Assembly (NCBI GenBank): GCA_011033025.1
Contig: WFMF01000041.1
Span: 756,053 to 820,052, forward strand
DNA length: 64,000 bases
Origin: Beroe forskalii
Taxonomy: Eukaryota; Ctenophora; Nuda; Beroida; Beroidae
Reading direction: 5' to 3'
The notes beneath the pieces were generated by a model. The model was not told the DNA's origin, ran no database searches, and was given only the letters and a program-made list of their open reading frames with translations. Below, piece by piece: positions 1 through 64,000 of this stretch (its first letter is position 1; each line of letters starts with the position of its first letter). A program made the translations under genes and the position numbers.

Positions 1-779
1 TCTTTGATAAGTATATCTTGGAGAGACGAGCCTCCTCTTCCGACAGCTGAAGAACTGAGACACTCCTGATAGGTTATCAAGATTGTTAACCTGAGATTGA
101 TCTTTACAAATCTTGGCTGAAGAATTACTCCAAATGGATGGACCAATCAGGGAATATGAAAAGACAGTGATGGATCCATACATGGTGTGTTAGAGAGATT
201 GAATTCATATTATATGGAACAATTTCACTGTATAAATTTCACTGTATTATATGATTACATAGGCTCATGGTTAAAAATTAATATCCCAGAATTTAATGAA
301 GAATTTTACAGCGTGTCCATTTTTTATTTAATTGGATGAATATTTTAGGACATTTTCTGTTTTTTCTACCTTACTTGAAATTCGAAAGTTGATAAACTTT
401 TTCTCCTTGAAGTTTCTATAAAATATTTTTTGAATGATATGAAGTAAAATCCGCTGATTTTACTTTGGTGACCAATATATTTTGCATTTAAAGTTGGATT
501 TTTGAGATACTACCACAATAATATGACAAATTACGAAGAGTGTTGAAGAATAAGCTATGTTTTTGACAATATTTATTGCTTTGCAACATAATATGAGACT
601 TTTCTTTTCTACAACATCAAACCCTCCCACTGCTCAAAAACAACGGACTTATCATCTCTCTGCTAAAGCTTGGATCTGGGTGCAGTTTTTAATAGGTTTT
701 ACTTTTAGGTTATGGTTAGGGCCAGGACGAGGGGATAGTGCTAAAAAAGGTAGAAATGACTTCAAACAGGGTCCCTCAG
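1..779. other. AT-rich sequence, no gene seen
   Basis: No exon-like open frame with splice signals and no recognisable domain was found on either strand. The only open frame of note runs on into the GC-rich patch that follows and shows no protein-like composition. Confidence 0.5.
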
Positions 780-1200
780 GTGTGCGTCGACTCGACGGGC
801 GATGTCCGTCCCTTTCTTCTGACTTGTTGTTGACAAGGCGCAAAGTGACGTCCAAATGTGGAACGTTGCGCCGCGCGCGCGAGGGTAGGGTAACATCCTA
901 CGATGCGTCGACCTTTCGAGACGCGGCGTATTACGCCGCGCCTGGGTACTTTCTGCGGCGCGAGGCAGCGTGCAAAGTACTTTCAAATTCAATGCAACCC
1001 GTCTTAGAAAAGTACCCAGGTGTTGCCAGACGTTGCCTGTCCAGGGGGCCAGGCAACCCAGGTGCGGCGCAATACGCCGTGGTCCGGCGTTTTCTGACCC
1101 CCTCGCGGACAACGTCAGACAAATACGCCGCGTCTCATTTGGTAGAGACACTACGATCACTCACATCGGGGCGTGGGTATCGTAGGGTTCAGGGTATATT
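780..1200. repeat. GC/CpG-rich patch with nested inverted repeats
   Basis: This patch is much richer in CG dinucleotides than its surroundings. The 15-mer GAGACGCGGCGTATT at about 918-932 recurs inverted near 1119-1133. CCTGGGTACTTTCT at about 942-955 pairs with AGAAAAGTACCCAGG near 1007-1021. GCGGCGTA/TACGCCGC forms a tight 8-bp hairpin at about 925-941. This looks like a decayed foldback or MITE-type insertion, not a gene. The open frame across it (557-1273) is low in hydrophobic residues and matches nothing I recognise. Confidence 0.5.
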
Positions 1201-1370
1201 TGGGACTCGTGGCACAAAATTCTCGAGAGAAATTCCACGGTGCGCTGACAGAATACCTCCCGGGCAAGGTTAGGACGTTTGATCCGCACGAGCGTTCCCA
1301 TCGCGTAATTTCCGCTCTAAAAAAGTACGGTGGCGTTATGTATGTCCGGCCGGGTGGTGTTGTAGAGTAG

Positions 1371-2229
1371 GGTCAGTGCCTTGAGCTGGTGAATACTCAA
1401 TTGCAATAATTGGGCTCCCAATCTCCCATGCCACATACATTTAGTAAGAATTAAAAACTAAAGATTGAGAGATGGGGGTGAATGTCGAACCCCCCCCCCC
1501 CATTCTCCCGCGTTTGGTTCAGAGGTTTCTTTTGTTTTCCTGATTTAGTCTTTTGTTTTCTTGATCGCAGGATTACCGATTAGATACAAAAATACGTGCT
1601 TTCATTCATCATTGCACTGAATCGAACCACAATTAAGCGTATTTATCAATGATCAGCCGATAATGGGGCATAGGCCAGTGGCCACCAGGGAATCAACTGT
1701 CGATGAAATGCGAGACTATCGCCAATATCACCTGATCTTGTCTTCGCCTCATACGACTATTTTGTTCGAAACGCGCGCAAAACAACTATGCTTGCGCGTT
1801 TCAAATTTTGTGTTGGTATTTAATAAATTGCCTCGCGCATTCCATATCTTACAAAAATGGCTCATAATTTGGTACAATGGCAAAAGCAGTACCTTGCAAT
1901 TGATCACCAGGGCAGTTCACTGCTCATTCCGTGAAAGAATCACAGAGTGGTCATTGCACCCGAAAAATCGATATAATCGAGACTTGATTTTGAAAGTTCA
2001 CATACAACGTGGATCATATTTCCAATTAGTCGGACCAACGCCATAACCTAAGCGTTTCATAATTTATGATCAAATAGATTGAGATTCCCCCAAGTATGCA
2101 GAGAGATTTTAAAAATGAAATCAAAATATAAAGAAATACAGCAATTGTTATTATATAGCTCTCTCAAATCAAAGAAAAAGAAAAATTGGAACGAAAACAT
2201 GCCCAACTTCATAGCCTTACGAAAACGTA
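1371..2229. other. no gene seen; 12-C homopolymer at 1490-1501
   Basis: AT-rich sequence with a run of 12 cytosines. Open frames here (for example 1663-2046) look random and lack splice context. No repeat family shared with the rest of the window was noticed. Confidence 0.45.
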
Positions 2230-2835
2230 ACATCTCTAGTCAATCCATCTGGGATGAGATTGAATGAAATATCTGAAATTGGAATTTCGCGATTGGGAGG
2301 AGATTTGCCCCGAGATCCCCTCACTGATACCAACACGCTCTTAAGTAAGGCAAACGACAGTTTAGTGCCCATTGTACTCATGACATCCCGGTATTCCTCA
2401 TTGGTTTTGGCTGTGATGAGTTCTGCAACCCTTCGATGAAACACATGTGCCTGAGGAGCCATCCCTCCTGACGTGCTGTACACCAGAGGTGTAAAACTGC
2501 ACTTCTCCACCTGGATGACCCGTTGTTCATAGTCCTTTCTCTTGATATTCTCATGCTGATTGTAAACTGACTTGATGTCACGGTCCTTGTAGGAGTCAGC
2601 ATTCGGATGGAATATTCTGACATCGAACATCGTCTTCTGGAAAGGTCCCCACAACCCTCGAGCTGAGATGTCAAGGCGGGCCCTCTCTTCAGTGTTCCCT
2701 GGGATTGTCTGACTAGAGTCAATTGGGATCAATTCTGGCTCGGTTTTAACGTCATGGCAAACTTCTCTCAAAAAAGCAGCATTTGTGTCACGGATTTTAT
2801 TGTGTCGGAAGATTAAGTAGTCCCCCAAGTATGGA
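2230..2835 (-). pseudogene. C-terminal fragment of a retroelement ORF (endonuclease-like domain)
   Basis: A 211-codon open frame (2217-2852) contains the ordered blocks RHNKIRD, EVCHDV..EPEL, ARLDISARGLW, FDVRIFHPNA, FTPLVYSTSGGM and KLSFALLKS..VSVRGSR. I recognise this block order from a protein segment widespread in invertebrate genomes, downstream of reverse-transcriptase-like ORFs. The ARLD..FDVR part resembles a restriction-like (PD-(D/E)XK) nuclease core, which is an inference. The first ~12 residues before RHNKIRD do not fit the family, and no RT or upstream zinc-binding part is present, so this is a 5'-truncated dead copy. The tail after VRGSRGK also appears non-homologous. It lies downstream of the INSIG exons on the same strand and is probably unrelated to them. 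Which retroelement class it belongs to cannot be settled here. Confidence 0.6.
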
Positions 2836-4175
2836 AAAGACAAATTGAACAATTGATCAATGAAATATCAAATAAAATTCGTAATACATTAAAAGTTCAT
2901 TTCGTGCTTCAAATTCAAATATATTATAACCAAAAATATTCTTTATCTCTTGGATTGTCACCCACAAAGCAGTTGTAAACATGCGACTTCAATAATCACA
3001 TTAAATTTTCAGGGGTTTAAATAATGTCTTTAAAATACAAAATATTTTGCAGGAACGTCGTAACTAGAACAAGGTTTGTCGATTACCGCCTCATGAACAA
3101 TAAAACAAATCAAATTATGCCAAAAAAATAACGTTTGCCATGTTGGATGGTAGTATGTAATTTCCCCCAAATATGTACCTGACAAAGCCCCACTTTAAGG
3201 AACTGGAATACATGCGATTGGTGATGTGCTACGTATTGATCCCGATTCAGGCTCAACTTGTTAGCAAAACACACCAGATAGGAATTTAAATCAATATACT
3301 CAGTTTTTGATAAGAAACCTTCTGAAATCCCAAGCAAAAAAGAAAAAACCTAATTTCTTATTATAAATCAGCAGAGTTCCAAATTTTGCAACGTTCCAGG
3401 TCTCTTTATTGATATTCATAGGATGTATTCAGAGTTTCTTATCTAAAAAACTGAGTGTTCATGAATTCATAACTTCAAGTGTATCTAAAACCAAACCAAA
3501 TCTAGAAACACATCAAACCAAAAATGATACTACTGATAGAAGTAGATTGTGTTACAGTTAAACCCGATGCTGTTGATATCATTTGCAAGATTATAAGATT
3601 ATCATAGTTAACTGCATTATTAACTTCGAATTTTCAAACCAAGATTAAGAATGCATCCTTTATATAAGTCAAGATGTGGAAGAGAACCCTTTAATTAAAA
3701 CTATAAATTAAAAACACATAAATACAACTCAATATCTGCGCGCATTGATGAGGAGTGAAGTGCCGAGTTCAGAGAACGTGATCGAACGATGATAAGCTGA
3801 TGGAGAGATGTAGGTGCACCCAAAATACATGGTAATTTTGCAGGGTTTTCTTGAAATTTTCCATCTGAACGCCCATGATGCGCCCAAAAATAATTATCTG
3901 GCTCACGTATCTACCATGGAAAGCAGGATCCATCAGCCTCCAAAGTTCTTACAGACTACAGTCTTAATCTGTGCATAATACTTATTACTCTGTGTGTCCT
4001 TCACAAAGTTATTCTTCCTAAAACCTAATCCTATGTATAGTAAGCTGTGTTTAGTTCCATGTTACACTGAATTACTACTCACTGATCTGAAATTGTCTCT
4101 TTCTGGTAACGCGTGTCAATGCCATTGCTGAACCCGCTTATAGTGTCAATTTTAGTTTCCATATTTCGGCCTCTT
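2836..4175. other. probable 3' UTR and downstream flank of the INSIG-like gene; no other gene seen
   Basis: AT-rich sequence immediately 3' of the INSIG stop codon on the minus strand. Minus-strand AATAAA occurs near 3403-3408 (plus TTTATT) and could be a polyadenylation signal, but other matches are expected by chance in DNA this AT-rich. No coding exon was recognised. Confidence 0.35.
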
Positions 4176-4202
4176 TCAGTCTTCGTGGTCGTGATTAAAC
4201 CG
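4176..4202 (-). CDS. insig: INSIG last exon with stop
   Basis: After acceptor CATTTCAG this very short exon encodes RFNHDHED and TGA. The total length after GRQL is close to that of vertebrate INSIG tails, which also end in acidic residues. Another frame is open longer here, but it does not keep phase with the previous exon. Confidence 0.7.
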   Translation of the reverse strand, partial: RFNHDHED

Positions 4203-5071
4203 CTGAAATGAGAAGAAGCTAGGAAACTTGCTACATTTTTTAGAAATTTAACATAAATTAAACTTGGAAAAGCTCGGTGTGATAGAGCATTGAATTTCTG
4301 AGGCAAAAATTCATTATGCAGCTACGATTCATGATCCTAGTAGATACAAAATTCATTATACCCTTCATAACAAAAAGAGATATAATATTCTTACGAAAGC
4401 CGAGAGTTGTCTGCCAATAGTTCCGAAAGTGATAACAGCACTGAAGATGAGGGAGGGGATCCAGGATCGGATGAAGAAGAAGTCTGGTTTCTTATACCTG
4501 GCGGAAGGAATAATAGTGATTGTCAGTGGTGCCGATACCGGTAACCGGGGGTTTTTTGTGGTGTTTACACCCCTCACTTTTTTGAAATAATGAAATACAC
4601 CCCATGTCCGCATTCGGTGAATATACCTGTCAAATAATACCTGGGGTGCAGACCAGGTTGAAAATTACAGCTTATATGGCTTGCTGCCATGGTTACATCG
4701 TATGAAGTACGTATTTATATAGTTATGATTTATTAAACCAGATATCCCAAAAACTTCTTCCGAAGTCCGATACAGACTTGCTTCTATTAACTTAAATTTG
4801 GATTAATTGACCATCAAATGCAGGTCTAACCAGCGGTCAGTGGAACATAATATGATAATCAAGGTTTTAGGTTTTACGAGGTAATAATGATAATCTGAAC
4901 AAACCTGGCAAGACCGTGATACACGAAGAACTGCGAGACTGAGATAAAGACTAGGGTAGACAGCAGCCCCACTATGAGCCCTGACACTGTCCTGTCAAAG
5001 AACCACCACAGGATAATGGAGAGGACAGACAGCGTTACAGACAGCTGCACACTGTTCATGTAGTCCAACTT
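4176..5071 (-). CDS. insig: INSIG-family protein, C-terminal part (three exons)
   Basis: INSIG proteins are ER membrane proteins that hold SCAP-SREBP in the ER and help degrade HMG-CoA reductase when sterols are high. Three minus-strand exons join in phase: 4905-5071, 4395-4497 and 4176-4202, about 98 codons plus TGA. Read in order they give KLDYMNSVQLS, LWWFFDRTVSG, QFFVYHG, then YKKPDFFFIRSW, TFGTIGRQLSAF and a short acidic end HDHED. These match the conserved C-terminal half of INSIG (KLD..NNVQLSLTL, LWWTFDRS, QFLVY, DFLYIRSWLPC, GNIGRQL). Several transmembrane segments are evident. Donors read GTTTGT and GTAAGA; acceptors read CTCAG, GCCAG and TTCAG. The 5' half (start codon, first membrane helices) was not found between 5072 and the 12600 gap. 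Foldback and minisatellite insertions follow directly upstream. Confidence 0.85.
4395..4497 (-). CDS. insig: INSIG exon n-1
   Basis: The 103-nt exon starts after CCGCCAG and completes the split codon (AG|G, Arg). It encodes YKKPDFFFIRSWIPS and TFGTIGRQLSAF and ends in phase 0 before donor GTAAGA. It holds the family-typical DF-IRSW and IGRQL signatures. Confidence 0.87.
4905..5071 (-). CDS. insig: INSIG exon n-2
   Basis: The exon opens in phase 0 at AAG TTG GAC after acceptor CCCCTCAG and ends two bases into a codon before donor GTTTGT. It encodes KLDYMNSVQLS to VYHGLA, with two hydrophobic helices. Length is 167 nt. The open frame runs on past 4905 into the intron, but only the spliced form keeps INSIG homology. 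Confidence 0.85.
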
Positions 5072-5104
5072 CTGAGGGGGGAGGAGATGATGGGGTTAAG
5101 GGAG

Positions 5105-5475
5105 AAGAGGTGAGGGCAGTGTGAAGTAGTGTCAGTGTGAAGTAGTGTCAGTGTGAAGTAGTGTCATTGTGAAGTAGTGTCACTATTTAAAAGTGGTGTC
5201 AGAGTCATGTGGTGTCAAAGTCATGCGGTATTATACTCCGCGTATCAGTAATCCGCCGGGCATATGACGTCACTTAGTACTGCTGCGCGCAAGAAAAGAT
5301 GCATAGCCCGGCGGATTACTAATACGCGAAGTATAGTTTAAGTTGTGTCTGTTTAAGTTCCAGAGTGACGTAGTTTCAGAGTGGAGTGGTGTCAGAATTA
5401 AGTTGGGTCAGAGTGAACCGGTGTCAGTGTGAACCGGTGTCAGCGTGAATCGGTGTCAGCGTGAAGTGGTGGCGA
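5105..5475. repeat. GTGTCA minisatellite, two blocks
   Basis: About 16-bp units with the core GTGAAGTAGTGTCA repeat at about 5109-5210; GTGAACCGGTGTCA-type units repeat at about 5395-5475. The blocks are separated by a short inverted-repeat element (5232-5335). A related GTGGTGTCA minisatellite occurs at 35690-35970 inside the Ig gene. Confidence 0.75.
5232..5335. mobile_element. 104-bp MITE-like element with 30-bp inverted repeats
   Basis: Arms 5232-5261 and 5306-5335 are inverted copies with two mismatches over 30 bp (ends TATACTYCGCG, inner ATCCGCCGGGC). The loop has 44 bases and contains TGACGTCA-like sequence. It sits between the two minisatellite blocks. No transposase is encoded. No target duplication could be assigned with confidence. 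Confidence 0.65.
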
Positions 5476-5769
5476 TATGAGGATATTTCAATTTATAGTG
5501 ATTAGTTATAGTGGCACGTCAGTTTATACAAGCTCATTGATAAAAGTGAATAAGCAACTTCATCATTATTTTTGATAAAAACAACAAAAGTGTTAATAGT
5601 CAGAGACCAAACCTCCATCCGTTAGATTTCTTTGTTAAAAGCGTTTTCTCGACTGATTTCGTTAATTAAGACCATCAAAAACAAAATGGGCCTTGTTGCC
5701 AACGAAATTTTTGTTGGCAACAGGCCCAAATCGGCCACGCCCTTTTTTCTGTAATACACTTGGCTGATT

Positions 5770-6655
5770 TTCTGTATCTCGGCCCAGGAAGGTCGTAGAG
5801 ACTTCGTTTTGGGCGCAAAAGAATCGCAAAGGCCATATTTTTATACAATTCTTCCTGAATATATGCCCTTAAATGCTCAGGAACAAAGTTATTGGCGAAA
5901 ACTAATTTTTTGGTCATTCGCAAGACATGGCGGATGTATTTTTTGTATCTCGGCCCAGGAAGGTCGTAGAGACTTCGTTTTGGGCGCAAAAGAATCGGAA
6001 AGGTCATGTTTCTGTACAATTCTTTCCGGATATATGCCCCATAGTGCTCAGGAACAAAGTCATGGGCCGAGAACCACCCGCTCAGTGAAGCGCAATATAC
6101 AGTTCAGAGGCAATTTTTTATCTCGGCCCAGAAAAGTCGTAGAGACTTCGTTTTTGGCGCAAAAGAATCGGAAAGGCCATGTTTTTATACAATTCTTCCT
6201 GAATATATGCCCTTAAATGCTCAGGAACAAAGTTATTGGCAAAAAACTAATTTTTTGGTCATTCGCAAGACATGCCGGATGCAATTTTTGTATCTCGGCC
6301 CAGAAAAGTCGCAGAGACTTAAATTTGGGCGTAAAAGAATCACAAAATCCATGTTTTTTATGTAATTTTTACAGAGAACTTCCTCTAAAATATTCAGGAC
6401 CAAAGTAATGGGCCAAAAAATGATTTTTAGTCATTTGCCAGACATAGCAGAGGCAATTTTTGAACCTCGGCCCAGGAAGGTGGTAGAGGCTTCGTTTTTG
6501 GTGCAAGTGAATCGCAAAGACGATGTTTATATACGACTTGTTTAAGTTGTCGAATAGAAACATGCCCCAAAATTCTCAGGAACAGAGTTATGGGCAAAAA
6601 CTGTTTTTTGGTCATTCGCAGGACATGGCAAAGGCAGTTCTAGTATCTCAGCCCA
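5770..6655. repeat. Left arm: ~165 bp degenerate tandem units
   Basis: Five units start near 5780, 5952, 6120, 6296 and 6467, each marked by a TCTCGGCCCAG-like word followed by GTCGTAGAGACTTCG. The apparent proteins that repeat AKESQRP and ISAQEG are translations of this repeat, not genes. Confidence 0.75.
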
Positions 6656-6660
6656 GGAAC

Positions 6661-7200
6661 TCTAACTTTAATTTTAGGCCTGACCCTATCTCGTGACCTA
6701 ATACATACCCTTACTCCCCTAAGACTTAAAGCCCTTACTGCAACAATTACAAAATCCCTACCTTCAATCCCTCACCAGTCACCACTCACCTCTTATTTAA
6801 CTTTAACCGTAACCCTACCACCTTACCATACACCTAAGCCGGTAAGCCAAACCCCAAACTCCAACCCTGAACCCTAACATTCCAACAATTATCGCAGCCC
6901 TATGGCTATAACCATAACTCAAGCCTTAATTGTCGCCCATAATCGGAGTCCTCACGCCTTTAATTCTAATGCTAGTCAAAACCCCACAACCTGACCCTTA
7001 CTAACCCTTAGGGGGCGAGGATTAGGGTTGGGTTGTAGTTAGGGTACCGGTAATTTTTATTAAGTTATATGAGCCAGGGTTTAGCTTGATAGGGCTTCTA
7101 GGCCATAGATAAGGGGTTATAGTTAGTACTCGAGGTCAGGGTTAGGGTAAGGGGTTCGGGTTAAGTGTGAGTCTGGGGGATATTGTTAGGGTTACAGTCA
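6661..7200. repeat. Degenerate telomere-like tract that switches strand at about 7010
   Basis: From 6661 to about 7005 the plus strand is full of AACCCTA/CCCTTA words; from about 7010 to 7200 it is full of TTAGGG/GGGTTAGG words. The two halves are thus degenerate reverse complements in composition, meeting at ACTAACCCTTAGGGGG. Units are too diverged to be a working telomere. It lies near the middle of the foldback element. Confidence 0.6.
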
Positions 7201-7489
7201 TTGCATTGTATTGTAAAGTAGGGGTAACCACTAACCATGCCCCAGAGGGGCACTGCCAGCTTATGGGTCACCGGAAACCACTTACGGCATTGGCGGGTTG
7301 CAGCTGCAGGGATGCCTCTGGTACCCTTGATGTTTGAGACTTTCTCCATGTAATGGTCGTGTTTATGTGCGACTTGTCAATAATCATATGCTTTAGAATA
7401 CTCATGTACAGAGTTATGGGACGAAAAGCGAGTTTGCAGAGTTTTGATTTCATTTTTATTTGAAGATTTTACGTCCATTCAAACAGCTG

Positions 7490-7725
7490 TAACACTTAAC
7501 AGCCAATGACAGGAATATAAGGATTAAAATAAATTGTAATGGGCAGCTTCTTATTTATTCCTCCTGCCCAGTTTCGTGTTCGCTCGGCTGAGTGAACTGC
7601 CAGGCTGCATAGACTCGAGATGAATCCCTCGCCCTTAGTACGGTAGGCAGGCCCGTAATCAAACCAGCAATGGTCTTTCAATTGAACTATTGATCTACGC
7701 CTTAACCAACTGGCAACTGCACTTC
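7490..7725 (-). mobile_element. tRNA-derived SINE-like sequence
   Basis: On the minus strand GCCAGTTGGTTAAGGC (7699-7714) resembles an RNA polymerase III A box, and GGTTTGATTAC (7655-7665) a B box, at tRNA-like spacing. The cloverleaf is not intact, so this is not a functional tRNA. The sequence further 3' (to about 7490) may be the SINE body. The boundaries are guesses. Confidence 0.5.
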
Positions 7726-7730
7726 TCACT

Positions 7731-8261
7731 GTGAACTCTTGGCACAGGAACCTTGAAGGGTTAGGCCTGACACATGTAAATTTATGGCATGTAATTTAGG
7801 GCATGTTGTATATAATGAAAATGACCATTGCTATTCTTGTTCCTTCCTTCTGTTCCAGGCTGCACCCTGGAACTGGGCTTTGCCCATTGAGCCCAGTTAA
7901 ATCCCAATCAATGGGAATATTATTTACACAGTCTGGCTGGGTCGGACCTCTCATTGACTCATCTAGACGAAGGGAGGTGGTACATAGCCACTGTCGGCAG
8001 ATCTCTGACTTATTAATCTGCGAGCAAGCCTCGTCTTGCTTTACAGTCTGATTGATGCCATGGGCGGTTGCAGCTTGCCGGTCCAGAGAGGTCCTGGACA
8101 GACTGGCTGCTCTCAGCTCAGAATATCCCCGGCACTCGGGTGGCCTAAAAACCACCCAGGAGTTCACACCCTTCGCCAAGTGTACTAGGGATAGTCTCCA
8201 TGTTCAGCTTGGCTGCCACCGGCCTGGTCGATTAAACCAACCCTGGCCGTTTTACTAAGAC
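7731..8261. other. Unassigned centre of the foldback element
   Basis: Moderately GC-rich, with a hairpin AACTGGGCT/AGCCCAGTT near 7873-7900. Open frames on both strands overlap each other and carry no domain I recognise. It is possibly another SINE or MITE relic. Confidence 0.35.
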
Positions 8262-9390
8262 TAAGCTATTCTTCAATTCTTTTGCGTCCAAAACGAAGTA
8301 TCTACGAACTATCTGGGCCGAGTTATGATACAGTAATACACGAATTGCATCCGCCATGTCTTGTGAAAGACCGAAAATCAGTGTATTGCCATAGCTCTTT
8401 TCCGGAGTATTGTATGGCATAATATGTTTATTAGTTACAAGTCCTATAAAAACATAGCCATTACTGCTTCTTTGCGTCCAAAACGAAGACTCTACGAACT
8501 TCCTGGGCTGAGATACTAGAACTGCCTTTGCCATGTCTGGCAAATGACTGAAAATCAATTTATGGCCGATAACTTTGTTCCTGAATATCTTAGAGGAAGT
8601 TCTCTGTAAAAATTACATAAAAACATGGCTTTTGTGATTCTTTTACGCCCAAATTAAAGTCTGCGACTTTTCTGGGCCGAGATACAAAAATTGCATCCGG
8701 CATGTCTTGCGAATGACCAAAAAATTAGTTTTTTGCCAATAACTTTGTTCCTGAGCATTTAAGGGCATATATTTAGGAAGAATTGTATAAAAACATGACC
8801 TTTCCGATTCTTTTGCGCCAAAAACGAAGTCTCAACGACTTTTCTGGGCCGAGATACAAAAATTGCCTCTGAACTGTATATTGCGCTTCACTGAACGAGT
8901 GGTTCTCGGCCCATTACTTTGTTCCTGAGCACTATGGGGCATATATCCAGAAAGAATTGTATAGAAACATGACCTTTCCGATTCTTTTGCGCCCAAAACG
9001 AAGTCTCTACGACCTTCCTGGGCCGAGATACAAAAATTACATCCACCATGTCTTGCGAATGGCCAAAAATTAGTTTTTCGCCAATAACTTGGTTCCTGAG
9101 CATTTAAGGGCATATATTCAGGAAGAATTGTATAAAAACATGGCCTTTGCGATTCTTTTGCGCCCAAAACGAAGTCTCTACGACCTTCCTGGGCTGAGAT
9201 ACAGAAAATCAACCAAGCGTATTACAGAAAAAAGGGCGTGGCCGATTTGGGCCTGTTGCCAACAAAAATTTCGTTGGCAACAAGGCCCATTTTGTTTTTG
9301 ATGGTCTTAATTACCGAAATCAGTCGAGAAAACGCTTTTAACAAAGAAATCTAACGACTGAGCTTTTTTGGGGGTTTGGTCTTTGACTAT
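8262..9390. repeat. Right arm: inverted copy of the ~165 bp unit array
   Basis: Reverse complement of the left arm, with about one and a half extra units at its inner end (8262-8500). Near-exact mirror matches to the left arm include GTGAAGCGCAATATACAGTTC and the GTTGCCAAC hairpin near 9245-9280. Confidence 0.75.
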
Positions 9391-11280
9391 AATCTTTTCA
9401 TGAAAAAATCAATGCATTGTAATTTGTCCACAAACACAAATTGACAATAATGTACAATGTACACTATACACCACACACTTAAGACCACAGTGGAACAGTG
9501 AATAAAGTTAGCAATCATCACCGGAGAGAAAGTAAATGAATTGCTTGGTGTAACTTAAATACCGTCAAATAACAGCGATGTTCCTGTGCCGCGTTTTCTC
9601 GGACAAAAACGCGGACGAAAACGTACACGGAAAACACTTAACGATGTTCCTGTTCAAAAAAACGCGCACGATTTTATCCGAGAAATCGTCCGAGAAAACG
9701 CGCGGGGGTTTTTGACATTTCTCGTTGACCAAAAAACGTCCGCGTTTCTCGGACGATTTTCTGATAGAGGATGTTACTATATATTCGAAATATATAGTAA
9801 AACTAATTATGACTCACATCATCTCACATTCGTGTATAGGGCGGTGTATTGTAGTATTGTACAGGTATTATTGAAATGAATGTGGTAGCAAGATGGTATA
9901 GTGCAGTGTGTACTGTATACACCATGAATACTATGTACCTACTGCAGTCTGCAAACCCTGAGATAAAAATAGTGTAGGATTTTGAGTAAATCCTGGAATT
10001 TCAGGTTTTCTGCCACTCCCATTGATTGAGTTGAGTGTACCCACGGCCCACCTATAAATAACTAGTCTAGGATATCTTCATACTCTGATTACCAGAAACA
10101 TTACCCCATTTCTTATTTTCTTAATCATGTAACAAAGAAAGTCAACTCAATCTAATGGTCCGTAACCTTATCAAATTGATGCTGCAGTATCTATGTCTAG
10201 GGTATATCTACTCGCCAATTGAGGAATAGGGAAATATAAACAATGATGAGGTGTCAATTGATTGAAACGGAATATATCATGGTTCAAAGGGTGCCATTAA
10301 TGATCATTAGCCAGTGGCCAGCGCTCAGCACCTAATGAATTAATGTGCTTTGATGTTATTGTAAGAGTGTAAGGGATAAATTTCATTTCGATAGAACCAT
10401 GATACATCCGCTGTATTCAACAAACGCAATGACTTTTCATTTGTTCTGCTTGTTCTCTTTGTTGCAAAGTTTTCAGATTTAACAGAGTTCAACTACTAAT
10501 ATATCCGTTGACGCTAAAAAGTAACCTTTATACCTTAATTAGGAATTCCGAATTAGAGAGTCGTCACTTGAAGGGGGAGGGGTTTTCAAATGCTGACAGT
10601 GACAGGGGGAAGGAAGAGGTTTGAAATTCGCTGACGACTGCATTTTTGTTTCGAAATTTTCAAACGTTTAGGATTCGGTTTCCAAACGTTTTCATTCACA
10701 ATATTTTGTTTTGGAGTACCCATTATATTTCGACAATATGAGAATATGATATCTATACCTATTTCCAAATTAATTGGGCACGCGTCACTCAATTTAATGA
10801 TTAAATGAGGCTCGTCTTTAACAATTAGAGTTCAACATTTTGCTCGTTTTTAAGTATTTAACGATATGGACACGTACATGATTGATATTTCATGAAATGT
10901 CATGATAATGTTGAAATAATTAAAATTTATTTTGTAAAAGTAAAGGATTTGGTTAATCCTGGCATCGACATGGGGAAAGGGATCAGCCAAGGATGGCATA
11001 TGCAGACTGACGGAGGGGGTTGAAAATGACCAAAAAAGTGATGGCGTAATATTGTGACGGCTTTCTTATGCAGCTGGGAAATAATTTTAGAATTTTATGT
11101 CGTCTGTATCTAATACTAGAGTAGCAGAGAGGTGTTGAGTATGCACTTCATTGTCCACGGAATTTCTCGATGGAGGGTCTTTTGTTATTCAATTCTGAGC
11201 AAGAATCATCTAGGTACGCAATTTAAAAACGTATTATGAACCCTGGCGGGGCCATTTTCTAATCGCCCTCAGGCGCATAG
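9391..11280. other. AT-rich, no gene seen; inverted-repeat cluster at 9585-9760
   Basis: At 9585-9760 several words built on CTCGGAC and CGCGTTTT form local hairpins, for example CCGCGTTTT/AAAACGCGG around 9591-9616. The open frame there (9586-9879) is repeat-derived. The rest, including several AT-rich open frames near 10.6-10.8 kb, shows no exon features. Confidence 0.45.
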
Positions 11281-11289
11281 GCTGAAAAT

Positions 11290-11880
11290 TCATATCTCGG
11301 TCCAGGAAGGTCGTAGAGACTTCCATCTTGGGCTTAAACGAATCACCCAATTGCCATGTTTTATACAATTGTTCATGAAGATATGCCCTAAAATGCAGGA
11401 AAAAGTTTTGGGCCAAAACTGTTTTTCACCTCCCATAAGCGAGCCATTCATCAACAAAATTTTCATATCTTGGTCCACAAAAGTCGTAGAGACTTCATCT
11501 TGGGCTCAAAAGAATCGCGCAATGGCCACATTTCTATACAACTTTTCATAAAGATATGTTCTAAAATACTCATGTAAAAAGTTTCGGCCAAAAACTGATT
11601 TTTCCACCATACGTAGCTATTTATGATGAAGGAAGCTTCATATCTCGGTCCAGAAAGTCGTAGAGACTTCGTCTGGGGTTCAAACGAATCTGTATGGCCA
11701 CATTTTTATGCAATTTCTTATGAACCTTTGTCCTTAAATGCACAGGAAAAGTTTTTGGGCCAAAAACTGTTTTCGCCATATATGAGCCATTTATTACCAG
11801 TGGAAGTTACGTATCTCGGTAAGAAAGCCTTGAAGCTTCATCTAGGGCTTGAGCGGAATTGCAATGGCCTGGCCATTTTA
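11290..11880. repeat. Third cluster of the ~165 bp foldback-arm repeat
   Basis: About four diverged units, each beginning with a variant of ATATCTCGGTCCAGGAAG and continuing GTCGTAGAGACTTC, AACGAATC and ATACAATT. They are the same family as the arms at 5.8-6.6 and 8.3-9.2 kb but more diverged and in one orientation only. Confidence 0.7.
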
Positions 11881-12599
11881 AAATATATAATAAGACTTAT
11901 TAATAAATTGGTTTTTCCTCATCAATTTATACATCTGAATCCTCAGAAGACTATATGTCCCCTGTAAAAAGTTATATATTGCTTCAAAGACTGTACAAGG
12001 GTCTTGGTGAGGTATGATAAATACCAAGGTGCTCCAAATTTAAGGTCACTGAATGGCTTGGAATGTATTGAACCAATTATCAATTTTGCAAGGTAACAAT
12101 AGTACATAAATGTAAATCGTGGTGATACTCACGATGATGTGGAGATGTGGCATTCCTGAATGCTAAAAGAGATATCCTGTATTACTACTGTTATGGTTCT
12201 ATTGAAGATCCTTCCTACTAAAGCAGTGAAATTCTCATGAAATAGATAAATGACTCATTGCATCCAGGACAATATTTTCTCTTGGAAATGTGTTTAATAA
12301 AAGTCTTGAATACCCTGAATCTTGAGCTCATTAAAAGCTACACTATGAAATGCGTTGTTGTCAGTAGTATTAGAATCGGAAAGGTGAACTGCCAAGGTTA
12401 GCTTGGCTCGTCACCGTTTTCATGAGTGAGGATTTGTCCAATCAGACTTGAACCCTGGATGTTGTGAATGACAGACCGCACAATTCTTATCCACTCAACC
12501 AAGCGCAGGATGAGGTATTTTTGCAAGGTTCATTTATTGAATGCCACCCTGTGATGGGACTGACCTTAAATTCTTAAATTGAGCACTTTTGTATAAATT
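11881..12599. other. AT-rich, no gene seen, ends at scaffold gap
   Basis: No exon, repeat family or RNA gene recognised. It ends directly at the run of Ns. No satellite is visible on this side of the gap. Confidence 0.45.
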
Positions 12600-12699
12600 N
12601 NNNNNNNNNNNNNNNNNNNNNNNNNNNNNNNNNNNNNNNNNNNNNNNNNNNNNNNNNNNNNNNNNNNNNNNNNNNNNNNNNNNNNNNNNNNNNNNNNNN
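12600..12699. other. Assembly gap of exactly 100 N
   Basis: Exactly 100 Ns, a usual placeholder for a scaffold join of unknown size. Satellite begins immediately after it. Any frame that crosses it is meaningless. Confidence 0.98.
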
Positions 12700-13518
12700 A
12701 AATTTACACGCCATCCATGGACGACAAGAAAGACATACTTCCAGAATCCCGAAATCGAGCCATTTTCTGGCTCTGTTATGGGGGTTAAAATCGCGTTTTC
12801 GGCTTAAAACTGCCTTTTTCGCCTTATTGGGCGTAGATGTCTCATGGGTGGTCAAATAGAGTAATATCTGGTCATAAATTATGCGCCTGAAACCACTGAC
12901 AATGATATTCGCCAGTTTTCCTTTGTTTTCCTGTAAATCAAAAACCCTATTTTACCTCTCAAAACAGTGATCCAGGACGTTCTTCATTTCTGAGGCACCC
13001 AAGATCCGAAATCAGCTTTGGCCGATTGAGCTGAAAATTTGAACATATCCATGGACGACCTTAGAAGACATACCATACTGAAATCCGAAATCAGCCATTT
13101 TCTGTCTGTTATGGGGTTAAAATCGCGTTTTCGGCTTAAAACTGCACTTTTTCGCCCTTATTGGGCGCAGATGTCTCATGGGTGGTCAAATAGAAGTGTA
13201 TCTGGTCATAAATTATGCGCTGAAACCCACTGAACCAATGATATTCGCCAGTTTTCCTTTGTTTCCTGTAAATCCGCCCTATTTTACCTCTCAAACAGTG
13301 ATCCAGGACGTTCTTCATTTCTGAGAATTTTTAAGATCCGAAATCGAAAAGCTTTGGCCGATTGAGCTGAAAATTTGAACGCCATCCATGGACGACCTTG
13401 AAAGACATACCACATACTTCAGAATCCCGAAATCAGCCATTTTCTGTCTGTTATGGGGGGTTAAAATCGCGTTTTTCGGCTTAAAAACTGCCTTTTTTCG
13501 CCCCTTATTGGGCGCAGA
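12700..13518. repeat. ~352 bp satellite, partial array (left of the Gypsy element)
   Basis: About 2.3 monomers, richer in small indels than elsewhere. They share the landmarks of the other arrays: CATCCATGGACGACC, CAGCCATTTTCTGTCTG, TTATTGGGCG and TCATGGGTGGTCAAAT. They carry GGGCGCAGATG where most monomers have GGGCGTAGATG. The retrotransposon interrupts a monomer at this word. Confidence 0.95.
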
Positions 13519-14423
13519 TGTTGAAAAGGGATAAAACTAGGGTTAAGTTTGGTTCGGGCCGAGGGGTCTATTATGGGCTTACCTAAGTGTCACTGCTCGA
13601 GTAAAACAACGGATTGTTCAAAAGATAAAACAATACTAATTAGTTGACAGTCAACTAAAATCTCCCTGCCTAATAAGGTCACTTATAGTTAACAAGTTCC
13701 CTTAACGTAACTAACCTAGTTAACAAAGTTCGTTACAGTTTCCCTTCAGAAGTCACCCATAGTTAACAAGCTTCTTCTATGCCACAAGGTCACTTATAGT
13801 TAACAAGTTCCCTTTACGTAACTAACTTATAGTTAACAAGTTCGTTACAGTTCCCTTCAGAAGTCGCTTATAGTTAACAAGCTATTTCTATGCCACAAGG
13901 TAACTTATAGTTAACAAGTTTCCTTCTGCAACCAACTTATAGTTAACAAGTTTGTCTGATTTCCCTTCAGAGGTTGCTTATAGTTAACAAGCTTCCTCTT
14001 TGCCCACGAAACTGAAAGGTAAGAAATAGCTCCGGACCGCCCCTTATATACAACTCTCGTCTGGCTCATAACACGTGAGAAATACTGCGTCAAGGTCACG
14101 TGGACAGTCACGTATTGCTAAAAATAGCCTAATCTAGATTCAAATGTTACGCCCATACGTTAAGTATTGACAGCCAAACTGCCAGTATCCTTTTCACTAT
14201 CAAATAGGAGCAAAAGCAGCATATACAGAATACATAATTAGCTAAAATAGAAACAGTTGCACACGCCCATGAACACCAAAGGAATGTGTATAACAAGATA
14301 CTTAATGCCCGATTACGTAATCTGTTAATAAATATCATGATCACATACGCAGTCAAATATACAATCTAAAAATAGCACATGTTTCGTTTATCTACTTCAA
14401 ATGCCATACTTCACCTTACAACA
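13519..14423 (-). repeat. 3' LTR
   Basis: 905 bp, opening TGTTGAAAAGGG and ending CCTTACAACA on the plus strand. It matches the right LTR with scattered substitutions and small indels, several of them within the internal TTATAGTTAACAAG units. The polypurine tract lies directly at its right edge. Confidence 0.93.
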
Positions 14424-14432
14424 TCTCTCCCC
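14424..14432 (-). promoter_or_regulatory. Polypurine tract
   Basis: On the minus strand GGGGAGAGA abuts the LTR start TGTTGTAAGG. The position and purine run fit the primer for plus-strand DNA synthesis. Confidence 0.75.
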
Positions 14433-14646
14433 GGGCATTTTCTTTTGAAAATTTAATATTTTAAAATTTAAATTTTCACAAATGCTACGTTAATGTAAAA
14501 GCTCAAATACTGTCAGTATACCTACTAGATATTATAAACTTATGATAATTTAAGGTGTTAGTACTTATGAAAACTAAAATATCATTCAAGATTCCAAAAC
14601 TGGGCGGTCCTGGATTAATTCCAACCCTCCCTGAGCGAGTAGGCCT
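14433..14646. other. Retrotransposon 3' untranslated region
   Basis: AT-rich, between the pol tail stop and the polypurine tract; no coding signal. Confidence 0.6.
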
Positions 14647-14983
14647 TTAAAGGGGGTCGAAACCCAAAGAACGGGTTATAAGGTTCTGAGTCATATGAGG
14701 TGGACTCAAGCGGGTATTTTGGGGTGCCACCCAGTTTACGTTTCCGTACCCGTACCTATCGGGAGCTCTTCTTTCCCTGGTACTCCTCCTTGGAGGTGTA
14801 GGAGTATGTACTACTGTGTTATCAGCCTGAGGACTTAGGTCAACAGTAGACAAGGAATCATCCTGATCGTCTAATGAGTGGTATTGCGACCTCGTGGTCT
14901 GGCCACTGTTTTCAGGCAAGCTGCTGCTTACCCCTGATGCACCACTGCTAGAACTCTCTACTGGAGGTTCTGTCTCAGCATTA
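14647..14983 (-). pseudogene. Pol C-terminal tail, shifted frame
   Basis: This frame continues the integrase ORF after a break at the CCCCC run 14984-14988. It reads PPVESSSSGASG, then acidic-serine stretches, and RRSTRERRAPDRYGY, a basic tail of the kind often seen at the end of Gypsy pol proteins. The upstream frame ends at 14981 with a stop. A one- or two-base indel explains the break and may be a consensus error. No catalytic role is known for this tail. Confidence 0.65.
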
Positions 14984-16677
14984 CCCCCTCGGTGTGCTGG
15001 TTATGATCGGTGTTTGCTCCACTGAGCTCAACTGAGGGAACAGCACACGATTAGGAGTTCTTCGTGGTTTTAAAGGCGGTCTATTAGCAATACCGACAAA
15101 CTCCAGGTCATTGTCGGAGTCACTGTCTGCATCTTCTATAAACTGTGGAGGTGGAGAAGATGGGACTCGTCCTTCCAAGGCATTCCCCTCGGCATTAAAA
15201 GGCTCAACAGATTTTGGAGAATACCCATTCCTAACATATCTTTTTAATTTGCTGATGTTGCAAATTTTCTCCTCGCCATTAGGAAGAGTAACCTCGTATA
15301 AATGGTCACTCACTTTCCTTGTGATTTTGTAAGGACCGACCCAGCGAGGGCCAAATTTATGCGTGGGACACTGAATCATAATGAACACTTCCTCTCCTTC
15401 CTCGAAAAACGGCCCTTTGAGGTTTTTGTCATGATAACGCTGAGAGTAGCAAAAATCTGCCTCGGCGTTTTGCCTCACCCTGCGGGTAATTTCTTTACAG
15501 TTCTTATAAATTTCCCACGCCTTGAGATCATAATCACCCGCCTTGATAGGTTCCAACTCATAATCCTTTCGAGTCTCCGCCAGCATACTTAGCGGTGTGT
15601 TCAACTCCTTTCCAAACACAAGGAAATTACTGCTATAACCTGTGTGTCTATTCTTCAAGCAGTTCAATGAAAATACCACCCTACCTAAGTATAAATCCCA
15701 ATCCTTGTAACACTTTTCCGGAAGTGCCGCCCTCATGGCCATATTTATCCTCCGATTGCTACGTTCGGCTCTACCAGTAGTTCTGCTGACATATGGTTGG
15801 CCATGCGTTAGCTTGCAATCAAATGCGGCCAGGACCGTATTAAAGAACTTAGACTTAAATGATGGGTGATTGTCAGCCATCATTTCGTGGGGCACACCGA
15901 ACTTTTCAATCCAGTGCCTACGAATTAAGGAAATACTCTCCTCGGCTTTCTGGGTTCTGGTAGGAATTGCTACCAGGTAGTTACTCCAGCAATCAGTGAT
16001 AGTCAGTATGAACTTATTCCTCCTCGCAGTCAGACCCACCTTCTCAGGTTCGATGTGATCGATTTCTACACCATCGTTGAAGGTATGGAACAATATATGC
16101 TGGAGGGGAGCCTTCGCATATCTAGTAGGAGCCTTGGTTTCAGCACACTTGTAGCATGCCCCAACCCATAACTTTATACATTCCTCCATCTGCGGCCAGT
16201 AGAAATTACGGCGACAGAGTTCCAGAGTGTTAGCAACACCGGCGTGGCACGACTCTCCAGAATGGATCTTGTCCATCACAGTTTCCTGGAGCGATTCAGG
16301 GACGATGATAAGTTCCCTGTCCTCAGTAAGGCCCTTAGTGTCATGCCACTTCCTCCTTAGTAACCCGTCCTTCATGGACAGTAGGGGAAACTGCTTCCAG
16401 TAACTAAGCAATTCCTTGGGACACCTGTTAGCCTGAACTGATTTAGGCTTCTCTGCCTTTTTAACCCACTCTATTACCTTAGAAACGATATCATCGTCTT
16501 CCTGAGCCTTCTTAATTTCTTCACGTGATGGAAGGCTGTCTAATGATACCGAACTACTGGAATTGGTAACAGAATTAACAACATGACACCTAGTATCATC
16601 ATTCGGACGTAATTGCAAATCACAATTACAATTATCTTGCTCGTTCTTTGTAACCACAAAACGAACATGAGGGGGTG
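14981..16677 (-). CDS. Pol, integrase region (Ty3/Gypsy)
   Basis: Integrase inserts the cDNA copy into host chromosomes. A zinc-binding HHCC region is visible (HSGESCHAG, later GACYKCAETKAP, with RRNFYWPQM between). The catalytic core shows the DDE triad as VEIDHIEP, MMADNHPSFKS and, about 35 residues later, GRAERSNRRI. Beyond it lies a GPY/F module (GPRWVGPYKI) and NISKLKRY; no chromodomain was seen. The frame begins with no ATG because it is the middle of a polyprotein. Upstream of about 16670 the sequence changes to the Penelope-like insert on the other strand. NHPSF where most relatives have NGPxF is a mild oddity. The frame ends early at 14981. Confidence 0.9.
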
Positions 16678-17240
16678 TTTCAACCTGTTCCTCAAACAGG
16701 TATGAAGGAATGGTGGCAGTTCATTACGGTTTGGAGGAGGTATATTGATGATATCTTTGGCCGATGGAGGGGTACCACTCGGCAGTTTCACCTCTTTGTC
16801 AATGAATTGAACAACAAAGCAAAAGACTATGGAATCCAGTTTGCAGATGCTCAAATAGGGGAATCAGTCCATTACCTTGATGTTACCATATATTTGGATG
16901 ACAATGGTGAAATTCAGTATTGCCTTTACAAAAGGATACTGATGCTCGCCAATTTTTGAATATAAAAGCTTTCACCCAAAAAGATGTCTTCAGGTCTGTA
17001 GCGTTCTCACAAATGCTTAGAGTCATAAGTAGAAACTCTACTGATGAAACTACAGTAAGAGATTTGGCAGAACTGAAAGATGATCTTGAGAAATGTGGGC
17101 ACAAAGAGGAGGATTTGGAGGAAATTGAACCTCAAGCTGTTCATAGAGCTATGGTTAATTATAATAAAAAGAGTTCACCCATCACAGCCTCTGAAAGTGA
17201 TAAACCAGAAAGCCTTGTTTTCACCACTAAATTCTTTTAA
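16675..17240 (+). pseudogene. Penelope-like reverse transcriptase, 3' part (frameshifted)
   Basis: The first frame gives EWWQFITVWRRYIDDIFGRW, the RT catalytic box with the DD pair, and HYLDVTIYLDD. At an A-run near 16931-16935 the frame changes and continues KDTDARQFLN, FRSVAFSQMLRV and SRNSTDE, the usual order in Penelope RTs after the catalytic box (FLD-I, LY-K-TD, S-P-SQ-R). Palm motifs before the DD box are absent. A one-base loss explains the shift. After 17240 the coding signal becomes patchy until the nuclease part. Confidence 0.7.
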
Positions 17241-17596
17241 AGGAAGTCAAAGTTTTGAAATCATTCATCCATAAGCTAGAACCTGACATTAAAGCGAATT
17301 GCTGGTGAAATGAGAATCATATTTGCTCTGAAAAAGAATCATTGCATACAGCAAAGAGTGGTTAAAACAGGCGGTTAAGCATAGGTATGGTTGATCTGAT
17401 GCAGGACAAGCCTTAGAAAGAATTCTCAGGCTTGTGGAGCCAAGGGATGTAGAACATGCCCTTTACTGTTTGGAGCTGATGAGGGAGGTATTTGTTAATG
17501 GGTTTAAGGTTCGTCTGGATAAGAAGTTGAACTGCAAAATCCAAGAATATCATTTATCTAGCACAATGTTCAGTTTGTCAGGCTTTAAAACTGGAT

Positions 17597-17839
17597 ATGG
17601 CTGATGTTCTAGGCAGCAAAAAAGACAGTGTGCTGTTTGAAGACACTTATGTTGGCCAAACTCTAAGTGAGGGTCACGTGAGAATTAATGGGCATAGAAA
17701 ATGTTTCAAGGCTGATAAAAATGGTGAATTTTCAGATTATAAGAAGTTGGCTTTATCATGGCATTGCCATGTAGAGCACCCTGATGATTTCGATCTTAAA
17801 TCTTTCAAATTTGGTTTATTAGAGATTGCAAAAGTTTAG
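17597..17839 (+). pseudogene. GIY-YIG-like nuclease end of the Penelope-like element
   Basis: About 80 codons with YVGQT, RINGHRKC and LALSWHCHVEHPDDFDL. The YVG-T box followed by R...GHR is the pattern of GIY-YIG nucleases fused C-terminal to Penelope RTs. The usual cysteine-rich linker upstream is not clear in this frame. The reading frame ends normally at 17839, followed by about 400 bp of AT-rich 3' sequence. Confidence 0.6.
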
Positions 17840-18275
17840 ATTTAGACAGAGAGGAAAATAGGCTGATCACAAAATTTAGAACAGATGTTATTGGCCTGAA
17901 TAGAATTAAAGTAGTAAGATAATTTCTCTCGTTCCCAGTTTTTTATGAGTTATGATTTTGTCATCTGCATTCCTTTTATTTTGATTCATACCGGCTCATC
18001 CTAGCTGAGGGTGAAGGAGCATTCTATAATCGGTTGTTAATTCAGAGTCTCAGGTGTTTACTTTAGAATGATTCTATTCTACCGTACTCATTTGAATGTT
18101 TTACCGTGCCGATTGTGCTCTTACCCCTCAACTCCTTTTTCCTTGCTGATTTAGTTTTTTGATAATTTTCACAGGATTTATTTTTCTGATTTATGTTCAC
18201 CTTGATATCACTAATTGATTGATTTACACAGGATGGAATTCTAAGGATGTTTTATACGAAGATATCAAGTTCCAA

Positions 18276-19080
18276 TCAATAACTGTTTGTCTTATTTGCT
18301 GTCCAACCAAAATAAAATGAAGGAATGATAGACTTCACTTCTTCAAGATCCTCCTCAGGTCCTTCCATAAATGCCGCTGTTTGAGTACCACTATCCTTAT
18401 ACTCAATCAACTTATTACCCACCGCTTTCACTCTATTCTCCTTTACCTTAGGGGCTTTATTAACCTTAAGAAACTGAGGGTACTTAGCGGTGTAGTAACG
18501 ATTAATAAGCGAGTCCACAGCCTCCAAAGTTATATCATGATCACTTTTAATTGACAATGTATTAATTTTAGACTGGGATTCCTCCTTACTTGATGACCTA
18601 TTGAATGACTGATAACTGTACCTACTCAATGCATCAGCACAGTTATTTTCCTTGCCACTCACATGTGAAATAGTGAAGCGATAATTTGCCAACTCCTGTA
18701 ACTTCCTAATCACCGATGTAGACATTTTAGAAAATATAGTGTCTATGTTCAGCAGTGGGAGGCAGTCTGTTATGACTTTGAAATGTTTGACACCCCTCAA
18801 ATATAATTTGAAGTATTTGAGTGTCTGATAGAGTGTCTCGAATTCCAACTGCGTTTGAGGCCAAATTTTCTTGTGTTCCTGAATTTGGCGTGAGAAATAA
18901 GCGACAACTCGCCTCCTACCCTTAATGAGCTGTGTGAGAGTAGCTCCGTAAGCCCACTTACTCCCATCTAACTGTACCTCATAACTAGAGTGTGGGTCCT
19001 CCACATCAGGGAATGCTAACACTGGAGCAGTCACCATAGCCTCCTTCAACCTATCAAATGCCTCCTGGCATTCATCTGAC
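18276..19080 (-). CDS. Pol, RNase H region (Ty3/Gypsy)
   Basis: RNase H degrades the RNA strand during reverse transcription. Acidic active-site positions are visible in order: QLDGSKWAYG, LEFETLYQ, VITDCLPL and NNCADALSR. The preceding AFFSRQ-like motif (VAYFSRQIQEH) and HVSGKENN also fit Gypsy RNase H. The frame is the polyprotein interior; the true upstream joint to RT is damaged by indels at about 19085-19150. The C-terminal side ends at 18276 where the nested insert has separated it from integrase, so the last residues and stop may not be original. Confidence 0.88.
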
Positions 19081-19293
19081 CATTCGAAGCTATTTGACTT
19101 CCTAAGAAGTCAGTAAAGAGGTTAGCTATGTCACTATACCCCTGACAAATTACTATAATTAAATATGCCCATAACACTCTGAAGTTCAGGTTTATTCTTA
19201 GGCGGCTCTAGTTTAGTGATAGCTTCAACACGGTCGTCATTAATTTTGACGCCATCTCCCGTCAATGTTACCCCTGTGTAAACCACTTCTTCC
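19081..19293 (-). pseudogene. RT-RNase H connection with frame breaks
   Basis: All three frames must be combined to follow the RT connection homology here (PELQSVMGIFNY in one frame, GYSDIANLFTDF in another, then SNSFEWSDE in a third). At least two indels are needed, plus the one at 19306-19314. This is either decay or noisy consensus. Confidence 0.7.
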
Positions 19294-20970
19294 CTAAGAA
19301 AATGGCACTTTTAGGGTGAGCTTCATTCCACCTTGAAGAACACGTTCAAACACCATTTCCAAGAGGTCTATGTGTGACTCCACATTCCTAGTGAACACTA
19401 ATATATCGTCCACGAAATAAGCCACATGCTCTATAGGCATGTTAGCTAACAGCATCATGATAGCCCTGGTGAGGTGACCTGAACTAGTCTTACAGCCCAT
19501 GATCATTCTCTTGAAATGATACTGTTTTCCTTTATACATAAACGAGGTGACGAACCTGCTATCTTTGGTATAAGGAATCTGATGGAAAGATTTAGACAAA
19601 TCCATTGTGGAGTATAGGTTTTTATCACCCACTCTGTCTAGGATATGATTCAAGTTAGTCAATTCCATCATTTCGTCCTTAATCTGCAGGTTCACCTGGC
19701 GCAGGTCACAAACCATCCGCCAGCTCTCCTTTTTAGCACCTTTAGGGACCAGGAATATAGGGCTATTAAAATTTGAGTGTTCATGAGATTCCTCAACCAC
19801 CCCAGAATCAATCAAGTCACCTATCTGCTTATCCATCTCTTTTTCGTGACGATATGGGATAGGACGACTCGGAACCCAACGTGGTTTATAATCTTCCTTT
19901 AATTCTAGGCGTGCTTCATAGAAATTACATCGCCCTATGTCATGATCACCTGTTGAAAATATCGATTTGTATTTCCAACATACTTCCTTAAGCCTCTTAA
20001 GGCTATTATCATCTATTTTTAGCTCGTTTAATTTGAGTTGTTCAAATAGACTCTCCCTAGTCCACCCCTCGGACACATTATCACCACTTCCCCTGACATT
20101 CTCGTTACATGGTGGGGCACCATCCTGCCTACGCATGTCCTCACCCTCTCTCTCAACTGTGACCTTCATAACTCGCTGGCCCAAGTCAACAGGTTTCAAT
20201 TGGCCCATCAATGTCCTCTTATTCAACCTAATGGGGTTTTCAGTGGTATTAATTACCCTAATAGGGACCGTACCATTCTTAGAGTTGACTAAGGAATGTG
20301 CAACCATAATACCTGTACCTGCCATGGTGTTATAGTATGGTTCCATTTGACCATAAAGATCAACTTTACCATTTTTACCCAGCAGTTTGCCCGAAATATG
20401 TTTACCTGAAAAGGGCGGTATGTCAACAGTTTTCTCAGAGACGACCTTAACGCCCTGCTTTACCGGTTTCGGGGGTTCCCGAAATTCTGTAGAATCACCA
20501 CTACTGAAAACCCGTTTATTCTTAGCGTCAATAGTTATGCCATACTTTGATATAATATCCATGCCCATGAGGATCTCTGCCTCTATGAAGTCAGCTACTA
20601 CGAAGTTGTGGTTAATTTTAACTCCAGCTAACTCGGCAGGGAGGGTAATTTGGCCGTAAATCTTGACACTGTCCCCTGTGAAAGCCTTCAATTTCAGCTT
20701 ACATTCTGAAACCTCTTTTTCCTTTTTAATAAATTTCAAGAAGGCATGTGAAACTATTGACATAGATGAGCCCGTATCTATGAAGCAATCAATGGGCCTA
20801 TTACAACATGAACCTTTAATCATGATACATTTTTCAACAGTACCGCTATCTGTGTTATAACACGTCTCCTTCCCTTTAAAAACACCCTTGTCTAAGTTAC
20901 GTTTTCCGGATGACGAAGCAGGACAAGTTACTGACTTGCCATCCGGTATCCGTTTAAATGATACCTTTGA
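19294..20970 (-). CDS. Pol, protease and reverse transcriptase (Ty3/Gypsy)
   Basis: The frame is open from 20970 and overlaps the end of gag by about 40 nt in the -1 frame, so it needs no ATG of its own. An aspartic protease comes first (CFIDTGSSMS; later ILMGMDII). RT follows: RPIPYRHEKEMDKQI, SPIFLVPKG, WRMVCDLRQVN, STMDLSKSFHQI, MGCKTSSGHLTRA and the catalytic box YFVDDILVF. YFVDD instead of the usual Y-V/I-DD-I spacing variants is acceptable for the family. The frame stops at 19294 after MKLTLK because of an indel in the CTTTTAG run 19306-19314; coding homology continues in another frame. Confidence 0.92.
   Translation of the reverse strand, partial: SKVSFKRIPDGKSVTCPASSSGKRNLDKGVFKGKETCYNTDSGTVEKCIMIKGSCCNRPIDCFIDTGSSMSIVSHAFLKFIKKEKEVSECKLKLKAFTGDSVKIYGQITLPAELAGVKINHNFVVADFIEAEILMGMDIISKYGITIDAKNKRVFSSGDSTEFREPPKPVKQGVKVVSEKTVDIPPFSGKHISGKLLGKNGKVDLYGQMEPYYNTMAGTGIMVAHSLVNSKNGTVPIRVINTTENPIRLNKRTLMGQLKPVDLGQRVMKVTVEREGEDMRRQDGAPPCNENVRGSGDNVSEGWTRESLFEQLKLNELKIDDNSLKRLKEVCWKYKSIFSTGDHDIGRCNFYEARLELKEDYKPRWVPSRPIPYRHEKEMDKQIGDLIDSGVVEESHEHSNFNSPIFLVPKGAKKESWRMVCDLRQVNLQIKDEMMELTNLNHILDRVGDKNLYSTMDLSKSFHQIPYTKDSRFVTSFMYKGKQYHFKRMIMGCKTSSGHLTRAIMMLLANMPIEHVAYFVDDILVFTRNVESHIDLLEMVFERVLQGGMKLTLKVPFS
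20906..20958 (-). promoter_or_regulatory. Programmed -1 ribosomal frameshift signal between gag and pol
   Basis: On the minus strand the heptamer TTTAAAC (20958-20952) lies in the gag frame as T TTA AAC (codons Leu-Asn), the canonical X XXY YYZ form. Five bases later CCGGATG (20946-20940) pairs perfectly with CATCCGG (20912-20906). The 27-nt loop holds an inner CAAGT/ACTTG stem (20924-20938). The gag stop follows at 20928-20930, and the pol frame is open across the site. Confidence 0.85.
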
Positions 20971-22244
20971 TTATATCCGTAACCTATCAACTGCGGGCAG
21001 TTCCTCCTGAAGTGATTCCCGCCACAATTCCAGCAGCTAACTGTATAGTTATTCTGGCTGCCTGGTTGGAAGGATGGCATCCTGCTAGGTCTGAAGCTGC
21101 CAACCCTGTTACTAAAATTGGGTGGGTTATATCCTCTACCTGCAAAATTTTGTCCCGATCCAACACCACCACCGTTTTGTTGCTGACCTCCGTCATGAAA
21201 CGGATTAACCCTAGGTATGGAACCTGTAACCCCTGCTACCACGTCGCTGTAGGACCGCCGTGTTACAACGTTAACACCATGCTCGTCAGCGCTATGATTC
21301 CGTGCCTGATGCTCAACTTCACCACCCACCGAGTACAGGGGGTTGTCCACAACATGAGAGCTGTACTGAATTCCTCTTATCCGCTCTGTTTGAGTAGCAA
21401 GTTTAACAGCGGCCCTAAAATCACGAACATTATTTTCAAGAATACGTTCTCTGACCCTAGGGTCACTAGCTCCGGTAATGAGAGCATTGAGGCAACTGTC
21501 CTCCATGCTCTGACTGGAATCATATCCAGCCTTACTGGCTAGATCGCTGATTCGGAAGCCGAATTGTTCTACTGACTCGCCAGGCTTCTGTCTCATTGAT
21601 AGAAGCTCGGCCCTAGTAGCTGTGGCTTCTAGAGGGGGGAAGAGTTCATCAGTGTAACGTCTGATGAGGAGATCAATGTTAACCCTCTCGGAATTCGTGA
21701 GATCTAGTCCCTGTAACTTCTCCCACGTTTGTTCACACTGGACGTAGGAAAGCATGTATAGATCTAACCTGGTTCCCTGCAAGCCGCACAGTAACACGTG
21801 CTCTCTGAAGCGCTTTGCGAAGCGAGTGAAATTATGCCCCTTTTCGAATTTGAGGGGTTTCTCAGGCTTCGCAAAGACAGGCCTGATAAAACGGGGCGGG
21901 TTTACGCCCCCATCACCTACAGGGGTCCCCACGTTCCCAGGAAACACCTGTGCAGCGGGATTTAACTGGTGTTGCGAAACATTATGATTAATTTCCTTAT
22001 TTTCCTTATCCTGTAGTTCCATTTTGGCACTAATATTTGCCAAAATATTCGATTCAGCCACCTTTAACTCCGCACATCGCTTCTCGAGTGCACCTAGTTT
22101 ATTTTCGATTTCAGCGATTTGAGGACTTCCAGCCTCTAATCCGACTAAGCTTCCCTTAGCCGCACTAATCCTAGAGTCTACCACCGTTTTCTCTTTGATG
22201 ACAGTGGTTAACTGTTCTAAAATTACCCTTATATCAAAGGCCAT
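20928..22244 (-). CDS. Gag polyprotein (Ty3/Gypsy)
   Basis: A 438-codon frame from ATG at 22244-22242. Residues ~1-90 are charged and heptad-like, a likely coiled coil. Residues ~120-300 form the capsid-like region (FEKGHNFTRFAKRFREHV, WEKLQGL, LLSMRQKPGESVEQFGFRI, LITGASDPRVRERIL). Near the C-terminus a single CCHC zinc knuckle is seen as CWNCGGNHFRRNC. Gag packages the RNA and builds the particle. The stop codon lies just after the frameshift signal, so Gag is the default product and Gag-Pol the minor one. The frame is intact, unlike pol. Confidence 0.93.
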   Translation of the reverse strand: MAFDIRVILEQLTTVIKEKTVVDSRISAAKGSLVGLEAGSPQIAEIENKLGALEKRCAELKVAESNILANISAKMELQDKENKEINHNVSQHQLNPAAQVFPGNVGTPVGDGGVNPPRFIRPVFAKPEKPLKFEKGHNFTRFAKRFREHVLLCGLQGTRLDLYMLSYVQCEQTWEKLQGLDLTNSERVNIDLLIRRYTDELFPPLEATATRAELLSMRQKPGESVEQFGFRISDLASKAGYDSSQSMEDSCLNALITGASDPRVRERILENNVRDFRAAVKLATQTERIRGIQYSSHVVDNPLYSVGGEVEHQARNHSADEHGVNVVTRRSYSDVVAGVTGSIPRVNPFHDGGQQQNGGGVGSGQNFAGRGYNPPNFSNRVGSFRPSRMPSFQPGSQNNYTVSCWNCGGNHFRRNCPQLIGYGYNQRYHLNGYRMASQ

Positions 22245-22312
22245 TATTATAGTTGAAAATTTTTAACCACTGATAAATTTCCGTTGTTCTATTAAAAATA
22301 CTCAAGCAGTGA

Positions 22313-22330
22313 CGAGTTCCGAGGCCACCA
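22313..22330 (-). promoter_or_regulatory. Primer binding site
   Basis: Three bases after the 5' LTR, the minus strand reads TGGTGGCCTCGGAACTCG, beginning with the TGG expected to pair with a tRNA CCA end. The tRNA species is not assigned. Confidence 0.65.
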
Positions 22331-22333
22331 ATA

Positions 22334-23241
22334 TGTTGAAAAGGGATAAAACTAGGGTTAAGTTTGGTTCGGGCCGAGGGGTCTATTATGGGCTTACCTA
22401 AGTGTCACTGCTCGAGTAAAACAACGGATTGTTCAAAAGATAAAACAATACTAATTAGTTGACAGTCAATAAAATCTCCTGCCTAATAAGGTCACTTATA
22501 GTTAACAAGTTCCCTTAACGTAACTAACTTATAGTTAACAAGTTCGTTACAGTTTCCCTTCAGAAGTCACTTATAGTTAACAAGCTTCTTCTATGCCACA
22601 AGGTCACTTATAGTTAACAAGTTCCCTTTACGTAACTAACTTATAGTTAACAAGTTCGTTACAGTTCCCTTCAGAAGTCGCTTATAGTTAACAAGCTTCT
22701 TCTATGCCACAAGGTAACTTATAGTTAACAAGTTTCCTTCTGCAACCAACTTATAGTTAACAAGTTTGTCACAGTTCCCTTCAGAGGTTGCTTATAGTTA
22801 ACAAGCTTCCTCTTTGCCCACGAAACTGAAAGGTAAGAAATAGCTCCGGACCGCCCCTTATATACAACTCGTCTGTGGCTCATAACACGTGAGAAATGCT
22901 GCGTCAAGGTCACGTGGACAGTCACGTGTGTGCTAAAAATAGCCTAATCTAGATTCAAATGTTACGCCCATACGTTAAGTATTGACAGCCAAACTGCCAG
23001 TATCCTTTTCACTATCAAATAGGAGCAAAAGCAGCATATACAGGGAATACATAATTAGCTAAAAATAGAAACAGTTGCACACGCCCATGAACACCAAAGG
23101 AATGTGTATAACAAGATACTTAATGCCCGATTACGTAATCTGTTAATAAATATCATGATCACATACGCAGTCAAATATGCAATCTAAAAATAGCACATGT
23201 TTCGTTTATCTACTTCAAATGCCAAACTTCACCTTACAACA
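22334..23241 (-). repeat. 5' LTR with nine internal TTATAGTTAACAAG units
   Basis: 908 bp, the promoter-bearing LTR for the minus-strand element. Nine copies of CTTATAGTTAACAAG lie between about 22494 and 22806, arranged as three sets of three. The spacers alternate between AGTTCCC-, AGTTCG- and AGCTTC-type. On the minus strand these units are downstream of the TATA box and so would be transcribed in the R/U5 leader. Confidence 0.93.
22857..22864 (-). promoter_or_regulatory. LTR TATA box
   Basis: Minus-strand TATATAAG followed by a GC-rich stretch (GGGGCGGTCC). The same box is at 14043-14050 in the 3' LTR. Transcription should start some 25-35 bp further along the minus strand, near 22830. 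Confidence 0.65.
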
Positions 23242-24315
23242 CAGATGTCTCATGGGTGGTCAAATAGAAGTGTATCTGGTCATAAATTATGCGCTGAAAC
23301 CACTGAACCAATGATATTCGCCAGTTTTCCTTTGTTTTCCTGTAAAATCCAAAAAACCCTATTTTTACCTCTCAAAACAGTGATCCAGGACGTTCTTCAT
23401 TTCTGAGGCACCCAAGATCCGAAATCGAAAAGCTTTGGCTGATTGAGCTGAAAATTTGCACGCCATCCATGGACGACCTAAGAAAGACATACCATACTTC
23501 AGAATCCCGAAATCAGCCATTTTCTGTCTGTTATGGGGGTTAAAATCGCGTTTTTCGGCTTAAAAACTGCCTTTTTCGCCCCTTATTGGGCGTAGATGTC
23601 TCATGGGTGGTCAAATAGAAGTGTATCTGGTCATAAATTATGCGCCTGAAACCACTGAACCAATGATATTCGCCAGTTTTCCTTTGTTTTCCTGTAAAAT
23701 CCAAAAAACCCTATTTTTACCTCTCAAAACAGTGATCCAGGACGTTCTTCATTTCTGAGGCACCCAAGATCCGAAATCGAAAAGCTTTGGCCGATTGAGC
23801 TGAAAATTTGCACGCCATCCATGGACGACCTTAGAAAGACATACCATACTTCAGAATCCCGAAATCAGCCATTTTCTGTCTGTTATGGTGGGTTAAAATC
23901 GCGTTTTTCGGCTTAAAAACTGCCTTTTTCGCCCCTTATTGGGCGTAGATGTCTCATGGGTGGTCAAATAGAAGTGTATCTGGTCATAAATTATGCGCCT
24001 GAAACCACTGAACCAATGATATTCGCCAGTTTTCCTTTGTTTTCCTGTAAAATCCAAAAAACCCTATTTTACCTCTCAAAAACAGTGATCCAGGACGTTC
24101 TTCATTTCTGAGGCACCCAAGATCCGAAATCGAAAAGCTTTGGCTGATTGAGCTGAAAATTTGCACGCCATCCATGGACGACCTAAGAAGGACATACCAT
24201 ACTTCAGAATCCCGAAATCAGCCATTTTCTGTCTGTTATGGGGGTTAAAATCGCGTTTTCGGCTTAAAAACTGCCTTTTTTCGCCCCTTATTAGGCGTAG
24301 ATGTCTCATGGGTGG
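23242..24315. repeat. ~352 bp satellite, about three monomers between Gypsy and foldback element
   Basis: Direct continuation of the array at 12700-13518: the satellite word GATGTCTCATGGGTGG resumes right after the Gypsy target site. It stops at TCATGGGTGG where the foldback element begins. Confidence 0.95.
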
Positions 24316-24543
24316 AGTTCAATAAATTTTATATGAATGAACTTCATATGAACTTCACATGAATTCATATGAACTTCATATGAACTCCACCAAGTTCATA
24401 TGAACTTCATATGAATTCATATGAATTCATTAAACACGGATGAACTAGTCCACCAAAATTCAGCGAACTGAGATGCATATGAATTCATATGAATAAACTA
24501 GTTCATTTAAGTGAACTACGGGATGAACTTTGAGATGAACTCC

Positions 24544-24622
24544 GTTGAACTGCGTTGAACTGCGTTGAACTACGTTGAACTGCGTTGAACTGCGTTGAAC
24601 TGCGTTGAACTGCGTTGAACTG
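24544..24622. repeat. 10-bp GTTGAACTGC array, left
   Basis: Eight 10-bp units with first-unit variants CC and AC at the last two positions. The preceding GATGAACTTTGAGATGAAC block also recurs in direct orientation before the right array. Confidence 0.85.
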
Positions 24623-24718
24623 GAGTTCACCTGAGTTCATTTGAGTTCACCTGAGTTCATGTCACTCAATGCGAACAACATATGTTATTTTGGAAAAACT
24701 TAGCTTTGTAACAGAATA

Positions 24719-24776
24719 GACCTAAACGACTGTATGTTGCTGTAAAATAGTGCAGTAACATACAGTCGTTCAGGTC
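24719..24776. repeat. 24-bp-stem hairpin
   Basis: Arms 24719-24742 and 24753-24776 pair over 24 bp with only one mismatch and one G-T pair; the loop is 10 nt. It lies just inside the left 10-bp array. Confidence 0.75.
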
Positions 24777-24960
24777 TTAGGTCTTACTGTTAGTGTTACC
24801 CTACCCTCCACTGCGAGCACTTATTTTACGCAACACGTCCTTCCAAATTTCCAATTCCATTAGCTCATTAGGAATGAGAAAATAATAATGTAAATAGAAA
24901 TGTTATCTGACAGCTGAGGTGCCAGGTGGTCAATGACTTGACTCAACAACTGGACTTTAT

Positions 24961-25920
24961 GACTTGACTCGACTCGACGACTCGACTCGACTTGACGACT
25001 CGACGACTCGACGACTCGACGACTCGACGACTCGACTCGACGACGACTCGACGACTCAACCTCGACGACTCAGCTCGACGACTCGAACTCTCGACTCGAC
25101 TCGACTCGACGACTCGACTCGACGACTCGACTCGACTCGACGACTCGACTCGACTCGACGACTCGACTCGACTCGACTCGACGACTCGACTCGACGACTC
25201 GACTCGACGACTCGACTCGACGACTCGACTCGACTCGACGACTCGACGACTCGACGACTCGACTCGACTCGACGACTCGACTCGACTCGACTCGACGACT
25301 CGACGACTCGATGACTCGACGAATAAAATCGAAGACTCAAAGAATAAACTCGACGATTCGAGTCGTCGACGACTCGACGACTCGAGTCGACGAGTCGAGT
25401 CGAGTCGAGTCGACTCGAGTCGAGTCGAGTCGTCGTCGAGTCGAGTCGTCGAGTCGAGTCGTCGAGTCGACGAGTCGAGTCGTCGAGTCGAGTCGTCGAG
25501 TCGTCGAGTCGAGTCATGAGTCGAGTCGTCGAGTCGTCGAGTCGAGTCGTCGAGTCGTCGAGTCGTCGAGTCGAGTCGTCGAGTCGAGTCGTCGAGTCGA
25601 GTCGTCGAGTCGTCGAGTCGAGTCGTCGAGTCGAGTCGTCGAGTCGAGTCGTCGAGTCGAGTCGTCGAGTCGAGTCGTCGAGTCGAGTCGTCGAGTCAGT
25701 CGAGTCGTCGAGTCGAGTCGTCGAGTCGAGTCGTCGAGTCGAGTCGTCGAGTCGAGTCGTCGAGTCGTCGAGTCGTCGAGTCGAGTCGTCGAGTCGAGTC
25801 GTCGAGTCGTCGAGTCGAGTCGAGTCGTCGAGACGAGTCGTTGAGACGAGTCGTCGAGACAAGTCAGAGAGTCGTCAAATCGAGTCGTCGAGTTGAGTCA
25901 TCGAGTCGATTTGAGTCGTC
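24961..25920. repeat. Strand-switching GACTC/GAC minisatellite (~960 bp palindrome)
   Basis: The left part (about 24961-25345) is built almost wholly from the words GACTC and GAC; the right part (about 25386-25920) from GAGTC and GTC, their reverse complements. Both orientations mix at the centre (25346-25385). The long frames rich in D, S, T, R, L or in V, E, S, R on both strands come from the repeat and are not genes. Confidence 0.9.
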
Positions 25921-26240
25921 GAGAAACTGGTCGTAGAGTGACTCGAGTTAATTCATGACGTAAAAAGTGAAATTTTTTAGTTGTCACGTGACTGTACACT
26001 TAACAAGAATACGAAAAACCGTTTATGGAAGAGCTCAAGACTTGAGTCTGATTTAACTATTTAAAGAGGGGTTTAAATTTAATGGCCAATATTTGATTTT
26101 GGAAGCCCTTTTAGTGAAATGGATCAAGATGCAGCTAATTTGGTGAAGTTTAACGGCCTCTTTAAAATTGAAAAAAGCCTTTCAATAGGTGACGTCACTC
26201 AGCAGTCAACCGGAATGAGAGACTTATCGGGCATAGATCA
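25921..26240. other. Unique spacer within the foldback element
   Basis: About 320 bp of AT-rich sequence between the two palindromic tracts; no coding or RNA feature recognised. Confidence 0.45.
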
Positions 26241-26512
26241 GAGCAGCAACGCCACAAGGGCCCCATGGTATTGGTAGCGCCACGTTGACGCCAGGGCAGT
26301 GCTATGGTGTAAGCCACGAGGACGCCACTGCGGCGCCACGACGAAGCCATGAAGACGCCATGGCTTCACAGTGGCACTGCTGACTGCCATGATGTCACCG
26401 TGGCGCCTCGTGGCTTCATCGTTGCCCAGTAGTGGCGTCCTCTTGGCTTCACCATGGCACTGCCCTGGCGTCACCGCGGCACTGCGGTGCCGCCCTCGTG
26501 GCGTCGCTGTTC
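26241..26512. repeat. Strand-switching GCCAC/GTGGC tract
   Basis: The left half carries GCCAC(G) and GCCAT words, the right half GTGGC and ATGGC words. The outer blocks CAACGCCACAAGGGC and CCTCGTGGCGTCGCT are inverted matches. The centre is near 26375-26385. It is GC-rich against an AT-rich background. Confidence 0.75.
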
Positions 26513-26910
26513 CATGTTTTGATCCATGCCCGAAATATCTGTTAAGTTATCATTTTGACCTTCTAGATGAACTTCGAGATGAATTCGTTGAACTCCGTTG
26601 AACTGCGTTGAACTGCGTTGAACTCCGTTGAACTGCGTTGAACTCCGTTGAACTGGAGTCCGCGAGATGAACTTCCTAGTTCATATGAATTCAAGGCGAA
26701 CTGGAATGCATATGAGTTCATATGAATTCATATGCATCTCAGTTCACCAAACCCCGGTGAACTAGTTCATCCGTGTTTAATGAATTCATATGAATTCATA
26801 TGAAGTTCATATGAACTTGGTGGAGTTCATATGAAGTTCATATGAATTCATATGAAGTTCATATGAAGTTCATTCATATAAAAATTTATTGAACTGGTAA
26901 ACGCATTCAT

Positions 26911-29900
26911 GTGGTCAAATAGAAGTGTATCTGGTCATAAATTATGCGCCTGAAACCACTGAACCAATGATATTCGCCAGTTTTCCTTTGTTTTCCTGTA
27001 AAATCCAAAAAACCCTATTTTTACCTCTCAAAACAGTGATCCAGGACGTTCTTCATTTCTGAGGCACCCAAGATCCGAAATCGAAAAGCTTTGGCCGATT
27101 GAGCTGAAAATTTGCACTCCATCCATGGACGACCTTAGAAAGACATACCATACTTCAGAATCCCGAAATCAGCCATTTTCTGTCTGTTATGGGGGGTTAA
27201 AATCGCGTTTTTCGGCTTAAAAACTGCCTTTTTCGCCCCTTATTGGGCGTAGATGTCTCATGGGTGGTCAAATAGAAGTGTATCTGGTCATAAATTATGC
27301 GCCTGAAACCACTGAACCAATGATATTCGCCAGTTTTCCTTTGTTTTCCTGTAAAATCCAAAAACCCTATTTTTACCTCTCAAAACAGTGATCCAGGATG
27401 TTCTTCATTTCTGAGGCACCCAAGATCCGAAATCGAAAAGCTTTGGCCGATTGAGCTGAAAATTTGCACGCCATCCATGGACGACCTTGAAAGACATACC
27501 ATACTTCAGAATCCCCGAAATCAGCCATTTTCTGTCTGTTATGGTGGGTTAAATCGCGTTTTTCGGCTTAAAACTGCCTTTTTCGCCCCTTATTGGGCGT
27601 AGATGTCTCATGGGTGGTCAAATAGAAGTGTATCTGGTCATAAATTATGCGCCTGAAACCACTGAACCAATGATATTCGCCAGTTTTCCTTTGTTTTCCT
27701 GTAAAATCCAAAAAACCCTATTTTTACCTCTCAAAACAGTGATCCAGGACGTTCTTCATTTCTGAGGCACCCAAGATCAGAAATCGAAAAGCTTTGGCCG
27801 ATTGAGCTGAAAATTTGCACGCCATCCATGGACGACCTTAGAAAGACATACCATTCTTCAGAATCCCGAAATCAGCCATTTCTTGTCTGTTATGGGGGGT
27901 TAAAATCGCGTTTTTCGGCTTAAAAACTGCCTTTTTTCGCCCCTTATTGGGCGTAGATGCCTCATGGGTGGTCAAATAGAAGTGTATCTGGTCATAAATT
28001 ATGCGCCTGAAACCACTGAACCAATGATATATTCGCCAGTTTTCCTTTGTTTTCCTGTAAAATCCAAAAACCCTATTTTTACCTCTCAAAACAGTGATCC
28101 AGGACGTTCTTCATTTCTGAGGCACCCAAGATCCGAAATCGAAAAGCTTTGGCCGATTGAGCTGAAAATTTGCACGCCATCCATGGACGACCTTAGAAAG
28201 ACATACCATACTTCAGAATCCCGAAATCAGCCATTTTCTGTCTGTTATGGGGGGTTAAAATCGCGTTTTTCGGCTTAAAAACTGCCTTTTTTCGCCCCTT
28301 ATTGGGCGTAGATGTCTCATGGGTGGTCGAATAGAAGTGTATCTGGTCATAAATTATACGCCTGAAACCACTGAACCAATGATATTCGCCAGTTTTCCTT
28401 TGTTTTCCTGTAAAATCCAAAAAGCCCTATTTTTACCTCTCAAAACAGTGATCCAGGACGTTCTTCATTTCTGAGGCACCCAAGATCCGAAATCGAAAAG
28501 CTTTGGCTGATTGAGCTGAAAATTTGCACGCCATCCATGGACGACCTAAGAAAGACATACCATACTTCAGAATCCCGAAATCAGCCATTTTCTGTCTGTT
28601 ATGGGGGTTAAAATCGCGTTTTTCGGCTTAAAACTGCCTTTTTTCGCCCCTTTATTGGGCGTAGATGTCTCATGGGTGGTCAAATAGAAGTGTATCTGGT
28701 CATAAATTATGCGCCTGAAACCACTGAACCAATGATATTCGCCAGTTTTCCTTTGTTTTCCTGTAAAATCCAAAAACCCTATTTTTACCTCTCAAAACAG
28801 TGATCCAGGACGTTCTTCATTTCTGAGGCACCCAAGATCCGTAATCGAAAAGCTTTGGCCGATTGAGCTGAAAATTTGCACGCCATCCATGGACGACCTT
28901 AGAAAGACATACCATACTTCAGAATCCCGAAATCATCCATTTTCTGTCTGTTATGGGGGTTAAAATCGCGTTTTCGGCTAAAAACTGCCTTTTTTCGCCC
29001 CTTTATTGGGCGTAGATGCCTCATGGGTGGTCAAATAGAAGTGTATCTGGTCATAAATTATGCGCCTGAAACCACTGAACCAATGATATTCGCCAGTTTT
29101 CCTTTGTTTTCCTGTAAAATCCAAAAAACCCTATTTTTACCTCTCTTCATTTCTGAGGCACCCAAGATCCGAAATCGAAAAGCTTTGGCCGATTGAGCTG
29201 AAAATTTGCACACCATCCATGGACGACCTTAGAAAGACATACCATACTTCAGAATCCCGAAATCAGCCACTTTCTGTCTGTTATGGGGGGTTAAAATCGC
29301 GTTTTTCGGCTTAAAAACTGCCTTTTTTCGCCCCTTATTGGGCGTAGATGTCTCATGGGTGGTCAAATAGAAGTGTATCTGGTCATAAATTATGCGCCTG
29401 AAACCACTGAACCAATGATATTCGCCAGTTTTCCTTTGTTTTCCTGTAAAATCCAAAAACCCTATTTTTTACCTCTCAAAACAGTGATCCAGGACGTTCT
29501 TCATTTCTGAGGCACCCAAGATCCGAAATCGAAAAGCTTTGGCCAATTGAGCTGAAAATTTGCACGCCATCCATGGACGACCTTAAAAAGACATACCATA
29601 CTTCAGAATCCCGAAATCAGCCATTTTTTGTCTGTTATGGGGGTTAAAATCGCGTTTTTCGGCTTGAAAACTGCCTTTTTTCGCCCCTTATTGGGCGTAG
29701 ATGTCTCATGGGTGGTCAAATAGAAGTGTATCTGGTCATAAATTATGCGCCTGAAACCACTGAACCAATGATATTCGCCAGTTTTCCTTTGTTTTCCTGT
29801 AAAATCCAAAAAACCCTATTTTTACCTCTCAAAACAGTGATCCAGGATGTTCTTCATTTCTGAGGCACCCAAGATCCGAAATCGAAAAGCTTTGGCCGAT

Positions 29901-32900
29901 TGAGCTGAAAATTTGCACGCCATCCATGGACGACCTTAGAAAGACATACCATACTTCAGAATCCCGAAATCAGCCATTTTCTGTCTGTTATGGGGGTCAA
30001 AATCGCGTTTTTCGGCTTAAAAACTGCCTTTTTCGCCCCTTTATTGGGCGTAGATGTCTCATGGGTGGTCAAATAGAAGTGTATCTGGTCATAAATTATG
30101 CGCCTGAAACCACTGAACCAATGATACTCGCCAGTTTTCCTTTGTTTTCCTGTAAAATCCAAAAAACCCTATTTTTACCTCTCAAAACAGTGATCCAGGA
30201 CGTTTTTCATTTCTGAGGCACCCAAGATCAGAAATCGAAAAGCTTTGGCCGATTGAGCTGAAAATTTGCACGCCATCCATGGACGACCTTAGAAAGACAT
30301 ACCATTCTTCAGAATCCCGAAATCAGCCATTTTCTGTCTGTTATGGGGGTTAAAATCGCGTTTTTCGGCTTAAAACTGCCTTTTTCGCCCCTTATTGGGC
30401 GTAGATGTCTCATGGGTGGTCAAATAGAAGTGTATCTGGTCATAAATTATGCGCCTGAAACCACTGAACCAATGATATTCGCCAGTTTTCCTTTGTTTTC
30501 CTGTAAAATCCAAAAACCCTATTTTTACCTCTCTCAAACAGTGATCCAGGATGTTCTTCATTTCTGAGGCACCCAAGATCCGAAATCGAAAAGCTTTGGC
30601 CGATTGAGCTGAAAATTTGCACGCCATCCATGGACGACCTAAGAAAGACATACCATACTTCAGAATCCCGAAATCAGCCATTTTCTGTCTGTTATGGGGG
30701 TTAAAATCGCGTTTTTCGGCTTAAAACTGCCTTTTTTCGCCCCTTATTGGGCGTAGATGTCTCATGGGTGGTCAAATAGAAGTGTATCTGGTCATAAATT
30801 ATGCGCCTGAAACCACTGAACCAATGATATTCGCCAGTTTTCCTTTGTTTTCCTGTAAAATCCAAAAACCCTATTTTTACCTCTCAAAACAGTGATCCAG
30901 GACGTTCTTCATTTCTGAGGCACCCAAGATCCGAAATCGAAAAGCTTTGGCCGATTGAGCTGAAAATTTGCACGCCATCCATGGACGACCTAAGAAAGAC
31001 ATACCATACTTCAGAATCCCGAAATCAGCCATTTTTTTGTCTGTTATGGGGGTTAAAATCGCGTTTTTCGGCTTAAAACTGCCTTTTTTCGCCCCTTATT
31101 GGGCGTAGATGTCTCATGGGTGGTCAAATAGAAGTGTATCTGGTCATAAATTATGCGCCTGAAACCACTGAACCAATGATATTCGCCAGTTTTCCTTTGT
31201 TTTCCTGTAAAATCCAAAAACCCTATTTTTACCTCTCAAAACAGTGATCCAGGATGTTCTTCATTTCTGAGGCACCCAAGATCCGAAATCGAAAAGCTTT
31301 GGCCGATTGAGCTGAAAATTTGCACGCCATCCATGGACGACCTAAGAAAGACATACCATACTTCAGAATCCCGAAATCAGCCATTTTCTGTCTGTTATGG
31401 GGGTTAAAATCGCGTTTTTCGGGCTTAAAACTGCCTTTTCGCCCCTTATTGGGCGTAGATGTCTCATGGTGGTCAAATAGAAGTGTATCTGGTCATAAAT
31501 TATGCGCCTGAAACCACTGAACCAATGATATTCGCCAGTTTTCCTTTGTTTTCCTGTAAAATCCAAAAACCCTATTTTTACCTCTCAAAACAGTGATCCA
31601 GGACGTTCTTCATTTCTGAGGCACCCAAGATCCGAAATCGAAAAGCTTTGGCCGATTGAGCTGAAAATTTGCACGCCATCCATGGACGACCTAAGAAAGA
31701 CATACCATACTTCAGAATCCCGAAATCAGCCATTTTCTGTCTGTTATGGGGGTTAAAATCGCGTTTTTCGGCTTAAAACTGCCTTTTTTCGCCCCTTATT
31801 GGGCGTAGATGTCTCATGGGTGGTCAAATAGAAGTGTATCTGGTCATAAATTATGCGCCTGAAACCACTGAACCAATGATATTCGCCAGTTTTCCTTTGT
31901 TTTCCTGTAAAATCCAAAAACCCTATTTTTACCTCTCAAAACAGTGATCCAGGATGTTCTTCATTTCTGAGGCACCCAAGATCCGAAATCGAAAAGCTTT
32001 GGCCGATTGAGCTGAAAATTTGCACGCCATCCATGGACGACCTAAGAAAGACATACCATACTTCAGAATCCCGAAATCAGCCATTTTCTGTCTGTTATGG
32101 GGGTTAAAATCGCGTTTTTCGGCTTAAAACTGCCTTTTTTCGCCCCTTATTGGGCGTAGATGTCTCATGGGTGGTCAAATAGAAGTGTATCTGGTCATAA
32201 ATTATGCGCCTGAAACCACTGAACCAATGATATTCGCCAGTTTTCCTTTGTTTTCCCTGTAAAATCCAAAACCCTATTTTTACCTCTCAAAACAGTGATC
32301 CAGGACGTTCTTCATTTCTGAGGCACCCAAGATCCGAAATCGAAAAGCTTTGGCCGATTGAGCTGAAAATTTGCACGCCATCCATGGACGACCTAAGAAA
32401 GACATACCATACTTCAGAATCCCGAAATCAGCCATTTTCTGTCTGTTATGGGGGTTAAAATCGCGTTTTCGGCTTAAAACTGCCTTTTTTCGCCCCTTAT
32501 TGGGCGTAGATGTCTCATGGGTGGTCAAATAGAAGTGTATCTGGTCATAAATTATGCGCCTGAAACCACTGAACCAATGATATTCGCCAGTTTTCCTTTG
32601 TTTTCCTGTAAAATCCAAAAACCCTATTTTTACCTCTCAAAACAGTGATCCAGGACGTTCTTCATTTCTGAGGCACCCAAGATCCGAAATCGAAAAGCTT
32701 TGGCCGATTGAGCTGAAAATTTGCACGCCATCCATGGACGACCTAAGAAAGACATACCATACTTCAGAATCCCGAAATCAGCCATTTTCTGTCTGTTATG
32801 GGGGTTAAAATCGCGTTTTTCGGCTTAAAACTGCCTTTTTTCCCCTTATTGGGCGTAGATGTCTCATGGGTGGTCAAATAGAAGTGTATCTGGTCATAAA

Positions 32901-33690
32901 TTATGCGCCTGAAACCACTGAACCAATGATATTCGCCAGTTTTCCTTTGTTTTCCTGTAAAATCCAAAAACCCTATTTTTACCTCTCAAAACAGTGATCC
33001 AGGATGTTCTTCATTTCTGAGGCACCCAAGATCCGAAATCGAAAAGCTTTGGCCGATTGAGCTGAAAAATTTGCACGCCATCCATGGACGACCTAAGAAA
33101 GACATACCATACTTCAGAATCCCGAAATCAGCCATTTTCGTCTGTTATGGGGGTTAAAATCGCGTTTTTCGGCTTAAAACTGCCTTTTTTCGCCCCTTTA
33201 TTGGGCGTAGATGTCTCATGGGTGGTCAAATAGAAGTGTATCTGGTCATAAATTATGCGCCTGAAACCACTGAACCAATGATATTCGCCAGTTTTCCTTG
33301 TTTTCCTGTAAAAATCCAAAAACCCCTATTTTTACCTCTCAAAACAGTGATCCAGGATGTTCTTCATTTCTGAGGCACCCAAGATCCGAAATCGAAAAAC
33401 TTTTGGCCGATTGAGCTGAAAATTTGCACGCCATCCATGGACGACCTAAGAAAGACATACCATACTTCAGAATCCCGAAATCAGCCATTTTCTGTCTGTT
33501 ATGGGGGTTAAAATCGCGTTTTTCGGCTTAAAACTGCCTTTTATTCGCCAGTTTTCCTTTGTTTTCCTGTAAAATCCAAAAAACCCTATTTTTACCTCTC
33601 AAAACAGTGATCCAGGATGTTCTTCATTTCTGAGGCACCCAAGATCCGAAATCGAAAAGCTTTTGGCCGATTGAGTTGAAGGACGTGTTG
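26911..33690. repeat. ~352 bp satellite array, about 19 monomers
   Basis: Head-to-tail monomers with measured periods of 350-352 bp around 30.4-32.2 kb (GTAGATGTC at 30401, 30753, 31105, 31455, 31805, 32156). Up to about 30.3 kb most monomers read GACCTTAGAAAG; from about 30.6 kb all read GACCTAAGAAAG. One monomer near 33540 has an internal deletion. The array ends inside a monomer at GCCGATTGAGTTGAA with no visible target duplication. Confidence 0.97.
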
Positions 33691-33995
33691 ATTTAGGAGC
33701 TATATTATTAGTCAATAGGCATGCATTATGTCATGCCTTCTGTATTTACATGAGTCATCAAATAATATTTGACCTGCAATATATATATATATTCGCACAT
33801 AAAAGCATTCAAAGCCGATTATATTACAGCGATTTTTCTGTAACAACGAGTTTGAAAAGACCAAATTTAAAAAGAGACAAAATTATCCAATGTTCACAAA
33901 TATGTGTGACTCTGCTACGTTATAAATATAGAAAATAAGTGTTTTAGTATAATGAATGTTTCAATGTTTAATGTTTATTAAATGTCCCAATTCAG
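33691..33995. other. AT-rich intron or flank before the first visible Ig-gene exon
   Basis: Contains a short (AT)n run near 33779-33792 and the acceptor CCCAATTCAG at its end. No further exon seen. Confidence 0.5.
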
Positions 33996-34083
33996 GTCCC
34001 GACCCCCGTGACTACACTTCTGATAAACGGTGTCAACTCAACATCAGGTTCCAACACTCCTGGGATAATTGTGCAGGATTTGG
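33996..34083 (+). CDS. Ig-gene exon A
   Basis: Acceptor CAATTCAG, donor GTAGGT. It reads VPTPVTTLLINGVN and NTPGIIVQDL, phase 0 in and phase 1 out. An N-glycosylation site (NST) follows. It continues smoothly into exon B. Confidence 0.65.
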
Positions 34084-37000
34084 GTAGGTTTTATCATAGG
34101 TGCACATAGCCAAATAACAAATATTTTAATCAATGAATGGTAAATGCGATAAATAAAGTTTCGATGTGAAACAAGTTCGTTTTCATGCCACCAAATAATT
34201 AAATAAAAATGACAATCCCCAATTCCCCAAATAGCCAAATGATTTGATTGACACCCACCGTCCCACCTTATTGACACCAATTCAGGTGACGGCGTCTACA
34301 AGTTGAGAGTGCTCGACACCCATCTGGGTGTCACAAACGTTGAGTGTCAAAGCAGCAATGTCTGGGGATCACACAGGGAAACAACGCGCATTACCACAAC
34401 GTGTACGTCGCTAATAATACTCCGAGAAAACGAGTCGCATTTCCGAGAAATCAAATCGTATTTGATAGTTTGACGACTTTAATTTCAAAATTTTAATTAA
34501 TTTGCAATTTTGGTGCAAGTTGTCTAGCTAACTAGTCTATGCCGATTGACAAAAATCTAAAACCTTGTCCCTTATTTAAGGTACCTTGAAGACATTATTT
34601 AGAGAGCAAGTTTAAAACGTTAAATGATAGATTAACTTTAAAATCAGGAGCTTTCGAAAATCATGTGATTATCGTCGTCAGCCGAAAATGAAAGGTGAGA
34701 GGGTGCTTAAAATGATATGAGTGGTGTCAGGGAGTGGGGGATGGTAGGTGGGTGCGAGTGAGCAGGTGACGGGATAATCAATGAATACAATACTTTGCGA
34801 CAATAATCTTACTCTGGTTTCACAATTCCTGAAATCCTTTCCACGCCTGCGCTATTTGTAGAAATAGAAATATAGAAATAGAAATATCAATTACAGTCTT
34901 ATTACAAAACATACTTGACCGTATATTCCATGTTATGTCAGACCGCGGAAAGAGGCTCTTAACGAAACTCTTAACGAAACTAGAAAGCCAAAGTGAGATA
35001 CCCAAAACTGAAGAGGCTAGGTGAAATGTTAAGAAACTAAAAATCTTGTCCGAGAATGTAAGGTTAGAAAAGAAATGCGTGCCAAAGTTGAAAGGCCAAA
35101 AACTTAATTTCCCAAAACTGTAAAGAAACCAAAATATAAAAAGCCGTACGTACGTGACCCAGATTGAAAGTTATATGATCACGATCACGAAACCATTATC
35201 GCACGTTTCTCGAAAATCTCAGAATGATTCTCATTGCTTGACGTTGTAAGTTGCAACATCCAGAAATGAGAATCATTCCGAGATTTCCGACTAATAATAC
35301 GATATTATACGCCGCTCATGAGAAATAGGCGGATAGGATGCCGTCATTATCATAGCTTAATGTAGTGAGCTGATGACGTTGAACCGCCTATTTCACGTGC
35401 GCGGCGTTTAATGAGGTGTTTTCAGATTCTCTGTCGTGCTATAAGTGCGTCACGAAACTATGTGCTTCCGAACAAGCTGACATATCAGTAGCCCACATCA
35501 TCGCAGGTGAGACATTTATCATGTGATAGATTTATCATTTTGTATGTGGTGTCAAAAATGGCGTCAATGTTTTTTGTTTTCAGTATACTCAGTGCGAAAA
35601 GATAATCGCAGGTGAGACATTTATTGATTAATGATGACTATAGTCTCTGCGACAAAAGCTGACATATCAGTAGCCCACATAATCGCAGGTGAGACATTTA
35701 TCATGTGGTAGATTTATTATGTGGTGTCAAAAAAGTGGTGTCAATGTGTGGTGTCAATAGTGGTGTCAATGTGTGGTGTCAATAGTGGTGTCAATGTGTC
35801 ATAATATTATGTTGTCAGTGCGTAAAGATGTAAGAGTGAAGTTGTCCCGACGGTAAATGGTGTCAGCGAGAGATGATATCAAGGCAAAGAGGAAAATGGT
35901 GTCAGAGCAAAGTAGTGTCAGCGAGAAATGTTGTCGTCGCAAAGTGGTGTCAACGTGAAATGTTGTCAGTAACAATCTCCATCATTCTCCCAGTGTACCC
36001 TGACCCTGGTTTCATCGAATGGAGCATCTCACAGGATCCAGAAGGAACACCTCCTGATTTCCACAACACGTCCATACAGATTGATCCGGGGTTCATTGAA
36101 TACGAGGCTTTCGTCAGGTGAGCGGGAACTCAAATTGGGACAGTATTAACGAAGACCGACCGGGTTAAGTGAAAACTTTGTCGATGAAGTCCCGACTAAG
36201 TTCCGACAAGGTTCCACTCAACGCAGTCAGTATTCGTTAATGATTATGCCTAAATTGGTTGGGTAAATGAATAAGGTAGTACGGCGAAAGTTCGAACGGC
36301 GGATGTTTGAACTTTTGAATTACGATGGTAGCATGAACTTGCCGTAAGTTGTACCCAAGTAGGACACCTAATAAATTATGAGAATTATGCGCGGTACGTA
36401 CCTTTATAAATGGAAAGGTTACGTAATTTTAACCGGTCGGTAACGGGAAATAATTCATTTCAACCCTGTAGTTAACGGAAATAATTCATGTTCCGCATAA
36501 ATTACATATTTGAAACGATATAACTTCCCAATAATTTCAGCTCAGTGTCAGCTGACGTGAAAGCAATTAATTTCGTTGTGGCAGATGCGAGTGGAGGGGA
36601 CCCCATGCATGTTCAGACAAATCTGGAAATATACGGTAGGAATATATTTTACATAACCCATATATTATGATTTAAGGGGAAATTAAGGGGAAATTTATGG
36701 GAAATTTAAAGGGGAAATTTAAGGGGAAATTTAAGAGGAAATTTATGGCGAAATTTAAGGGGAAATTACATGACCTACGCTTGATCCACTTACAACGAAT
36801 GAGCTGAGGTACCAAGTATATTTCTGATTCACAAATCAATCAAGTTCTACACAATACTCGACAAAACCGTGAACGTTTTCAATCATTACAAAGAGGGCAT
36901 GGTATTTATAACATGCTTATTTTCCAACTACCCTTGCCCCTGCATTCGTGGCTAGAGCGTGACCGAGCCGAATAACCATGTGACTAGCCCACGTTACTAA

Positions 37001-40000
37001 CCCACGTGATGCGCTCACCCAGTCTCATAGGATATCTTGCTGAGGAATTCATAATGAGATAATGCATATCATAGGTACAGCATAAATTAAGTTTGTCGAG
37101 TCAGTTTGCAAGGTGAATATTAAATTATTTTATCACCTTGAGACATGATAAGTGGTAGAAAGTGGTTTTTGGATGAGCAGTCGGATCCCTAATCTAACCT
37201 TTGATCAGGAATCCAAAACGTGATCGGACATTGCCGAGTATAATCAGATATTATAGCGTAAGGTCTGTGGAGAGATTCTATTAGTCTATTGTTTGTATGC
37301 AGGAGTAATGGCGACACAATGGCTTGCACGTCAAAAGTTATGATCATCAGTCAAAGTCACAAAGACATTCGACATAATGATGACTCATAAAGGTTCATTC
37401 TCACACGGTACCTATTTGTCCTGAGGAAATCCTGGTGTTAACTATTGGATGGTTGACAGAGGCAGCCATCGGCAGTCATAATACTATGATAATACCACCC
37501 CCTCTCAGAGCCAATGTCAGCAGTTATTCGGTCCCAACACCCCAGTGCTTCATATAATTCTTCCTCATATACTATATAAATAAATAAATAAATATATATC
37601 TGTCTGTCCGGTCTTCCTTATATACAGCCAGACCTCTCTGACACCACTCAGCAAGCTGCCAATGATCGGAATGTTCATAAAAGTACCAGTGACGTTTGAC
37701 ACCACTAGGTATATAGATAATGGAGTAGGCATGACCTCATCTCTGATAAAACTACAGTACTGCATTGTACTCCCAAGTGAAAAATGGTGAATGGTGGCCG
37801 GAGGCCGGGCCCTAGTATAAATAAGCATCGATTTCATAATCTTAGAGCCCATCAAATAACTGTGTGGACTGAGAAGAGACAATTTTTCAGAAATTTCATT
37901 ACGAATTCGGGTTCCACCGATATAACATCCCCAATCCCCGAACCGTCCTAGAGCCTATCACAGTGTTTATTCGTGACGATTCCCGGTGTTAATGTGACGA
38001 TAACAGCCTCAATAACCGCTACACCTCTACCTGGGCTGAAGTGGTTACTGAACGGGGAGGAGGTAACAGAGTCGGTTAGTTTGAAGTTTACCTAAATTTA
38101 GGGCAAGTGTGAAATATCTGTAGAGTCTGAGGGTAACATTGAAATTTCTCTTGTTATAACCGTCTTATAAGGGATCCTATTCCATCTTCCACACCAAGTC
38201 CTATACTTCAAATGACACTTTCATGCTGAAATGTTAACTAAATCTGTCTACATAATTCCAGAATATTATGATCTTTCGCAAATCCTTAATGAAATACAAA
38301 GATCGCATTATAAGCTCCCCCTCAGTCAGACGATGTGTTGTTAGAGGACACGGCAGTGACATTGGTTAGAGTTAGGGGCGGAACAAGAGTAACAGTTACA
38401 TTGGAGCTACTGCCGCAGTCTACATGCCATTCCGGTAACAAACTGACATAAAACCAAGTGATGAATGAAAACATGAACTAAACTGTGAAAAATTGAAAAA
38501 CGCCTCATTGAATCATAGAAAGTAAAAGTGCATTTATCGGCTTTCAATGATTAAGGCTATCGATGATCCAGATTTGATTCAAAGCTTACAATCTGTACGT
38601 TTTTAAGTCTAAATGGATCTTCATCATGTGACTCTATCCATTAAGTTACTCCATTAATAACGCCTCGAATCTGGATCATAGAAAGCTAAAAGTCAATTCG
38701 CTAAGCTGAAATAATTCAAATAAATCACCAAGAATTCTGGATAATGTCTAAGATCAAATGTGACTCCAACCGTTGTCAGCACGGAGTCAGTCGGTGACAG
38801 TGACGGTACTTGGGGACAGTCCACCCAGGATCTACAACCTCCCTCGATACATCGAGAAAAGAGAAGTAAATAGCAATATTTTGAATAGAACTGAAGGAAA
38901 CATCAATAGTGCAATGGCAAATTACTGATCCTTTATTCCTTTTACTTGGTTAGCTGACCTACTATTGACTTCACAGCAATTTTTAGGGCGCTAGAAAAGT
39001 CATGTTCATCTTCTTTCCGGGGTCAGAGGAAATAATCAGATTTTTTTCAGGGTGAGAAGCTGAATTTGCTGTGTAGAGCTGCAGGGGACCCGCAACCCAC
39101 AGTGGATTGGTACAAACGACAACCCACATCCTCCGTACTGATGTTAGTATCTCAATTCTCAACTATGTCGTTTATCAAATTGACTGTTCAGCCTCGAGAA
39201 CTATTTAGCAGCATCAAAATCAACACCAATGATTTATAAATGAGTAAATAAACTCGAGAAATAGAATTCGCAGACACATTTATTCGGTCTCACGGAGCGA
39301 CGCATCCATTCAAATTAAAATATTTAAAGAAAAAAATAGTCGAAACAGGGAAGGAAGGGAGAAACCTGCAGACAAAAAGAACACCTTATGGCCCACAAAA
39401 GCATATCCTTACCCCCTCCCCCCGATTGATTTGAAAGAAAGAAACCTAAAGTGAGATGGGACCCTCCCTGACTGAGACAATATTCAGTAGGTCACAGAGG
39501 GTATTGTATTAGATCACATGAAAGATCATGTGGGTTTTCATCAAAATCAGCACCAATAATTCACAAATAAACTCGAGAAATAGAATTCGCAGACACATTT
39601 ATTCGGTCGCACGGAGCAACAGCCCATTACAATATTTAAAGAAAGGATCGAAACACTTGCTGACTGAGAAAATATCCAGTGGGTCACAAGGACCATTATA
39701 TGAAAGGAGAAATGATTTTTCGTAGAAAATAATCCCCTTGAGGGACGAGGGTTTCTTCTTTTAGAGAGGTTTTTAACAATAACAGAGGCTCTAAATTTGT
39801 TTCACACACCTTCATTGACGTGTACAGTTATTGGAAAACAAAGCTAAAATCCTCTGCAAAAAGTAACCTTAAAACAGCACTGCTATTGCCAATTAGGAAG
39901 TTCGACAATGAAAAGGGAAAGAATTGGAACTTGAAATCAAACGCAGGTTTGAGCCATTCTGACGTCAGAGCACTGAAATCACGGAACTTTCATGGCAACG

Positions 40001-43000
40001 GTGCAGAGCTTCAATCTACACAAATATCCCACCTTCCTTTGTTTCAGCCCTGGTTCAAAATCCTCTACCTGAAGTCAAGGTGTTCCAGAAGAGAATACCA
40101 TTCATTGAACTGAATGGCAATCTTCCGGGAGTCAATGATTTCGGTGGATCACTATCCAATCAAAAGCTTCCATAGCACCGGTCAAGGTCAAACTCTCAGA
40201 AGTTATTGTTGCGCCTTTCTTGCCAAACAATCACTACCATAGCTCTTCACCCCATTCATTTCTTTTGCGTACTTGACATCCATTGTTCAAGGGAAGTTCA
40301 ATGAATGGTACTCAGACTCCAAAACACCCTCGACTCTAGTGGTCACATTGTGTTTGACTTCCATTGTTCAAGGTAAGTTCAATGAATGGGACTCCTCCAG
40401 AACACTTCGACTCGAGGTACCTAAGGTGTAAGAACAAAGACTGGAATAGCTGCTAGGGTGTCATACTGTCATATCCGCATATTGAACCCCATTGAACAAT
40501 AGAAGTCAAACACAATGCGCCCACTAGAGTCGAGGAAATGAAGGACTTAGATAGCGATCGTTTGGGCACGGTGTGGCGCAACAATATAACTTCTGAAGTT
40601 CTCAAAGTCAAAGTTTGAAGTTTGAAGTTAAGTGTTGCTATGGAAGCAACCTTTCCGTATTATCATGTTGCTATGGAAGCAACCTTTCCCTATTATCATG
40701 TTGCTATGACAACCACTCCAGATCATCATGTTGCTATGACAACCGCTCCACAACATCATGTTGCTATGACAACCCCTCCCTCTCAGGTCTAGTGGTTTGG
40801 AGGAGTCCTTCCTAAAAGTTGAGGCTATGTCGGTGAACTCAGCGGGCACATGGGAGTGCAGGGCAACTAACAACGCAGGTATCTAAACCAGTAAGAAAGA
40901 CATACCATACTTCAGAATCCCGAAATCAGCCATTTTCTGTCTGTTATGAGGGGGTTAAAATCGCGTTTTTGGGCTTCAAAACTGCCTTTTTTCGCCCCTT
41001 ATTGGGCGTAGATGTCTCATGGGTGGTCAAATAGAAGTGTATCTGGTCATAAATTATGCGCCTGAAACCACTGAACCAATGAAATTCGCCAGTTTTCCTT
41101 TGTTTTCCTGTAAAATCCAAAAACCCTATTTTTACCTCTCAAAACAGTGATCCAGGACGTTCTTCATTTCTGAAGCACCCAAGATCCGAAATCGAAAAGC
41201 TTTGGCCGATTGAGCTGAAAATTTGCACGCCATCCATGGACGACCTAAGAAAGACATACCATAATTCAGAATCCCGAAATCAGCCATTTTCTGTCTGTTA
41301 TGGGGGTTAAAATCGCGTTTGTCGGCTTAAAACTGCTTTTTTCGCCCCTTATTGGGCGTAGATGTCTCATGGTTGGTCAAATAGACGTGTATCTGGTCAT
41401 AAATTATGCGCCTGAAACCACTGAACCAATGATATTCGCCAGTTTTCCTTTGTTTTCCTGTAAAATCCAAAAACCCTATTTTTACCTCTCAAAACTAGTG
41501 ATCCAGGACGTTCTTCATTTCTGAGGCACCCAAGATCCGAAATCGAAAAGCTTTGGCCGATTGAGCTGAAAATTTGCACGCCATCCATGGACGACCTAAG
41601 AAAGACATACCATAATTCAGAATCCCGAAATCAGCCATTTTCTGTCTGTTATGGGGGGTTAAAATCGCGTTTGTCGGCTTAAAAACTGCTTTTTTTCGCT
41701 CCTTATTGGGCGTAGATGTCTCATGGGTGGTCAAATAGAAGTGTATCTGGTCATAATTTATGCGCCTGAAACCACTGAACCAATGATATTCGCCAGTTTT
41801 CCTTTGTGTTCCTGTAAAATCCGAAAAACCCTATTTTACCTCTCAAAACAGTGATCCAGGACGTTCTTCATTTCTGAGGCACCCAAGATCCGAAATCGAA
41901 AAGCTTTGGCCGATTGAGCTGAAAATTTGCACGCCATCCATGGACGACCTAAGAAAGACATACCATACTACAGAATCACGAAATCAGCCATTTTCTGTCT
42001 GTTATGGGGGGTTAAAATCGCGTTTTTCGGCTTAAAAACTGCCTTTTTTCGCCCCTTATTGGGCGTAGATGTCTCATGGGTGGTCAAATAGAAGTGTATC
42101 AGGTCATAAATTATGCGCCTGAAACCACTGAACCAATGATATTCGCCAGTTTTCCTTTGTTTTCCTGTAAAATTCAAAAAAAACCCTATTTTTACCTCTC
42201 AAAACAGTGATCCAGGACGTTCTTCATTTCTGAGGCACCCAAGATCCGAAATCGAAAAGGTTTGGCCGATTGAGCTGAAAATTTGCACGCCATCCATGGA
42301 CGACCTAAGAAAGACATACCATACTTCAGAATCCCGAAATCAGCCATTTTCTGTCTGTTATGGGGGGTTAAAATCGCGTTTTTCGGCTTAAAAACTGCCT
42401 TTCTTTCGCCTCTTATTGGGCGTAGATGTCTCATGGGTGGTCAAATAGATGTGTATCTGGTCATAAATTATGCGCCTGAAACCACTGAACCAATGATATT
42501 CGCCAGTTTTCCTTTGTTTTCCTGTAAAATCCAAAAACCCTATTTTTACCTCTCAAAACAGTGATCCAGGACGTTCTTCATTTCTGAGGCACCCAAGATC
42601 CGAAAACGAAAAGCTTTGGCCGATTGAGCTGAAAATTTGCACGCCATCCATGGACGACCTAAGAAAGACATACCATACTTCAGAATCCCGAAATCAGCCA
42701 TTTTCTGTCTGTTATGGGGGTTAAAATCGCGTTTTTCGACTTAAAAACTGCCTTTTTTCGCCCCTTATTGGGCGTAGATGTCTCATGGGTGGTCAAATAG
42801 AAGTGTATCAGGTCATAAATTATGCGCCTGAAACCACTGAACCAATGATATTCGCAAGTTTTCCTTTGTTTTCCTGTAAAATTCAAAAAACCCTATTTTT
42901 ACCTCTCAAAACAGTGATCGAAGACGTTCTTCATTTCTGAGGCACCCAAGATCCGAAATCGAAAAGCTTTGGCCGGTTGAGCTGAAAATTTGTACGCCAT

Positions 43001-46000
43001 CCATGGACGACCTAAGAAAGACATACCATACTTCAGAATCCCGAAATCAGCCATTATCTGTCTGCTATGGGGGGTTAAAATCGCGTTTTTCGGCTTAAAA
43101 ACTACCTTTCTTTCGCCCCTTATTGGGCGTAAATGTCTCATGGGTGGTCAAATAAAAGTGTATCAGGTCATAAATTATGCGCCTGAAACCACTGAACCAA
43201 TGATATTCGCCAGTTTTCCTTTGTTTTCCTGTAAAATCCAAAAACCCCTATTTTTACCTCTCAAAACAGTGATCCAGGACGTTCTTCATTTCTGAGGCAC
43301 CCAAGATCCGAAATCGAAAAGCTTCGGCCGATTGAGCTGAAAATTTGCACGACATCCATGGACGAGCTAAGAAAGACATACCATACTTCAGAATCCCGAA
43401 ATCAGCCATTTTCTGTCTGTTATGGGGGGTTAAAATCGCGTTTTTCGGCTTAAAAACTGCCTTTTTTCGCCCCTTATTGGGCGTAGATGTCTCATGGGTG
43501 GTCAAATAGAAGTGTATCAGGTCATAAATTATGCGCCTGAAACCACTGAACCAATGATATTCGCCAGTTTTCCTTTGTTTTCCTGTAAAAATTCAAAAAC
43601 CCTATTTTTACCTCTCAAAACAGTGATCCAGGACGTTCTTCATTTCTGAGGCACCCAAGATCCGAAATCGAAAAGCTTTGGCCGATTGAGCTGAAAATTT
43701 GCACGCCATCCATGGACGACCTAAGAAAGACATACCATACTTCAAAAATCCCGAAATCAGCCATTTTCTGTCTGTTATGGGGGGTTAAATTGCGTTTTTC
43801 GGCTTAAAACTGCCTTTTTTTCGCCCCTTATTGGGCGTAGATGTCTCATGGGTGGTCAAATAGAAGTGTATCAGGTCATAAATTATGCGCCTGAAACCAC
43901 TGAACCAATGATATTCGCCAGTTTTCCTTTGTTTTCCTGTAAAATCCAAAAAACCCTATTTTTACCACTCAAAACAGTGATCCAGGACGTTCTTCATTTC
44001 TGAGGCACCCAAGATCCGAAAACGAAAAGCTTTGGCCGATTGAGCTGAAAATTTGCACGCCATCCATGGACGACCTAAGAAAGACATACCATACTTCAGA
44101 ATCCCGAAATCAGCCATTTTCTGTCTGTTATGGGGGGTTAAAATCGCGTTTGTCGGCTTAAAAACTGCTTTTTTTCGCTCCTTATTGGGCGTAGATGTCT
44201 CATGGTTGGTCAAATAGACGTGTATCTGCTCATAAATTATGCGCCTGAAACCACTGAACCAATGATATTCGCCAGTTTTCCTTTGTTTTCCTGTAAAATC
44301 CAAAAAACCCTATTTTTACCTCTCAAAATTCAGTGATCCAGGACGTTCTTCATTTCTGAGGCACCCAAGATCCGAAATCGAAAAGCTTTGGCCGATTGAG
44401 CTGAAAATTTGCACGCCATCCATGGACGACCTAAGAAAGACATACCATAATTCAGAATCCCGAAATCAGCCATTTTCTGTCTGTTATGGGGGTTAAAATC
44501 GCGTTTGTCGGCTTAAAACTGCCTTTTTTCGCTCCCTTATTGGGCGTAGATGTCTCATGGGTGGTCAAATAGAAGTGTATCTGGTCATAAATTATGCGCC
44601 TGAAACCACTGAACCAATGATATTCGCCAGTTTTCCTTTGTGTTCCTGTAAAATCCGAAAACCCTATATTTTACCTCTCAAAACAGTGATCCAGGACGTT
44701 CTTCATTTCTGAGGCACCCAAGATCCGAAATCGAAAAGCTTTGGCCGATTGAGCTGAAAATTTGCACGCCATCCATGGACGACCTAAGAAAGACATACCA
44801 TACTTCAGAATCCCGAAATCAGCCATTTTCTGTCTGTTATGGGGGTTAAAATCGCGTTTTTCGGCTTAAAACTGCCTTTTTTCGCCCCTTATTGGGCGTA
44901 GATGTCTCATGGGTGGTCAAATAGAAGTGTATCAGGTCATAAATTATGCGCCTGAAACCACTGAACCAATGATATTCGCCAGTTTTCCTTTGTTTCCTGT
45001 AAAATTCAAAAAACCCTATTTTTACCTCTCAAAACAGTGATCCAGGACGTTCTTCATTTCTGAGGCACCCAAGATCCGAAATCGAAAAGGTTTGGCCGAT
45101 TGAGCTGAAAATTTGCACGCCATCCATGGACGACCTAAGAAAGACATACCATACTTCAGAATCCCGAAATCAGCCATTTTCTGTCTGTTATGGGGGTTAA
45201 AATCGCGTTTTTCGGCTTAAAACTGCCTTTCTTTCGCCCCTTATTGGGCGTAGATGTCTCATGGGTGGTCAAATAGATGTGTATCTGGTCATAAATTATG
45301 CGCCTGAAACCACTGAACCAATGATATTCGCCAGTTTTCCTTTTTTTCCTGTAAAATCCAAAAAACCCTATTTTTTACCTCTCAAAACAGTGATCCAGGA
45401 CGTTCTTCATTTCTGAGGCACCCAAGATCCGAAAACGAAAAGCTTTGGCCGATTGAGCTGAAAATTTGCACGCCATCCATGGACGACCTAAGAAAGACAT
45501 ACCATACTTCAGAATCACGAAATCAGCCATTTTCTGTCTGTTATGGGGGGTTAAAATCGCGTTTTTCGACTTAAAAACTGCCTTTTTTCGCCCCTTATTG
45601 GGCGTAGATGTCTCATGGGTGGTCAAATAGAAGTGTATCAGGTCATAAATTATGCGCCTGAAACCACTGAACCAATGATATTCGCAAGTTTTCCTTTGTT
45701 TTCCTGTAAAATTCAAAAAACCCTATTTTTACCTCTCAAAACAGTGATGATTCCAGGACGTTCTTCATTTCTGAGGCACCCAAGATCCGAAATCGAAAAG
45801 CTTTGGCCGATTGAGCTGAAAATTTGCACGCCATCCATGGACGACCTAAGAAAGACATACCATACTTCAGAATCCCGAAATCAGCCATTATCTGTCTGCT
45901 ATGGGGGTTAAAATCGCGTTTTTCGGCTTAAAACTGCCTTTTTTCGCCCCTTATTGGGCGTAAATGTCTCATGGTGGTCAAATAAAAGTGTATCAGGTCA

Positions 46001-49000
46001 TAAATTATGCGCCTGAAACCACTGAACCAATGATATTCGCCAGTTTTCCTTTGTTTTCCTGTAAAATCCAAAAACCCTATTTTTACCTCTCAAAACAGTG
46101 ATCCAGGATGTTCTTCATTTCTGAGGCACCCAAGATCCGAAATCGAAAAGCTTTGGCCGATTGAGCTGAAAATTTGCACGCCATCCATGGACGACCTAAG
46201 AAAGACATACCATACTTCAGAATCCCGAAATCAGCCATTTTCTGTCTGTTAATGGGGGTTAAAATCGCGTTTTTCGGCTTAAAAACTGCCTTTTTTCGCC
46301 CCTTTTTGGGCGTAGATGTCTCATGGGTGGTCAAATAGAAGTGTATCTGGTCATAAATTATGCGCCTGAAACCACTGAACCAATGATATTCGCCAGTTTT
46401 CCTTTGTTTTCCTGTAAAATCCAAAAAACCCTATTTTTACCTCTCAAAACAGTGATCCAGGATGTTCTTCATTTCTGAGGCACCCAAGATCCGAAATCGA
46501 AAAGCTTTGGCCGATTGAGCTGAAAATTTGCACGCCATCCATGGACGACCTAAGAAAGACATACCATACTCAGAATCCCGAAATCAGCCATTTTCTGTCT
46601 GTTATGGGGGTTAAAATCGTTTTTCGGCTTAAAACTGCCTTTTTTCGCCCCTTTATTGGGCGTAGATGTCTCATGTGTGGTCAAATAGAAGTGTATCTGG
46701 TCATAAATTATGCGCCTGAAACCACTGAACCAATGATATTCGCCAGTTTTCCTTTTTTTTTCCTGTAAAATCCAAAAAACCCTATTTTTACCTCTCAAAA
46801 CAGTGATCCAGGATGTTCTTCATTTCTGAGGCACCCAAGATCCGAAATCGAAAAGCTTTGGCCGATTGAGCTGAAAATTTGCACGCCATCCATGGACGAC
46901 CTAAGAAAGACATACCATACTTCAGAATCCCGAAATCAGCCATTTTCTGTCTGTTATGGGGGTTAAAATCGTTTTTTTCGCTTAAAACTGCCTTTTTTCG
47001 CCCCTTATTGGGCGTAGATGTCTCATGGGTGGTCAAATAGAAGTGTATCTGGTCATAAATTATGCGCCTGAAACCACTGAACCAATGATATTCGCCAGTT
47101 TTCCTTTGTTTTCCTGTAAAATCCAAAAACCCTATTTTTTACTCTCAAAACAGTGATCCAGGATGTTCTTCATTTCTGAGGCACCCAAGATCCGAAATCG
47201 AAAAGCTTTGGCCGATTGAGCTGAAAATTTGCACGCCATCCATGGACGACCTAAGAAAGACATACCATACTTCAGAATCCCGAAATCAGCCATTTTCTGT
47301 CTGTTATGGGGGTTAAAATCGCGTTTTTCGGCTTAAAACTGCCTTTTTTCGCCCCTTATTGGGCGTAGATGTCTCATGGGTGGTCAAATAGAAGTGTATC
47401 TGGTCATAAATTATGCGCCTGAAACCACTGAACCAATGATATTCGCCAGTTTTCCTTTGTTTTCCTGTAAAATCCAAAAAACCCTATTTTTACCTCTAAA
47501 AACAGTGATCCAGGATGTTCTTCATTTCTGAGGCACCCAAGATCCGAAATCGAAAAGCTTTGGCCGATTGAGCTGAAAATTTGCACGCCATCCATGGACG
47601 ACCTAAGAAAGACATACCATACTTCAGAATCCCGAAATCAGCCATTTTCTGTCTGTTATGGGGGTTAAAATCGCGTTTTTCGGCTTAAAACTGCCTTTTT
47701 TCGCCCCTTATTGGGCGTAGATGTCTCATGGGTGGTCAAATAGAAGTGTATCTGGTCATAAATTATGCGCCTGAAACCACTGAACCAATGATATTCGCCA
47801 GTTTTCCTTTGTTTTCCTGTAAAATCCAAAAACCCTATTTTTACCTCTCAAAACAGTGATCCAGGATGTTCTTCATTTCTGAGGCACCCAAGATCCGAAA
47901 TCGAAAAGCTTTGGCCGATTGAGCTGAAAATTTGCACGCCATCCATGGACGACCTAAGAAAGACATACCATACTTCAGAATCCCGAAATCAGCCATTTTC
48001 TGTCTGTTATGGGGGTTAAAATCGCGTTTTTCGGCTTAAAACTGCCTTTTTTCGCCCCTTATTGGGCGTAGATGTCTCATGGGTGGTCAAATAGAAGTGT
48101 ATCTGGTCATAAATTATGCGCCTGAAACCACTGAACCAATGATATTCGCCAGTTTTCCTTTGTTTTCCTGTAAAATCCAAAAACCCTATTTTTACCTCTC
48201 AAAACAGTGATCCAGGATGTTCTTCATTTCTGAGGCACCCAAGATCCGAAATCGAAAAAGCTTTTTGGCCGATTGAGCTGAAAATTTGCACGCCATCCAT
48301 GGACGACCTAAGAAAGACATACCATACTTCAGAATCCCGAAATCAGCCATTTTCTGTCTGTTATGGGGGGTTAAAATCGCGTTTTTCGGCTTAAAAACTG
48401 CCTTTTTTTTTTTTTTTTTGGGCGTAGATGTCTCATGGGTGGTCAAATAGAAGTGTATCTGGTCATAAATTATGCGCCTGAAACCACTGAACCAATGATA
48501 TTCGCCAGTTTTCCTTTGTTTTCCTGTAAAATCCAAAAAACCCTATTTTTACCTCTCAAAACAGTGATCCAGGATGTTCTTCATTTCTGAGGCACCCAAG
48601 ATCCGAAATCGAAAAGCTTTGGCCGATTGAGCTGAAAATTTGCACGCCATCCATGGACGACCTAAGAAAGACATACCATACTTCAGAATCCCGAAATCAG
48701 CCATTTTCTGTCTGTTATGGGGGGTTAAAATCGCGTTTTTCGGCTTAAAACTGCCTTTTTTCGCCCCTTATTGGGCGTAGATGTCTCATGGGTGGTCAAA
48801 TAGAAGTGTATCTGGTCATAAATTATGCGCCTGAAACCACTGAACCAATGATATTCGCCAGTTTTCCTTTGTTTTCCTGTAAAATCCAAAAACCCTATTT
48901 TTACCTCTCAAAACAGTGATCCAGGATGTTCTTCATTTCTGAGGCACCCAAGATCCGAAATCGAAAAGCTTTGGCCGATTGAGCTGAAAATTTGCACGCC

Positions 49001-52000
49001 ATCCATGGACGACCTAAGAAAGACATACCATACTTCAGAATCCCGAAATCAGCCATTTTCTGTCTGTTATGGGGGTTTAAAATCGCGTTTTTCGGCTTAA
49101 AACAGCCTTTTTTCGCCCCTAATTGGGCGTAGATGTCTCATGGGTGGTCAAATAGAAGTGTATGTGGTCATAAATTATGTGCCTGAAACCACTGAACCAA
49201 TGATATTCGCCAGTTTTCCTTTGTTTTCCTGTAAAATCCAAAAACCCTATTTTACCTCTCTCAAAACAGTGATCCAGGATGTTCTTCATTTCTGAGGCAC
49301 CCAAGATCCGAAATCGAAAAGCTTTGGCCGATTGAGCTGAAAATTTGCACGCCATCCATGGACGACCTAAGAAAGACATACCATACTTCAGAATCCCGAA
49401 ATCAGCCATTTTCTGTCTGTTATGGGGGTTAAAATCGCGTTTTTCGGCTTAAAACTGCCTTTTTTCGCCCCTTATTGGGCGTAGATGTCTCATGGGTGGT
49501 CAAATAGAAGTGTATCTGGTCATAAATTATGCGCCTGAAACCACTGAACCAATGATATTCGCCAGTTTTCCTTTGTTTTCCTGTAAAATCCAAAAACCCT
49601 ATTTTTACCTCTCAAAACAGTGATCCAGGATGTTCTTCATTTCTGAGGCACCCAAGATCCGAAATCGAAAAGCTTTGGCCGATTGAGCTGAAAATTTGCA
49701 CGCCATCCATGGACGACCTAAGAAAGACATACCATACTTCAGAATCCCGAAATCAGCCATTTTCTGTCTGTTATGGGGGTTAAAATCGCGTTTTTCGGCT
49801 TAAAACTGCCTTTTTTCGCCCCTTTATTGGGCGTAGATGTCTCATGGGTGGTCAAATAGAAGTGTATCTGGTCATAAATTATGCGCCTGAAACCACTGAA
49901 CCAATGATATTCGCCAGTTTTCCTTTGTTTTCCTGTAAAATCCAAAAACCCTATTTTTACCTCTCAAAACAGTGATCCAGGACGTTCTTCATTTCTGAGG
50001 CACCCAAGATCCGAAATCGAAAAGCTTTGGCCGATTGAGCTGAAAATTTGCACGCCATCCATGGACGACCTAAGAAAGACATACCATACTTCAGAATCCC
50101 GAAATCAGCCATTTTCTGTCTGTTATGGGGGTTAAAATCGTTTTTTCGGCTTAAAACTGCCTTTTTTCGCCCCTTTATTGGGCGTAGATGTCTCATGGGT
50201 GGTCAAATAGAAGTGTATCTGGTCATAAATTATGCGCCTGAAACCACTGAACCAATGATATTCGCCAGTTTTCCTTTGTTTTCCTGTAAAATCCAAAAAC
50301 CCTATTTTTACCTCTCAAAACAGTGATCCAGGACGTTCTTCATTTCTGAGGCACCCAAGATCCGAAATCGAAAAGCTTTGGCCGATTGAGCTGAAAATTT
50401 GCACGCCATCCATGGACGACCTAAGAAAGACATACCATACTTCAGAATCCCGAAATCAGCCATTTTCTGTCTGTTATCGGGGGTTAAAATCGCGTTTTTC
50501 GGCTTAAAACTGCCTTTTTTTCGCCCCTATTTGGGCGTAGATGTCTCATGGGTGGTCAAATAGAAGTGTATCTGGTCATAAATTATGCGCCTGAAACCAC
50601 TGAACCAATGATATTCGCCAGTTTTCCTTTGTTTTCCTGTAAAATCCAAAAACCCCTATTTTTACCTCTCAAAACAGTGATCCAGGACGTTCTTCATTTC
50701 TGAGGCACCCAAGATCCGAAATCGAAAAGCTTTGGCCGATTGAGCTGAAAATTTGCACGCCATCCATGGACGACCTAAGAAAGACATACCATACTTCAGA
50801 ATCCCGAAATCAGCCATTTTCTGTCTGTTATGGGGGGGAATCGCGTTTTTCGGCTTAAAACTGCCTTTTTTCGCCCCTTATTGGGCGTAGATGTCTCATG
50901 GGTGGTCAAATAGAAGTGTATCTGGTCATAAATTATGCGCCTGAAACCACTGAACCAATGATATTCGCCAGTTTTCCTTTGTTTTCCTGTAAAATCCAAA
51001 AAACCCTATTTTTACCTCTCAAAACAGTGATCCATTTCTTCATTTCTGAGGCACCCAAGATCCGAAATCGAAAAGCTTTGGCCGATTGAGCTCAAAATTT
51101 GCACGCCATCCATGGACGACCTAAGAAAGACATACCATACTTCAGAATCCCGAAATCAGCCATTTTCTGTCTGTTATGGGGGGTTAAAATCGCGTTTTTC
51201 GGCTTAAAACTGCCTTTTTTCGCCCCTTATTGGGCGTAGATGTCTCATGGGTGGTCAAATAGAAGTGTATCTGGTCATAAATTATGCGCCTGAAACCACT
51301 GAACCAATGATATTCGCCAGTTTTCCTTTGTTTTCCTGTAAAATCCAAAAACCCTATTTTTACCTCTCAAAACAGTGATCCAGGATGTTCTTCATTTCTG
51401 AGGCACCCAAGATCCGAAATCGAAAAGCTTTGGCCGATTGAGCTGAAAATTTGCACGCCATCCATGGACGACCTAAGAAAGACATACCATACTTCAGAAT
51501 CCCGAAATCAGCCATTTTCTGTCTGTTATGGGGGTTAAAATCGCGTTTTTCGGCTTAAAACTGCCTTTTTTTTCGCCCTTATTGGGCGTAGATGTCTCAT
51601 GGGTGGTCAAATAGAAGTGTATCTGGTCATAAATTATGCGCCTGAAACCACTGAACCAATGATATTCGCCAGTTTTCCTTTGTTTTCCTTTTTTTCCTGT
51701 AAAATCCAAAAACCCTATTTTTACCTCTCAAAACAGTGATCCAGGACGTTCTTCATTTCTGAGGCACCCAAGAGCCGAAATCGAAAAGCTTTGGCCGATT
51801 GAGCTGAAAATTTGCACGCCATCCATGGACGACCTAAGAAAGACATACCATACTTCAGAATCCCGAAATCAGCCATTTTCTGTCTGTTATGGGGGGTTAA
51901 AATCGCGTTTTTGGGCATAAAAACTGTCTTTCTTCGCCCCTTATTGGGCGTAGATGTCTCTTGGGTTGTCAAATAGAAGTATATCTGGTCATAAATTATA

Positions 52001-55000
52001 CGCCTGAAACCACTGAACCAATGATATTCGCCAGTTTTCCTTTGTTTTCCTGTAAAATGAAAAAAAAAACCCATTTTTACCTCTCAAAACAGTGATCCAG
52101 GATGTTCTTCATTTCTGAGGCACCCAAGATCCGAAAACGAAAAGCTTTGGCCGATTGAGCTGAAAATTTGCACGCCATCCATGGACGACCTAAGAAAGAC
52201 ATACCATACTTCAGAATCCCGAAATCAGCCATTTTCTGTCTGTTATGGGGGTTAAAATCGCGTTTTTCGGCTTAAAACTGCCTTTTTTCGCCCCTTATTG
52301 GGCGTAGATGTCTCATGGGTGGTCAAATAGAAGTGTATCGGAGGTCATAAATTGTGCGCCTGAAACCACTGAACCAATGATATATTCGCCAGTTTTCCTT
52401 TGTTTTCCTGTAAAATCCAAAAACCCTATTTTTACCTCTCAAAACAGTGATCCAGGACGTTCTTCATTTCTGAGGCACCCAAGATCCGAAATCGAAAAGC
52501 TTTTGGCCGATTGAGCTGAAAATTTGCACGCCATCCATGGACGACCTAAGAAAGACATACCATACTTCAGAATCCCGAAATCAGCCATTTTCTGTCTGTT
52601 ATGGGGGTTAAAATCGCGTTTTTTCGGCTTAAAACTGCCTTTTTTCGCCCCTTATTGGGCGTAGACGTCTCATGGGTGGTCAAATAGAAGTGTATCTGGT
52701 CATAAATTATGCGCCTGAAACCACTGAACCAATGATATTCGCCAGTTTTCCTTTGTTTTCCTGTAAAATCCAAAAACCTTATTTTTACCTCTCAAAACAG
52801 TGATCCAGGACGTTCTTCATTTCTGAGGCACCCAAGATCCGAAAACGGAAAGCTTTGGCCGATTGAGCTGAAAATTTGCACGCCATCCATGGACGACCTC
52901 AGAAAGACATACCATACTTCAGAATCCCGAAATCAGCCATTTTCTGTCTGTTATGGGGGTTAAAATCGCGTTTTTCGGCTTAAAACTGCCTTTTTTCGCC
53001 CCTTATTGGGCGTAGATGTCTCATGGGTGGTCAAATAGAAGTGTATCTGGTCATAAATTATGCACCTGAAACCACTGAACCAATGGTATTCGCCAGTTTT
53101 CCTTTGTTTTCCTGTAAAATCCAAAAACCCTATTTTTACCTTTTCAAAACAGTGATCCAGGACGTTCTTCATTTCTGAGGCACCCAAGATCCGAAATCGA
53201 AAAGCTTTGGCCGATTGAGCTGAAAATTTGCACGCCATCCATGGACGACATAAGAAAGACATACCATACTTCAGAATCCCGAAATCAGCCATTTTCTGTC
53301 TGTTATGGGGGGTTAAAATCGCGTTTTTCGGCTTAAAAACTGCCTTTTTCGCCCCTTATTGGGCGTAGATGTCTCATGGGTGGTCAAATAGAAGTGTATC
53401 TGGTCATAAATTATGCGCCTGAAACCACTGAACCAATGATATTCGCCAGTTTTCCTTTGTTTTCCTGTAAAATCCAAAAACCCTATTTTTACCTCTCAAA
53501 ACAGTGATCCAGGACGTTCTTCATTTCTGAAGCACCCAAGATCCGAAATCGAAAAGCTTTTGGCCGATTGAGCTGAAAATTTGCACGCCATCCATGGACG
53601 ACCTAAGAAAGACATACCATACTTCAGAATCCCGAAATCAGCCATTTTCTGTCTGTTATGGGGGTTAAAATCGCGTTTTTCGGCTTAAAACTGCCTTTTT
53701 TCGCCCCTTATTGGGCGTAGATGTCTCATGGGTGGTCAAATAGAAGTGTATCAGGTCATAAATTATGCGCCTGAAACCACTGAACCAATGATATTCGCCA
53801 GTTTTCCTTTGTTTTCCTGTAAAATCCAAAAAACCCTATTTTTACCTCTCAAAACAGTGATCCAGGACGTTCTTCATTTCTGAAGCACCCAAGATCCGAA
53901 ATCGAAAAGCTTTGGCCGATTGAGCTGAAAATTTGCACGCCATCCATGGACGACCTAAGAAAGACATACCATACTTCAGAATCCCGAAATCAGCCATTTT
54001 CTGTCTGTTATGGGGGTTAAAATCGCGTTTTTCGGCTTAAAACTGCCTTTTTTCGCCCCTTATTGGGCGTAGATGTCTCATGGGTGGTCAAATAGAAGTG
54101 TATCTGGTCATAAATTATGCGCCTGAAACCACTGAACCAATGATATTCGCCAGTTTTCCTTTGTTTTCCTGTAAAATCCAAAAACCCTATTTTTACCTCT
54201 CAAAAACAGTGATCCAGGACGTTCTTCATTTCTGAGGCACCCAAGATCCGAAATCGAAAAGCTTTGGCCGATTGAGCTGAAAATTTGCACGCCATCCATG
54301 GACGACCTAAGAAAGACATACCATACTTCAGAATCCTGAAATCAGCCATTTTCTGTCTGTTATGGGGGTTAAAATCGTTAAAACTGCCTTTTTTTCGCCC
54401 CTTATTGGGCGTAGATGTCTCATGGGTGGTCAAATAGAAGTGTATCTGGTCATAAATTATGCGCCTGAAACCACTGAACCAATGATATTCGCCAGTTTTC
54501 CTTTGTTTTCCTGTAAAATCCAAAAACCCTATTTTTACCTCTCAAAACAGTGATCCAGGACGTTCTTCATTTCTGAGGCACCCAAGATCCGAAATCGAAA
54601 AGCTTTTTGGGACGACCTTTCAGAAAAAATCAGCCATTTTCTGTCTGATTAAAATCGCGTTTTTCGGCTTAAAACTGCCTTTTTTCGCCCCTTATTGGGC
54701 TTAGATGTCTCATGGGTGGTCAAATAGAAGTGTATCTGGTCATAAATTATGCGCCTGAAACCACTGAACCAATGATATTCGCCAGTTTTCCTTTGTTTTC
54801 CTGTAAAATCCAAAAACCCTATTTTTACCTCTCAAAACAGTGATCCAGGACGTTCTTCATTTCTGAGGCACCCAAGATCCGAAATCGAAAAGCTTTGGCC
54901 GATTGAGCTGAAAATTTGCACGCCATCCATGGACGACCTAAGAAAGACATACCATACTTCAGAATCCCGTAATCAGCCATTTCTGTCTGTTATGGGGGTT

Positions 55001-58000
55001 AAAATCGCGTTTTTCGGCTAAAATCAGCCTTTTTTCGCCCCTTATCGGGCGTAGTTGTCTCATAGGTGGTCAAATAGAAGTGTATCTGGTCATAAATTAT
55101 GCGCCTGAAACCACTGAACCAATGATATTCGCCAGTTTTCCTTTGTTTCCTGTAAAACCAAAAAACCCTATTTTTACCTCTCAAAACAGTGATCCAGGAC
55201 GTTCTTCATTTCTGAGGCACCCAAGATCCGAAATCGAAAAGCTTTGGCCGATTGAGCTGAAAATTTGCACGCCATCCATGGACGACCTAAGAAAGACATA
55301 CCATACTTCAGAATCCCGAAATCAGCCATTTTCTGTCTGTTATGGGGGTTAAAATCGCGTTTTTCGGCTTAAAACTGCCTTTTTTCGCCCCTTTATTGGG
55401 CGTAGATGTCTCATGGGTGGTCAAATAGAAGTGTATCTGGTCATAAATTATGCGCCTGAAACCACTGAACCAATGATATTCGCCAGTTTTCCTTTGTTTT
55501 CCTGTAAAATCCAAAAACCCTATTTACCTCTCTCAAAACAGTGATCCAGGACGTTCTTCATTTCTGAGGCACCCAAGATCCGAAATCGAAAAGGTTTGGC
55601 CGATTGAGCTGAAAATTTGCACGCCATCCATGGACGACCTAAGAAAGACATACCATACTTCAGAATCCCGAAATCAGCCATTTTCTGTCTGTTATGGGGG
55701 TTAAAATCGCGTTTTTCGGCTTAAAAACTGCCTTTTTTCGCCCCTTATTGGGCGTAGATGTCTCATGGGTGGTCAAATAGAAGTGTATCTGGTCATAAAT
55801 TATGCGCCTGAAACCACTGAACCAATGATATTCGCCAGTTTTCCTTTGTTTTCCTGTAAAATCCAAAAACCCTATTTTTACCTCTCAAAACAGTGATCCA
55901 GGACGTTCTTCATTTCTGAGGCACCCAAGATCCGAAATCGAAAAGTTTTGGCCGATTGAGCTGAAAATTTGCACGCCATCCATGGACGACCTAAGAAAGA
56001 CATACCATACTTCAGAATCCCGAAATCAGCCATTTTCTGTCTGTTATGGGGGTTAAAATCGCGTTTTTCGGCTTAAAACTGCCTTTTTTCGCCCCTTATT
56101 GGGCGTAGATGTCTCATGGGTGGTCAAATAGAAGTGTATCTGGTCATAAATTATGCGCCTGAAACCACTGAACCAATGATATTCGCCAGTTTTCCTTTGT
56201 TTTCCTGTAAAATCCAAAAACCCTATTTTTACCTCTCAAAACAGTGATCCAGGACGTTCTTCATTTCTGAGGCACCCAAGATCCGAAATCGAAAAGCTTT
56301 GGCCGATTGAGCTGAAAATTTGCACGCCATCCATGGACGACCTAAGAAAGACATACCATACTTCAGAATCCCGAAATCAGCCATTTTCTGTCTGTTATGT
56401 AAAATCCAAAAACCCTATTTTTACCTCTCAAAACAGTGATCCAGGACGTTCTTCATTTCTGAAGCACCCAAGATCCGAAATCGAAAAGCTTTGGCCGATT
56501 GAGCTGAAAATTTGCACGCCATGGCCATCCATGGACGACCTAAGAACTTAAACCATTTGTTGAAATCATTTTATTTGAATCAAAATTGTGAAAGTTTTTT
56601 ACAAAATTTTGTTTTTTAGTTATGAAAATCTTGAAATTTGAAGAGACGGGCTTTGAGAAATCGCAGTATTCAGTAACACGTTGTGATGTGAATTTTATAG
56701 CTTTATTTGATTATCCCGTTACCTACTCACTCACACCCTCCACCCACCCCCAAACTCCGTGACACCACTCATTTCATTTATAAGCACACCTCACCTTCCA
56801 TTTTCAGCTGACGACGATAACCACATGATTTTCGAAAGCTACTGATTTTAAAGTTTATCGTATCATTTAACAGTTCAAACTTGCTCCCTCAATAGTTTCC
56901 GATCTATCTTTCCACCTATAAATTTCGTTTCATATCTAAGCATATAATCAAACGTTGGGAGGGGTGGATCAGTGTTATGAATATATATTGCTCGGAAAGC
57001 TAACGCACGTGATATCATAAAACTGAAACTAATCTAACCAGTCTTTAACCATTAATATCGCAAACACGTCCGTAGAACCTGAATTGCAATTCACAGGGAT
57101 TTGTGAATGCTGGCAATTCCAAAGAAAATATGGCAGCATCATAAACTCAACCATGAACTCATAAACGCAAGACTTGTGAAACCACTGTACCCATGAAATT
57201 ATCATGATTTTCGATATCACACTCCCATTCGTTTGTTAATCGTACATGATACCACTACCACAGTAACCTAGATTCTAACTAGATTGCAAAACAACCACAT
57301 GGCATTTGACGAATATAAATGAAATGTTAAGGAAGATATAGATATACAGTCAACGGAGATATCTGAAACGACCCGCATATTCAAAAAAAAACATTTAAGA
57401 CTATCTAAAAAAAACTTTAAAAAATAACTCCATTCAACACCCCGCAGGTCAGTCGGATGTTAAGTTCGTGGAGTTGATCCTGAAGTCCGGCACCTCAGGA
57501 ATGTTCGGAACAGGGTCCTCTCCTGAAGTCATCCTTTCCACCTTGCTGACTGTGGCTTTCCTGGTGTTGGTGGGACCGCTGTTGCTGGCGGTCTACTGCA
57601 AGAAACGCAAACTCTACAGACAGGCGCGGGTGAGTTTTAGATGATTAATTAGAGTCTTGAGATGTGATTTATGAACGCCATTATTAATAAGCCAATTCAG
57701 GTATAAAACGATCGAATATAAAATCAAAAAGACTTTTCCTATAAATCACGACAAGTGACGTGAAGATTGCATTCAACAGAAGAAAAATTCCAAATGCCCG
57801 CCTGCAGTCACATTAACACAAACTCGGATGGTAGTGGACCCACGTCTCTACGTCTTAAAGTAATGGGACTGGAAAATTCGACTTCAAAGTTCAAAATGAA
57901 ATTTCTGCGGAGTAAAAAGACAAATGAATTAAATGCATTAGTGCGGAATCGAGGGGAATTTCATTAGGGCAGGGGGGCAATCAACTTCATTCAGTCATAT

Positions 58001-61000
58001 ATCATTCGAGTGGTGAGACACATTAATAAAATACGCTCAGAACATAAATAGACGGTTGCAATGACTTGACTGAGCGCTGCAAAATTGTTGAAAATAACCG
58101 CCTATTCTTTGCAAGCACAGTACTTGAGTAGGGCCGGGAGATTTGGATTTAGAGTGGTGCATTAAAAACTGGCGCGACACTGTAGGCAAACGATCGGAGA
58201 ATAATTAAAATGCTTTCCATCACGTCTTTTTCCAAGGCCAATGACTGGTATGTGCTAAGTTATGCAGAATGACAAGAAGCAGGAGTTATGCAGAACTCAG
58301 AATTCTGCAAGTGTGTCACAGATCTGGGATCAAAATTACTCCTGAGACGTGGCATTGGAATAAAAATACGGAGTAAAAATACGGGAATATTTTAATTTCT
58401 GGCCAAGACTCGCATGCTAAAAACATACCATTATGGTTATTATAAGTTACTACGAATATCGGGCTTTTTATTGGAGAATTTACGGGGTAAAATTAGAAAA
58501 TTTGGGATTATAATTCCTTGCGGAGACTCCTGTTAAAATCATACCATTATCCTACCCAGCTTTTTATTCGAGAACACCCTCAAAGTCAACCTCAAAGTCA
58601 ATATTATGTTAATCGATTTTTGCAGTCAGAGATATCATTATATTAATTTTTGGCCAAGACTCATATTAAAGCTTTAAAATCATTCCATCATTCTACCCAG
58701 CTTTTTATTGGAGAACACCTTCAGGTTATAAATATCAATCCATTTGTGCACAATGTGCACTGTGCAGTCAGAGATATCATCTGCATACAGTGCACTGACC
58801 TACTGGGTATAACCAAGCCTTTTAGTGCAAATAATTATTATATTTTACCGAGTTTGATAGTGTTTTAAAAGGTTTTGACACCAGTTTAAAGACTTGATAC
58901 CATTTTAAAGGTTTGTCACCGTTTTAGAGGTTTAATAGAGGTTTAAAGGGTTTAATGGAAGTCATGAATAATGCAAACACGTGGTCAGCTCATTTTATGG
59001 CTCAGATATAAATTCTATGAACTGCTTTATATCTTAAAAGCATATTACCGTTGTAGCACTGGTTATAATGGGATCGTTAAACGAGCGTGAAAAATCGAAT
59101 ATTTAGCGGCCTCGACTATGATAATGACGTCACCAAATAAACCATTTTCCGCTTTTATAATATGACGTCATCTCAACCTGATATTTACATCTATTTAACA
59201 TATTTTCCCGTGTAGTAACAATGAAATACGCCACGTGTTGTTTCAGCTGGTTACCCCGGTAACAAGTCACGTGTTGTTTCAGCTGGTAACCCCGGTAACA
59301 AGTCACGTGTTGTTTCAGCTGGTTACCCCGGTAACAAGTCACGTGTTGTTACAGCTGGTTACCCCGGTAACAAGTTACGTGTTGTTTCAGCTGGTTACCC
59401 CGGTAACAAGTCACGTGTTGTTTCAGCTGGTTACCCCGGTAACGAGTCACGTGTTGTTTCAGCTGGTAACCCCGGTAACAGACAGCGGATTTGAAGAACG
59501 AGCTTCTCTGGAGAAAGAAATCAGAAAACTGGTGACTCCTGAGTTCTACAACAACCCTCAGGTATGAGATAGATATCATTCCAAGCCGTCAAGGCAACCT
59601 TTTACACGTTATGATATCGTGCTTTCTATCAGACGGAATCGTGGATTCGCAGTATAGTTAGATAGTTTTTGGGGATCTTAAAACTTAACTGTAAAACTGG
59701 CATATCAAGATAGTATTCTAATTGAAATTTAAATGCGACTTTTATAACCGTTAATAGAATGAGAATTATAAGACTTGATTTGGTAAATGAGTGTTCTTTG
59801 GATCCAGTTAATTAACCCGGCACAATCTTCTTGAAGACTTAACTAGATAAAAGGAAGATTCATATCTTGACATCCGAATAGAATATCAAATCCAATTCAT
59901 AGTTTCCATGATATTTTGCATCAAGACTATATAAAAGTATAAGAGCAGTTTTATTAAAGCCATTATTGTTATACTAACTAAATTTCAACAAGTTTCCTGG
60001 CTTAAAATTAACATATTATATTCACTGCACTTTGAACATCAGGTGATTCTATTTCAGTATTTCCACTGCCGCAAGAAATTAACACAGGTAGGGAAATGTT
60101 TATCTTATAACTGTAAGGAAGTTAGATGCGAAAAAAACTTCGTGTGAAAGATGATTGAAAGTACGTGCTTCCTGATATAGACACAAGATTTATTTCCTAC
60201 TTCTACTTTCATCCTTGGAATTAGAATAATATCAGAAGCCCACGTTGCTGACGGAATGACGGATACATGTGTCAGCAACGTGGGCTTTAACTAAATACTG
60301 TACTACTGTAAAGCCATATATTTTCGCGGGTGCTATTTTTCGCGTTTCTTTAAAAACAGACTAATTTCACGGTTTTAATTTTCACGCATTTCAAAATTCC
60401 TTAAACACAAACCAGTGCTTGTACGTGGCCATTTATCATTTTCGCTCATTGCTGTACGCCTTGATAGCCGGTGATTGTACAAAGGCAAAAGCCCAGTAAT
60501 GAGGTGTCTTGTTCGTCTATGTTTACTTAAGTGTGCCTCTGTTTGTCAGACATTACAGCATGTCATCCGTAAACGATACTGCGAACTTAGTTGAGGGCTT
60601 AATGTTTCTAATGAGACACTTTGAGTTGAAAATAATGCCTTGATGACGATCCAATATATCGACTTATCGAATACCTACCAACAATGTACAAGTTTCTTCC
60701 ACTCAAAAAATACGCAGATATAAATTTATCTCCAAGAATTGAAAATTAACTTCACGGCTGATATTTTCGCGGATTTTCTTTTCCAAATAAATGCGCGAAA
60801 ATTAATGCCGCGCGAAAATTAATGGCTTTACAGTAGATAAAAAGCTTATCACAGGATCACGAATTATAATCTTGACTTGTCAAGATTATAATTCGTGATT
60901 CTGTGATATGCTATTTATCTATTTAAGTATTTAGTGTCGTATACTTAAACTATAACGTATCTCAGATATCAGGCAGGGTATTGAACGATGATAATGAAGT

Positions 61001-63536
61001 AGTGACCCTTTCACCTAAATAAACTGTATTTCAGATGTCGGGGAGCACGTTGAACCAAGATAAAGTGGTTATGCCTATTAACCCTGCTTTGTTCGACCTA
61101 CCTGAGATAAACAACAGACTTCCTCCCTTGCCTAGGAGGTGCAACTCAGCTCACACCGTCAGGTAAATAAAGTGAATGAGAGGGTAAATGCAGTGAGGAA
61201 GAGGGTAAATACGCGGTAAAATATAAAGGGTAAATATAAAATAATTGACGAGATACAATGAAAAAGAGGCTGAAAAAGGAATAAAATCGGATGAAACCAC
61301 AGATTTGGTATGGACATTGGAAACAACTTCACCCTTATAATAGGAAACGACAATGAGTACGATAATATTCGAAAGCTCCTGAGCTCAGGAAACCTCAACT
61401 ATTTCATATTGTATTCGTTAGTAGTTCTCACTCTCCTAAAAGTTTAAACTTCCCAAAAAGCCTAACTGAACCCCCCAACAGATCTCTGGCTGACACACCA
61501 GGCAGCAGAGCTCACACTGCCTCCCCCGTTTGCTGCACTCCAGACAAGACAAGCACTGAACCCCAAACAGGTTAAAAACACACCCAAATCCTTCATGACA
61601 GTAACCAATCAGGTTAAAAACATCACAAATCCTTCATGGCAGTAACCAATCAGGTTAAAAACACTCCAAATAAAAGTCATGACGGTAACTGCAATCAGAG
61701 CGCGAGTTGACGGTCAACTCATGCACTGATTGGATTGTTGCCAATTAGTATAGGGACCAATGGGTGAGCTTAAAAGACGTTACTTTAAACTGGAGCTCGG
61801 ACGCAAATTGTTAAGATTAGTGAAGAATAAAAGTGCAATTTTCAATCGAGACACGCCGGTCTTTATGGAATATGAACTATGACATATTTTCACAAAGAAC
61901 CTATAAATTTATTGGTTTCAAATAAATTGGAATGCATGGATTTATTTCCGCGGCGTTTTTCGGCTAGACGATGAAATTATACTGGACAATCGCGTAAAAT
62001 CGTTTCCTAAATACTATTTGTGTTGGTTGGTGTCCTATTAAGCAGTTTGAAGTACTAAAGTTCATAATTCAGTATATTTATGATCAATGGATGCAATGGA
62101 TGCGCATGTCATAAGTCAGGCTTCAGTTTGAAAGTTTAAAACTTTAATACCTAATTAAGGTTTTAAAGGGGATTGGCATAAGCTAAACGAAAGGAACGAA
62201 TATATTTGAAATATTTTCTCTTGAGACCTTTGACAGGACCAAATTCTGATTAAAAGTAGGGTAAGAGCTACAGATGTGACAGTTGTGAAAGCCGAGTTTC
62301 TGATGCTTATTAACTCAAATAAAATCACGCATCACGCTCGTTTAAAAAGCTCAAAGTTTGTTGAGGAAATCTGCAATTCACCTGCAGTCAGACAGTGCAG
62401 TCAGACACCTTGACATAAACTCAGACGAAGTGAAAATGAGAAGAAACTGCGGTCCTGTTAGCCAATTTATATGGGGTTGTCGAGGAAAGCTGGAGGGATT
62501 ATGTCATTCTCAACCATTTTAAAAAATTTAATAACAAAATTCATATCCGAACTCAGCTGATCAACATATGACTGCTTAGCTTGAAATTCCCACCGGAAGG
62601 TGCCATACAATTTGTGTAACAGTTACAGTCAGCCACATATAAAAGGGTTTGTTGAGGAAAGATAGAGGGATTATGTCATTTCGAACCGAACCTGCAAAAA
62701 TTTTATGAAGATCAAAGTTATTATATCCGATATCAGCTGATCATTGTACAACTGCTTAGCTTGGTTTAACTCGAAAACTATAGTGCTGGACAGCTGGTGT
62801 CGCGACATCAAGAAATCATCGATGAACTGATTAATTCTGGATTTAATAAATAAGGGTTTGTCGAGGGCATCTACTGTAGAGGAGTATAGGGATTATGTCA
62901 TGTCGAACCGAACACTCAACAGTCACAAAAAAGATCAGGTTTATTATCTTCGGTATCATCTGATCAAAATATAGCTGTTTAGCTTGATTTAACCCGTCAA
63001 CCCGACAACTATAGAGGCTGTACAAGTGTCACGACTTCGAGAAATGATCGATGAACTGATTATAATTCTGGATGAAATGATAAATTCAGGAATAAATAAA
63101 TAAGGGTTTGTCGAGGGCATCTATAGAAGCATAATGTCATGTCGAACCGAACACGCACAAATTTTATAAAGATCAGATTTATTAAATTCGATATTAAATT
63201 CGATATCAGCTGATAATTGCTTACCTGACAACTAAAGAACTAAACTCAGATGTCACGACTTCAAGAAATAAGATTATAATTCTGAATTTGCCGATTGCAC
63301 GGTGCCATATAATATGTACAGTCCGTGCGAACTAACTGATATTCCAGTATTATACCGTGCACGTACAAATGACGGGTTTTTAGTACCATTCAACTTTTTG
63401 AACTAAAATCATAATGTTTTTTTCAGAGCGGAAGTTCTCGACAGTTGTTCACAGAGGAAGCGTAGGCTCCACCATCAGAACTCCTCCTGGGAAAACCTAC
63501 AAGCTGTTCAGGAGGGGATTCAGCACCATCACCTGA
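33996..63536 (+). CDS. Immunoglobulin-superfamily type I membrane protein, 3' part (about 15 exons)
   Basis: Conceptual splicing of plus-strand exons gives Ig-like extracellular segments, one transmembrane helix and a ~150-residue cytoplasmic tail ending in TGA at 63534-63536. The clearest Ig domain spans 39051-40878 (LNLLCRAAGDPQPTVDWYK, then NSAGTWECRATN). Earlier exons look like diverged Ig folds with tryptophan or cysteine landmarks. The helix lies in exon 57448-57629. The tail has EFYNNP, a possible SH2-binding site once phosphorylated, and LPPLPRRC, a class II SH3-type motif. Phase is kept at every junction from 37964 to the end; the junction 36635/37964 is out of phase, so an exon is probably missed there. 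No signal peptide or start was found upstream. It is probably an adhesion or signalling receptor; the family is not identified further. Confidence 0.82.
34286..34402 (+). CDS. Ig-gene exon B
   Basis: Acceptor CAATTCAG, donor GTACGT. It reads DGVYKLRVLDTHLG and VTNVECQSSNVWGS, like the second half of an Ig domain (D-G-Y-L-V, then V-C). Phase 1 in, phase 1 out. Confidence 0.7.
34597..34783 (+). repeat. Dispersed repeat copy 1 (TTTCGAAAATCATGTG family)
   Basis: An intronic segment with GAGCAAGTTTAAAACGTTAAATGATA, here shortened to its core GCAAGTTTAAAACGTTAAAT, then GCTTTCGAAAATCATGTG and CGTCGTCAGC, ending in GGGATAATCAA. It is inverted relative to copy 2 at 56711-56905; a partial copy 3 lies at 63690-63760. 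Confidence 0.75.
35214..35286. repeat. 22-bp-stem hairpin
   Basis: Arms 35214-35235 and 35265-35286 (AAATCTC, AATGATTCTCATT) pair with one mismatch over 22 bp. Confidence 0.75.
35304..35412. mobile_element. MITE-like element with ~29-bp inverted repeats
   Basis: Arms 35304-35332 and 35384-35412 share ATTA-ACGCCGC and GAAATAGGCGG in inverted order with a few mismatches. It resembles the 5232-5335 element in size but not in sequence. Confidence 0.6.
35690..35970 (+). repeat. GTGGTGTCA minisatellite in the intron before exon C
   Basis: Units of 13-18 bp with the cores GTGGTGTCAATGTG and GTGGTGTCAATA, grading into GCGAGAAATGTTGTC variants up to the exon C acceptor. Upstream, a ~35-bp unit GACATATCAGTAGCCCACAT is duplicated at about 35480 and 35660. 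Confidence 0.75.
35994..36117 (+). CDS. Ig-gene exon C
   Basis: Acceptor TTCTCCCAG, donor GTGAGC. It reads YPDPGFIEWSISQDP and QIDPGFIEYEAFV, with an NTS glycosylation site. Phase 1 in, phase 2 out. Confidence 0.75.
36541..36635 (+). CDS. Ig-gene exon D
   Basis: Acceptor ATTTCAG, donor GTAGGA. It reads SADVKAINFVVADAS and VQTNLEIYG, like the closing strands of a domain. Phase 2 in, phase 1 out, which does not match the next recognised exon. Confidence 0.72.
36671..36771 (+). repeat. GGGGAAATTTAA tandem repeat
   Basis: About eight units of 11-14 bp (AAGGGGAAATTT and variants) just after exon D. Confidence 0.85.
36772..37963. other. Intron D-E, nothing further recognised
   Basis: AT-rich; may hide a small exon needed to restore phase between D and E. 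None is convincing. Confidence 0.4.
37964..38074 (+). CDS. Ig-gene exon E
   Basis: Acceptor ATCACAG, donor GTTAGT. It reads TIPGVNVTITASI, then PLPGLKWLLNGEEV, the B and C strands of an Ig fold. Phase 0 in, phase 0 out. The incoming phase conflicts with exon D. A 20-nt exon at about 37890 (after TTTTTCAG) would restore phase, but its donor is weak. Confidence 0.65.
38326..38434 (+). CDS. Ig-gene exon F
   Basis: Acceptor CCCCTCAG, donor GTAACA. It reads SDDVLLEDTAVTLV and TVTLELLPQSTCHS. Phase 0 in, phase 1 out. It completes the domain begun in exon E. Confidence 0.72.
38780..38865 (+). CDS. Ig-gene exon G
   Basis: Acceptor GTTGTCAG, donor GTAAAT. It reads ARSQSVTVTVLGDSPP and NLPRYIEKRE: the G strand of one Ig domain followed by the start of the next. 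Phase 1 in, phase 0 out. A second AG 14 nt later would break phase. Confidence 0.75.
39051..39142 (+). CDS. Ig-gene exon H
   Basis: Acceptor TTTTTTTCAG, donor GTTAGT. It reads GEKLNLLCRAAGDPQ and VDWYKRQPTSS: the Ig B-strand cysteine and the C-strand tryptophan. Phase 0 in, phase 2 out. Confidence 0.88.
39208..39720 (+). repeat. Tandem duplication in intron H-I
   Basis: The block AAACTCGAGAAATAGAATTC, followed by GCAGACACATTTATTCGGTC, occurs at about 39250-39290 and again at about 39569-39608. Similar flanks (AATATTTAAAGAAA, GTGGGTCACA-like) extend each copy to 180-300 bp. Confidence 0.75.
39721..40185. other. Intron H-I, no feature recognised
   Basis: An open frame at 39820-40113 has no splice context or domain. 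No further repeat beyond short similarities to the adjacent inverted element. Confidence 0.4.
40186..40609. mobile_element. ~424 bp inverted-repeat element in intron H-I
   Basis: The outer arms 40186-40214 and 40575-40609 share CTTCAGAAGTTAT-type and TTGTTGCGCC words in inverted order. The inner arms near 40330-40382 and 40481-40534 match inverted over about 50 bp (CTCGACTCTAGTGG, TTGTGTTTGACTTC). It looks like a short foldback or MITE. Confidence 0.65.
40633..40786 (+). repeat. Five-unit minisatellite ending at the exon I acceptor
   Basis: Units TGTTGCTATGGAAGCAACC start at 40633, 40666, 40699, 40729 and 40759 (periods 33, 33, 30, 30). The later three read TGTTGCTATGACAACC. The last unit runs into CCCTCTCAG, the splice acceptor. 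Confidence 0.85.
40787..40878 (+). CDS. Ig-gene exon I
   Basis: Acceptor CCCTCTCAG, donor GTATCT. It reads LEESFLKVEAMSVN and AGTWECRATNNAG, the E and F strands with the second cysteine. Phase 2 in, phase 1 out. The second satellite array begins 12 bp after the exon. Confidence 0.88.
40891..56548. repeat. ~353 bp satellite array, about 44 monomers, inside the Ig-gene intron I-J
   Basis: Same family and orientation as the 12.7-33.7 kb arrays, in the GACCTAAGAAAG subtype. The 7-mer TAAACCA lies directly at both edges (40884-40890 and 56549-56555), as a target duplication would. Shared private variants 2.83 kb apart mark an eight-monomer duplication (41.23-46.05 kb). Some monomers carry deletions (near 54605-54650 and 56399). 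Confidence 0.97.
56556..57447. other. Intron I-J, unique part
   Basis: AT-rich. It contains the inverted dispersed repeat copy 2 (56711-56905). The remainder up to the exon J acceptor shows nothing else recognised. Confidence 0.5.
56711..56905 (-). repeat. Dispersed repeat copy 2, inverted
   Basis: Its reverse complement follows copy 1 (34597-34783) closely over about 190 bp: GAGCAAGTTT, GCTTTCGAAAATCATGTG, CGTCGTCAGCTGAAAATG, ATGAGTGGTGTCA, GGGATAATCAA. Confidence 0.75.
57448..57629 (+). CDS. Ig-gene exon J, transmembrane
   Basis: Acceptor CCCCGCAG, donor GTGAGT. It reads QSDVKFVELILKSG, then a hydrophobic helix (TLLTVAFLVLVGPLLLAVY) and the stop-transfer CKKRKLYRQAR. Phase 1 in, phase 0 out. 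The intron before it is 16.6 kb, of which 15.7 kb is satellite. Confidence 0.9.
57630..59230. other. Intron J-K with a degenerate ~130 bp repeat
   Basis: At about 58370-58745 three diverged units share CCAAGACTC, AAAATCATACCATTAT, CTACCCAGCTTTTTATT and GGAGAACACC. No exon recognised; frames at 57767-57967 and 58650-58868 break phase and lack motifs. Confidence 0.55.
59231..59482 (+). repeat. 36-bp tandem repeat carrying seven 3' splice sites
   Basis: Seven exact-length 36-bp units with TTGTTTCAG, then CTGGTTACCCCGGTAAC and AAGTCACGTG. Each has a pyrimidine-rich acceptor (one is TTGTTACAG) in the same reading frame. Each unit encodes LVTPVTSHVLFQ. It also contains the palindrome CACGTG and the arm pair GTTACC/GGTAAC. 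Confidence 0.92.
59463..59561 (+). CDS. Ig-gene exon K with seven possible starts
   Basis: The shortest form starts at 59463 after TTTCAG and reads LVTPVTDSGFEERAS, EIRKLVTPEFYNNPQ; donor GTATGA. Phase 0 at both ends. Six more acceptors lie at exact 36-nt steps upstream (starts 59247, 59283, 59319, 59355, 59391, 59427). Using any of them only adds 12-residue units and no stop. Confidence 0.85.
60058..60087 (+). CDS. Ig-gene exon L (30-nt microexon)
   Basis: Acceptor CTATTTCAG, donor GTAGGG. It reads YFHCRKKLTQ and keeps phase 0 on both sides, so it could be skipped without frame loss. Confidence 0.68.
60236..60287. repeat. Perfect 17-bp-stem hairpin
   Basis: AAGCCCACGTTGCTGAC (60236-60252) and its exact reverse complement (60271-60287) around an 18-nt loop. 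Confidence 0.8.
60303..60836. mobile_element. 534-bp non-autonomous DNA transposon-like element
   Basis: The ends CTACTGTAAAGCCAT and ATGGCTTTACAGTAG are perfect inverted repeats. Just inside, both ends carry TTTTCGCG words. No transposase frame. The flanking TA at both sides may be the target site but is not certain. Confidence 0.75.
60847..60908. repeat. Near-perfect 62-bp palindrome
   Basis: 30-bp arms (60847-60876, 60879-60908) with a single mismatch and a 2-nt centre. The inner words are CACGAATTATAATCTTGAC and their mirror. It starts only 10 bp after the previous element. Confidence 0.85.
61035..61162 (+). CDS. Ig-gene exon M
   Basis: Acceptor GTATTTCAG, donor GTAAAT. It reads MSGSTLNQDKVVMP, DLPEINNRLPPLPRR and CNSAHTV. 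It holds the PPLPRR motif. Phase 0 in, phase 2 out. Confidence 0.82.
61163..61481. other. Intron M-N, nothing recognised
   Basis: Purine-rich, AT-rich intron; the minus-strand frame here is low complexity. Confidence 0.45.
61482..61570 (+). CDS. Ig-gene exon N
   Basis: Acceptor CCCAACAG, donor GTTAAA. It reads SLADTPGSRAHTAS and CCTPDKTSTEPQT, rich in Ser/Thr-Pro. Phase 2 in, phase 1 out. The donor is repeated twice just downstream. Confidence 0.8.
61569..61700 (+). repeat. ~42-bp tandem repeat beginning at the exon N donor
   Basis: CAGGTTAAAAACA occurs at the true donor (GT at 61571) and again with GT at 61613 and 61654, separated by AATCCTTCATG and CAGTAACCAATCAG. Extending to the later donors meets an in-frame TAA at once, so only the first gives an open product. 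Confidence 0.85.
61701..63426. repeat. Intron N-O with ~170-250 bp degenerate tandem units
   Basis: Four units start near 62472, 62645, 62852 and 63102, marked by GGGTTTGTYGAGG, GGATTATGTCAT, TCGAACCGAAC, ATATCAGCTGATCA and CTGCTTAGCTTG. The part before 62470 shows no feature. Confidence 0.7.
63427..63536 (+). CDS. Ig-gene last coding exon O
   Basis: Acceptor TTTTTTTCAG. It reads RKFSTVVHRGSVGS, TIRTPPGKTYKLFRR and GFSTIT, then TGA. Phase 1 in. Basic and Ser/Thr-rich, with possible phosphorylation sites. Confidence 0.85.
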
Positions 63537-64000
63537 TCACTTGAAACGCGACTTGTCATGTGATCACTTGACACGTGACTTTTCATGAGATCAAACTATC
63601 AAAGTTTAAACGATATAACTGATACGAGAGGATGACACGTGACTTGTCATTAGATTGACGCTTAAACGATATAACTGATACGAGAGGATTGCTATCGGAA
63701 GCTTTCGAAGATCTTGTGATTATTGTCGTCAGTTTGTCATGAACATGGTCACGTGAGAGGGTGAAATCTATAAGTCACGACTGTATACGCCGCTTCAAGT
63801 TCAAGTCACGATTATAGACAAAGCTCGTTATGGTGCCTAAAGTGGAAGGAATACACCCGTCAGGGTCGTCAATTCATGGAATAAGTCGCACGTGATTTGT
63901 CTTGAAGATGATTGGATGGTAAAAACAAATCATGTCACGCGTCAGGTCATGATTATGAACGGGATCTTATGTCAATATATTGACTTTGGAAACAGGACAG
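63537..64000 (+). other. 3' untranslated region and flank of the Ig gene
   Basis: Contains a direct duplication of AACGATATAACTGATACGAG (about 63610 and 63668) and a partial copy 3 of the dispersed repeat (63690-63760). No AATAAA was noticed before the window ends, so the transcript end is not placed. Confidence 0.5.

Follow-up and report, generated by a model that had tools for sequence, protein, structure and literature searches.

A minisatellite that copies a 3′ splice site in front of a receptor tail exon, with the last copy probably the one in use

When a tandem repeat copies the 3′ splice site of an exon together with the start of that exon, which copy is joined to the preceding exon and does the protein change with the number of repeats? 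The question is raised by a tail exon (exon K) of a receptor gene in the window analysed here, the window being the whole stretch of 64,000 nucleotides, in which seven units of 36 bp run up to and into the exon. A preliminary description took the array to be a larger, repeat-driven form of the NAGNAG-type tandem acceptor, possibly giving a receptor tail whose length is set by both allele and splicing. On the basis of the sequence and of analogy with other genes of the same genome, the array is very probably a minisatellite of the kind called a 'mirage', in which the last acceptor is normally used and the upstream copies are intronic.

The structure of the array is as first described, with direct inspection, TRF and the count of core matches all agreeing on seven units that each carry an acceptor and the start of exon K. 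TRF gave a 36-bp period with 95% matches between copies, and a 27-base core had seven matches at no more than one mismatch within the array and none in 100 shuffles, such that the repetition is not due to chance. Each unit is made up of 15 intron bases to the TTTCAG, the first 18 bases of the exon and three filler bases, with the end of intron J reading CACGTGTTGTTTCAG with minor variants and the start of exon K reading CTGGTNACCCCGGTAAC. The AG is present in all seven units, acceptor 4 being TTACAG and the other six TTTCAG. The array extends from 15 bases 5′ of the first possible exon start to 18 bases into exon K and so straddles the boundary, in keeping with the earlier proposal that minisatellite expansion copied an acceptor plus the adjoining coding sequence. 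The possible starts of exon K are at 59247, 59283, 59319, 59355, 59391, 59427 and 59463, and by these coordinates a join at any of the seven preserves frame 0 between exon J (end 57629) and exon K (end 59561) without passing through a stop. The 12-residue unit said to be added up to six times is less uniform than proposed, with four of the six extra units reading exactly LVTPVTSHVLFQ, one ending in ...VLLQ and one having ...SYVLFQ. Nor would these residues come right after the membrane helix, as the basic stretch KKRKLYRQAR intervenes between helix and repeat. A search of the 216-Mb assembly, which passes over very common words, gave one match to the array sequence, with no second haplotype of the locus found in the assembly, where it is single copy. 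Folded as RNA the array had a z score of -1.8, with 3 of 100 shuffles equally or more stable.

That the units are in frame and stop-free could be taken as a sign that they are translated. The 36-bp unit is stop-free in a second reading frame as well, making the lack of stops weak coding evidence. Among random 36-mers of intron J, 47% were open in any given frame, and a unit both stop-free and of a length divisible by three (47% × 1/3) is thus a coincidence of about 16%, such that the in-frame property of the array carries little weight.

The exons of the gene and the two parts of the array are given in Table 1. The exons from exon J onward keep the reading frame. An Ig_3 match in Pfam searches of stop-masked frames (30.3 bits, the cut-off being 30) marks a putative first half of the Ig-like region, while the same type of search matched no family on the tail; a match to a viral zinc finger (E 0.028) was weak and was dismissed as chance. 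No paralogue of the receptor gene was found in the genome, and a hand-assembled receptor query of 349 aa had no homologue at E ≤ 1.

Table 1. Features of the receptor gene and of the exon K array (positions in the window)
Feature	Position	Strand	Basis or remark
Exon H, resembling the latter half of an Ig domain, precedes exon J	40787..40878	+	putative; Ig_3-like first half at 39036-39134
Exon J, membrane helix and KKRKLYRQAR, donor CGG/GTGAGT, phase 0 end	57448..57629	+	helix end conserved in P0001
36-bp minisatellite, 6.9 copies	59232..59480	+	TRF, core matches, frame check
The six units 5′ of the last, most probably part of the intron, in frame were they used	59247..59462	+	absent from P0001; analogy with CCT and myosin genes
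Exon K, LVTPVTDSGFEERASLEKEIRKLVTPEFYNNPQ, start at last acceptor, most likely form	59463..59561	+	frame; P0001 SK/VVTPVTDSGY...SLEKEIRKLVTP
Exon L, YFHCRKKLTQ	60058..60087	+	sequence not conserved in P0001, block spacing similar
Exon M, ...NPALFDLPEINNRLPPLPRRCNSAHTV	61035..61162	+	part conserved in P0001
Exon N to stop codon, SLADTPGSRAHTASPVCCTP...	61482..61575	+	conserved in P0001

A query made of the helix plus the tail found one protein, P0001 (JGI source), of 132 aa on a contig of 1072 bases (E 2.2e-31, 55% identity over 66% of the query), and a profile built from the query and P0001 recovered P0001 again and no further relative. P0001 is a single open frame in which the helix end and the basic stretch are followed by the counterparts of exons K, M and N, and it is probably a transcript because exons that are separated by introns here run contiguously there. 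It places exons J, K, M and N in one gene, in support of the earlier assignment of exon K. Around exon L the distance between the flanking conserved blocks is almost equal in the receptor and P0001 (29 versus 28 residues, as counted from the alignment). At the point in question P0001 reads ...RRSK/VVTPVTDSGYEDHVSLEKEIRKLVTP..., with the tail entered at the position of the join that the last acceptor (59463) would make, and the 12-residue repeat (LVTPVTSHVLFQ) is absent from this, the only relative found, whose tail has a single unit. As P0001 is a relative and not this allele, it tells what the protein looks like when no array is present rather than how the allele in the window is spliced.

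Arrays in which the working acceptor can be recognised from conserved protein occur elsewhere in the same assembly. Acceptors of known position were collected from CCT and myosin-head genes in 15 gene stretches, a subset of the family matches, where 61 candidate introns gave 34 that were resolved and 27 that were dropped. In one CCT gene (L046, 3383-3517) four tandem acceptors with spacings of 38, 31 and 31 precede the exon NCGVNTIRT..., whereas the second CCT copy (L047), inverted on the same contig, has a single acceptor at that site; the matching pieces of the two are mostly 82-98% identical and they may be alleles or paralogues. A myosin-head gene (L058, minus strand, 1140-1422 in that orientation) has about nine units by hand count, seven with TTTCAG, an array that TRF gives as 7.9 copies of 34 bp. 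Among the TTTCAG acceptors in L046 and L058 the conserved protein follows from the last one only, with the upstream TTTCAG acceptors leading to stops in three of three cases in the CCT gene and six of six in the myosin gene. In L047 a 37-bp repeat of 2.9 copies (minus strand, 2279-2387 in that orientation) copies a donor, CTTACAG/GTTTGT. On contigs C198, C695, C573 and C558 family matches come in inverted pairs, 12-45 kb apart and scoring equally or almost so, which are either haplotypes joined head to head or true inverted duplications.

Taken together with P0001 these genes favour an explanation in which a tandem repeat, growing across the intron-exon boundary, made six copies of the 3′ splice site. 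The spliceosome would normally take the last, exon-proximal acceptor at 59463 to give an exon K of 99 nt, with the six upstream copies probably removed as part of the intron. In each unit a TAAC lying about 20 nt ahead of the following exon start (hand count) may serve as branch point, such that the last unit would form a complete 3′ splice site alone; among the 23 control acceptors described below, branch-point motifs were not significantly enriched (7 against 4). With the last copy normally used the repeats need not alter the protein, and the array may persist because any repeat number with an intact last copy would lead to the same mRNA, the copy number drifting nearly neutrally for as long as that copy is kept.

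The strength of the acceptors does not separate the copies. Against a matrix of 23 acceptors, some of whose junctions may be misplaced (of the 34 resolved, nine were dropped for having no pyrimidine before the AG or for belonging to a duplicate gene, and the two in arrays were left out), the seven array acceptors scored from 1.3 to 4.1, alike and low, ranking 3-4 among the 23 true acceptors. The last acceptor is not favoured by score, and 4 of the 86 other AGs in intron J outscore all seven. With scores so alike sequence alone cannot pick a copy, and the length of the resulting exon (99 against up to 315 nt) may decide between them.

Several acceptors may be used in parallel, adding 0-6 copies of the 12-residue unit after the membrane-proximal stretch, as the seven AGs are all intact, in frame, without stops and similar in score. 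The frame is kept here, unlike in the CCT and myosin arrays, such that use of an upstream copy would not destroy the protein, and a variable-length tail is conceivable because the array happens to be in frame. Comparable cases exist in human segmental duplications, where variable tandem repeats with units of 30 bp on average lie at exon-intron boundaries and alternative transcripts often accompany them, with 66% of the repeat-driven intron changes also having transcripts that retain the repeat (PMC2812944). The human repeats resemble the exon K array in being minisatellites that at boundaries can change exon-intron structure, and differ in that transcripts show novel introns, often with both forms, whereas the array here is known from genomic DNA; the 66% figure speaks for a possible alternative acceptor use (PMC2812944). 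Parallel use is nonetheless unlikely given the repeat-free P0001, the need for the last acceptor in the CCT and myosin genes of the same genome, the odds of an in-frame, stop-free unit arising by coincidence and the regular splicing reported for lancelet mirages (PMC3087553; PMC3902484). A bolder version, in which amplification of tandem 3′ splice modules is widespread and fast here and leaky choice adds 0-6 twelve-residue, Thr-Pro-containing units to a tail whose length is set by allele and splicing, is likewise improbable. Nothing found calls for a length-variable tail, and that part of the preliminary description is not supported in view of P0001, of the CCT and myosin genes and of the undisturbed splicing reported for lancelet mirages.

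Were the first acceptor always used, the array would be a coding repeat of the ordinary kind and would give a tail with seven LVTP units. A first-AG scanning model would favour 59246, which is the first AG downstream of a TAGTAAC, and the exon that would follow, 315 nt long, has no stop; with P0001 having only one unit and the upstream acceptors of the CCT and myosin arrays unable to be the protein-making ones, this is very unlikely. That the array serves chiefly as a group of putative regulatory sites, with CACGTG in each unit (TACGTG once) and in most units an X-box-like palindrome GTTACCCCGGTAAC, is hardly credible, for although the window has eight occurrences of GTTRYYNNRRYAAC where 0.27 would be expected, the eight matches are confined to two arrays (five in the exon K array and three beside exon H) and so are not independent.

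A mirage with its last acceptor in use, the preferred reading, has clear precedents. Amphioxus globin genes contain minisatellite-like duplications of intron-exon boundaries that were named 'mirages' after those of Adh3, with units of 10-72 bp in Adh3 and 150-160 bp in the globins; in BflGb6 the 3′ end of the intron and the 5′ part of exon 2 are duplicated with six and three units in two haplotypes, and many mirage units retain AG/GT signals while RT-PCR suggests regular splicing (PMC3087553). Further lancelet mirages were found in troponin C and PGBD5, where regular splicing was reported undisturbed (PMC3902484). Nor is the idea of a new kind of structure supported, since repeats that cross intron-exon boundaries have been published in lancelets (PMC3087553; PMC3902484). 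The exon K array shares with the lancelet cases (Adh3, BflGb6/BflGb9, troponin C and PGBD5) a boundary-spanning repeat that copies splice signals, and differs in having a stop-free unit that is a multiple of three and in being in another animal, one that is probably not a lancelet in view of its 216-Mb assembly and of the missing match to the GFP family, which lancelets possess. Searches made without a positive control gave no GFP, zf-C4, troponin or hormone-receptor match, homeobox matches numbered 104, and a ctenophore is a candidate host (PMC3038971; PMC2959044). It has the minisatellite-sized tandem unit (36 bp × 6.9) and the copied boundary with its splice signal that define a mirage; as to variation in unit number, the CCT array has four against one between the two gene copies, the receptor locus being single in the assembly.

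Two other systems can be compared. In NAGNAG and other tandem acceptors several in-frame AGs precede one exon, whereas in the exon K array the AGs are 36 apart rather than 3, number seven and were made by a repeat, which places it outside the NAGNAG class. The notothenioid antifreeze glycoprotein gene likewise contains a coding repeat that grew within a gene; the repeat there is the protein, whereas here a relative exists without it. Work from 1997 reportedly traced that repeat to an element lying across an intron-exon junction.

In the introns of the CCT and myosin genes arrays are just a frequent feature, and some of them lie over splice sites. Counting an array where at least 20 of 26 bases were repeated within 160, 2 of 34 acceptors and 1 of 34 donors in the survey had one, while 8.5% of 1360 random intronic positions passed the same test; the acceptor arrays being no commoner than this background, there is no special targeting of splice sites by arrays. 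An introner, or another mobile element that brings splice sites with it, was rejected as dispersed copies were lacking, the exon K array having its one genome match in the search that passes over very common words and a 14-mer common to the CCT and myosin arrays occurring 15 times in all, of which the two CCT copies and the myosin gene account for eight. Within the receptor gene 3 of 15 arrays touch an exon boundary against a permutation mean of 1.0 (P 0.07) and 4 of 15 lie within 20 bases of one against 1.4 (P 0.05), for a post hoc list in which the boundary at 61569 is a guess within exon N and the acceptor of that exon was placed one base off, and enrichment at the boundaries is not claimed.

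Other repeats were seen in the window. A 30-33-bp repeat at 40633-40786 runs up to the exon H acceptor, with the AG in the last unit only; GTTGCTATGACAAC is present in its units and resembles an X-box, like the palindrome of the exon K array. A GGTAAAT repeat starts at the exon M donor (61162-61211) and a 41-bp repeat crosses the exon N stop codon (61563-61671). A satellite of about 352 bp forms long arrays by TRF at 23243-24315, 26911-33549, 40892-54606 and 54649-56399, with about 15 kb of it making up the greater part of the intron that separates exons H and J. At 16654-17840 frames like a Penelope-like reverse transcriptase (YIDDIF) and a GIY-YIG-like stretch were recognised by eye, with no Pfam match.

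Taken alone the receptor array is one more mirage, of a kind already known. Should the host be something other than a lancelet, mirages would not be restricted to that group. The pair of CCT copies, with four acceptors against one, and the myosin gene with its approximately nine units are natural experiments in which the conserved protein marks the working acceptor, and they allow a direct test of how the spliceosome chooses among near-identical 3′ splice sites. The presence of mirage-like arrays at 3 of the 68 resolved splice sites of this genome is a more interesting lead than the single locus.
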